Origin: Citrus sinensis
Taxonomy: Eukaryota > Streptophyta > Magnoliopsida > Sapindales > Rutaceae
Direction of reading: 5' to 3'
Assembly: GCF_022201045.2 (NCBI RefSeq)
Contig: NC_068560.1
Coordinates: 4,310,001 to 4,374,000 of the forward strand
DNA: 64,000 nucleotides
The notes beneath the pieces are model-generated. The model saw only the letters and a program-made list of their open reading frames with translations, did not search any database and had not been told where the DNA came from. The position numbers and the translations under genes were made by a program. Below are positions 1-64,000 of the stretch, one piece after another. The first letter of the stretch is position 1. Each line of letters opens with the position of its first letter.

Positions 1-1058
1 TCGTGTCATTTTATATATATATATAATTATTTAGTAAAGGCATTTTCATTTTCTCAAGATATCAATAAAATACAAAAAAATTTAATTTTAATATCCTAAT
101 AGATAAAATACACAGTTTTTAATATATTGAAATCTGTATTTTTTATATTTTACTAACATGTTCACCTTAACAAGACAAAGAAGATGTCTTCACCAGAAGA
201 ATATAATATACATATACATATATACATGTATATATATCTCTCAGGTTCTCGCTAAATGAAATAATAACAATTAATTTTTTTGACTAATATACATGCATGT
301 GACTTGTGAGAATTTTTAATGCATAAAAAAGAGACTAGATTAATTCTTTTTATTTAAAATAATACATAGAGATTCATCATCTAAAAAAGAGATGAAATTA
401 GGCCTTTTAGAATTTAAAATTGGTTCCTTTAGGTAGGGTTGTCCAACAATTTTTTTTTAAATGCCTTTTTCTATTGTATCATTATATATAAATCCTTGTA
501 TTCAACTTTTTTCTTTCCCTCTTTTCCATTTTTGGACCACAAATTTTATACATTTATATAATCTTGTGCTACATCTTGCATTATAGGCTATGAATTCATC
601 GAAGTGGAAGGACCACCAAATGGTCTTCTTATTCATAACTTAAACAAAACTATTTATTTGTATTATTGTTCATTAAACAATTAAAAGAAATTAAAAGTCC
701 TTGGATTTTTGGTAAGCATGCATGCCATGCCTAAAAAAGATGGAGAAGCCAACGTGATATGGGTCCCAAATTAATTGAAATCGCTGCCTCATTTTTATAT
801 TTCAAGCTAAAAATTATTAAAAAAAGCTATGTAAAAAAAAACTTAATAGTTAAATGCTCTTACTTTGAAAAATGAAAAGCATTTAAATTTCTTTATTTTT
901 AATTAATATCTCCCAACTTAAAAGAAATATTTGGAACTAATGGTTAATAGACTCATGATTTATTCTCATGGGATTTGGTGATCGATGTTTAAACCCCATA
1001 TACCGACCACCTCTCCCTTAAATGTGAATAGATTTTTCCAAAGTTATATTTGGAGATA
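1..1058. other. AT-rich intergenic DNA
   Basis: No convincing coding frame on either strand. Short TA-rich simple repeats occur near 13-28 and 206-240. I see no conserved motif beyond AT-rich runs. Confidence 0.6.
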
Positions 1059-1068
1059 GTCAAAATTA

Positions 1069-1699
1069 GGGTAAAAGCTCGTTTAGTCCCTATATTTTGA
1101 AGTTAGTGCCCGTTTAGTCCCTATATTTTTAAAAATACCTCAAACCATCCCTACTATTAAATTATTGACACTTTTGCCATTATCTTTTGTTCCTTTTAAC
1201 TTATTTTTATAATATTGTCCTATTATAATAATTTTTTAGACATTATTAAAAAGAAAAAATAACCCTATTATAATAATTTTTTTAGACATTATTAAAAAGA
1301 AAAATAAATTACCAGTTTAACACCAAAAAATAAAATAAAATAAAAAATATATATTAATTTTTGTGAAACACACTCTTGAGTTAAAATATTAATTTTTCTA
1401 AAAAATTGATAATATAATTTTTATGATATTAATTTTTTAGACATACGTGAGCTTCCACAAAAATTAATATATACCTTTTTTGTTTTTATTTTATTTTTGA
1501 GTTTAATTTGATAATTTAATTTTTTATTAATATCCAAAAAAGAAACATTATTGTAAAAATGTAATATTGTAAAAACAAGTTAAAAATAATGGCATAAGTG
1601 TCAATATTTAGTAGCAGGGACATTTTGAGGTGTTTTTAAAAATACAGGGACTAAATGGACACTAACCTCATAATATAGGGACTAAACAAGCTTTTACCC
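1069..1699. mobile_element. Mutator-like MITE, 631 bp, non-coding
   Basis: The two ends are inverted copies of each other: the left end begins GGGTAAAAGCTCGTTTAGTC and the reverse complement of the right end begins GGGTAAAAGCTTGTTTAGTC. The similarity runs inward for roughly 100 bp. The element is bounded by a perfect 10-bp direct repeat, GTCAAAATTA, at 1059-1068 and 1700-1709, which is close to the 9-bp duplication typical of Mutator-like elements. Inside, a block with TTATAATAATTTTTTAGACA is tandemly duplicated at about 1220-1310. It has no ORF, so any movement would need a transposase supplied in trans. The superfamily call is inferred from TSD length only. Confidence 0.85.
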
Positions 1700-1770
1700 G
1701 TCAAAATTATGGATCAAAACTTAGCTAAAAAATGTAATTCAACATTCGCACCATGGTATAATATGAATAA

Positions 1771-2278
1771 AGGAAATTATCTACCGACCATCTGTTCTTT
1801 TTGGTTTCTTCAAAAATACACATATCTTTTTTTTTTGGTTGATTTCTACTAGAAATTACATTTTCTTGCACTTTTTCACTTCTGTTTACATTTTGTTATA
1901 ACCTTGCTGATGTCATAGGGGTAAATTTGTCATTTTACCTATATAGAAAAAAATTAACGTCATTTAAACGCGGTAGAAAGAGGAGAAAAAAGAAAAAATA
2001 TTCTAGAGTATTTTGTTGAACTTATCATCTAATGTCTAAATTGCAAAGAAAAATTGAAGTAATTTAATTTTTTTCATTTAATTAGGGTGAAATAGTAATT
2101 TTACATTAAGGGGGTAAAATAATTATTTTGTTAATATTCTGTTAAGTTCTCTCACAGAGTTTAGGTGGCAGTGGAAAAATGTACATTTTGTAACTTTAGG
2201 TAGAAATTAGCCAAAAAAAAAATATATGTGTAGTTTTTAAAAAGTCCGAAAAAACAAGTGGTCGATGAATAATTGCCG
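1771..2278. mobile_element. Second Mutator-like MITE, 508 bp
   Basis: A 9-bp direct repeat TATGAATAA lies immediately outside (1762-1770 and 2279-2287). The ends are imperfect inverted repeats: AGGAAATTATCTACCGACCA on the left against CGGCAATTATTCATCGACCA from the right-end complement. The similarity continues for about 90 bp through a T-rich tract and TTTCTAC. No coding capacity. It sits only 60 bp from the MITE at 1069-1699 but has a different terminal sequence, so this is a separate family. Confidence 0.82.
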
Positions 2279-2287
2279 TATGAATAA

Positions 2288-5200
2288 TCTAACCTAGAAA
2301 TTGAAAACCAACCTATCTAACTAAATATTAGTAATTGAATAGAAAAGGTAAAAGAATACATATTAAATAATATATATTTTGATTTTTTTCAATGAAAATT
2401 ATGAATCTATTTGACTATTTGACACAAATGGATAAACTATACTGTTATTTGATAAAATGTTAAATGTTAGAGATCTACATGTTATTATCCCTTTTCCGTT
2501 AATTTATTTTATTTTCTTTAAAGCAAAGTGACAAAGAAGTCAATAAAAAGAGAAATTAAGAGATCCCTCGAAGAAGTAGATGTCGCCTTTTGATGATATG
2601 TCACGCGCGGCCCATCTCGCATGATCTTGGAACAGAGAATGACTTACACGCGTTAAGCATCGGTACTCATCGTTTTTTATTTTATTTTTGATTTTCTTTA
2701 GAATGTAACTTTTGTGGTGTGATCGTCACGACACTGCCCATTGAGACGATACGGTGGGGTTATATTATTATATGCTCTCTTATTATTTCTTTAAACACTC
2801 GTCTACTCTTTACGATCACATTTAAAATTTATAAATTGAAATTTTAATCTTGGTACCATTCATAATTCTGAACATAATTTCTATTTTCAATTTGTATATC
2901 CATAAAATGAATCATTATCTCTTTCTTTTTTTCTCTCTTAACTTATTTTACTTCTGCAATGGTTCAAAAAAAATTATGGGCAAATAACTTGAGTAATTAA
3001 TGAATTGCAATCTCAAGCAAACGATTAAATCTTTAATAAGTCTTAAGAGTCATTCCACTGCGCTAATTTTTTTATGTATTGCTCGTGTAAGTAATCTCAT
3101 CACAAACACCTTCAAACTCACAAATTCCTCATCAACTTTACTAATGTCGAATCATTTTTCAAGAATAAAAATACCCACCAAAATAGATTTATTGATGGGT
3201 TGCTTAACTAATAAAACTTAATTTTGAGTTTCAATAGTTTGTAGAAAATCACGTTGGTCAGGAGGATGAGGATAAAATTGTTTCTTTGTATGTCTATTCA
3301 CTCTTTTTATTTAATAGGTGGGTCTCAAAATAAGGTCCCTTTAAGTTATATTTAATGTAACATATAACCAAGTAAAATTTACCATCTAGTCCACTTGACT
3401 CCAACTGTTTTGTTACTCATTTTTATACTAAAAAGTCTAGTAGTAAGTTACAACAAATGTAACTTAGACAATTCTTTAACAATAATTTGGTACAAGGTTA
3501 TTCATATAATAATTTTTTCAAATTAGATTTAGAATGTCCAAAGTAGACTTTAAAATATAAATAGTCTAACCCATGGCATGTAGTATATTCCATTGGGATT
3601 ATTGTATCAATTAATTATTTTTTAATTAACTAGGTAAACCGAGTCGGGTGTATCTATTAAATTTTTCTTTCTAAATATGATTGTTCTATTCAATTTTTTT
3701 TTTTTAGTATGATGATGACCTTTCTTATCATTTCTTTTTATCCAATTTGCTTAGAAAACCATCAATATTTTTAGTATCCATCATGTCAATTTTATGAAAA
3801 TAATTTGGTTACTATTCATCAGTCATCACTTTGAGTAGTTATAAAATAAAGTAAAAATAGCAGTTTAATTTCAACTATTGAAGATTTCATATTTAATAAA
3901 AACAAATAACAAAATATTTTTTAATATAAATTATAAGTGATTAATTTGGCTTCTCAAATGGTCTCTAGTTTTGTGAATGAATAATGCTAAGGAGTACAAT
4001 AGTAATTTTTAAATTTTAAAAATATTATTGTCTTTCAACATTAAAAAAAAATGATTTTGGCAATTGTACAAGGGATTACATTTTTGTCATTTTTCTTTTA
4101 TTACCAGTCATCAGAATGAAAATATTTCCAAATTAGCTTTGAAGCAAAACAAAATCTACAAAAGAAGAAAAGACCACTTATTCTCAACCACAAAAAAAAA
4201 AAAAACCTTTTGAAAAATGAGAATTTATCTATCCTTTTTTTTAAAAAAAATATTCTCAATCAACACGAGTTTCATGCTAAATCTATTAAAGACAAGATCT
4301 CATACTCTTATATATATTCCTTTTTTTCGTATTGTTGATTTTTGAAAAAAAAAAATTGACATGCACTTCTAAAGAAGGAGGATATTTTTATCCCATCAAT
4401 TATTGGTGTACACGTAAACATGATTGATTTTAAGTTTTTGTCATTTTGCTTCATCAAAATAGCCGTTAAATGCACAAGAATAAGGAGTCAACTTCATGCA
4501 CCTATCGAATAAATGGATAATTTCTCACGCCATAATTGTTTTTTAAAAAATGGCCCCCTATTATTGATTTTTATGATATTTAAATAGGTTGTATGGCATT
4601 GGTCCTAAAGTTAATTAATGTTACATAATTCTAAGCAACTTGTTTATCATTATATCCTATATTTTAAGCGAATTGTTTGGTTCTTTGTAATTTGTAACAC
4701 CCACTTAAAAATTGTCATGATTCATGAGTTCATTGTATGGATGATTAATTATTTTTAAGTGAATGATTTATTTTCGTTTTGAGTGGAATTAAAGAAGAAA
4801 ATTGGTTATGTTTTGTTAGATATTGATGGTTTTCTACGATTCCTTTACTTTATTTTTTATTTTTATTTGTAACAAGTTAGTTTTTGTAAATAATATTACA
4901 TACTTTTTCTTTCTTTTTATCTCTTAAATAAATTATGGAGGCAATTGGACTGGTTTTCCTAAAAGGTTGTGTGTGTGTGTGTTAAAATATTACTAAATGA
5001 AAACGCGACGTACAAACGACAAATAAAATTTTATTTAGCGGTTATCATTTAGAAACATCATTGTTTGGTGCATTTAGAGCTAAGATTTAATATAATAATT
5101 GCATAATATGTCAACATGCTCCTAACAACTTTTTTTTTTTAAAGATATTAGTAAAACAACTCTCAAAATTCGACAGTATTTGGATGCATATGTATACATT

Positions 5201-5929
5201 AAAATTTAGAACAATGTAATCATAAAATCTGCGAATTTATTTTATATGCAACTATGTATTATTTTCAGCTTTATTATTTTTTAACCAGTATATATTTAGT
5301 TTTTAGACTTGACTTGAATAAGCATTATTAAAGACGTGAATTTTGTTGAACTAACCCATTAATATACTTGAGTTTATATATAATGGTCTTCTTCTTCTTC
5401 TGTTTTTTTTTTTTTTTTTAACTTTTTCTCTTAGTTTGTTTTTGGTTTAAGTTGTAAAATAGTTACTAGATTCAATTCAGTCTTGGCTAAACAATTAATT
5501 TTTAAATCAAAGAATTGATAATTACAAATTACATCAAAGCTAAAATTATACTAATCCCCTCATGTACCATATTTTTCATTCAAAAATTTTGGAAAATCGT
5601 TTTGGTATTTTACTAGTCTCATCCATTTTATCAAATTACAAGTAAGGATATAACTTGGTAATTTTATTTTATGATGATCCCTTTTGTAACTCATTATTAA
5701 AAATAAAATGGAACTCGTCAGTAACATTGATAAATTAACTATTATACACCCCGTGAGAAGTTTATTCTAGGGGTATATTTGTTTTAAAGTTTCTAATAAT
5801 ATAACAATCAATTTCTTGAGAACCACCAAATAGGTAGGTGATAAACCATTTCAAATTTCATTCATGTTGCTGGCAAAATATTGGTTACAAGGTACTAATG
5901 GCATTACACATGGAGAACATGATTCAAGA
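2288..5929. other. Intergenic DNA without recognisable genes
   Basis: AT-rich sequence with many homopolymers and a short GT microsatellite near 4967-4981. The reading frames here are short and have low-complexity composition. GC rises at 2580-2760, where ACGCG-type boxes occur, but I could not assign a function. Confidence 0.5.
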
Positions 5930-6770
5930 TTATGATAAAGGATGAAGGGAAAGTTGAGAAGGGAGGATGAAATGAGAAAATTTCAATGAATTACTCTCAA
6001 CCAAATAGCGACATGAAATTATCTCCTACAAAATATCTAATTTGCCACGTGTCCACATGGGACCACATTGACAATCACACGAGGCGCCACTCAGGCATGT
6101 CCCTACCTGAGCTGTCTCCAAAGCATCTCTTTGTGAGCCACTAAAGTCAGGACTGAGAAAGGGAGATCACAAACAAGCCGCATCCACCATTCTCTTAACT
6201 GATTCATTCAAAATGGGCCAATTATAGTTAAGGGCACGCTGTCATTACAATTTGTCCCTAAATAGATAGGCAGATGTCCAACCCAAGCAAGCTTAAATGC
6301 TTCTACAAAAGAAGTCAAATTACTCTTAAGACCCTACCTGAGAAAGAGAATCACCAATAATGACTCGCCATATGTCTAAAAGGACATAAAGATGCCCTTA
6401 GAGAACTCCACTTAAAAAAGTCAGGTTGGTCTCATTAAAGGATAAGTTCACTCACTCACAAAACACTTAAAATCTCCTATTTTAGGATTGCTTTGAAAAC
6501 CCATCATCTTCGTTAATCCCCCTCTAACTTGACTATTAGAGTGAAGCTGCCGGCCATTGCTATTGTTGCCTCTATCGACTGTTCCTTGTGATTCAGGTTT
6601 GTCTCAGTGGTCGCCATCCTCGTAAAACCATTTTCCGGACAAACTGACATCCATCTTCACCAAAAAACCACATTTTACAAAGAAGTTCTCATATTGTTTT
6701 GGGCTAAATCAGATCAAAACAATTCACACGAGAAGAAATTGCAAATATTGATATATATATATTTCATCTC
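5930..6770. other. Possible degenerate LTR-type fragment
   Basis: This block is clearly less AT-rich than its surroundings. Near 6520-6600 it carries text typical of plant Ty3/Gypsy LTR ends: an ACTTGACT..AGAGTG..GCCGGCC run followed by GTTCCTTGTGATTCAGG. I could not find a paired LTR, a primer-binding site or a target duplication, so this is a weak call from composition and resemblance. It may simply be the distal upstream region of the kinase gene. Confidence 0.3.
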
Positions 6771-7070
6771 TTTTGTACTCACAATTATTTTTTTTTTATA
6801 AAAAAAAAAAATCATTGACCTTTGATCCGAAATAAATACACCTCAAGATTTGTCCCTTGGATGAATAACTAAACCTTAATGATAGAAATAGACAGCTAAA
6901 CTCTCACTACGTCAAAAAATGTAAATACAAATAGACTCCTTCCTTTAGTGAATTTCGCCTATTATAATATCATGTTTATTATGAATTTATGATAACCGGA
7001 TCATGAATGGCCGTTTTTAAACTTTTGTCAATAAATGTATTAGCCTTTTCAAATTATGCCTTTGTTAGTA

Positions 7071-7080
7071 ATTATATAAA
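7071..7080 (+). promoter_or_regulatory. Candidate TATA box of the SHAGGY-like kinase gene
   Basis: ATTATATAAA followed by CCCC lies about 110-120 bp upstream of a long CT-rich stretch (7165-7240, CTCTCTTT repeats) typical of plant 5' leaders. Transcription probably starts between 7105 and 7200. No transcript data are available here. Confidence 0.4.
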
Positions 7081-7411
7081 CCCCAAGGGAGTCAAATGTT
7101 ATTAGATAAAAAGATAAAAAAGTCAGAGTAAGAGGTGAACAAACCTTGTCAGGTAATTGTCAGTACACACTTATTCAATACACTTCTCTCACTCACTCCC
7201 TTCGCACACACACTCTTCTCTCTTTCTCTCTCTCTTCAATCAACGAAACAGAACTAAAAAAGAACAAAATCAAAATTAAAAAATAAAACAGCAAAAATTA
7301 AAAGCAAAAAATCAGATCAGCAAACAGTTTTCTACTTCTACCTGTTTTGTTTTAATTGCTTCGATTTTCATATCATAAGCGTTCAAATTTTGTGAAGCTG
7401 AAAGCTGCAGA

Positions 7412-8470
7412 ATGCGTGGAATTTGCTTCCACTTCTCGTTGAAGCGCTTCCAGGTGAGGCTTCTAAAAACGATCCGTTTCAATATCTGAATTTCCGATAA
7501 TAAATTTTTGGTTTTGAAGTGATTTCATAGCTTAGAATTTGTTTATTTATTTATTTTTTTTTCTGGTCATTTTTTTTCATATTTATACGGGTGAAAAAGT
7601 TGGAGTGGTTTAGTTCTAGATCTGATCATAATTGTTTATTCTAATTATTCCTTTTGATTATTTTTTAAAATTTTTTTACAGCTTTATTATGCTAGGAAAA
7701 GAAAAAGAAAAGGAAGCTTTTAGGAATTTTTTATTTATTAATCTAATTTTTGGTAATTGTAAATCGCTAATTTTAGGAAATGGAATCTAAATAAAATAGT
7801 TTGGAGTTGGCTAACAAGTAATTAATATTTTTTTTAATTTTGGTTATTGTGTAAATATTTGGAATAATGATACTGCACATATAAATTATCCTGTACATCT
7901 TTTCTTTGAACTAATTTTTTTATTTCACCTTTAAATATTTTTGTGTGGCAACAAAGAGTTTGAACCTGTAGTATGATTGAAATATTTAATGCAATCTACT
8001 GGAATTTATGTTTTTCCGGTTAAAATTTATTGCAATATGTGAGCACTGCCACTTCATTTATGGAAAATTACTATTTTTGGGATTTTACGTCAATTTTTAG
8101 TTCTAGTTCTCAATCTTGAAACAAACATATATGAATTTGCACTTATGTATGCATCAGAACTTTGGTTCAACCTTTGATGGTATGTTTGGGATTGCGTTTT
8201 AATCCAAAAGGAACTACCAGTTCTCAAGTATTAAAGTGTACCAATGGTGGTACATACTATCTAACCAATAAAAGTGGGTGATTAGCTAACATTTTAGTTG
8301 CTGTGCTTTCAAAGTTAGACGGAAGCATAGAAGTTCTAAATGTCCCATGAGTGTTGGAAACACAAAATATGTTTCTGATGTATGAATTTTGTTATTCATA
8401 TTAGGAAGATAGGTGTTTGGGTGGTACAGAAGGCACGACCTCAGAGCATCTGGAGGGTAGCGAATACTAG
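7412..8470 (+). CDS. Upstream ORF (35 aa) spanning the 5'-leader intron
   Basis: An ATG at 7412 opens 14 codons that run exactly to a good splice donor (CAG|GTGAGG, exon end 7453). Joined to the acceptor at 8404/8405 (TTATTCATATTAG|GAAGAT), the frame stays open for 21 more codons and stops at TAG 8468-8470. That is 28 nt before the kinase ATG at 8499. The peptide starts MRGICFHFSLKRFQ and has an acidic, polar second half. A uORF ending this close to the main start would be expected to reduce kinase translation. Both splice sites are predictions. Whether the peptide is conserved in other plants needs comparison. Confidence 0.5.
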
Positions 8471-8498
8471 TATCTGGAATACTCTCGAGTTTGTATAA

Positions 8499-12973
<4,475 letters not shown>

Positions 12974-13320
12974 CATCTGTTACAAGTCTCCTCCGTAAGT
13001 TTATTTTGATCGTTTTATCGACACTTGTAAAAATCCGTCACCGTTTTTTCATTTATCATTGTCTCTTTAGTTCCGTTGAGGAAAGTGTGTTGGCAGAAGG
13101 AATGTTTAGGAGAGTTTGGGAGACCTGACGGAGGCTTTGAGTTTGTTTATTTGTCATTACGAGTTACGGCTTTGGATGAAGACAATTTTTTTTTTTTTGA
13201 ACTTATCCTGTAATTTGTTGTATCCCTGTTTCATGGGCGAGTTTAGTGAGATGAAAAATATGAGAATCTGTAAAATATTGCTGTTGGGATTTTTTTTTCC
13301 AGCTTGATTCATCACTTGCG
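12974..13320 (+). other. 3' UTR of the kinase gene
   Basis: Sequence after the TAG at 12971-12973. A possible 3'-UTR intron could run from CTCC|GTAAGT near 12998 to TTTAG near 13070. The transcript probably ends near 13270-13330. The boundary is an estimate. Confidence 0.4.
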
Positions 13321-13339
13321 TCAGAATTGGCATAATTGA

Positions 13340-14778
13340 TGTGAATTTCACGTATCATCCCATAGCCTACAGAATTTTAATAACTTTTCAGGAGTTGAAA
13401 AAAAGTGAAAATTAGAAGTTCTTTTACATTTTTATGAAAATTTTTAATGGTAATTTGGTAAGGAAAAAAGAAAAACAATTGTTGTATCAACATATGCGTA
13501 GCGTTGGGCAATGGCAACAAGCCAACGACGAAGTTCTTTCAGTTTCAAGAGTCAAGCCATTAGAAGTTGATGGGCCCATCAATGGCCGTAAGTAACTCAG
13601 CTAATGAAATTTATACGTGTTTTAATATTTAAATCGAATTTTTTCCGCCTTTCTTCTTGTCCATGTATATATTACGACGCACGGTTAGTTAGGATTGAAT
13701 GTGATTTGGCAAATTTTTATGCTTCCATTAAGCAAGAATATCAATATTCTGTAAGTTTGTAAAATGTGATGAAAGTGACGGATCATGCATGATTCACGAT
13801 GAAAGATAAAATAATATAAAAAATAAAAGAGGAAATGCTTAAACTAAAGTGGGGATGGGGCCAAGAGAACACGCACGAAACGGCAACTTCTCTCAAAATT
13901 CTCTCAGCCTTTCCGATGTTAAGCATTTTCCTTTTATTTAGGACCAATGATAGAATAATAAAAGAAACAGCAATGATTAATGTACCTTTCTGACGTGGAA
14001 AAGGATGGCGACGTCTACTAACTTATAAAATCGTTATGGACACTCTTATTTTTTACAAATAGTCATATAAACTTTTTCTTTGGACAATCTTTGTGGGTCC
14101 GCATGACTAATTCTGAATTCAAATGAGTTCTATGAATTTTTAGAAGTGATATGTGTATCCTGAGTTCTATGTATTTTAGAAGTGATATGTGTATCCTAAA
14201 AATGTGGTATGTATTATCATTTATAAAAAAACAAGAGGACCATTTGGTCAAAACACACGGGTCGCCGTCCCTTTTCAAATTTTTATCTAGTTGTGTGTTT
14301 TTTTTAAATTTTTTTTTCTGGATTTTAAAATTAATTGTTAAATAGTTTTATCAATTTAAAAAAATGCTAATTGAATAATTGATGTGGCAGCTTGTGTAAT
14401 TGTGACATCAGGTTAATTATTAACTACATCAACTTATCCTAGTATTATTATTTTGTAATTTGCTTGTCAGCTCTTTCTTTGTATTTTCTCATTCTTTTAA
14501 TAGTTGATAAAAAATGAAGATGAACATGGTAGTTATTTCGATTTTTTTATATCGAAATCTATTGATGCTTCAGTTAAATTTAGATAAATTGTTTTGGTTA
14601 AATTTAGATAAATTGCTATTTTAGATAATAGAATGAGTGCTATTTTATACAATATTATTATTTGTGGAATACAAGGTCAAAACAGTCCACCATATTCAAT
14701 TTGTTCACAAGCTTAAATAACAAGCAGACACTTGGTAGTACTGATATCCCCTTTCATCATATGTTCACCTATAGAGGT
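13340..14778. other. Intergenic spacer with a short tandem duplication
   Basis: Between the kinase 3' UTR and the end of the ankyrin pseudogene. No gene seen. A segment GAGTTCTATG..TTTTAGAAGTGATATGTGTATCCT occurs twice in tandem at about 14123-14196, and a shorter one (TTAAATTTAGATAAATTG) at about 14574-14617. Confidence 0.5.
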
Positions 14779-14828
14779 TTACAGAACAGAAGAAATCGGT
14801 GGTTCATAGTCACGACCGTCTTGAGCCT

Positions 14829-15114
14829 TGTTTGAAAGTTGAATTGTGACTGTAAAAGTTGTTTGGAAGCTGAGAAAATAATGATCAATATTTTTCCTTA
14901 AAAACTATTCTTCTTTTATTGAATTTCAAGTTATTATTTACAAATACAATAACAACTTATTTATACTAACTCATATCTTAACAGAATTAAAAGCATCACT
15001 AACAACTGAAGAACAGAACGTAAAACATGATTAACAGATTTGCTGAGCTGGCTTCTTTACCCAACTAACTGCTGACTCATCATTGACACACGTGCTCAAT
15101 GAGCTTCCTTAACA
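14829..15114 (-). repeat. 3' LTR of the Copia element
   Basis: 286 bp, TG...CA. The gag-pol stop codon (15096-15098) lies inside this LTR. It differs from the 5' LTR at five positions, for example CCTTAAAAAC against CCTTAGAAAC. Confidence 0.93.
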
Positions 15115-15125
15115 GCCCCCCTCAA
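15115..15125 (-). other. Copia polypurine tract
   Basis: TTGAGGGGGGC on the minus strand, directly abutting the 3' LTR. This is the expected primer for plus-strand DNA synthesis. Confidence 0.8.
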
Positions 15126-18100
15126 ACTTAAGGGGCATGGCTGCACATTAAGTTTGCTCCTGAGATAATTGAATTGAGTGAATGTGAGAGGCTTGGTCAA
15201 GATGTCTGCAATCTGTTCTTCACTGGGAATGTAATTGATTTCCAGCTCTCTTGCTAACACTTTGTCTCTTATAAAGTGCATGTCTAATTCAATGTGTTTG
15301 GTTCTCGAGTGGTAGACAGGATTTTTGGCCAGCTCAGTTGCACTTATATTGTCACACCAGATTGTAGGCACTGAAATACATTCAATCTTGAGTTCCTTGA
15401 ACAATGACTGTAACCATGTAATTTCTGCACTTGCAGAAGCAAGAGCTCTGTACTCACTCTCTGCACTTGACCTTGTAACTATGGATTGCTTCTTGGATGA
15501 CCAAGAAATCAAGTTATTTCCCAAGTAAATACAGTATGCACCTGTTGATTTCCTATCATCAATATCACATGCCCAATCTGCATCTGTGAAACCTGTTAAC
15601 TTTATTTCTCCATCAGCTGAAAACTTTAATCCATAGTCTTCTGTCTCTTTCAAATATCTAAGCATTCTCTTACAGGCTAGGATATGTTGTAGTGTAGGTG
15701 CAGAAACATATTGGCTTAGCTTGTTCACTGCAAAAGCTATCTCTGGCCTGGTCAGAACTAAATACTGCAGCTCTCCAATTAAACTTTTATAACTTGTTGC
15801 ATCTTCAACATGCTGACCCAAAGATCCCTTAGCTTCCTTTTGAAGTTTTGTCCCTGTAACCATTGGTATATCACACCCTTTGCAGTGAAGCATATCAGCT
15901 TTGCTTAGCAGGTCTCTAACATATTTTCTTTGGGATAAGTAAATATTGTTCTCAGCATAAGATACTTCTATACCCAGAAAATATGAGAGTCTTCCCAAAT
16001 CTTTCAATGCAAACACTTTGCTGAAGTTTGAGATAAACTTTTCAAGTTCATTACTGTTAGGCCCTGTTATCAGTATGTCATCAACATAGATCAAGACTAA
16101 TATCATTGAATCTTGTTTTCCTTTAAAGAATAGTGAGGTATCAGCTCTGGAATTTTGAAATCCCCAGTTTGCAACCAAACAACCTTTTAGTTTGTCAAAC
16201 CAAGCTCTGGGAGCTTGTTTCAAACCATATAAAGCCTTCTTCAATTTACATACATAACCTGATCTCTTCTCATCAACAAAACCCTCAGGCTGACCCATGT
16301 AGACATCTTCTGTTAAGTCACCATTCAGAAACACATTATTAACATCTACCTGCCTGATCATCCAATTCTGCATTGCAGCCAAGCTTAGTATAACCCTCAC
16401 TGTGGAAGCCTTTATAACAGGGCTAAAAGTTTCGAAATAATCAATCCCTTCAGTTTGTTGGAAACCTTTAGCAACCAATCTAGCTTTGTACTTTGCTATA
16501 CTGCCATCACTATTTTGTTTAACCCTGAACACCCATTTGTTTCCAACTATTTTGTTTTCAGCTGGAGGTGGTACAAGAGACCAAGTCTTATTCCTGATCA
16601 AAGCTTCATATTCCTCTTTCATGGCCTTATACCAATTTTTATCATTCAGAGCTTCTTGAATTGTGTCAGGTTCTTTGTTGATCAAGGTGGCTGTATACAA
16701 CTTAGGCTTGAATATTCCAGACTTTGATCTGGTAATCATTTTGTGTGTAGGTTGTGAGATCTGAATTCTGTTTGGATTATATTCAGAGTGTTGTTGATTG
16801 CTTGTTTGTGGTTCAGGTTGTGTTTGAGTAGATTCAGGGATTTGAGGGATAACTTGTGATATTGATGGTTCTGATGAAGAATAACTAGATGATTCTTATT
16901 GATTCAAATTATCTGTATGCTCAGGCAAAACAGGAGTTTGTTCATCACTTGGCACACCTGCTGAGAAAGTATCTTCAAAGCTACTGTTGAATAAGGGTAG
17001 AGTTGAAAAATGATAGACTTATTGTTTAGAGAAATTTGACACTGGTGTTTCTGAGTTGGCAACATTTTCAGATGAAGAAGGAACAGAGAATGTTGTATAT
17101 GGAAATACACTTTCATAAAAAACAACATGTCTAAGGATATGAACTTGGCTTGAGCTTGTAAGACATTTATATCCCTTATGAGATGAGCTATAACCAATAA
17201 AGATGCACTTGCTGGTATGAAAGTCAAATTTATGTTTGTTAAAATCTCTCAAGTATGGATAACAAAGACAACCAAAACATTTAAGGAGGCTGTAATCTGG
17301 TTTATGCTTAAAGAGCTTCTCATATGGAGATAAGAGTTTCAATACAGGTGTTGGTAATCTATTTATGTGATATACTACTGTATGAACAGCTTCCCACCAG
17401 AATTTAAAAGGAAGATGAGCTTGAGCTAAGAGAGTCAAAGCTAACTCAATTATATGTCTATGTTTCCTTTCTACTAGACCATTTTGATGATGTGTGTAAG
17501 GGCATGAATGTCTGAAAATGATCCCATTTTGGTTTAAGAAGTTAGTAAAAACTCTATATTCTCCCCCCCAGTCAGATTGCAGCATCTTGACTTTGGTATT
17601 GAACTGATTCTCTACTTGGATTTTGAATAATTTGAAGACTTCAAAAGCTTTTGATTTGAGTTTGAGTGGGTAAATCTAGGTATACCTACTGTAATCATCT
17701 ACAAAGCTTATGTAGTATTTGAAACCATTTCTAGATATAGTAGGTGAAGGCCCCCACAGATCAGTATGTATCAGTTCTAATACTTGAGTTATTTTGGTTT
17801 CGGTTGTAGAAAAATGTTGCTTGTGAGCTTTTCCTAATTGACATGCTTCACACACAGAATGCTCAGGAGATAAAATTGATTTTTGAGAGACTTTAACTTG
17901 TTTACAAGTCTTAAGCAAATACATCAATACTGTTGAGCTTGGATGACCAAACTTTCTGTGTAACAAGTTAAGTTCATCATGTTTCTGGTTACACTTATTT
18001 GAAATTGAGCTGAAACAAGTCTTATCAAAGAAATTACAATGATGAGAAAAAGAAGACACATTTGAGCATGATAGCATGGATATTGGTTTATGTGACTGAA

Positions 18101-19793
18101 GTTGAGAAAGATGAAAAACAGGTGATGTATGATAAGCAGAAGATGACATGGAAGAAGATTTCATCAACAGCTTGTAAAGACCTTTCTCAGCAAGGCCCTG
18201 CAGAAGAACTTGCCCCTTCATGTCCTTAACATAACAAACATTTCCACAAAATTCAACAGAGAGTGAATTATCAGATGTAAGTTTGGAAATGCTTAGTAAA
18301 TTCTTAGTGATTGTAGGAACAAGTAACATATCTTTAAGTGCTATAGTGAAGGCATGTGTGTAAGGATGTTTTGAAGCTCTAAATGATAAAAATGCATGAC
18401 CAATATGAGAAATTGAAAGACCTTGACCATTTTCAATAATGAGTTGATCAGTACCTTTGTAGTCTTCCTTAAAATGCAAGTTCTCCATGTTGTTGGTCAA
18501 GTGATGAGTTGCCCCACTATCCAAGTACCAGCCATCATCAGCAAAGCTTTCAAAATTAGCCACATAAGCTTCTGCAGGTGCATAGTTATCAATTCCAGAA
18601 TAGCAGCTTGCCTCAGATGCAGGATGATTATCATAGTTATCATAACCTTGATATGGATATGTAAAGCCATCAAAGTTAGCAATATATACTGATCTTGGTC
18701 CTTTTCCTCTGCCTAGACTTCTTGAAGAAGGGACATAATCCTCCACAAATCGATGCCAGCAAATATCAGCAGTATGACCAGGCTTAAAGCAAATCTGGCA
18801 AACCAATTCTTCTGCATTAATTAGAATTCCTTGAGGTCCATTCATATTAGTGACTCCAGTCCTAGTAAATTGTATTGGATTCCTAGGTGCATGAAAGGAG
18901 TTAACATTATTTGGGCCAAATGAGTGTCCTCTTCCATATCCACCTCTGTGATTGCCATTAAACATCCTTGGAGACTGAAAAATATTTCCTCTTCCAACAG
19001 TATGATTTCTACCAGTATTACCAAACTGAGCACCAGCATATCCTCCTCTTCTAAAATTATTTCTAGATTGAGCATAAAATGCCCTTGGATAATAGGCATT
19101 TGTGTAAGCATAATTTGCATTAAACATGCTTTTATCATTCTGCTCTTGTTCAAGTCTGGTTTCATGAGTTAATAATAATGCATAAGCATCATCATAGTCC
19201 ATTTTTGAGCCAGTTATAAAGGTAGCAATATCACGATAGCCTGCTCCTAAGCTATTAAGAATTGTCAGCATGAGATCTTTCTCTGTTATAGGACTTCCAG
19301 CACTAGCAAGCTTATCTGCCACAGTTTTCATTCTGATGCAGTAATCTTCAATACTCATTGATTCCTTGCTAAGAGTATTTAGCTCATATCTAAGTTGAAG
19401 AACCCTAGCTTCAGATGGCACACCAAATTTCTTTTCTAAAGTTCTCCAAACATCAAACGAGCTACCACAATTTATAACAAGATTTAGAGTACCTTCACTT
19501 ATTGATGATAGCATCCATCCAAGCAATGTTTGATCATGTGATCTCCAATTCTGATATTCTGGATTATCAATTTTCTGAATAGATCAATCAGCTCCAACTT
19601 GAGTGAACTGTTCTTCAGGAGCTGGTTTTGTTCCATTGATGAAGCCTTCCAATCGATTGCCTCTTATGGAAGCTAAAACTTGAAAACGCCAAAGTAGATA
19701 GTTCGATCGATCTAGTTTAATTGGAGTGTTGAAAGAAAAATTTATTTGACTTTGTTGATTTGTTTGCTGAGCACTAGAGCTTGCTCTTACTAT

Positions 19794-19804
19794 CTCTAAT
19801 ACCA
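19794..19804 (-). other. Copia primer-binding site
   Basis: TGGTATTAGAG immediately after the 5' LTR on the minus strand. It resembles the complement of the initiator tRNA-Met 3' end used by most plant Copia elements, with one T where C is usual. Confidence 0.8.
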
Positions 19805-20090
19805 TGTTTGAAAGTTGAATTGTGACTGTAAAAGTTGTTTGGAAGCTGAGAAAATAATGATCAATATTTTTCCTTAGAAACTATTCTTCTTTTATTGAAT
19901 TTCACGTTATTATTTACAAATACAATAACAACTTATTTATACTAACTCATATCTCAACAGAATTAAAAGCATCACTAACAACTGAAGAATAGAACGTAAA
20001 ACATGATTAACAGATTTGCTGAGCTGGCTTCTTTACCCAACTAACTGCTGACTCATCATTGACACACGTGCTCACTGAGCTTCCTTAACA
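19805..20090 (-). repeat. 5' LTR of the Copia element
   Basis: 286 bp, TG...CA, on the minus strand. It should carry the element promoter. The target duplication AGCCT follows at 20091-20095. Confidence 0.93.
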
Positions 20091-20313
20091 AGCCTGAATG
20101 TGACTTAGTCTTCTAATTGATTTTCTCATACGCTTTATCATCATCACCATAAGGCGACTGATGTGTACCAGGGCACTTACAATCCCAACAGCTGCCATCC
20201 ACACAAGAACTGCGCTGGTTGTATTATTTGAATACGATGAATTAGGGTCTCCAATGAGTGCTATAGAGACGATATACGTAATTTCCATTGCAACAATTGC
20301 CAAAGACATGATC

Positions 20314-20686
20314 TGTAACACCCTAGGCGAATCCTACATCGGCAAAGCACGGGAGAGATGCTGGGTTTATAAGGGGTGATCCACACCTTAATTGGCAAGA
20401 CGCGTTTTGGAGTGTATGGGCGCCCCAAGAACAAATCCGTGCGGGCCTTGTTAAGGCCTAAAGCGGACAATATCTTGTCAGGTCTGGGTTGTCCGCTTTG
20501 GGCCTTAACAACCCAGACCTAACAAGATATTGTCCGCTTTAGGCCTTAACAAGGCCCGCACGGATTTATTCTTGGGGCGCCCATACACTCCAAAACGCGT
20601 CTTGCCAATTAAGGTGTGGATCACCCCTTATAAACCCAGCATCTCTCCCGTGCTTTGCCGATGTGGGATTCGCCTAGGGTGTTACA
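20314..20686. repeat. Long near-perfect palindrome of two TRIM LTRs
   Basis: Arms 20314-20488 and 20512-20686 are each 175 bp and differ, by eye, at three positions. They are separated by a 23-bp spacer (20489-20511) that itself resembles a piece of the LTR. A transcript across it would fold into a long hairpin. The arms include TTTATAAGGGG, a likely TATA-type promoter element of this TRIM family. Confidence 0.9.
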
Positions 20687-20962
20687 TACACCCCCCCTTG
20701 GGGACTCAGCGTCCTTGCTGAGGTTTGCCCCACCATCGCTCAAGAGGACACGCGGAGCCGCTTTGATACCACAATGTCATGACCCATCCCAGACCTGACA
20801 AGATATTGTCCGCTTTGAGCCTTAACAAGGCCCACACGGATTTGTTCTTGGGGCACCCATACACCCCAAAACGCGTCTTGCCAATTAAGGTGTGGATCAC
20901 CCCTTATAAACCCAGCATCTCTCCCGTGCTTTGCCGATGTGGGATTCGCCTAGGGTGTTACA
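20314..20962 (-). mobile_element. TRIM-type mini-retrotransposon with an extra inverted LTR
   Basis: A 649-bp insertion starting TGTAACACCCTAGGCGAATC and ending with its complement, flanked by the duplication TGATC (20309-20313 and 20963-20967), inside the ankyrin coding sequence. Read on the minus strand: an LTR at about 20962-20775, a primer-binding site TGGTATCAAAGC (20771-20760), a roughly 60-bp non-coding middle, a G-rich polypurine tract (20701-20688), and a second LTR from 20686. That is a terminal-repeat retrotransposon in miniature (TRIM). A third LTR copy, in the opposite orientation, is fused at the far end (20314-20488), which makes a long palindrome. It has no coding capacity. 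Confidence 0.85.
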
Positions 20963-21056
20963 TGATCCACGCTAAAATCCACGCAAATAGTATCATATTA
21001 ATTGGTAAATCAATTATAAGCAAAAGTATAAGACTAAGAGAAGCAAGGAAACCTAT

Positions 21057-21387
21057 TGTTTGGGAGAAATACGTCGACGAGACCAGGCACGGTGAGCAGA
21101 TATCTGATGGCAGAGTTCTGCGAACCGGTGTGTTCCGTAAAAGCCTGGTGCGCGGGGGAACAGGAGCAGAAATATCCTGCTCGTCCACGAGCACGTCATC
21201 CGCGAGGCAAATTTCCTGTAAGAGGCATAAGGCCATTCCGGCTAGAGGTCGAGAGGCGAGGAGACCCGGTCGACGGCAGTTGGCAAGGCATGCTCTCCAG
21301 CCCGAGAATCTAGGCACGACAGCCACGCTTTCCCCAGAACCGTGGCGTAACACGCAAGATCCCACGTTTGCCCATAACGCAGCATAA
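21057..21387 (+). mobile_element. Left part of a Tat/Retand-type solo LTR
   Basis: GC-rich sequence starting TGTTTGGGAGAAATACG directly after the duplication CCTAT (21052-21056). The right part lies at 33957-34440, and CCTAT recurs at 34441-34445. Together they make an 815-bp solo LTR inserted in the ankyrin gene and later split by the Athila element. It is related to the LTR at 50254-50957, which is in the opposite orientation: compare the complement of 21250-21312 with 50743-50830. No internal region remains, so it probably arose by LTR-LTR recombination. Confidence 0.82.
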
Positions 21388-21728
21388 TGTTGAGTGTTAG
21401 AAAATGCATATTTATAAAGGAGAAAACCGTCATTTTACATTTTAAGTCTTACTAACAACCCTTACTTTTATATATTTAACCTTCTTGTGATTTAATTACA
21501 TGTGTTTTATTTTAATTAAGTATTTTATGTATTTTAGGGGCATTATAGTCATTTCACAATAAAGGAGAGATCAGACGGCAAAACGGACATCACTTTTGAA
21601 CTCAGGACGGTCGAAAACCTTAGGAGGAGCATAAAAGGAAAAATGGCACTATTCACATGTACAATACTATTCACGTGTATGGTACTGTATACGTTACTGT
21701 TCACGACACTGTTCACATAAACGGATGA

Positions 21729-21998
21729 TGACGTGGCATTGACCGATGATGTGGCATTGACTGATGAGGTGTCACGATCCTGTTGGACTAAAATTCTTAT
21801 GTACTGTTGATGGTGACGTGGCAGCATATCAGTGGACGAAAAATCTCGCGTACGGTGCATGCATCACACAGGATTATTTTCAACCAAACCGCGTTACTGT
21901 TCATCCGGGTCAAACCGCGTTACTGTTCAAAGTCGGGTCAAACCGTGTTACTGTTCATCCGCGTGGTCAAACCGTGGACTGTTGACTGATGACGTGGC
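21729..21998 (+). promoter_or_regulatory. Cluster of TGACGTGGC motifs in the LTR U3
   Basis: Three copies of TGACGTGGC, which combines a TGA/as-1-type core (TGACG) with an ABRE/G-box-like ACGTGGC, at 21729, 21814 and 21990. bZIP factors of the TGA and ABF groups bind such sites, and they often confer stress, salicylate or ABA responsiveness. The same cluster is in the 3' LTR 11,177 bp downstream. Confidence 0.55.
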
Positions 21999-22055
21999 GC
22001 AATCCTGAGCGTCCAAACTGTTTTTAATCCGATGGCCATGATTTACTCCATGTAT

Positions 22056-22065
22056 CTATAAAAAG
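22056..22065 (+). promoter_or_regulatory. TATA box of the Athila-like LTR promoter
   Basis: CTATAAAAAG followed by a GGGGGCATCCCCCCC hairpin-like stretch, so transcription should begin about 30 bp downstream, near 22085-22095. The duplicate lies at 33233-33242 in the 3' LTR, where it could drive the sequence downstream of the element. Confidence 0.7.
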
Positions 22066-22780
22066 GGGGCATCCCCCCCCTAATTTGATATCTCTGAATC
22101 CATTTTTGGGATCCATTTTCTGTAATTCCCTCTCCATCTTGTATTTTCTTCGTATTTTAATAAATTTCCATTTTGCCCCTAGTTCAATTATGAGTAGCTA
22201 ATTTCCGTTCGAGCTTGGGTTGAAGGTGAAGTCTCAACATGTGTCATGGGCTTAATTTGGTAAATTTATTTTCTCTTCCCCTCTAGTTTTTGTGGATGTT
22301 TTGACTTCTCGTCGACAAATAATAATATTCTTGTCTAGTACCGCCTTGGTTTCACCGGCCCCCTAGTACAAGGTTATTATTATTTGGCACGATAAGCCCT
22401 TAGCACCATATTGATTAGAGCGTGGTTCATGAGGTGTGGATTCCCCCCTCATGATTTAATTGGCATTAATACGGATTATTTAGCCCATGATGCATGTTGA
22501 TACGGATCCAGATACCCAAGTACGTCATTTCAATAGATCTTCGCTTCAATTTATTCTCGTCATTTCAATTCCAATTTCAGAATTTATTATCGCCATTTTA
22601 ATTTAAGTTTTAGCATATTCCAAATCATTTCCACCAAAAAATCCAACCACTCATTTACAAAATTAATTCTATATACAATTAAAATCCACCTCCTCGTGGG
22701 ATCGACACTCGTCACCATTAGTCTATACTACAATAGATTCGTGCGCTTGCGAGTACATTAAAATTTGCACAACAAGTTTT

Positions 22781-22798
22781 TGGCGCCGTTGCCGGGGA
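22781..22798 (+). other. Athila-like primer-binding site
   Basis: TGGCGCCGTTGCCGGGGA, six bases after the 5' LTR. This is the primer site common to Athila-type elements, usually attributed to tRNA-Asp. Confidence 0.88.
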
Positions 22799-22806
22799 GG
22801 TAAGTA
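22796..22806 (+). other. Predicted splice donor in the retrotransposon leader
   Basis: GGGAG|GTAAGTAA, with exon end 22799, is a near-consensus plant 5' splice site directly after the primer-binding site and 380 nt before gag-pol. Placed there, it could make spliced mRNAs for the downstream accessory ORFs, as retroviruses do for env. A well-placed acceptor is at 28981-28982. Confidence 0.5.
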
Positions 22807-23183
22807 ATTTTAATTCATAGAATTAATTTTTGTGAATAATTTCTTTTATTTGTTTTCTTGTATTTTTTTATTATTAAAAAAAAAGAAAAAAAAAGTGAAT
22901 CTACATTTAAAGGTTAGTATTTCTTTTCTTTTTCTCTTCTTTAAAATTTTGTAATTTAATTTTCTATTTATTTTTCTTTGTAATTTTTTTTTGTTTATCT
23001 TATTAATTTAATTTTTAGTTAATTTCTTTCATGTATTTATTTTTGTGTATTTTTATAGAAAGGTTGTAATAGCGCAATAAGGTTAGTATCGTAATTTCTC
23101 CCTCTTCTTTATTTTTATTTGTTTTGTTCCCATCTTTATTTTTTGTTTTGTTTGCATCTTTATTTTTATTTTATTTATTTTGC

Positions 23184-26100
23184 ATGCATGGTCGTAGGTC
23201 ATTATTACCTAATCTTGAACCTATAGACCTTGAATTAGAAAAAACACTTCGCACACACAAACACGTTAAAAATAAAATGGATTTACAAGCACCACAGGAG
23301 AGGCCATTTAAGGACTATTTTAGTCCCTTAGCTAATTTGAGCACGTCATGCATAAGATACCCAAATGTAGCTGCTAGGAGTTTTGAATTAAAACCTAGTG
23401 TGTTAAATTGTCTCCCTACATTTTATGGCCTAGAAAATGAGGATCCATATAATCATTTGAATGATTTTCATGCCATTTGTCAAACATTCAAATATGAGAA
23501 TTTTTCAGATGATGATGTTAAACTTAGACTATTCCCATTTTCTTTAAAAGATAGAGCTCGTTCATGGTTAAATACTTTACCTGCTAATAGCATTTCATCA
23601 TGGGAACAAATGGTAACGAAATTTTTGAATAAATATTTCCCAGTGCATAAAACCAATGCTATTCGCAGGGAAATCTCAGAGTTTACCCAGAAAGATGACG
23701 AGCAATTTTTCGAAACATGGGAGCGATTCAATGGGCTACTCTTGAAGTGTCCACATCATGGGTACGAGAAATGGCACCAATGCCAATACTTTTTGGAGGG
23801 ATTACTACCAAATGTGCAAGAATGGCTAATGGCGACAAGTGGAGGAGAGCTAATGTCAAAAAGTGCATCCGAGATTTGGGAATTCTTCCAGCGACAAGCG
23901 GATAATTCCCAACAACGGAGTCGATCACTCAGGAATACTAGAAGAATTAAAGGAGTAAATGAGGTTCAAATTGGCGAGTCAACTTCAGGAATCAAAGAAG
24001 TCAAGGAGATGGTTGAAAGTCTTGCTCGACAAATAGCATCGTTATCGACTGCTAAATCAACAGAACCACATGACCATGACTCATACTCAGATCAAGCCAA
24101 TGCCATAGGTGTAATGAGAAAGCCATCAAATTACAACCCATACTCCAACACATATAACCCTGGATGGAGAGACCACCCCAATTTTTCATGGTCTCAAGGA
24201 TTTCAACAGAATAGACCAGCAGCTCCAGCTCCACCAATGCAACCAATTCCACAAAATCCTCAAGCCTCTCAGCCACCATTTAGACCATACAATCAGAACC
24301 AGAACCACTCTCAACCTAGACCATGGGAGGATGCATTTCAGAATTTCAGGAATGTTACTCACTCCACGATTGAGCAACAGAACCGCACCATTGATGGACT
24401 ACGAAATGAGTTGAGAGCAGGCTTCAACTCACAAGCTCAATCGGTTTCAAGCCTCGAGAAGATGGTGGGACAACTTGCTTCTTCAGTTCAGACCTTGGCA
24501 ATGACCGTTGAGAAAGGTAAGTTTCCAAGTCAACCAGTGCCTAACCCTAAAGGAGTGCATGAAGCAAGTACCAGTTCACCACAGCAGCATGGAGAAGTCA
24601 AAGCAGTAATGACCTTGCGAAAAGGAAAAGAAGTCGACAACAAAGTGGAGATGCCGGTGACAAAAGAAAATCAAATTGTACCTGTGAATGTTGAGGAATC
24701 ATCACCGGAGGAGAAAGAAGAAACCAACCCACGAGAATACATTCCGAAAGCTCCATTTCCTCAGAGGTTAGCGAAAGGCAAGAAGGGAAAATCCACAGGT
24801 GAGATTCTTGAAATCTTCAAACAGGTAAGTGTTAACATCCCTTTGCTTGATGCTATTAAACAAGTTCCATCTTATGCCAAGTTTCTTAAAGACCTTTGTA
24901 CTAAAAAGAGAAATATGCATGTCCAAAAGAAGGCATTTTTAACAGAAAACGTTAGTTCTATACTCCAACATAAAATTCCTTTAAAATGCAAAGACCCAGG
25001 CTCCCCCACTATCTCATGTAGTATAGGGAACCACACAATTGAGAATGCTTTGTTGGATTTAGGAGCTAGTGTAAATCTGTTACCTTATTCAGTGTTTGTG
25101 AAACTTGGACTGGGAGAATTACACCCAACTCCAGTGGTGTTACAACTTGCAGATCGGTCCACAAAAATACCTCGTGGTATTGTGGAGGACGTGCTTATCC
25201 AGGTAGACAAATTTTATTTTCCTGTTGACTTCATTGTAATTGACACTCAACCAATACAGGATTCAAGGAAGCACATCCCCATTATTCTAGGCCGACCTTT
25301 CTTGGCAACTGCGGATGCTCACATTCAATGTAGAACTGGAAATATGCAGTTGTCCTTCGGCAACATGACTATGGAGCTGAACATCTTCAACATTGCCAAA
25401 CAACCTCACAGTGCAGATGATGGAATTGTTGATGTGGATTTAATTGAAGCATTAGTTGATGACACTTTTCTTTCAAACCTTAGTGATGATCCTTTACAAA
25501 CATGTTTAACTCACTTTGGTTTTGATTTTGATATTGACAGATCGGTTGATGAGGTCAACGCCCTGCTTGACTCAGCACCATCTATGGACACTAATAAATG
25601 GAAGTCAAGAGTTGAGCAACTAGCACCATCAGAGAAGCAACTCATTCCATCATCAGAATCACCACCGAAACTCGAGCTCAAACCATTGCCCAACACTTTG
25701 GAATATGCGTTTTTGGGAGAAGAAAGTACTCTGCCGGTAATCATCTCATCATCCCTAAATGACGAACAAAAAGGTAAGTTGTTGGATGTTTTGAAAGAGC
25801 ACAAAGGGGCATTAGGATGGACCATAGCAGACATTAAAGGTATAAACCCAGTAGACTGCATGCATTACATTCACCTTGATGAAAATGCTAAAACTACTAG
25901 GGAGATGCAACGTCGGTTAAATCCTAACATGAAAGAAGTTGTTAGAACTGAAGTCCTTAAGCTATTAGATGCAGGTATCATTTATCCAATTTCTGATAGT
26001 TCATGGGTCAGTCCTGTACAAGTTGTCCCCAAAAAGTCAGGAGTCACAGTAGTTACGAATGCTGATAATGAATTGATACCCACTAGAGTAACTACAGGAT

Positions 26101-28574
26101 GGCGTGTATGCATTGATTATAGAAAGTTGAATTCTGTCACACGTAAAGACCATTTTCCTTTACCATTTATTGATCAAATGCTTGATAGATTAGCAGGCCA
26201 TGAATTTTATTGCTTTCTAGATGGCTACTCAGGATATAATCAGATTCCCATAGCACCAAAAGATCAAGAGAAAACTACTTTCACTTGCCCTTTTGGCACA
26301 TTTGCATATAGGAGAATGCCATTTGGATTATGTAATGCACCTGCTACATTTCAACGATGCATGCTAAGCATTTTTTCTGATATGGTTGAACGATTTCTTG
26401 AAGTCTTTATGGATGACTTTTCTGTCTTTGGTGATTCATTTGATCAATGTTTACATCATCTAACGCTAGTTCTGCAGAGATGTATCGAGAAGAATTTGGT
26501 CTTAAATTGGGAGAAGTGTCATTTTATGGTAAAACAAGGTATTGTCCTCGGTCACATCATTTCGAGCAAAGGTATTGAGGTGGACAAAGCCAAGGTGGAT
26601 CTCATTTCTAATCTTCCTCCACCCAAAACAGTCAGAGAAGTAAGATCTTTCCTTGGGCATGCTGGTTTCTATAGACGTTTCATTAAAGATTTTAGCAAAG
26701 TTTCTAGACCCTTATGCAATTTACTTGCTAAGGATGTACCTTTTATCTTTAATGATTCATGTCTCATGGCGTTTGAAAAATTAAAACAATTGTTGACATC
26801 ATCACCCATCATTCAGGCCCCAAACTGGAGCTTACCATTTGAGCTCATGTGTGATGCATCTGATTATGCAGTAGGAGCAGTATTAGGACAAAGAGTTGAT
26901 CGAATTCCCCATGTTATTTACTATGCTAGTATGACATTAAATGATGCACAGTTGAACTATTCAACTACTGAAAAAGAAATGCTAGCAGTAGTGTTTGCAT
27001 TAGAAAAATTTCGATCTTATCTCATTGGTTGTAAAATAATTGTGTTCACAGATCATGCTGCTCTTAAATATCTTCTCACAAAGAAAGATGCAAAAGCTAG
27101 ACTAATTCGTTGGGTGTTACTTTTGCAGGAATTTGACTTGGAATTCAAAGATAAGAAAGGGTCAGAAAATGTTGTGGCAGACCACCTCTCTCGTCTCCAT
27201 TTTGACACAATTACAGAATCATTACCATTGAATGAGTCATTTCCAGATGAACAATTAATGAATGTGGAAGTATTACCTTGGTATGCTGATATAGTTAATT
27301 ATCTTGTTACAGGTAGACTTCCAGAGCATTGGACCAAGCAAGACAAGATTAAATTCTTTGCGGAAATAAAGAATTTCTTTTGGGATGACCCATATTTGTT
27401 CAAGTATTGTGCAGACCAAATTGTTAGACGATGTGTCCCAGAAAGTGAAATTCAGAATATCCTTTCATTCTGCCATGAACAAGCTTGTGGAGGCCATTTC
27501 AGCGCTAAGAAAACAGCGACTAAAGTTTTACAATGTGGTTTCTATTGGCCATCTATATTTCGAGACGCTTACACTTTCTGTTCTTCATGTGATAGGTGTC
27601 AACGAATGGGGAGCATTACACGAAGGAACATGATGCCACTAAATCCAATTTTAGTGGTTGAGATTTTTGACGTATGGGGTATCGACTTCATGGGACCCTT
27701 TCCCCCTTCTTTTGGCCATCAATACATATTGGTTGGTGTTGACTACGTCTCAAAATGGGTAGAAGCAATTCCATGTAGGACCAATGATCACAAGGTGGTG
27801 ATAGGATTTTTGAAAAGCAACATTGTCTCGCGCTTTGGATTCCCTCGAGCAATAATCAGTGATGGTGGTGCCCACTTTTGTAACAAAGCATTCAAAGCTC
27901 TTTTGACAAAGTATTCAATCACACACAAAGTGGCGACCCCGTATCATCCGCAAACCAGTGGCCAAGTTGAGATCTCCAATCGAGAAATAAAGCACATATT
28001 AGAAAAAACGGTGAGGCCGGACAGAAAAGATTGGTCATTAAGACTTGATGATGCCTTATGGGCATATAGAACGGCTTTCAAGACCCCGATTGGGATGTCA
28101 CCCTACAGGCTAGTGTATGGAAAAGCTTGCCACCTACCTGTGGAACTCGAGCATCGTGCGTATTGGGCCATCAAGAAATTCAATTTTGACATGCAGCAAG
28201 CCAACTCAGAAAGAAGATTACAACTGGCAGAACTTGAAGAAATTCGCAATGATGCATACGAAAATGCCAAGATTTACAAGCAACGAATGAAAGTCTTCCA
28301 TGACAAGCACGTTATGAGAAAATCGTTCACTCCAGGTCAGAAAGTGCTTTTATTCAATTCTCGCTTGCACCTATTCCCAGGTAAGTTACGCTCTCGTTGG
28401 TCTGGTCCCTTTATTGTTCATACTGTTTTTCCACATGGGGCAATTGAAATTAAAGACCCAAAGAACGGTGTCACGTTTAAAGTTAATGGTCAAAGATTAA
28501 AGCCATATCTAGAATACCAACCACGTGGAGAAGACACCGAAATAAATTTGAGTAACCCATCAGATTTGAATTGA
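23184..28574 (+). CDS. gag-pol: Athila-like gag-pol polyprotein, intact
   Basis: An uninterrupted frame of 1796 aa from ATG 23184 ([17 protein letters not shown]); a second possible start is the ATG at 23277. Gag region (about 75-300): [18 protein letters not shown] and WFNKYF-like retrotransposon-gag text. Protease near 621: [12 protein letters not shown]. Reverse transcriptase about 900-1130: [11 protein letters not shown] and FMDDFSVFG (the YxDD-equivalent). RNase H near 1218: [14 protein letters not shown]. Integrase 1430-1620: zinc finger ([17 protein letters not shown]) and catalytic text [26 protein letters not shown]. It should produce virus-like-particle proteins and the enzymes for reverse transcription and integration. 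No stop or frameshift is visible, so the element may be autonomous. There is no chromodomain at the C terminus. Confidence 0.95.
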
Positions 28575-28703
28575 TTTTTTTTTTCTTTCTTTTCGTTGAT
28601 TTGATTTTGTTTTCTTTCTTTATATTATTCTTTTGCTAATTGAAATTGTTTTTGCATAAGTGTGTTTATTTTACCATTAAGTTTTCTCTTATCATTGTTA
28701 ATC

Positions 28704-28937
28704 ATGAGTCTCATACTTAGGCCGTTCCTCCTGAACATTCTTAAACCACTTCAACGTGTCAAAACTCATCTCAAAAGGCAGATTCAATTTTGTAAAACAC
28801 AACGCATTTGGGCTCTACACCCACCAGAGTTAGTAGCCTATGTTGAGGGTTTAGAAAGCCAACTCAGAGACATTGAGAGAAGTGTTTACGACATCCAGTT
28901 GGAGCTTGAGGTAAATTCAATAAGAGGACGATTTTAA
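28704..28937 (+). CDS. Small accessory ORF (77 aa), unknown function
   Basis: Starts MSLILRPFLLNILKPLQRV at ATG 28704, 129 nt after the gag-pol stop. The first 15 residues are hydrophobic, followed by a basic stretch and then a predicted helical, acidic segment (ELVAYVEGLESQLRDIERSV). The frame is open upstream to about 28662 without an ATG (FILPLSFLLSLLI), which would lengthen the hydrophobic part if a non-AUG start or splicing is used. This could be a remnant of an env-like membrane protein or a leader peptide. I recognise no family. Confidence 0.4.
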   Translation: MSLILRPFLLNILKPLQRVKTHLKRQIQFCKTQRIWALHPPELVAYVEGLESQLRDIERSVYDIQLELEVNSIRGRF

Positions 28938-28967
28938 TTTTCTTTGTGTGTTTTAATTTGTTTTTCT

Positions 28968-28982
28968 GTTTGTGTGCTTTAG
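28968..28982 (+). other. Predicted splice acceptor before the zinc-knuckle ORF
   Basis: A pyrimidine-rich run TTTTTCTGTTTGTGTGCTTTAG ends with AG at 28981-28982, 97 nt before the ATG at 29079. With the donor at 22799/22800 it would delete gag-pol and put the zinc-knuckle ORF first on a short mRNA. Prediction only. Confidence 0.45.
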
Positions 28983-29078
28983 TTTGTTACCCCGGTGAAG
29001 TGGCGGATAACGGTACTCCGTGACAATCAAGTCGGTTACTTCAGTTTCCCATAATAACTGATATTCTGAGGCGAAGGT

Positions 29079-29636
29079 ATGGACAGAAACGAGATTCTAG
29101 CGAAGCTTCACAAGCGATTCCCTTCACTTCCTCAGAATGCCCTCCTTACGATCTATAAAGCTCGGTCCGAACGCATGCGATTACTCATGAGGAATAACAT
29201 ACCTGCTGACATCCGTTGGTTAATCGAGGCTAAAGTACGATCGGCAGGTGAGTTACCTCCAAAATTTATTGCATACATGCCTGGTTGTGGTAAAGGAAAT
29301 TATGCAAGAAAACGACGAGCTCGAAGAATTTCTGTTGCTTGTCATAAGTGTGCTAGAATGAGTTGCAATAAAAACCCATGTTCTTTAGGAATGGTGTCTG
29401 ATAACAGGGAAGATAAGATTCAATTCATTAGGGATGGCTTGAATAAGGAGTCATTGGATGATATCCTTTTGTCTCTTGAAACGCATCCCAGTGGATATGT
29501 GCAAGGAGCGATTCTCCAGTTATGGCCATTATTCCAGAAAGAGCATGCACAATATAGTCTCGGGAATCTGACTATAAACGACCCTGTTTGCCAGTTTATA
29601 AGAAAACTGGATAGGAAGCCTATCCTCGACCCATAG
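29079..29636 (+). CDS. Basic zinc-knuckle protein resembling carlavirus nucleic-acid-binding proteins
   Basis: A complete 185-aa frame from ATG 29079. The N-terminal 65 residues look helical (LAKLHKRFPSLPQNALLTIY). Residues 69-86 read GCGKGNYARKRRARRISV, an arginine-rich patch, followed directly by a four-cysteine cluster C88-x2-C91-x4-C96-x4-C101 (CHKCARMSC...). A GCGK..YAR.RRA patch directly before a CxxC zinc motif is the hallmark layout of the carlavirus cysteine-rich nucleic-acid-binding protein family, whose members bind RNA/DNA and in several viruses suppress RNA silencing. The C-terminal 80 residues (PSGYVQGAILQLWPLF...) are not part of that layout as I know it. The role here is inferred: RNA binding or anti-silencing would help a retrotransposon. 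It lies between the small ORF and the LOG-like ORF. Not a gag duplicate, since its sequence is unlike gag. Confidence 0.7.
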   Translation: MDRNEILAKLHKRFPSLPQNALLTIYKARSERMRLLMRNNIPADIRWLIEAKVRSAGELPPKFIAYMPGCGKGNYARKRRARRISVACHKCARMSCNKNPCSLGMVSDNREDKIQFIRDGLNKESLDDILLSLETHPSGYVQGAILQLWPLFQKEHAQYSLGNLTINDPVCQFIRKLDRKPILDP

Positions 29637-29956
29637 AGGGCGTTCAAGCCGTTTCTGGACGTAAAACCAGAGGAAGATGTGAGCCACAGTCGCAACTACC
29701 TGTAAATATCCTTTTACTTTATTGTTATTTTATTTCACTATTGTCTTATTGTTTGCATTATTGTCTTTAATAATTTTATTACTATTTGCTTTTTCCTTTT
29801 TACTGTTTTCTTTTTGACTTGCGAGCCACGTGCTTTACGCGTTATTTGACACTAACATATTACCTCATACACAACCATGACCCACTATCACCGAGACTCT
29901 TAAATGTGATTTCTTTTTTGTCAAGCACTCACAAATTGTTTTTGAGAAGTATCACA

Positions 29957-30625
29957 ATGTCAGCTACTCCCAATAGACAATTCAAGAACATTTGTGTGCT
30001 TTCTGGATTTACATATGGCAAACATAAAGAGTTCGTTGAGGCAGCCATAGATCTTGGTCGAAGCATAGCAGCGAGAAATTTACATTTGGTGTATGGAGGA
30101 GGTAACCGAGGGTTATCAAAAATGGTCTCCGAAGCAGCTTTTATCAGAGGAAGTCAAGTGTTAGGCATCATCCCAAGAGTCTTAAAACCATTGGGCAGTT
30201 CGTCTGACTCATCAACTGGAGAAGAGTTAGTCGTCTCAGGTATGCAAGAAAGAATAACTGAAATGCTTAATCATGCTGATGCTTTTATTTTCCTTCCAGG
30301 AGATCTTGCAACACTAGAGGCACTTATCACGCTAGCATCTTGGGCCCATCTGCACATCCACCAAAAACCCATCGGTTTGTTAAATGTCAATAACTTTTAT
30401 GATGGCTTTATCGCATTTCTTAACCATGCAATAAAAAACTATTTCATTCCCGCTAATGTGAAAAAACTCTTTATTTGTGCTCACACTGCTAATGAGCTAC
30501 TTGATCTGTTACAAGCGTATAAACCGGAGCCAGACCCCTGGACCTTTGTGTTGGAGCGCCCAAATAATGATGGTAACAGTAGCAGCAGTAAGAAGTACAA
30601 ATTAGATTTAACTCTCCGCCTGTAA
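29957..30625 (+). CDS. LONELY GUY-like protein captured by the retrotransposon
   Basis: A complete intronless 222-aa frame from ATG 29957. Plant LOG enzymes are about 210-230 aa and release active cytokinin bases from cytokinin riboside monophosphates in the cytosol. Family text is clear throughout: FKNICVLSGF (10-18), LVYGGGNRGLSKMVSEAA (44-61), VLGIIPRVL (68-76), the conserved Arg in MQERITEM (99), LASWAHLHIHQKPIGLLNV (126-144) and FIPANVKKLFICAHTANELL. The normal signature PGGxGTxxE is PGDLATLEA here (114-122): two glycines and the final glutamate are replaced. GLMG is replaced by GLSK. A Ser/Asn-rich basic tail (GNSSSSKKYKLDL) is added. So the fold is probably kept, but catalysis as a LOG is doubtful. 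The lack of introns implies capture through an RNA copy. The frame is open upstream of the ATG to about 29786. Confidence 0.88.
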   Translation: MSATPNRQFKNICVLSGFTYGKHKEFVEAAIDLGRSIAARNLHLVYGGGNRGLSKMVSEAAFIRGSQVLGIIPRVLKPLGSSSDSSTGEELVVSGMQERITEMLNHADAFIFLPGDLATLEALITLASWAHLHIHQKPIGLLNVNNFYDGFIAFLNHAIKNYFIPANVKKLFICAHTANELLDLLQAYKPEPDPWTFVLERPNNDGNSSSSKKYKLDLTLRL

Positions 30626-32564
30626 ATATTTTCTTCTGTGTTGCACCACCCAGGTGATGTCTTCTAAACTCTACTTCTTTCATTTCAAACATTGAGGACA
30701 ATGTTTCGTTCTGGTTGGGGGGAGGGAATAATCGACAATTATGAAATTTTGGTTAAGTTTTTACTAATTTTTTGTTGTAGAAACTAACTGTTGCTAACTT
30801 TTTGTGTTGAAGATGACTGAATATGGAGTGTAGTGACTCTAGAAACGCATCTTCATCGTTTAAAAAAAAAATTAAAAAAAAAACTTAAAAAAAAAAATTA
30901 AGACATTTTCTTTTTTCTTTATTATGTGTTTATGTTTATTTTTCTTCTTTTTAATTTATCCTCTATAAAAATGCATTTTCCAACTTTTGAGTCGAAGATG
31001 GCTGAACATGGAGTGTAGTTCCTCTAGAAACGCATCTTCTTTAAAAAAAATAAAAAAATCATTTTCTTTTCTATCATTTTTGTAACTTTTCTAAATTAAT
31101 TTTTCTACATCATTTTCACATTTCTGCATGCATATTTTTCTTTTTTTTTATGTTTAGAATAGGTTGGGGGGTAGAATGTTGTTTAAAAAAAAAAAAAATT
31201 TGATTTGTTTTAACATTGGGTGACATGATTAATTTAAATTTTAGTATTTGTATTATCTTTGGTCTTAAGTGATGTTACATTATGTTTGCTACTCTACATG
31301 TTGATGTTGGAGACATATATGAGTTGCTTGAAGGAATGAACATGTCATAATAAGTACCAAGTGAGTTTTTGAGCCTATCATTTTTCTTGGAGAGTAACCC
31401 TTTTGCCCATTCTTTATACAGCTTAGCAATTTATTATTTTATACACGATCTCTAAATTACTTTTGAGTTAACCCTTAAAAAAAAATTGTAAAATAAAAAA
31501 AAGAGAAAAAAGAAAAAGAAAAAAGAGTGTGTTGCTACATTTGGAGGCCCATCTAACTAGTAGATATGGAAGATTATTTAGAGCCCTAAAAGACGATGGA
31601 GAGGCCATCTTTGATCCGTTTGAGCCTTTCAAGCCATCCCTTTTATTTAATATCCATAGTTAACCCTTTTGAGCCTTTTAAAAAAAAAAAAAAAACCTTT
31701 TCTTTGTCAACTTATCATCTTGACCCACTCCGATTTGGAGTATTACCCGATATCTTATAAGTTCCATCACCTATTTATGTTTGAGAAAATGTAAATAATT
31801 ATTTTGTTCAGTGAAGTTATGCCTAATAAAAGCAAAAAAAAAAAACAAAAAAAAACAAAAACAAAAGTTGTTGTTTCAAAAGAATAAAAATAGGTGAAAT
31901 CCACCTTGCAACTTCCAAAAAAAAAAAAAAAAAAAAATTTTCTCTGCATTTTTCTCAAACATACACTTTGTTTTCCTTATTTCCCTTCTTTGTTAACCAT
32001 GTCCCTAGCCTACGTTACGTCCTAATAAAAGTCCTTCTTGATTTTAGGGAACTATAGTCCGAAGTAGAAGCTAGTTATATGGGCTAAAAAGATGTAGTGA
32101 TGCATAATTAAAAAAAAAAGATAAATAAAGTGGGTTGACTAACATTTTATTTGACTTGAGATCGTATTATTTCTAAGCTGAGGGCATATTTATTTCATCT
32201 TGGTGAGAGCATGTGATATCACTTCTTTATTATTTTCTCTCTCAATTACCATTCATTGGAGTGACTATTTTTATTGGGATTAATTTATTTGTGAGAGTGT
32301 CACTACTTCCAGTGAGATTTTGGGGTTTGACATGTCATTCTTGAGAGTAGCTAAAACAAAGTCTACTGGGCTAATTCATGTGGATGGTTGATGTGGGTGT
32401 GATGTTGCTTTAGACTGGAGATAATGCTTATACTTTTATTTGATTGCTATCATTAATCTGATGGAATAAATACGAGTGTTTCTATTAAAAAAAAAAATAT
32501 TTTGAATTTGAATTTTGTTTTCGCTTTATTTGCTAGGGACTAGCAATAAGCTGGTTGGGGGGTG
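30626..32564 (+). other. Non-coding 3' region of the Athila-like element with PPT-like tracts
   Basis: 1.9 kb of A/T-rich sequence. It begins with CATTGAGGACAATGTTTC..GGTTGGGGGGAGGG (30691-30727), a motif common after the last gene of Athila elements. A block TGGAGTGTAG..CTCTAGAAACGCATCTTC is repeated at about 30827 and 31010. G-rich, PPT-like tracts occur near 30713, 31162 and finally at 32551-32564, where CTGGTTGGGGGGTG abuts the 3' LTR and is the true polypurine tract. No ORF of note. Confidence 0.7.
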
Positions 32565-33951
32565 TGTTGAGTGTTAGAAAATGCATATTTATAAAGGAGA
32601 AAACCGTCATTTTACATTTTAAGTCTTACTAACAACCCTTACTTTTATATATTTAACCTTCTTGTGATTTAATTACATGTGTTTTATTTTAATTAAGTAT
32701 TTTATGTATTTTAGGGGCATTATAGTCATTTCACAATAAAGGAGAGATCAGACGGCAAAACGGACATCACTTTTGAACTCAGGACGGTCGAAAACCTTAG
32801 GAGGAGCATAAAAGGAAAAATGGCACTATTCACATGTACAGTACTATTCACGTGTATGGTACTGTATACGTTACTGTTCACGACACTGTTCACATAAACG
32901 GATGATGACGTGGCATTGACCGATGATGTGGCATTGACTGATGAGGTGTCACGATCCTGTTGGACTAAAATTCTTATGTACTGTTGATGGTGACGTGGCA
33001 GCATATCAGTGGACGAAAAATCTCGCGTACGGTGCATGCATCACACAGGATTATTTTCAACCAAACCGCGTTACTGTTCATCCGGGTCAAACCGCGTTAC
33101 TGTTCAAAGTCGGGTCAAACCGTGTTACTGTTCATCCGCGTGGTCAAACCGTGGACTGTTGACTGATGACGTGGCGCAATCCTGAGCGTCCAAACTGTTT
33201 TTAATCCGATGGCCATGATTTACTCCATGTATCTATAAAAAGGGGGCATCCCCCCCCTAATTTGATATCTCTGAATCCATTTTTGGGATCCATTTTCTGT
33301 AATTCCCTCTCCATCTTGTATTTTCTTCGTATTTTAATAAATTTCCATTTTGCCCCTAGTTCAATTATGAGTAGCTAATTTCCGTTCGAGCTTGGGTTGA
33401 AGGTGAAGTCTCAACATGTGTCATGGGCTTAATTTGGTAAATTTATTTTCTCTTCCCCTCTAGTTTTTGTGGATGTTTTGACTTCTCGTCGACAAATAAT
33501 AATATTCTTGTCTAGTACCGCCTTGGTTTCACCGGCCCCCTAGTACAAGGTTATTATTATTTGGCACGATAAGCCCTTAGCACCATATTGATTAGAGCGT
33601 GGTTCATGAGGTGTGGATTCCCCCCTCATGATTTAATTGGCATTAATACGGATTATTTAGCCCATGATGCATGTTGATACGGATCCAGATACCCAAGTAC
33701 GTCATTTCAATAGATCTTCGCTTCAATTTATTCTCGTCATTTCAATTCCAATTTCAGAATTTATTATCGCCATTTTAATTTAAGTTTTAGCATATTCCAA
33801 ATCATTTCCACCAAAAAATCCAACCACTCATTTACAAAATTAATTCTATATACAATTAAAATCCACCTCCTCGTGGGATCGACACTCGTCACCATTAGTC
33901 TATACTACAATAGATTCGTGCGCTTGCGAGTACATTAAAATTTGCACAACA
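32565..33951 (+). repeat. 3' LTR of the Athila-like element
   Basis: 1387 bp, identical by eye to the 5' LTR except for one A/G difference. The target duplication CATAA follows at 33952-33956. Confidence 0.95.
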
Positions 33952-33956
33952 CATAA

Positions 33957-34440
33957 CGCAGCAGTCGGAGTCCCATGCCGTCCCCCAAAAAAGCGGAAAC
34001 AAGATCTCACAAAACCACGACACCACGCTTTCCCCAGAACCGTGGCGTAACACGCAAGATCCCATGTTTGCCCATAACGCGGCAGTCAGAGCCCCATACC
34101 GTCTCGAAGAAAGCGGAAAACTGGGATTCAGAGGAAGCCTATAAAAAGGTAGCCAACGAAGGTAAATGGGTTAGCATTTTTGAGATTAGAAAAGAAATTC
34201 TAAAAGAGAGAAAACAACCTAACAGCCATAAGATTTGTGGCAAGTGTTCCCCGAACCTTCATATCTGACTTGAGCGTCGGAGGGTTTGCGCTGGGAAAAC
34301 AACCGGCGTACTCTGACCTGTCTGTGTGCGCAGGAACCTCTGGAGAAGAAGCCTTGCGAGGAGACCCCCTGGTCGTGATGAAGTTGATCGAGCAGAGATC
34401 CTGGTCGTAGAACGAGGAGAACCGGAATCTCGCATCAACA
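33957..34440 (+). mobile_element. Right part of the Tat/Retand-type solo LTR
   Basis: Continuation of the LTR that starts at 21057. It contains the TATA-type CTATAAAAAGG near 34140 and ends GAATCTCGCATCAACA before the duplication CCTAT (34441-34445). The last 190 bp match the complement of 50254-50475, including ACTTGAGCGTCGGAGGGTTT. A roughly 125-bp stretch of the LTR (from CCACGCTTTCCCCAGAACCG) is tandemly duplicated: copy 1 runs 21327-21387 plus 33957-34020, copy 2 begins near 34022. The Athila element sits inside copy 1. Confidence 0.82.
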
Positions 34441-35520
34441 CCTATAGTGTTCCAAACTACAAAAGAAGAAGCGGCTAGCTCAGGACTCTGAGGAGGGTCC
34501 ACCGCTGCTTGAAAACCCATCGTAGAAATCACTGATGCTACAACCATTGCTGCATTAAGCTTTTTTTCCAACCAATCGTCTAAATTCCAAGGAGTTCCTT
34601 TTAAATCTTTTTTACCTTCATGCTTTTGATTATTTTCATGGGATGTTACGCTGTTGGTCTGTGTGACGGCAAGTTCATTTACTGGCAGCTGCAGATCCTT
34701 TGCACTAATTGCTCCAGCACGTCGAAGTAATTCCCCAGTATCCCAATCTTTTATGTCCCTTTTGCTTTGTGCTAGGATATCCCATGCCGTGAAGCCATTA
34801 GCAGTAACAGCATTCACTTCGATTGCAGTACTGGTTGTCAAAAACTTGATGGCCTGCATGGATGTTAATATTAACCAATTCCTAGAGAAACATTTTTGTG
34901 TGTATCGAGAACCCTACTTTTATATGTGATATGAGTGATCGATACCTCAATTTGTTTATCAGCAACTGCAAGGAGCAAGATGGTCATGCCATAATCATCC
35001 TTGGCATTCAAAAGTTCAAAGTCTCCCATATTTTCCAATAAAACTTCAGTGCTTCCAACTGATTGTGTTTCACACACAAATGTAAGATGGTCTCACCCCA
35101 GATCAGACGGGTAGAAGCAGCATCCGGTTTTGCTCTGACCAGCTCTTCCAAGACATCAATATGGCCTCTCATGGCTGCCAGATGAAGAGGGTTTCTTCCA
35201 TCAACATCTGTATCAGAACACTTGTCTGGGATGACTTGTAACAGTGCCTTTACTATGCCGACATAACCTTTCTGTGATGCTATGTGAAGAGCTGATGATT
35301 TCCGCGAGTCTAACTCTTCAGCAATCCGAGGCTTTTGGGGTAAAATCTCCTTCGCAAAGTCCTCGTGCCCAAGCAATGCTGCTACATGCAGCGGAGTCTC
35401 AGAGAGACAATTCACTGTGGGTCTCTCAAGAATTAATGGGTCTTGTTGACGCAATTCCAACAAGGTATTCACACTCCCTGCCATCGCTGCTTCATAAAGC
35501 TTCCTTTCCATGTTCTCCAT

Positions 35521-36221
35521 CTTGTGTGATCTGTGCAAATAGATATTAAAAGACCTGCCTGCTGGTATTTATACTTGCAAGAGCTGAGTGCAACCCTTTG
35601 ATTAATGCAGGTGAAAGAGCTGTAAATAGCTAAGAGAAGTTTGGTTGCACTTTCCATTCTTCCCGGTGGTGTTTAAAGAGGATTTGTTTTCAATTTTTTT
35701 TGCCCCCCAGCAAAAATCTTTAGACCTTTCTATGTTCACGTATTTCAAAGGAGTCCCATGCGGAGAAAAACAGTGAAGAAAAAGTGGATGCAAGGGAAAT
35801 TATGACATCAAAAGTTGTGGTTGATGACATCAAAACGCGCACAACGCGTTCTCGAATTTATAACGGTTAAATTCGAATACTGCATCTGCAATTATGCAAC
35901 GGTTCGTTTACAAAGTGGATGTGAATTATTTGAGGAAGACACGTGTCCTTTTCTCACGGTTTCAGTGCAATTCAACTCAGTTGAGAAAATAACCATCATC
36001 CTTATTTTTATTTCAGTGATGCCATCCAAAGTCCAACATGTTGATTATTACAATCGTATTCGTATTTCAAATTCAAAATACATCCACAAACTCTGGCTGC
36101 TGCCTCTTCTATCAATTCTTTTGCATCATCTATCTGTATAAATTTGAGTTAATCCTCCGTTCCTCTATATTTGTACAGCTATCGAACTTGACTCTTTAAT
36201 TATAAATCTGGAGATTCAAGT
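35521..36221. other. Spacer between the two ankyrin genes, with a promoter on the minus strand
   Basis: Immediately upstream of the ankyrin start at 35520 (minus strand) lies GACCTGCCTGCTGGTATTTATACTTGCAAGAG..., which recurs upstream of the second copy (37563-37600). It is a shared duplicated promoter with a TATTTATA-type box. The rest of the spacer has no gene I can recognise. Confidence 0.5.
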
Positions 36222-37514
36222 TCAGCTCCAGTTTCTCAGAAGTGTTACTCGCTTATTCTCGATAACACATATGCATGAAACATCGTCTAGAAGGAAATCT
36301 ATAGAGACCAAGTAAGTTAGTACCATTGCTGTGATGGCAAACCACGTGTCCCCATTAGAATCCACATGAAAATCCGACGGTTAAGCGGTAAGCCGCTTAT
36401 GAGCAGTAGTATAATGCTCAGAGAAGCCAGAAAACCTGTGGTGTTACAAAATAAAAAGCAAGCGTAACGTTGTGTGGTTGCATCTAATTCGAAAGAAGAA
36501 GCGTCTTGCCAACGACTGTGAGGAGGGTCCACACCAGCTTGGAAAGTCATAGTAGCAATCAGTGATGCTACCACCATTATTGCATTTCGCATTTTTTCCA
36601 ATCAATCATATCCATACTTGAGATGTTTTTTCAAACCTGTTTTACCTTCTTTCTTTTGATTATTTCCATGTGATGTTAAGCTGTTGGTCTGTGTGATGGA
36701 AACTTTAGTTGCTGGCTGCTGCATTTCCTTTGCACTAATTGCTCCAGCACGTCGAAGTAATTCCCCGATCTCCCAATCTTTCATTTTCCTTTTGCTATTT
36801 GCTAGGATATCCCATGCGGTGAAGCCATTTGCATAACAGCATTCACTTTGATTGTAGTACTAGCTGTCAAAAACTTGATGGCCCGCATAGATGTTGTTTA
36901 CACTTAATATAAGAAATTAAGTTTGTTGATATTAATCAATTCCTAAAGAAACATCTTTTTGTGTATTTGCATTGAGACCATACTTTTATATGTGATATGA
37001 GTGATTCCATACCTCAATTTGTTTATCAGCAACTGCAAGGTGCAAGATGCTCATGCCGTAATCATCCTTGGCATTCAAAAATTCAGAGTCATCCGTATTT
37101 TCCAACAAAACCTTCAGTGCTTCTAGCTGATTGTGTTTCACACACAAATGTAAGATGGTCTCAACCCAGATGAGAGGGGCAGAAGCAGCGAGTGGTCTTG
37201 CTCTGACCAACTCTTCCAAGACATCTATCCGGTTTGACTTCTAACGGTGCATTTACCATGCCAACATAACGTTTCTGTGATGCTATGTGAAGAGCTGATG
37301 ATTTCCGCGAGTCTAACTCTCCAGCAATCCCAGGCTTTTGGCGTAAAATCTCCTTCGCAAAGTCCTTGTGCCTAAGCAATGCTGCTACATGCAGAGGAGT
37401 TTCAGAGGGACAATTCATTGCGGCTCTTTCAAGGATTAATCTGTCTTTTTGAAGGAATTCTAACAAGGAAGTTACACTTCCTGCTAACGCTGCTTCATAA
37501 AGCTTGCTTTCCAT
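36222..37514 (-). pseudogene. Second ankyrin-repeat / PGG-domain gene copy, decayed
   Basis: A tandem paralogue of the gene at 14779-35520, free of large insertions. Exon 1 starts at ATG 37514 (MESKLYEAALAGSVTSLLEF) and runs to about 37015; exon 2 from about 36885 to TGA 36222-36224. The membrane part reads NAIMVVASLIATMTFQAGV, TTGFLASLSIILLLISGLPL and, in another frame, ITAMVLTYLVSIDFLL. Defects relative to its neighbour: a roughly 65-nt deletion in exon 1 near 37225 that removes most of one ankyrin repeat, a 1-nt deletion near 36832, TGG to TGA (minus strand) near 36602, and a frame change near 36345 between the last two membrane helices. It cannot encode a full protein. Confidence 0.85.
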
Positions 37515-38990
37515 TTTCTCTATCCTGTGTCACGTGTGCAAATTTAGCTTACACATTTTAGAAGACCTGCCTGCTGGTATTTATACTTGCAAGAGTTGAA
37601 TGCAACCCTTTGATTAATGAGAAAGAGCTGTTATTTATTCCTTTTTTTTTTTTAATTCGATGTGTGAATTTCTATGAAAGGGTCAAGAAAGTACTGAAGC
37701 ATATAATCAACATGTTCCTGCTTGGATTAAATTTTATATGTGAAACTTGAAACATTCGATAGAAGCAAGTAACCTGTCCTTGTCGAATGGGATAATATAT
37801 GGCAAATAAATATTTATTGTATAGATAGATTTGTTAAACTTCGGTAGTCACTAACTTGACTTTATTAAAAATGACAGGGTCTCCTAGTTCAAGTTCTCGG
37901 AAAATACCGTCGGCATAACAGAAATACTATGTTAATTTATCGTGAATGTGTATGGTCAAACATGATTGAATTTCGAATATTTATTTGACAAGATTTTGTT
38001 GGATGGTTAGTGGGAGGACATACATAACTTAAAATAAGAGGGGCATATGAAAGCAATGAATTAGTGTATGTTAGGAAAGTTATAGAAACTATCATTTTAT
38101 TCTGATCTAAGGTACTGTGGATGTATCTTTTATTGAGAAAGGATTTGTGTTCACTTTTCTGTCTTCACCTATTTCTAAAAGGGGGACTCGTTGGTTGAAT
38201 ACAAGGTTCTCAACAAACTCTTTCTATTAATTTTTAATGGTATTAAACAAAAAACGACTACATTTTCTTATATCGATATTACACTTGTTATGTACTATAC
38301 ACAGTCTGTCTTATGATTGAAGTCAATTAGTATTTTATGAACATATCTACATTAACAAAGTCGAAATATAATTTTTTTATCCACCAGATGTGATCTTAGT
38401 TGAAAGCACAACAATGGAGAGCGTGAATTATAGTCTTTTATCTATTTTGTGCATTAAAATTTGATCCATTTTCTGTAGATTGATTGAGCTGTTCTTGAGT
38501 CTTCATTGAGTTCTGGTGGTTTTTTCTGGCCCACCCCCCAACCCAAAAAAATCTCCAAGAAAGAACCAAAAATCATCCCTCACTTTTCAATAATTTGGTT
38601 CACCTATTTTCATCTTCAAATCTGAACAATCTTCGAAAAGTTTAGTGAACTATATTATTTGAGCTTGGGGGAGAAGCAGTCGTGCAATTTGAGTAATGGT
38701 AACCATGAACATGGAAATGCTCACTTTCTTTAAAAAGGAAAAAAAAATATAGCCCAAGAAACGTAGCAAAAGCGCAGAATAAGAAATGAAGAACCTTTAG
38801 TTGGTAATATTGGTACCAATACACCCAAAATTCATTCTTATGTGACTATTAAAATTAAAAAAAAAAAAAAATTAACATCCTTGCCATCATTCTTGGCGCT
38901 CTACCAGAAACAATGTCTGACGAACAAACAGAATTCTAACATTTGCTTTTATTAATTACAAGAAAAGGTGACACCTAATTGGGGGACGTA
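37515..38990. other. Intergenic DNA between ankyrin and NLR genes
   Basis: Starts with the duplicated ankyrin promoter (TATTTATACTTGCAAGAG near 37580). The rest is AT-rich with no supported gene. Confidence 0.5.
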
Positions 38991-39966
38991 ATAAGCGTTT
39001 ACACCTAAGAACAAGCCAATAGCAGGCAGAAACCTATCTTCAAATCTTGACATTTGCCTTCATAAGCGGCTTAGTATCCTTAACCTGATAGCGTAGACAA
39101 CCAAAACAACTTAAATAAAGAGTAATCTTAAGAGTTTCAGAAACTGCGAAAAAGATAATAGAGATAATTAACAAAAACCTGATGTCAAGGATTACAGATT
39201 GCTTTCTGATGTGATGTGAGTAAAAGTCTTCACGACAGCAGCTGCTTGCTCCAAACATAAACTTATCCCCAGCAATTTAGACAAAAAAAAATGAGACTCA
39301 AATTTTCCCAATAGCAGCCAGCATTGTAAATAGCATCTGAATGCATAAATTTTTTAAAAAGGAGCCAACTTATTCAAACATATGCGAATTGACATATAGC
39401 CACTAGAATATCATGCCTTTTCAAATATGCTGCTTCTTCTAATCCCCTGCATTCTTGGCAACTAATTGGGGGTAGCTCAAGCCTTAAAGCACTTTTAACA
39501 TCATCTGTTTCAACGTAACAATTAAACATAGCAACTATTCACTGAAAATCGATTCGGGTATCAAGTTGAAATGAAAGAAAGATGGGGATTTGGTCATTAT
39601 GCATTCATGATTTATCACCTTTTGCTCCTCATTGTCTTCAATAAATATGAATACTATTGACATTGCTCTGTTCCTAGACATGCAACAAAGAAATTAATGG
39701 AAACAGATGGATCATGGAAGGGAAGCCACCCCTTTTAAGTTCGCCACTCACATTCTTCCTAAGTGGCGTGGGGTGTTGTGTGCTCTGTATATTCCTTTCA
39801 CCATGCTCCTGCTCTGTTAGCACAAAAGAAATTGGGCGCTCAGTTCAGTAAGTGTACCTTGAAAAGTTAGCACTCGACTCAAAAGCCTAATTAATGTAAA
39901 ATGAAATCAGCTAGCCAATTACTTTATAGAAGAAACAAGTAAACAAAGATCACCCAAACATCGCAC
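38991..39966 (-). other. Downstream / 3'-UTR exon region of the NLR gene
   Basis: Exon-like blocks in minus-strand order near 39660-39370 and 39270-39030, separated by apparent GT-AG borders; for example an AG at about 39086 precedes GTTAAGGATACTAAGCCGC. Diverged copies of the same blocks recur several times at 57.7-61.4 kb, and a fragment at 50106-50253. The repeated conservation suggests transcribed 3' exons of the NLR gene or remnants of a separate small gene. I cannot assign a protein family. Confidence 0.4.
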
Positions 39967-42900
39967 CTACTCGCTGTACATTCTCATCCTTGCTTTAATT
40001 TGCTGCATCAAAAGACACATTTAGCTAAAGAGATTGGTTAAGAAATTGTTCAAATCAAATTATCACAGCCACCGCGGCTTCATTCATTTTATTACACTCA
40101 TAAAAGAACATATTAAAGTTCAAATTACCTGAGGCAAGTCATATTCTCTTGAGTAGACGTTGGCTCTCTGAGAAATCAAGTCTTCTTGTTTCCCATTTCT
40201 GAAACGTACTCCCGGAATAGCACATCCCAATATGTACAGTTCCTTCAATGTCGTCATTTGATGAAAGTGGTCGGGCAATGCCTTTAATTTGGGGCAGCTT
40301 ATAATTGCCAAGTATGAAAGACATGGCATGATGGAGGTGCTTCCCATTCCTGTGATTCCATAATCCCACTCTTCAAATTCCTCCATCCAGTAAAACGTCA
40401 GTGATTTCAATTTGGGGAAGGCAATAACTGATGAAGACGAAGACGTGTCATTATCACTTTCGATTCCCAAAAATTCATTTGCCACTCTTTTCACACTCTT
40501 CAATCCCCATATCATGAGCTTTTCAAGGGATGACAACTTTCCCAAAGGAGGAATCTGCTTACACTTTTCACACTTCTCAAGTGTTAAACTCCTTAGATTG
40601 GTTAATGGCATCATCCAGCCGGGGAAAACAGTGTTGCCTCTGTATAACCCTATCAATAATTCCTTCAAATTCAGAGGTGGTTGCAAGGCTTCAAGAAGTT
40701 GCTGATCGTCCTCCTCCTTCCTCCTTCCTCCATCTTCTTCTTCCTTGTCAAACCAAAGTCTCAAACAGGAGAGGTATTTCATTTTGTCAAGCTCTAATCT
40801 CTTAGCCTCGCCCACATCTGTCACATTTCCCAGTCTACGTATGCCACATACATGGAGGAGTTCCAAGTTTTTAAGAGATTCAAGCCTACATGCATTGCTA
40901 CCACCAACACCTCCTCCTCCACTCACATGGAACTCAACCAAGGTCCTAAGACTCGTTAATCTCCCAATCCCTACTGGCATGTGACCTAAGGAATCAGTTT
41001 TGTCATCCAGTAAATGCTTCATATTCACTAGCTTCCCAATCCCCTGAGGTAATTCTTTAAGACCATAGCAATCACTAACATCTAACTTTTGAAGATTATA
41101 TAACTCACACAACGTCTCAGGAAGTTTCTCTATTGACTGATGAGACAAATTAAGATACCTTAAATGCACCAACCTTTTGACATTTGTAGGAATCTCTAGA
41201 ATCGTAGACTTTGTGTAGAATAATTTACTTACTTCTATTGCCCTTAAGCTCGTCAATTCCTCGAATAATTCTTCTAGGATGTTACCATCTAACGACGAAT
41301 GGTCAAAAACAACGCCACCAATTAAGAGGCTACGCATTCTTTTAATCCTACAAGTGGAGATAGGAAATGGAGCCCCTTCATGAATACTTAACATCAAATG
41401 ACAAACCTTCTCACCAAGAGAGTTTATGGCAGCTGATTCTTCACTACCACTAACTACTGTCGATAAACATTCATTTTGACTTACAAATTGGGCAAAATCG
41501 TGTACTATATCATGCATTTTGCATTCTATAATACGATTATCATCATCTTTTTTAAACTCTTGAAAGAAAGAGCGAGTGGCTAAGATGTTAAAATACTCTT
41601 CACCAATTATGTTTGTCTCTTCGTCTTGTTCCACACCAAGATAACCTTGAGCCATCCATAACGTAATTAGTCTCTCTTTCTCTATATTGAAGTCTTTTGG
41701 AAAGACTGCACAATATGAAAAACATCTTTTTACTCTGGATGGCAAATCGTTATAACTCAACCATAAAGGGGTTAGAACACCTTTCTCAATCTCTTCTATT
41801 TTCCACAGCTCACTACTTAAGATTCTTTGCCACTCTTCTTCAGTTTTTTTAGAGCGCATGAGACTCCCTATTGCCTTTGTGGTAAGAGGTAAACCTCTGC
41901 ACTTGCCTGCAATCTTTCGCCCAATTTTTTCTAATTTTACACATTCCTCAATGGGCCGACCAAAAAATGCTATCCTATTAAACAACAGCCAACATTCCTC
42001 TTCAGCTAATTCCTGAACCGGGATAATATCTGTGGATCCCATCATGAATGCAACTGACTCCTTACGTGTGGTAACTAAAATTTTACTTTCAGGGAGACCA
42101 TTCTTTAGGCAATGGTAGAATGGCTCCCATTTCATATAATCTCCATCCCACACATCATCTAAGACAAGAAAAAATCTTTTTCCTGTAATAGATTTAGATA
42201 TAGTTTTAAGAAGAGATTGAAATTCGCCTAGACCAGAAGAAGAAACATCTAAAGCTTCAACTATGGCTCTGGCAATCCTAAACTCCTCGAAAGCTTCTGA
42301 TACACACACCCATAAAATTTTGTCAAACTTTCTATTCACCTCATCATTATTACAAGCTAGTTGTGCAAGAGCGGTTTTCCCTATGCCTCCCATACCAACG
42401 ATTGAGATGATATGGAGGCCTTTTTGGTGCTCACTACTCTCACACAACAACTTGCTTATGAGTTCATTCTTCTCACTAACTCTACCACATATCTCCTCCT
42501 CATCAATGAACGAGGCACTTTGTACTCGCCTTGGTATCTCACTACTTTTACTCCCACTCTCAAGAAATTTAAACCTATCCTTTTGAATGGCAATATCATC
42601 TAGCTTTTCATTGATTTCTTTGATCTTGACTGCAATGTCATGACGTAGAAAGACTTGTTTGAAACCAAATTCCTCTTGTTTGAAACCAAAGCAAGAGGCA
42701 GGAAAGCAGAAACATACCTTCTTTTTCTTATGAAGAGCAACAAGAGCATTGTCATCAACCCCACCCTCAATTTGCAATTTGCGTCTTGCTGTGATCCACT
42801 CATCCAACACATCTTCAATGTCGTTGGACACGTACTTCAGCTGTTCCAGCCAAAGTCTGACAGCTTTGTCCTTCACTAGCCTTTCCTCTGCATCATCGAG

Positions 42901-43044
42901 CACAGCTTCAATGGCTCGAAGGTTGCTGGTAAGCTTGTCTACTTCTTTTTTAACACCGGTCACAAGCTGCGCCTGTTGTTGCATCTCTTCAGCAGCAAAG
43001 GAAATCAGCATCTCCAACAGAGGGGAAACGATGGCATCAACCAT
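39967..43044 (-). CDS. CC-NBS-LRR (NLR) disease-resistance protein, RGA-like
   Basis: The start ATG is 43044 (MVDAIVSPLLEMLISFAAEE), the usual CNL beginning. Exon 1 (43044-40129) encodes 972 aa. Domains: Rx-type coiled coil (about 5-180, with DIEDVLDEW), P-loop GMGGIGKTALAQ (about 217), RNBS-A WVCVSEAFEEF, kinase-2 FLVLDDVWD (about 290), RNBS-B ILVTTRKESVA, GLPL motif CRGLPLTTKA (about 380), RNBS-D CFSYCAVFPKDF, MHD motif CKMHDIVHDF (about 508), then roughly a dozen leucine-rich repeats to about 940. All ATPase motifs look functional. Unspliced, the frame ends at TGA 40120-40122. Splicing CTCAG|GTAATT to GATGCAG|CAAATT adds QIKARMRMYSE from exon 2 (40002-39967), giving 983 aa. CNLs are cytosolic ADP/ATP switches that sense pathogen effectors and trigger cell death. 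No inactivating mutation is seen. Confidence 0.92.
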
Positions 43045-44638
43045 GGTGAATAATTTTTTGATTAACAAAAAAGAGCAGAGAAAAATATTAATTGTATAAA
43101 CAAATTATGTTGTGAAAATGAATTAATTCCAGCTTTTTGCATTCTTATATTTACAGTATCTGCTTTTCTTCTCGACCACGTCAGCATCTTCCATTTGCTT
43201 TCAATGGGAGACTTCCACTTTTATAAACTCAAGATAAGTATCGATACCACTACTGGGAAAAAGTTTGGTTGATTCCTGCCCTTTCGATCAAGCTAACTAG
43301 TATTCATATTTGGAAATTTCTTTTCTTTTCTTTTTTTTTATATAAAATTTCTTATTTTCAATTTCTTTTAAATTTATGGGTCCTATTTTTTCTTTTAAAT
43401 ACATCCTATATATTTTAATCGAATAAAATATGGTTCATCCTAAAATCTATTATTAGAACATATAAGAGATTTGCGATTTGAACTCATCTTAGCGTTAATT
43501 TAAAAAGTCAGGGCCATCCACTCTTTGCAACAAATTATTGGTATTATTTATACAATATTTTAGATATATGTGATGATTTTAATGGATTAAGATGATCATT
43601 CAATGCATTAAGGTGATCATTAGAATTGTTAGGTTCTGATCGATCCTAATGCTATCCCTAGCAATTCGCAGATCACCACAGCGTCCAGAATGATCTTGAT
43701 CAAAGCAAGAATCCAAAAAGAATGAAGAAGCAGAAGATCAAAACCAGAAACAAATGATTTTGAACTTGATTAAGACCCCAAGTTCTTGAAGAAAAATCAA
43801 CACTCCCCCTTTATTCCTTTATTAGTTCACACCGAATTGATTCACAAAGCTGCAGTATTTACCAGCTGCTTTTCCCTCTGTTTTTCCCGCTCACTCGAGC
43901 CAAACCCTGTTTTGGCTGTTCGTCCACGTCAGCTAGGTAATTACGAAAGCCTCTCTCAATTAATTGAAGCTTTTTGAGACATGCATGTAACAAGAATGAT
44001 TAAATATAAATTATTTAATGGAGAGTTATCATATGACTAATTTGATTCTAATATGACCATTGTCCTAATGAACTAAAACAGTATCATGAAGAATCTTTAC
44101 TCGGCAATAACATTATAAAACCCCATGGAGCTCCTTAGGCTGCTAAGACTTCGAAAAATTCAACACCAACATCTCAATTAACAAGAATCCATTTATTAGC
44201 CAAAGCCTCTCATCTCAATTTCGTTACATTTATTTGTGCATTGCAATGTAAAAAAAAAAAAATTCGGATTAATTTAGTGGTGTGGTAACTTTTGACGTAA
44301 TTATCCTTTATATGAAATTATTATATTAATTGTAATAAAAATGGGCTTGGACTATGCAAGTTACAAGTGTGAACTTGCATTAATCGCACACTACAATTGT
44401 ACAGAAAATCATAAACCGCGGCAACCCTTTTTGCACTATCTTCATAAATTCATTTTGGATTTTTCCTTCCTTTTGTTAATATAACCAGATTCGCTTCAAT
44501 GTCTCAGTTATGTTATTAAAAGGTTTTTTTTTGGAATTTTCATTCCAAAAAACTCTTTAAATACTTTCTTATATATGATAACTCTCTGTATTTTCGTTTG
44601 TGGTTTGATTACAGTCCAAAATTTAGAAAAAGTAAAAA
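43045..44638. other. Divergent promoter region of the NLR and PMEI genes
   Basis: Contains the NLR 5' leader (43045-43250, minus strand) and the PMEI promoter (+). The stretch 43625-43990 is GC-richer and reads like an LTR or TRIM fragment (TTAGGTTCTGATCG...), but I found no pair or target duplication. From about 44310 onward the sequence is duplicated upstream of the second PMEI gene. Confidence 0.45.
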
Positions 44639-45199
44639 ATGGAGAACATAAAGGCTGTATCAATGGTGATGTTTATAGTCATAATATTATGTTTTTCATC
44701 AAACAGACCTGGAGTAGAGGGGGTTAGAGGAGAAGAAAATGATCTGATTGAGGCTATTTGCAAAAAGACCTCGTACCCAGATGTATGTATCAAGACTTTA
44801 AGGTCAAGTCCTGGTAGCTCCGGTGCGGATGTCAAAGGTCTAGCTCACATCATACTTGAATCGGCATCAACATACTCTAATGATACGTATGAACAAATCA
44901 AGAAGTTGCTTAAGGAAACCAAAGATAAGGCTATGAGAAACTGTCTCGATGTTTGCTTTCAAGTTTACGATCTAACTATCCATGACATCCCCAAGGCTAT
45001 AAAATATCTGGAGAGTGGTCATTATGACTCTGCCACAGAGTATGCAAATGATGGAATAATTGACAGTGATACTTGTGAAAGTTCTTTCTCGGAATTTCCA
45101 GAAATTCCGAAGTCGCCACTTACTGATAGAAATAATGGTTTGACTGAGCTTTGTACAATTGCTTTGGATATTATAGCTGTTCAACTTCGGAGTAAATAA
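44639..45199 (+). CDS. Invertase/pectin-methylesterase inhibitor, copy 1
   Basis: An intact 186-aa single-exon frame. It begins with a hydrophobic signal peptide (MVMFIVIILCFSS, about 8-21), so the product is secreted to the cell wall or vacuole. The mature part shows the four-helix inhibitor fold signature: Cys41 and Cys50 in the N-terminal hairpin (AICKKTSYPDVC) and Cys102/Cys106/Cys146 in the bundle (NCLDVC...DTC). Length, cysteine spacing and the SPLTDRN..LTELCTIALDII C terminus match 'putative invertase inhibitor' (Pla a 1-like) members of the PMEI family. Sequence alone does not tell whether the target is invertase or pectin methylesterase. A TTTAAATA box lies near 44557. A close paralogue lies at 48831-49382. 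Confidence 0.9.
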   Translation: MENIKAVSMVMFIVIILCFSSNRPGVEGVRGEENDLIEAICKKTSYPDVCIKTLRSSPGSSGADVKGLAHIILESASTYSNDTYEQIKKLLKETKDKAMRNCLDVCFQVYDLTIHDIPKAIKYLESGHYDSATEYANDGIIDSDTCESSFSEFPEIPKSPLTDRNNGLTELCTIALDIIAVQLRSK

Positions 45200-46702
45200 T
45201 AATCCTAGGTCTAATCCAAAATAAATTAAATAAATCAATAATTCTATTCATTGCTATTCTATCATGTTGAGTATGTAAATTATTAGCGATTTTTAAGTAG
45301 TTTTATTTGATCGGTCACTCGAGTATAAATTTATGGTAGGTAAAGAGGGTTAAAATAATTGATTTAGATTTTGCGCAACAGGAATTCTAATATGCAAAAC
45401 GGTGAAACAAAATTGAAATTTATGTTTTTCCTCTTATATGAAGGATTAAAAAATTGCATTAAAATAAATGGGTTGTATTCATATTTGCTTGAATTTGACA
45501 TGATATGATTGCACGAATTGACACCCTTATGGTTGGATTCACATAATTTCTAACATTGTAATTATTTGTAGCAATTAGATTGGGTTGGGTTATATGGATT
45601 CATCTTAATCGATCTAACTCAACCTAATTGTTAAGTTGGTTCAAGAAAATTGATCAATTAATCCATAGCAATCCACTCAACCTATCTAAAATGGAACGGG
45701 TTGGATCATATCCATTGGGTTGGATTGAGTTTGTCCACCCATAATTTTTTAGTTGGACTATTGGGACCCTTATAATGTCCTCATGAAACTCCTTTTTTTG
45801 TTATATTTATTTTATTTTCAAAAATGTCTTTTTTATTTTTCAAATACACTTCTAATTTTTCATTTATTTTTTTATTGTTAAACTCAAAGTAGTATTATGC
45901 TATTTTTCATTTCATTTCTAATCTTATTATTACCTAACACACAAATTAAAAAAAAAATTTAGGTGATGAATTTTTTAATGTGAATCATTGGCTTAAATTA
46001 CACATATTTTAAAATTTGAAAGCAATCTTAAAGTACAAAATATTTAATCAATAAGAGTTATGAAAAGAATAATAGATTATTCTAAATTAATACAATTTAT
46101 TGTATATATGAATATATATATTTTTTTATTGTTTCAAATACCCTCAACTTATTATTCTCCAAAAAAATTATATGTGTATTTATTTTTCATTTAATTTTTT
46201 AATTAATTATGATTAAAAGATGATCAATTAATTAAATAATTAAATGTATTTATATTCCCAATATCAAACAACCACTAAGGTGAAATGGTTAGATCAGCAA
46301 AAAAGTTGACACTCGGCAATGTTTGGATATATTTTAAAATATTGAAAAAGTTTCGGATGAGTTTAATTAAACAATAGGGGGTTTCGTGTGAGTCACCATA
46401 ATTTTAAGGGGAAATCAATTTTAGGCATTTTGAGTCTTGACCAATTCTTTTTAGTACTTTAAATGGACCATCGGAAATTTGGAAAATTTACCTTGTCGAA
46501 ATCTTTTTCTTTTATGGGACAGTACTAAACTTTTCTTAAGCCTCCTCGATTATGTAATCTAAAATACAAGTGACAAACGTTCATTGTGTATATATTTATG
46601 CATAACTATTTGTCAATTGGAGCGTGTTATTGGTTTGGTCTTTTGCTGTGAAAGTAAGAAGTTAAAATGATGGATTTATCTGCACATTGCTCTGACACCA
46701 AT
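45200..46702. other. Intergenic DNA
   Basis: Very AT-rich with no supported gene. A Copia-type primer-binding site TGGTGTCAGAGC on the minus strand at 46688-46699, adjacent to the LTR starting at 46703, suggests that a short stretch of retrotransposon leader (about 46620-46702) is included. Confidence 0.45.
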
Positions 46703-48295
46703 TGTTGGGGAAAAATCAATTTTTTTTTAAAAAAAACTTTTAGAATCGATCTCATACAATATATAAGAATTCGTAATCTATAAATCGTACCTTGAAAATC
46801 TGAGAAGATGAACAATCTTTGTTTTTTCCGCTGAAGTGATTTAGGCTCCCAGATCACGATCTGTCACCACCACTCCTATTAGATCACGATCCGGCACCAC
46901 CACGCCTATTAGATCACGTTCCGTCACCACTGATCTTCCAGATTATGACTCATGTTTGATCTACACTTAACGCGTGGGCGCCTTTATCACCACTATAAAC
47001 AACTAGCAAGAGAAAATTTTTCTCTCAAAATTAGAGAGAAAAAATCTTTTTTTCTGATCTGTATAAAGTGGATGCTCTCTTTATTTTGGGAGAAAATAAG
47101 CCTTTTTTTTATATCTCTATTTAGTGGAAACCCTAGGCTCCATATTTATTTATTTATTTATTTATTTATTCTATTAAATCCCATTTGATTTAAATAAAAA
47201 GTAATTAAAACAAAAGTCACGTTACTTGTTCTTGTGTTATAGGAGTCCACCTTGTAAAATAACACAAGGCCTCTTACACTCAAGCATATTAATAGAGCCT
47301 CCCACTAAATAATATATTTAGGCTTTTAACCTAAATAGCTATTTATCTTACTTATTAATCCAGTAGCAGCGCAGTCAATTAAATGAGCTAACCCGGGGAT
47401 CATATGGGTACATACAATAGTGGCTACAATAATTAGGCCTGTAATTAAACTAGTCCAATTATTTAATTCCAAATCTACTCCACTAAAAGATTGGAATTGA
47501 CCTCCATAATTGTATGATAGTATACTCGAATAATAATTCGACCCATGGCACATTGATTTCTTTACTGCATAATCATTTGTACCACATCGTTAATTAAATC
47601 GATATCTCAACTGTCCAATCGATTTAATTACATCTTGTTCCTTGATACTTACTGGTTTTCTCTAATGATCATTTTCAACATACTAAATATTTTGACACAC
47701 TCTGGCTAGATAATTCTATGATCAATTGCCGAAAACCCATCAAGAGATGTGTTGTACAAATTCTATATTGTTAATCTATAACTTCAATACTCATAATTGC
47801 TCCCACCATGATACCGTATAATCTTGACCACAAGTGTGTGTCGTGCCCATTGGTAACTCAAATAGAATAACAATTACAATCATGAAATCATAACTAACTC
47901 AAGATTAAGATTATAGTAAAATCAATGTCTATGAGATTTAATAAGTCTGACAGTCATTTCAAGGTTAATTAAATCTCATATGTGATCTAGCTCAATGTAG
48001 TCAAACTACATCAGTAAATTCATATATGATTCAGACAAGTCATTCAATGAATTTACTACAGTCTAAACCTAAATAGAGCGCCCAACTCTATTTATCAACT
48101 GCGAACTAAATTTATTTAATCATAAAATAACTTGTATTTATTTCTTCTGTGAATTCATATGACGATCACATAAATACATATAATATGATTAAACGGACCT
48201 TATTCAATATATATTTATGCAATTAAAAATATCTCAAATATTTTATTAATAAAAAAATAAATTAATATGCTTTAAAAGAGCATATAATCCCAACA
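46703..48295 (-). mobile_element. Copia-type LTR (about 1.6 kb) with residual primer-binding site
   Basis: On the minus strand the block starts TGTTGGGATTATATGC and ends CCCCAACA, followed by ATT and then TGGTGTCAGAGC, a typical Copia primer-binding site. So this is a 5'-type LTR whose internal region is largely gone. Its outer flank on the minus strand, TTAGTTGGGTGGAGTT, looks like a polypurine tract, which would normally precede a 3' LTR. No matching second LTR is in the window and the flanks show no 5-bp duplication. It separates the two PMEI genes. Confidence 0.6.
46850..46936. repeat. Tandem repeat of about 33 bp, three copies
   Basis: Three diverged copies of AGATCACGATC.G.CACCACCAC..CCTATT inside the LTR. 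AGATCACG recurs at about 33-bp spacing (46852, 46882, 46912). Confidence 0.6.
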
Positions 48296-48830
48296 AACTC
48301 CACCCAACTAAAATCTTTAGAATTAATTTTCTCTCGTTCCTTGTCCCATCCCAAAAACTCATCAAAATTTAACACACTCCAGCTCTATAGAAGATGTTGC
48401 ATCCCCACTTACGGACTCGTCAAAACTTTCTGACGATTGATTTGGTAGCGTAAAGTTATTATATTAATAGTGGCACAAAAATGGGCTGGGTCTTGGGCTA
48501 TGCAAGTACAAGTGGTTAATTTTGGCCGGGCTTATTCGTTAGAGAATGTGGATTGCTTGCATTAATTGCATACAACAATTTTGACATAACATCATAAAAC
48601 GTTACTAGCTTTTTTTTGCACTATCTTGATGAATTCCCTTTGGATTTTTCCTTTCTTTTGCTAACATAACCATATTCATTTATGTCTCAATTAAGTATGT
48701 TATTAAAAGGTTTTCCATTGTTTGAAATTTTCTTTCTAACAAATTCTTTAAATACTTTCTCATCTATGTTAACTGTCTGTATTTCTATTTGTGATTTGAT
48801 TGCGGTCCAAAATTTATAAAAAAAAAAAAA
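48296..48830 (+). promoter_or_regulatory. Upstream region of PMEI copy 2, duplicated from copy 1
   Basis: From about 48455 to the ATG this matches 44310-44638, for example AAAATGGGCT, TTTTTGCACTATCTT, GTTATTAAAAGGTTTT and TTCTTTAAATACTTTCT. The duplicated unit therefore included at least 330 bp of promoter, and both copies may be regulated alike. The likely TATA-type element is TTTAAATA near 48746. Confidence 0.6.
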
Positions 48831-49382
48831 ATGGAGAACATAAACATTGCATCAGTGATGATGTTTTTGCTTATGACGTTATGTTTTTTATCAAACAAAC
48901 CTGGAATAGTAGGGGTTAGAGGAGAAGAAAATGATCTGATTGAGGCTACTTGCAGAAAGACTTCGTATCCAGATCTATGTATCAAGACTTTAAGGTCAAG
49001 TCCAGGAAGCTCCGGTGCAGATGTCAAAGCTCTAGCTCACATCATTCTTGAATCGGCATCAGCATACTGTAATGATACGTACGAACAAGTCAAGAAGTTG
49101 CTTAATGAAACCAAAGATAAGGCTATGAGAAACTGCCTGGATGTTTGCTTTCAAGTTTATGATCTAGCTATCTATGAAATCCCCACGGCTATAAAATATC
49201 TGGAGAGTGGTGATTATGACTCTGCTGTCCAATATGCAAATGATGGAATAATTGAAAGTGACACCTGCGAAAGTTCTTTTTCGGAATTTCCAGAAATTCC
49301 AAAGTCGCCACTTACTGATAGAAATAACGGTTTGACTAACCTTTGTACAATTGTTTTGGATATGATCAACTTGTTAAAATGA
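48831..49382 (+). CDS. Invertase/pectin-methylesterase inhibitor, copy 2
   Basis: An intact 183-aa tandem paralogue of the gene at 44639-45199, in the same orientation. Signal peptide MMFLLMTLCFLSN, then the same cysteine pattern (41, 50, 102, 106, 146). Most of the protein is nearly identical. Differences cluster in the signal peptide and at the C terminus, where this copy ends DMINLLK instead of DIIAVQLRSK. Several substitutions affect surface charge (for example K to R at 42, K to N at 92). It should have a similar secreted inhibitor role. The intergenic DNA between the pair has been enlarged by a Copia-type LTR. Confidence 0.9.
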   Translation: MENINIASVMMFLLMTLCFLSNKPGIVGVRGEENDLIEATCRKTSYPDLCIKTLRSSPGSSGADVKALAHIILESASAYCNDTYEQVKKLLNETKDKAMRNCLDVCFQVYDLAIYEIPTAIKYLESGDYDSAVQYANDGIIESDTCESSFSEFPEIPKSPLTDRNNGLTNLCTIVLDMINLLK

Positions 49383-50105
49383 TAACCTGGTCTAATCCAA
49401 AATAAATAAATAAATCAAGAATTATACAACTATTCTATCATGTCGAGTGTGTACATAATGAGCGATTTTTATGTTGATAGGTCACTTGAGTTCAAATTTT
49501 AAGAGGTAAGGTGTTTAAAAGAAATTGATTTGGGTTTTGCCAATACGAATTCTATATGCTAAAAGATTAAAAAAAATTAAAAAATAAGAAAAACATACAC
49601 TATAATGCCCTGTATTTGTTCTGAAGTATATTGAAATGTGTGTTCTTCTTATCTTTTATCCATTGTTGGAGCATTACTCTATCTGCGCACACAGAAATTT
49701 CTTGCACTTTATTAAAGTATATGAAAGCTTTTAAATCATGTGGTTTAATAGCGTATAAGCATAACACTATTAAACCATATAATTTAATAACTTTCTGTTC
49801 TTTAATAAAGTACGAGAACCCTCGCTAGATAATTTTTTTTGTGTGTGTGTATATATATATATGATTTAATAGTGTTACAATGTTATAAACAATTTTTGCA
49901 ACGTTGTAAAGGAGTTTACAAAAGTTAACTTTTTCTAATGATGAAGAGTTAGTAATAGTACTCTTTTTTCTCTGTTTAGAAAGAATAGCAGGCTGCGTTC
50001 CATATTCAGATTTAAAGCCAAGAAAAAACTAAACTTTAATATGGGTACAAGTGTTTTTTTATTTTTTATTTTTCATCTTTCAATATTGACAGGGTCATCT
50101 TTATC
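49383..50105. other. Intergenic DNA
   Basis: AT-rich, with a (GT)n(TA)n microsatellite at about 49840-49862. A direct repeat TTTAATAAAGTA-type stretch occurs around 49710-49815. No gene seen. Confidence 0.5.
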
Positions 50106-50253
50106 TTAGAAGAAGGATGAAATGCGCGTCGTCACAGACGTTATTGTATGTAACGGGCCTGATGCAAGGAAAGTCTTGGCAATAGATAAGCGGCTTGCCC
50201 CAAGCAGGGCAGCCATCAAATCCTCAAGTTTCCCAGCAGCAGCTAAATGCAAC
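50106..50253 (-). pseudogene. Exon fragment related to the NLR-downstream cassette
   Basis: A minus-strand frame reads ...LHLAAAGKLEDLMAALL..AKTFLAS..., related in DNA to blocks near 60110-60215 and 60540-60600 (GATG.GAGGAAAGTC). It is cut at 50254 by the Tat/Retand LTR. The protein family is unknown to me. Confidence 0.4.
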
Positions 50254-50957
50254 TGTTGATGCGAGATTCTGGTGTCTGCTCGTTCTCTACCAGGATCCCT
50301 CCTCAACTCTCAAATTCACGACCAACAACAGGTTATCCTTGTAGCCCTTCTAACCGAGCAGAACAATGCCTTGTATGACTTCTACCTCAGCAGACTCCTG
50401 AGCACACAGAAACTGGTCAGAGCACGCCGGAATTTTTCCCGACGTAAACCCTCCAACGCTCAAGTCAGAAATGTCGGTTCAATTTTGTGGAAAACCCGGC
50501 CACTAATCTCATGGTTGTTCTTTAATCTTTTAGACAATAGAAAATGCCTATGAGTTTTTCTCCCTTTTCTCAATGAAGATGCTCTTTCTTAAGTTTTAAT
50601 GTGAAAATGTCTAACCATTTTACATTCGTTGATTACCTTTTTATAGCCTTCATGTGAACTCGATCCCCCACGATCCATGCTCATCACTTTCCCCAGCTCA
50701 CGGAAGTGGATGCTTGAATGTCGTAGTTGTGGCTGAGTGGGTTTCGTGCCTAGATTCTCGGATAGGAGTGCGCGTTTCGTTAACCGCTATAGACTGGGCC
50801 TGCCGACCTCGATCTTCAGCAGGGAAAGCTGTCGGCCCCTAGCAGGAGACCATCTCGTCCTTATAGTCGAGCAGACTTCATCCATCTGCTCTCTTGTAAG
50901 AAGGCTAACTCCTCGTCCAGGGTACGGATGGTCTCGTCGTTATAAATCCCTAAAACA
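50254..50957 (-). repeat. 3' LTR of the Tat/Retand-type element
   Basis: On the minus strand it runs TGTTTTAGGGATTTATAACG... to ...AGAATCTCGCATCAACA. Its borders were set by comparison with the solo LTR (21057-21387 plus 33957-34440), which has target duplications. Confidence 0.7.
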
Positions 50958-51472
50958 CCGGTCCTCCAATTTCTGGTATTTGCAATGCAATGGATTAATA
51001 CTAGAAACTTGATTAGTTTGGCCTTTCTCGAGGAACATTTGACTTGGCTGTAAGAAATAAGGATATTGCTCACTCCCGCTTAGTCGTTTCCCCTTTTGCC
51101 ACTAGCAAGCTGCTTCCTCGAAGAGTCACTTCGCAATTAAATGCGGAAGCGGTGGCATGAATTCGTCCACCCGTTTGAATTTCAAATTTATGGTTGTGGA
51201 ACTCTCGGAGCGCGTACCGTTTGGGTGGCAATAAATCGAAAGCATCACCGTCACTTCAAAACCCAAATTCTCTAAAGTGTTCTTTTCCTCATTCGTCTAT
51301 TTCGCATCCTCCAGCGGCTGGTGATCCTCTTCTCTCCAAAATTGAAACTATCGTTCTTATTTCCGCTTTGGTGTTTCACTGCTTCAGGTACTGTTTTCTC
51401 CTTCTCAACTTTGGATTTTTGTTGTTATTTTGAGTGAGATTTGGTTGTGTCTTTTCGGATAGAGTTTAGGGA

Positions 51473-53459
51473 ATGTCAAAAGGCAAAGAGAAAGTGATTG
51501 AGGTTGACGATGATGAGTTAGACTTCCTACCTAGTCTACTCCCTGATCCCACTTTTGACCCCGGGATTCCTCTAGAACCGATAAGACCTAGTATATAGAC
51601 TAGTGCTAGGAGAAATTCTCCTGAAGCCACCACATTAAATAGCGATGATGATGGGTCTTCTGGTTCGGAGGATACTCTAAGTGAGGACCCGGGTGGAAAT
51701 TCTGGTGAAGTGTCCTCACCAGAAGTATCGCAACCCAAAAAGAAAATAAAGATAGGGGGTAGAGCTCTATCAGAGCATTACGCTATCGACCACATGACCT
51801 GCATGACCACAGTAGAAGACCTCGTCGAACTCCAAGCTGAGTATGACATTCCTGATGATATACCCCTTAGAATTTCAGTGAAAAAAAGACACTCCCAGTC
51901 GACCGCTTAGAGGGTATGTTACTCTATTTCTAGAGAGCTTTAAGTTCGGGATGAGGCTGCCTTTACAACCGTATTTCGTCCAAATGCTTAGGGGGTTACA
52001 TTTAGCTCCTGGTCAACTTAACCCTAACGGGTGGAGGGTACTTTCTGGTCTGTTCATTTTGTGGAGCAGATGCTGTCAGAAAGAACCCATGGTTGAAGAG
52101 GTCAAACATCTATATCAGTTAAAGAGCAGCCCCAAAAACGCCGGCTGGTATTATTTCATATCAAACACCAAGACTAGGAAACTCATAACCGATCTTCCAA
52201 CAGGTGGTGGTGGGAATTGGAAGAGAAAATTATTTTTTGCTGGGGGTCTCTAGGGTCAAGTGGCTCAGATTGATGGGGAGAACATTCATGTCCCTCCCGT
52301 TTCGTAGTTCCAGGTTGCCTGCTCGTTTTAGATGTCTTGTACCCTTAGTTGTTCTAGTGATTGATCATTTTCTAACACGGTCTTTGTTCGAACTGCAGGT
52401 TCCTAGGGCGTCCACTACAACCTCGAACCTGACGAGCTCAAGCGGATCAAGACTGTATTGGCAAATTCCTGTTCGTACAGGGAATTGCTGACTATCTATA
52501 ACTTCTTCGAGTCTCGCCTAGTACCCACCAATCTCGAGATGAAGGACATTGTGATTGGGGCTTTGACCAGAAAACGTCGTCGTCTTGGTGCTGCTAAGCG
52601 AGATCACAACAAAGAGGCTCCCCCTGGGAAACGGGTCAACACTGCGGAGCAGGCCTCCCCTTTGAAGACTTTACCTCATCCTCCTCCTGCCAGAGCCAGA
52701 GAAACTAGTGGAAGTGGTGATGATCCCACTTTCCCACATCCACCAGCAGGGTTAAGACCTCTTTTGCCCGACAATTGACTAGAGCATCTGTTCCCTTACA
52801 TCAGCGAGTTTTCTAGGCTCGTGAGCAAGAAGGACTTGGAGGATTTTGACGGTAGCACTTTAGGCGAGTTGGTTGGGGCCATGCAGTTCAGTGCTTTTCA
52901 CATTGGTTGTATGGCCACGTACTACAAGGCGAAGGTCGGTCGTTACGACCGAAAAATGAAAGAAGACCTTCAGTCAGCAAAAAACAAAGCTGACGCTGTC
53001 GAGAAGAAAACTGCAGATCTCAACCTCGAGAATCTGAAATTGATAGAGCGGGAGTCTCTCGCGCAGGCAAAAGTTATCACCCTTGAGGAGGAGCTAAATA
53101 AGGTTAACGATGATTTGCAGACGCAACAAACTACCTACAAAGCTCGACTCGAATCCCTTACAGCTTCCCACCAGACCCAGGTCGAAAACTTAAAGAAGGA
53201 AGTTGATAACCAGGGGCTTCGGTATTCTTATCGGTGCATCATGGCCGTTCTTAGGAAGCAGCATCTCGGTCTGAAGATTGATGAGCTTGCTGCTGGTGTA
53301 GCTGAATATATGGACGAGAAGGCAGCTAAAGAAGGTGGTGAAGAGGCGGAACCACATGCCACTGAGGAGGCAACCTCCCCTCCTCGTGCAGCTCCTACTG
53401 ATGTTGTCGAGGCAAGTACCCCCCCTCCGGGCGCAACTGGTGAGACCCCCTGCTCCTGA
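51473..53459 (+). pseudogene. Antisense accessory ORF of the Tat element (gypsy-type transposon domain)
   Basis: Starts MSKGKEKVIEVDDDELDFLP at 51473. The conserved core is GYVTLFLESFKFGMRLPLQP...LNPNGWRVLSGLFILW (51914-52070), which resembles the Pfam 'Transposase_28 / putative gypsy type transposon' domain. The C-terminal half (52821-53400) is a long coiled coil (KEDLQSAKNKADAVEKKT...). Breaks: an in-frame TAG near 51596, a frameshift around the A-run near 51881, and TGA at 52776-52778. An intron may end at TGCAG 52398. The function of these antisense ORFs is not known. In this copy it is not translatable as one protein. Confidence 0.65.
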
Positions 53460-53640
53460 AGTGGACCAATCGGCAGAGACGGCTCTGCTTACTGATTCCC
53501 CGTCCTCTTGATTGGATTTTACGTTATGTACTTCTTTTTGGGACGTTTTATGTCGAGAATATTAGCTCTTTACTATTTTTGGCAAATTAATAAAACTCCT
53601 GAGTTTGTTTGCTTTGCTTTTCACTTTATTCTTTACTGTC

Positions 53641-54220
53641 GAGCAGATCCTGACATTCTAAGCTTCCAGTCTCGTCATAGAGCAGGCTCTAAGACTTATG
53701 AGGCCTTTGTATGGTTTTTAAACTTTTTCTAACTTTTGGTGGTCTGCTCTCCTTCTTATGGCTGAGCAGATTCTAGCATACCTGGCTTCCTGTCTCACCA
53801 TAGAGCAGGCTCTGAGACTTGTGGAGCATTTGCGTGCCTTAGAAGATTTTTGGAACTTTTGTGGTCTGCTCGCCTTCGCTTGGTCGAGCAGATCCTGGCA
53901 TGCTTGGCTTCCTGTCTCGCCATAAAACAGGCTTTGAGACTTTGGAGCCTTTGTGTGCCTTAGAAGATTTTTGGAACTTTTGTGGTCTGCTCGCCTTCGC
54001 TTGGTCGAGTAGATCCTGGCATGCTTGGCTTCCTGTCTCGTCGTAAAACAGGCTTTGAGACTTTGGAGCCTTTGCGTGCCTTAGAAGATTTTTGGGACTT
54101 TTGTGGTCTACTCGCCTTCGCTTGGTAGAGTAGATCCTGGAATGTTTGGTTTCCTGTCTCGTCATAAAACAAGCTTTGAGACTTTGGAGCCTTTGCGTGC
54201 CTTAGAAGATTTTTGCTTGT
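53641..54220. repeat. Five tandem copies of a 122-bp repeat
   Basis: Units starting GAG(C/T)AGAT(C/T)CT occur at about 53641, 53763, 53885, 54006 and 54128. Each contains CTTCC(T/A)GTCTC, AACAGGCTTTGAGACTTTGG-type text and CTTAGAAGATTTTTGG. The three downstream units are the most alike, which suggests recent amplification at that end. Confidence 0.88.
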
Positions 54221-54261
54221 GTAATATGACAACTGAATGAAATTCCTCCATCTTTCATTAA

Positions 54262-54846
54262 TTATTGAATTCGGCTTACATGCAATTGACTAAGTATAAA
54301 ACAAATAATAAGTACGAAGAGAAATAATTCTAAAGCATAATTGGGTCTTACTGGAAATATTTCGTGAGATGTGCTGCGTTCCAACCTTACTATTTCCAGC
54401 TCCTCAACAGGCTCCTCTCTGCCATCCTTGACTCCCACTTGAGTATCAAGTGATGTGATCTGCATTGCTTCCCTTGCTGCTGTGGAGTAACAGCTTCGGG
54501 CAATTCTCTGGTCTCCTCGTACCACCCCAACTACTCCATTTACCCGATACTTGAGAGCCAAGTAATGGTTTGAGAGTACTGCTCTGCTCATCCTCAGAAA
54601 GGGGCGGCCTATAATCATCTGGTAAGGACCCTCTTCATCGACAACCACAAAATCCAGGATCATAGTCTTTTCTGTTGGGGAGCTGCCAATTGTGATGGGC
54701 AGCTCGACCACGCCTAGAGGGACCAGCTTTCCTCCACCAAATCCCTTCAAGGAGGTATTGGTGTGCTCTAACCTCAGGTCTGCTATTCCCATCTCCTCCA
54801 GAGTTGTCTTGAATAGGACATCGACCGAGCTTCTCGTATCTACCAG
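54262..54846 (-). pseudogene. Ty3/Gypsy aspartic-protease fragment
   Basis: Minus-strand frame ...ILVDTRSSVDVLF...MGIADLRLEHTNTSLKGFGGG...YQMIIGRPFLRMSRAVLS..., a retropepsin domain with its flap and IIGRPFL motif. The catalytic triad reads D-T-R where D-T/S-G is normal, and a TAG stop lies just before it. The frame runs out at 54262, where the reverse transcriptase should follow but does not. Confidence 0.75.
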
Positions 54847-54850
54847 AATC

Positions 54851-55467
54851 TAGTCAAAATTCTAGAAGAACGTTAAGAATCAACAACCAACTTAATTTCA
54901 AGTAACAAAATGATGTGCGTATCTACAATATGGCTATTGTCAGAATTGATCTAAATAATTAGTTATATATACTCCCAAATTGTCGTATATTGTGTGTCAC
55001 ATATAAGAAGCTAAGGGTTAGTAGCGAAAAATTTAAGGGTATAACCGAAAATTTAGAATTTTCAATTGACTGTTAGGAGTTATAAACGGGAACTGTACTA
55101 GAGCTATTCTTGCTATTATTGTATATACAAAAAATATATATATATTTGACTCAATAAGTACATATGAAAGCTCTTAAATGAACATCCAATATTTTATAGT
55201 ATCGTTTATTTTTAAATTCACATTTTAAAATATACAGATATTCAGCCGAAAAAAAAAAAGAAAACGGTGTGTTTTATGAGATGGGAAAGAAACTAACAAA
55301 GTTGGCGTGCACAAGATGAAAATGACCTATACTATTATACTAATGAGGTCTTAAAGGAAATTTTATCCATGTTTACAGAACACGGGCCTTGGAATTTGAT
55401 TTTACTGTAACAAAGGACCCTCTAGCGGCCTACATGTGGGTTCTTATAATCTTATATTTAGTAGAAA
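54851..55467. other. Intergenic DNA
   Basis: AT-rich; no gene or repeat structure recognised. Confidence 0.45.
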
Positions 55468-55476
55468 TATTATAAT

Positions 55477-56265
55477 GAGTGGAGCTATTGGCACCCCTCT
55501 AAGTTCCTGAAAAAACTCCTTTTCTGAGTGCACTTCTTAAATATTTTTATATATACATCACTTCTCAAAAATCACATTTTAATTCCAAATTACCCTCATC
55601 ACTTTACCCTTTTTTCTTTTTTTAGGTTTTAAATTCTCATCATTCAGATTTTTATATTTAGAACTTATTTATTTGTATCCATTCATTTCTCAAAACTAAT
55701 CTTATTGATTTAATCTATAATAAATCGATTCATTTTTTCTTTTCTAATCTTAAATTTTATCCCTAACTACTGGTTTTCAATCCAATCTCCTACTCTTCGC
55801 ATTAAAAAAAAATTATATAATTCGAGCTAGTTAGCTAGTATAAAAAATCAACAAAAAAAAATATTTTTTTATATCTATCACAAGATCAAAGGAATGCGGG
55901 AAGTATAACAAATAAATAGGTGAATCAGCTGCTGAAGAGTAGATGTTGTTATGGAGTTTTAATTACTTAAATATTTAGATTTTATTTTTTTTTATTTTAA
56001 AGGGTATTTATTTTTATTATCATAGTGACTTGATGACATTGTAGTGGGTTTCATTTCAATTTCAATTTGAAGTATTTGCTAGTTAAAAAAAAAATGTTGC
56101 AGTTGCCGCCGCCGGGGGGTGTTCATTTGTTAAAGATGATGAAGGGGGTTAATTTCGGAAATAAACCAGGGTTTCAAAATCACGCTGCATTCATCAATTT
56201 ATTTTGGGGTGCGGCAAGAAGAGGGGTTTTTTAAGGAAAGCAGTGGTGTGCGAATAGCACCACTC
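55477..56265. mobile_element. Mutator-like MITE, 789 bp
   Basis: Flanked by a perfect 9-bp duplication TATTATAAT (55468-55476 and 56266-56274). The terminal inverted repeats are GAGTGGAGCTATTGGCACCC on the left and GAGTGGTGCTATTCGCACAC from the right-end complement. No coding frame. It belongs to a different family from the two MITEs at 1-2.3 kb. Confidence 0.82.
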
Positions 56266-56274
56266 TATTATAAT

Positions 56275-57700
56275 ATACTAAAACTTCTTTATAGTAATAT
56301 CGTACATATAGGAGTAACATTCTTACAGATACAAAAAATTTTGGGCCCAATTTGGGCTACTTATAAATAAAAATAGGGTGGGGTTTTTGAGCCCAGTAAA
56401 CTACTGATAAGAACCACATTTAAAAATAATTTTTACTTATTAAAATACTCCTAGATCAAATTACAATTATAGACATTAAACTATTATTATAAAATATAAT
56501 TTTTTTACTATTAAACCCATCTATATATCTAATGTTGTATTTTATATTCTTTATTTTTTATTAATCTTAAAACATATATATAAGTATACATGTCAGCAAG
56601 CCACTAGTGAATTGGCTCCCATAATCTGGTTTCATTGTGTAGCTACATCTCATGATTAAATGCAGATACTTATATTTTAAGAAACGAATGCTTTAATATA
56701 TTCAGTTTTAGTAACAAATAGAGTTACAATTTGTTTTACCTTTTTTTTTATAATTAAATAAAATGAATTTTCTTCGTGACGAGAAATAGTAAGTATTTAA
56801 ATAATTTTTATCTTATTTTTTACACAACTGGTTCTTTTAAGTTATTTTCTAGTAAAATTCGAGCATTTCATTTTTAAACTATAAAAAAAATTTAATAATT
56901 AATCGAATTATTTCTTGAATGAATAAAAAAATCATAGACAACTACAAAAATTTTAGTTTTCTTATGGATTGGATTATATTAACAAAATATTTGAATTCAT
57001 TATTTTGAGCACATATAAATTTATAGTAAAAGCATTATTGTTATACAAATTGAGTTTAGTAAGGATCTATTAGGTATTTAGGTGGGTTTGTTGAGTAAAA
57101 TTTAAAATTTTGAAATTTAATAATAGGTTTATTTAGTAATTGGGTTTAGTAATTAGTTTTATGGGTTCAAATAGTCCCACCCATAAAAATAAGTTCCACA
57201 CTAAGATAAGTTATAATTTTTTGAATCTTATTTTAAGGAACTCGTCTTACAAGTAATAATTATTTATATATTATAAAAAACATATGCTTTTTTTTTAAAT
57301 TATGTCTTTCTTTATCAATGCCTATACATTAGATTTGATATCCTCCATTAATAATTTTTCTTTCTTATGGTGAAATCTCCTTCATATGCTCTTGTTGATT
57401 CTAAACAAAGCCGCCTTTTTGATATGGATGGAAACTTCCCAATTCCTATTAATATAGTGATACTTTTTTCCCCCTATATCACTTGCACTAAGGATAACTA
57501 AAGTAAAATATTAATTTTTATAATTACATCTTTATTAAGTTATAACCTTCTTACAGTAACAAAATTTATTTGGTGCGAACATTATTACTATAGAGAGTTC
57601 TTACTATTGCAATCAAATGAAAAAACAAATATAATAATTTTACGTGACTTGAATTTTCACCTATATCCATTAGTGAAGACGTGAAGTTAATCTTTACTAT
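56275..57700. other. Intergenic DNA
   Basis: Strongly AT-rich. I see no gene. Confidence 0.45.
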
Positions 57701-58187
57701 TAAAAAAAAATATATGGGATACAAATATTGGATGATAATATATCACAACCAAATCCCAGTACACCCAAAATTCTCTCACCCAAGCTCCCAAAATTCAGTC
57801 GATCAAATGTAACTCTCACCAAAATAATAATAATAATGATAATCATCATCATCTTATTGTCCTCGCCATTATACTTGGGGCCATAGAGAATTCTGACATT
57901 TGCCATAATACGCAGCTTAGTACCCTTAGCCTGATAATGTAAAAAAACAAAACAGTTTAATAAAATTAATTTAATCTTACGATTTTCAGAACACTGAGAA
58001 ATATGGTATAAGTTGATGAATAAGGTTTTGTTAACCTGATGTCAGGAACCACAGCCAGTGATGCTCCAAACCCAGCATTGCAATCAAAATTAAGGCCGTC
58101 CCTTGATAGAACCTGCATAAGAAAAAAGGAAAAAAGAAGCTAACGGAGTTCAACCACTAAACTTATTTAAACTTATATGAGTGGACA

Positions 58188-59172
58188 TGATGACAAAATA
58201 ATCCGGACTATAATCCGCATTGGGTTCAACCTGTACTGGATTCAAATAACATCCAAAATCTGTCGGTGTTATAATAAATCCGGACATATCCAGATCCGAA
58301 TCCGAAATTGAGTCAACCCGCATATCCAGAATCCGGACTATGATATCTTTACTCTTAGTATTATATTTTAATTTTTTTTAATATAAATAGAAAAGCAAAA
58401 AGTTAAAAGAATAAAAAAAGAAAGATGAAACACTAGTTTACGCTTTACAACTCTCTCTCAACACAGCCACCAACCTTTATCCTCTTCTCTTCATCAATTC
58501 AACACAGCCGCCAACTATTGCCTTTTTCGTCATCATCGTCTCGCCGCTTTGCTGCCATCACGGCTGTGTTGATCATTATAGTCATCAGCTGCCATTCAGT
58601 TTGTTGATTGGTTTCAAACTGGATTCAAGTGTGGTGTCAATTACCAGCCTCCAACTGTTGTTTCAGGTGGTGATTTCACGAGTGCGCAGAGGGCTATGTG
58701 CGTGATATCGAACTCAACTAGTGTTGCTAGGGATTTTTCTCGTATTGACCACAAATATGGTTTGATGTAATGCTAATAAGAGGGCATAGAGAAAGGTGAG
58801 TTCTTTGAAGCCCGTAAGGATCTTGCGGCTTTGGAGATGGATTATGAGGAGGCTGGTGCTGAGTCTGGTAAGGGTGAAAATGGTAATAACGGAGATGATC
58901 TGTGTTTGTAATTTTTTAAGCTTGTGTTCTTTTGATTGCTAATTTGTTTTGGTGGTCGGAATTTCTAGTTGCGTTGGTTCACGTTCTGCTGCTTTTACTT
59001 TTTTGGGTGAAATTGCTATGCGGCTGTATGTTTTTTTTTCCCATTGTATCCAAGGCCTGTTAGAGAACTGGGAAAAAAATTCATAAGGATTACCCTGAGT
59101 TAAATTATCCGGGTTTACATCCGGATTTGGTATGGCAAATTGGCATCCCGGACCCGGAGTTTGCCATCCCTA
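58188..59172. mobile_element. hAT-like non-autonomous element carrying an alpha-tubulin piece
   Basis: 985 bp interrupting cassette copy 1. The ends are short inverted repeats around GATGACAAA / GATGGCAAA, followed on both sides by CCGG-rich subterminal sequence. The flanks AGTGGACA (58180-58187) and AATTGACA (59173-59180) look like an 8-bp target duplication with two changes, the size typical of hAT. The interior contains alpha-tubulin coding sequence and a CT-rich stretch. No transposase. Confidence 0.55.
58618..58911 (+). pseudogene. Alpha-tubulin C-terminal fragment
   Basis: One frame reads [20 protein letters not shown], then [20 protein letters not shown] and IDHKYGLM, then stops. After a loss of about eight codons it continues [20 protein letters not shown] with a new tail ending DDLCL. 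This is recognisably the last quarter of alpha-tubulin without introns. Three stop codons (58738-58752 region) and the missing segment make it a pseudogene, probably captured by the surrounding element. Confidence 0.85.
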
Positions 59173-61400
59173 AATTGACACATATGGCCGCTAGAATATA
59201 TATAATGCCTTTTCAAATATGCTGCTTCTTTTGATCCCCTGCATTCTTGGCAACTAATTTCTTAGCTGGGGTAACTAAATGCGCTTTTGACATCCTCCGC
59301 TCCAATCTAACAATCATTACTCATTGACAGTCAAATTGCATGTGAAGTTACAATGAGAGAACGATGGAGATTTGGTCATTATATGCATTTATGGTTTATC
59401 ACTTTTTGCTTCTCATTATCTTCGATATCCATGGATGGCATCAACATTGCATAAAATCTATTTTTCAAAGCATATAATCTATTTCATTCTTAATTTCCAT
59501 CCTGTGGACCCGTACTGTCAAATTTTGCTTGTAGAAATTTAAGACCTGCCTCTTGAATTTTTGTACAAGTAGGATACTGATGCATGGAGTTCTGGTAAAA
59601 TGTGAAAGAGCTGAACCATTTTTTCAAATCAAATTGTTTGTGGTCATTTATGAATTTCTTTGAAAAAGTTTAAGAAAGTGTCAATGTATATTCCCAGAAT
59701 TTACAATCATAATATTCATCAGCTCATTAACTAGTATAACAACTATTTTTATTACTTATTGTTGTTGTTAAATGACAATTAGTTGTCGGAAGTGCTACAT
59801 TACTCTGTCTTGTCTACTCATCTTTGACACTGATAGCCCACATTCCAATACACCCTGCTTTCTCTTTCACCCAAGCTCTTAAAGTTCACTCATACAACTC
59901 TTAAAATAAAAAAAATAAAAAATAGAAAAACAATGTTCCTATTGTCCGGCTGTCACTGGCTGAGGTGCGGCGCGGGCCGCCATACCAGTTTCTAGCAAAC
60001 ATAGACAACCAAAACAATTTTGATAAAGTTTAACTTGTGAGAAACAGTGAAAATGTTGTTAATGAAAACCTGAGTTATTGTTCAGGTTTAGGTTGATGTC
60101 AAGACGCACAGCTTCTGATGTGAGGAAAGTCCTGGCCTTAGAGGCTGCTTGCTCCAAGCTGCAGCTATCAAATCCTCAAATAGTTCAATTTGAAGCAAAA
60201 TGCAACTGCACAAAAAGAAAAAGAAGCTTACATTGTTCAACCATTACACTCATTCAAACTTATATGAATTGACATGTGGTCACAAGAATTGCATGCCTTT
60301 TAGAATTCAGTGCTTCTTTTGACCCCAGCAATCACGGCGCCAAATCAGTTTCGGGCAAACAAACTGAGTTATAACAGTTGCCTGCTCAGCATCCTTAACC
60401 TATTACATAGACAACCATAGACAATCAGGACAACTTAAGTCTAATCTAGAGAGTTTCAAAACAGTGCCAAAATTTAAAAAAAAAAAATGATATAGTTCAT
60501 AACAAAAACCTGAGTTATCCATAGCTACAGGTCCAGGTTTCCCAGCTTCTGATGCGAGGAAAGTCTTGAAAACGGCATTGGCAACCGCAGTCACGGATGT
60601 CAAATGGTAGCACCTGAATGTACAAAAGGAAAAAGGAGCTAACAGTGTTCAACCAATGAACTTAGTGAAACTGAAACTTATATGAATTGGCAATAGAATC
60701 CCATGCCTTATCAAATTCAATGCTAATTTTGACCCCACTGGCATTAGCTCAACGCCCTTTTTAACAGCCTTTTCACTAATAAGCTTCTTGTGGTCATAGT
60801 CCCGCTCTACTGCATGAATCATATGATACAATTACTACCAGATTAATTGGTCAGCTGGCTCAGAAAATTTATCACTTATCTCGAAAGCCAAATTAACGAA
60901 CATATATAAGTCAATGAAGTAATGTTTCAAACATGCAAATCTAACTCTTTTGATGTCACCTAAGTTCAGCCACACTGCTTTATTCACCAATCTAGCAAAA
61001 TTAATTCTCATTCTTGATCACATGTTCTGCAAATTGAAAAAAAAAAATTATAGTATTAGAAGATATTATATATTCTGGTGTAGAACTTTATTCAAATATT
61101 TCATGCTTCGAAATTAGATAACAAATAACGAGAGAGAAGGGGAGAAAATGACTTGAGGCTGAGAATGATTCAAATACAGCCATTTGATAGTTTTGTCAAG
61201 GGCCTATTTTCAAATCCACTTAATACATGCTGATGTGAGGAATAAGAGCTGTCTTAGTACATCTCCTTGCTCCAAGTCCAATATCAGATCAAGTTGAAAT
61301 GAGAGAATAATGGAAACTTGGTGTTTATACATTAATTTATAATTTATCAGTTATCACCTCAGTCTGCTCTACAATTTTGCATTCACTAAGGTTTCCTTGA

Positions 61401-61966
61401 GCTACGTTTCTTTTTGTGCTTGAACCTAAACATACACAGCAAAGATATTAATGAAAATGAAATTCCATAAATTACAGAAATCAGCCAAAACACATACTCT
61501 GTAGAAGCAAGCTAATGAGAATTACCTAAATCACAGTGAGTCCTATTATGTGGCAATCCTTCACGAGTAAGCTATTCTTTTTCTTAGACCTGCTTAATTC
61601 ACCAATCCAAGTCAACATAATTAAATAGTTTTCCCTATTGTTTATTTAATTAATTTTCAACATTACAAAATATGGCAAAAACAAGCACTGTATAATCAAA
61701 ATGTATTGATGGTTGAATTAAAGTTGACATATTCAATTGAAAAAAAAAATGATTAGCTAGTATTGCATCCTTAATTAGATTAGTAAAAATAGCAGCGCAG
61801 GACTAGAGATAACCTGAGGCTGAAGTGATCATACACAATTGCAGCCGGTTAAGAATTTTGTCAAGGGCAGCCTCCTTTCACATCCTCTTACGAAACCTAA
61901 TATGGAGTTGACTCAAAACGCTATTTATGCTTCTTAATTAGATTAAAAAAAGGCTGATGCTACAAT
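61401..61966. other. Intergenic DNA
   Basis: AT-rich, with faint further similarity to the cassette array. No gene seen. Confidence 0.4.
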
Positions 61967-61993
61967 ACCTGCATGTATCAGATACATGCAGGT
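61967..61993. repeat. Perfect palindrome, 13-bp arms
   Basis: ACCTGCATGTATC, one base, then GATACATGCAGGT. Directly followed by a second palindrome. Confidence 0.9.
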
Positions 61994-62037
61994 TTTATGG
62001 CCGTTGGATTCATTGTATTGAATCCAACGGCCATAAA
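61994..62037. repeat. Perfect palindrome, 18-bp arms
   Basis: TTTATGGCCGTTGGATTC, an 8-base loop, then GAATCCAACGGCCATAAA. GGCCGTTGGAT text is common near ends of plant DNA transposons. This may mark the border of the element that carries the gene starting at 62714. Confidence 0.9.
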
Positions 62038-62139
62038 TGAATTTAAACAATAAATAATTAAAAAAATATAAAAAACTTGAAACCTATAGAATCGGTCTCA
62101 ACACACATCAAACCCAGGCATATATATTTATTGGGAAAA

Positions 62140-62713
62140 AAAACAAACAAAAGGCTCTCACCTCACGCGGGAAATCAATTTCTTCTTCCCTCCCTCCTCA
62201 CTCACGGCTCACGACTCCCTCTCCCTCTCCCTCTTCACTCACCCTCACAGCTCCCTCTCCCTCTCCCTCATCATTCACTCTCTTGCCTGCAGTCCTTCAC
62301 GAGACGCCTCATCAGGGCCACCAACGACGGCGCTATCCGGCGAGGACACGCAGAGGTTGATCTCTATTGGCGGCAAGGATTTGCAGCTACAGATTCACAA
62401 CCCACTCAGTTCCCGTCATTCCATTCTAAGTCGTTGTCAGGCCATCTCTGCAGTCCACCTACGGTAATGAGACATGGGTATCATGGGTTTTGTTTGGTAT
62501 CATTATATTTGTTGATTGAGCGTTTTATTTGATGTGGTAAGAAGAATCATTCGCCTCTCATATTTAAAAATTACAGCTTTTATCATGTAAGTTTATTAGT
62601 GCGTATTGTTGGGTAATGTAATAATTTACATTGATTTAGAATTCGTGGAGAGAGTTTGATGACATTATCAGTGTGTATTGACAGGGGACATAATTTTTAG
62701 TGTACACAGTATA
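62140..62713 (+). other. Likely 5' leader of the Ulp1/KI-like gene
   Basis: CT-rich leader (CTCCCTCTCCCTCTCCC repeats at 62205-62275). A donor ACCTACG|GTAATG near 62463 could begin a leader intron ending before 62700. The open frame across it (62077-62532) looks incidental because of its low-complexity composition. Confidence 0.45.
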
Positions 62714-64000
62714 ATGGGTAAGCGTAAGGCCAATGTCGCAGATGACATTAATATTCAGTCTGAGAAGCGGGATCCTCTGAGGCCGGGCAAGCATTCGTAC
62801 ATATACTACTTGAAGAAACTAATTCATTGTTGAATTTTATTATTGACATTTTGTAGTCATTTCAGTTTAACAGTGCAATAATTTTAATTGACATACAAGG
62901 AACTGATATTTGATATTATTTTTCTATCTACAGCAAGATAGAATCCCAAAAGTTAAAGGAGGAAGGTGTGAAGGTGGATGAAACGGTTTGTAGACAACTT
63001 TTCTATGTTGCAGCCTACTAATTAAATAGTTTGGTTGATGATTGGCCAATGAATATATATATATTTTTTAGTGTAGGTTAAGGGGCGTATACGTGACAAA
63101 TGGTTGAAATTCAGCGCGAAAGATAAAGCCGAATTCATCAACAGTTATAATGAAAAGGTTGAAATGAACTCGAGATTGGCTAGTGGATTGTTAAGTGAAC
63201 TGATTCCAACAATGGAGAACAATTCTGATAAGGGTAATCACCTATGTCGATGTAGTGTTTTGCGGTTCTCCAACATTGTTTCTTCGTTATCTATTGAACA
63301 ACAAGATGTTGTGAGAGAAATTGGTTTCGGAAGCTTGTTAGGTTTAAAATGTGGGCGACTTAGGCAAGATTTATGTAGATTGTTAGTTAAGCAATGTAAC
63401 GAAGATAAGCGGTCGATAACAGTCCATGGAATGGAATACAAGCTTCCTCTGGAAACTTTTACAAGCGTGATGGGTGTTGGTGACAGAGGAACACCGATTG
63501 TGCTTGGTGGTGAAGATAGTGAAATTACTGACTTACGAGCCAAGTATTGCTCAGGAAAGAAAGGCATCCCAATAGGTAGTTTAGATGAAAAATTAAAGAC
63601 AAATAGTTGTGCAGATGAAGATTTCTATATTCTATTTAGTCTATTTGCGATTGGAACTATTTTGTGTCCAACTACAGCTACATACATCAACCCATCATAC
63701 CTTTATGCTTTAAAAGACGTGAGTAACATTTGCGACAAAAATTGGGCCAGCTGGTCTTTCAATTTTTTATGGGAAGAAGTTTCAAAGTTCAACGAAAATA
63801 AAATTTCCTCGATGAGTGGATGCGTTATATTTTTAATAGTATGATTTATTTAGTAATTTGTATTCTCGTTAGTTAAACGATTATGGTATTATCGATTATT
63901 ATTTCCGTATTAACTAATTTTTTGTTGTTTGCAGTTGTTCTACATGTCATCAACTAAGTTTCAGCTTTCTTCTGTTGCCGAGAATGGATGTCCTCTTAGT
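62714..64000 (+). CDS. Ulp1/KI-like gene associated with plant Mutator elements, N-terminal part
   Basis: Predicted exons 62714-62796, 62934-62985, 63077-63838 and 63935 to beyond the window, with phases that match. The start reads MGKRKANVADDINIQSEKRD. The main exon carries CSVLRFSNIVSSLSIEQQDV, IGFGSLLGLKCGRLRQDLCR, FTSVMGVGDRGTPIVLGG, FILFSLFAIGTILCPTT-type text and SGCVIFLI|LFYMS. This is the pattern of the uncharacterised N-terminal domain found in plant proteins that often end in a Ulp1-type SUMO-protease domain and are frequently carried by Mutator-like (KI-MULE) elements. The protease part, if present, lies outside the window. No stop or frameshift is visible in this part. The first intron uses C|GTACAT, a weak donor. 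Confidence 0.6.

Follow-up and report, generated by a model that had tools for sequence, protein, structure and literature searches.

A LOG-like gene kept under purifying selection without its enzyme motif in an Athila-like retrotransposon of Citrus sinensis

The DNA analysed here—64,000 nucleotides of Citrus sinensis contig NC_068560.1, hereafter the window—contains an LTR element of 12,564 bases at window positions 21388–33951, with all its genes and LTRs read on the forward strand. The 5′ LTR (21388–22774) shows one mismatch in 1387 positions against the 3′ LTR (32565–33951), and the target-site duplication CATAA occurs on the left (21383–21387) and again directly after the 3′ LTR (33952–33956); with LTRs identical at 1386 of 1387 positions and a 5-bp target duplication at both ends, this is a young element. 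A primer binding site, TGGCGCCGTTGCCGGGGA, which we take to be of the tRNA-Asp type, was read from the sequence 3′ of the 5′ LTR (22781–22798), and a G-rich tract, GGTTGGGGGGTG, occupies the polypurine-tract position (32553–32564) and abuts the 3′ LTR. Between them lie a gag-pol frame of 1816 open codons (23124–28574), in which gag, protease, reverse transcriptase, RNase H and integrase were identified from the list of open reading frames and Pfam matches, and two further genes: ORF2 (29079–29636; 185 aa), which encodes a protein like the nucleic-acid-binding proteins (NABPs) of carlaviruses, and ORF3 (29957–30625; 222 aa), which encodes a protein like the cytokinin-activating enzyme LONELY GUY (LOG).

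The domains of gag-pol follow the Ty3/gypsy order, with the extra ORFs placed 3′ of pol. Under published lineage rules, a chromodomain assigns an element to the chromoviruses and an extra archaeal-type RNase H to the Tat lineage (PMC6317226); gag-pol had no Pfam match to either domain up to an E-value of 1, and the label Athila-like fits the element. The gag-pol frame contains no CCHC zinc knuckle, and nucleic-acid binding could come from ORF2 instead. A small sense frame at 28704–28937, which starts MSLILRPF and runs into GTAAAT, resembling a splice donor, had no Pfam match when scanned from its third codon and is possibly a third small ORF or an exon. The noncoding spacer between ORF2 and ORF3 (29637–29956) shows 21.5% divergence between element subfamilies A and D, described below (317 aligned bases, 53 gap positions), which is less than at synonymous sites (70.5 changes in 153.7 sites) or in the 3′ region (42%); this may come from the difficulty of aligning AT-rich sequence, or the spacer may hold a signal under constraint.

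Elsewhere in the window, a 982-aa open frame on the minus strand (40120–43068) combines Rx_N, NB-ARC and LRR domains and represents a disease-resistance-type NLR gene. Pieces of a Ty1/copia element lie at 15096–19526, also on the minus strand, with an RVT_2 domain in a 547-aa frame and, on visual reading, a CCHC zinc knuckle in a 616-aa frame. Two diverged tandem copies of a gene (81–94% identical in pieces) occupy 34200–37631 and are called ankyrin-type on the appearance of their translation and a weak match to a PGG domain, and a tandem array of 4.8 copies of a 121-base unit is found at 53638–54215.

A first-pass annotation of the window had described a complete, intronless LOG-like frame of 222 aa that lies in a young element, after gag-pol and ahead of the 3′ LTR, and our analysis confirmed this description; ORF2 and the degeneration of the catalytic motif were not part of it. 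ORF3 matches Pfam PF03641 (E = 9.1e−28), scores 125.5 bits against TIGR00730, above the cut-off of 96.35, and has Arabidopsis At2g37210 as its closest solved relative (E = 5.3e−46). Its score against the NCBI LOG equivalog model NF058542 (91.8 bits, cut-off 300) was considered as evidence against LOG activity and then dropped, because a control fragment of At2g37210 also falls below that cut-off, at 133.9 bits. AlphaFold modelled the LOG-like protein with low confidence (mean pLDDT 36.8), so that retention of the fold is judged from sequence.

The motif PGGxGTxxE marks LOG enzymes (PMC7891180), and at this position (30296–30322) ORF3 reads PGDLATLEA. The motif was absent from all 60 fetched genomic copies (31 with PGDLATLEA, 26 with PGDLATFEA and three with close variants), from all 65 full-length element proteins (those of 221–224 residues out of 138 fetched) and from four more copies belonging to subfamilies B and C; each subfamily, in its most frequent form, has D, A and A where the motif has G, G and E. 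Given this loss in 60/60 genomic and 65/65 full-length protein copies, activation of cytokinin by ORF3 is unlikely, and the earlier proposal that the element produces active cytokinin is, as far as sequence predicts, not borne out; the altered motif leaves room for some different activity. Many of the listed element-borne LOG-like proteins are named cytokinin riboside 5′-monophosphate phosphoribohydrolase in UniRef or NCBI, and the catalytic motif is lost in every full-length one examined.

Copies of the gene are numerous in the same genome (299.7 Mb), where a search with PF03641 gave 1560 candidates, 150 of which were scored, all 150 exceeding the Pfam cut-off. The pattern PGD(L/F)AT-x-EA is encoded at 836 genome sites and its reversed control at none, a count that sees the motif alone and so may take in incomplete or damaged copies and passes over those in which the motif has changed. 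With the window protein as query (2104 candidates), a protein identical to ORF3 was found at nine of 150 scored places, including the window itself. A protein search returned 757 homologues, one cluster of which has 705 members; the organism given among the 120 listed was Citrus x changshan-huyou, and when the search was repeated from a diverged member, Citrus was again the only genus named among the matches listed.

An ORF2 match lies about 0.9 kb upstream of the LOG frame in all 68 fetched locus records, which are top-scoring matches rather than a random sample and represent 60 distinct places (records L001–L008 repeat places among L039–L068); in one of them, L057, the ORF2 match is partial, at 86 aa. 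As predicted, many copies in this genome carry the frame at the same place, and the ORF is not confined to a single copy. Four subfamilies, A–D, can be distinguished, with representative proteins 68–82% identical. A search for ORF2-bearing copies without LOG covered four ORF2 matches that lacked a listed LOG neighbour and did not establish a LOG-free relative: L075 and L076 carry a decayed subfamily-B LOG beside ORF2, over most of the LOG length, L077 has a piece of LOG near ORF2, and L074 has no LOG within 1.5 kb of ORF2.

At a single site in the genome, an uninterrupted stretch encodes PGGYGT-x-E(E/D); the site belongs to an intron-containing host LOG gene (L069). The motif-pattern search revealed no other host LOG gene, possibly because the motif is divided by an intron in such genes, and a search of the genome with an Arabidopsis LOG fragment gave, in the 150 scored rows, only element-like intronless matches (41–45%). 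L069, the only host LOG gene found, contains introns and the element copy is intronless, which makes it likely that the element captured a spliced host LOG mRNA, in line with the first-pass annotation.

Selection on the frame was assessed by pairwise Nei–Gojobori comparison of nine copies (three from subfamily A, two from D, three from B and one from C), which gave dN/dS values of 0.17–0.25 between subfamilies, at dS 0.48–0.90 and dN 0.10–0.16. For A versus D, the mean across 64 haplotype pairs—8 of 12 haplotypes by 8 of 17, out of 204 possible pairs—was 0.218 (range 0.19–0.24). Between the window copy and L039, there are 70.5 synonymous changes in 153.7 sites and 71.5 nonsynonymous changes in 512.3 sites (Fisher p = 1.4e−15); across the 181 codons of the LOG core, 96 are identical, 46 differ synonymously only and 39 change the amino acid. 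Two young A variants differ by nine synonymous and two nonsynonymous substitutions. The ratios of 0.17–0.25 between old subfamilies support purifying selection on the LOG-like gene kept by the element, in agreement with the expectation of a dN/dS clearly below 1, and, because loss of the motif is common to all subfamilies, the protein under constraint was one already lacking it. At plant substitution rates of 0.65–1.3e−8 per site and year, a dS of about 0.7 would correspond, to an order of magnitude, to 25–55 million years.

Within subfamilies, dN/dS was 0.06–0.17 in A (0.12–0.17 with the two young variants set aside) and 0.23 in D, and three stop-free copies of subfamily B gave 0.52–0.71 among themselves. 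Stops interrupt three of the 60 fetched genomic copies and, in subfamily B, 25 of 36 places (those most B-like, with at least 82% identity to P0098). This pattern is expected if copies decay after insertion and replicating lineages are constrained; the values within A and D being low, the contrast with decay depends on the three B copies. At the protein level, changes between subfamilies were more conservative than private changes (p = 1e−5) and also than random missense changes, and the comparison at host-conserved sites fell short of significance (p = 0.067); these protein-only tests, mixed in outcome, were superseded by the DNA tests.

ORF3 ends in LDLTLRL (30602–30622), a tail kept in all four subfamilies. 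The pattern LxLxLxL is present in all nine copies of A–D compared, and LxLxL falls within the last 12 residues in 97 of the 138 fetched proteins, truncated ones included. Among the 65 full-length proteins, the majority residues of the subfamilies differ at 2 of the last 11 positions, the tail, versus 14 of the 21 positions of the linker before it (p = 0.023); the constancy of the tail does not differ significantly from that of the core, where 44 of 181 positions vary (p = 1.0). None of the four Leu residues differs between subfamily majorities, and three of their four codons vary among the nine copies, always synonymously. The host gene L069, in a frame with its likely last exon, ends ...NTSLKTEIAR and has no LxLxL. 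EAR motifs of the LxLxL type bring in TOPLESS and histone deacetylases (PMC10942257). Short as the LxLxL pattern is, LDLTLRL would fit such a motif docking TOPLESS corepressors. Compared with plant LOG enzymes (At2g37210, At5g11950 and host L069), ORF3 belongs to the same family and has an alignable core, but it has lost PGGxGTxxE, shares 38–45% identity, carries the added EAR-type tail and has no introns.

The neighbouring ORF2 contains a basic patch, RKRRARR, and a cluster of cysteines (Cys88/91/96/101) at 29307–29381. Its 266 relatives include, among the 120 listed, proteins from Acer yangbiense, Xanthoceras sorbifolium, Populus x canadensis and Populus alba at 60–69% identity. Of 28 aligned relatives, 26 match PF05515 (Viral_NABP; best E = 2.8e−8) and 26 match PF01623 (carlavirus nucleic-acid-binding protein; best E = 4.8e−7), counting matches with E up to 0.1, and seven of eight relatives scanned singly exceed at least one of the two curated cut-offs; the window copy lies below both (16.3 against 20.9 bits for PF01623 and 14.1 against 23 bits for PF05515). 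The PF05515 match extends over up to 93 residues, the longest cases covering the basic patch and Cys cluster, and the full Cys pattern is missing in three of the 28 aligned relatives. A basic patch and a Cys cluster are both described for a carlavirus NABP (PMC7922177); the viral protein has a mass of 12 kDa, whereas ORF2 proteins have about 182 aa (185 in the window copy) and are encoded in a retrotransposon. From these profile matches and shared features, ORF2 appears to resemble carlavirus nucleic-acid-binding proteins.

The dN/dS of ORF2 between A and D (mean 0.26 across 64 pairs) is like that of the LOG frame; two A variants differ by two synonymous and five nonsynonymous substitutions (ratio 0.75), too few to judge. 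A profile of ORF2 had no match among solved structures, its AlphaFold model is of low confidence (pLDDT 58.2), and searches of viral contigs produced no relative of ORF2 or of the LOG-like protein. We found no report in the open-access literature of an NABP-like gene in an LTR element. We infer that ORF2 would bind nucleic acid for the element.

The explanation that we favour, and consider probable as a whole, builds on observations of the structure of the element, its copy number, the loss of the motif, dN/dS and the conservation of the tail. An Athila-like element family would long ago have acquired a host LOG transcript in spliced form; the protein that it encodes would have lost the LOG catalytic motif and gained a C-terminal LxLxL tail of EAR type; and the motif-less protein would since have been kept, by purifying selection on replicating lineages, as a non-catalytic accessory protein. 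ORF3 presumably no longer makes cytokinin and, on this reading, is a LOG-derived protein without LOG catalysis, probably an adaptor. Docking of TOPLESS-type corepressors by the tail, through which the protein might modulate host transcription or silencing to the benefit of the element, is a possibility that we hold to be somewhat less likely than not. More doubtful is an extension in which the two genes would form a virus-like effector cassette, with ORF2, related to a nucleic-acid-binding and pathogenicity protein of plant RNA viruses, and ORF3, a dead-LOG EAR adaptor capturing TOPLESS, together reprogramming host silencing or hormone transcription where the element replicates.

Three other explanations were weighed. 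Were ORF3 a working LOG enzyme, the element would raise active cytokinin and so favour its own proliferation, and membership of the LOG family (PF03641, TIGR00730, At2g37210), selection on the frame, retention of the E of T-L-E in most copies and of the arginine within the MHxRKxxM region in 47 of 51 copies among the forms listed would all be in keeping with that role; we nonetheless regard it as very improbable, as the most frequent form in each subfamily has D, A and A for the G, G and E of PGGxGTxxE and no examined copy holds the motif. LOG enzymes are oligomers, and a catalytically dead LOG might act as a poison subunit or decoy, forming pairs with LOG proteins of the host or binding the substrates of these, and thereby lower or redirect cytokinin activation. 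Constraint on the LOG-like core, with 96 of 181 codons identical, 46 changed only synonymously and 39 altered in amino acid, argues for such a role, but identity to Arabidopsis At2g37210 is only 41–45% and the conserved tail would be left unexplained; we judge it unlikely.

Strongly disfavoured, and to our minds hardly credible, is the view that the LOG copy is functionless cargo hitch-hiking in the element, its low dN/dS a remnant or an artefact. Copies do decay after insertion, as the stops in 3/60 fetched copies and 25/36 B-like places attest, but dS of 0.48–0.90 with dN of 0.10–0.16 between subfamilies contrasts with dN/dS of 0.52–0.71 in three decaying copies.

Steinbauerova et al., in 2011, are said to have described an ORF similar to LOGL4 in Athila-like elements. 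A YgdH/LOG domain has been recorded in consensus sequences of LTR elements from Citrus sinensis and C. clementina, and from Populus trichocarpa when no filter was applied, in agreement with Steinbauerova et al. 2011 (PMC9289625). The first-pass remark that no well-established case was known therefore needs correcting, and the capture itself is not new, since the LOG domain in Citrus LTR elements had been reported before. Those Ty3/gypsy consensuses and the window element share a LOG-like ORF in a Citrus LTR element and very probably belong to the same family; in the part of that paper available to us the domain is only listed, whereas motif loss, dN/dS, tail and ORF2 similarity come from the present analysis. 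For motif loss, selection, the EAR-like tail and the similarity of ORF2, we found no earlier report in the open-access literature, and these features, with the virus-like neighbour, appear to be new.

Other plant LTR elements offer partial parallels. The AlkB-like demethylase of orchid Ty3/gypsy elements is likewise a non-canonical domain acquired by plant Ty3/gypsy elements, but it is called functional in the title of the paper (PMC9289625), whereas ORF3 has lost its enzyme motif. Athila and Tekay elements of sunflower also carry additional ORFs, and modulation of RNA silencing has been suggested for an extra Tekay protein (PMC11728184); the sunflower ORFs encode other proteins, with no LOG or carlavirus-like protein noted in the sections of that paper available to us.

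The element provides a clear case of a captured host gene kept under selection by a plant retrotransposon after loss of its enzyme motif and, because the gene was kept in this way, it probably serves the element in another, testable way. ORF2 links plant repeats to a gene of plant RNA viruses and raises the question of the direction in which this gene has moved. For Citrus itself, element copies annotated publicly as a cytokinin enzyme inflate the LOG gene family.
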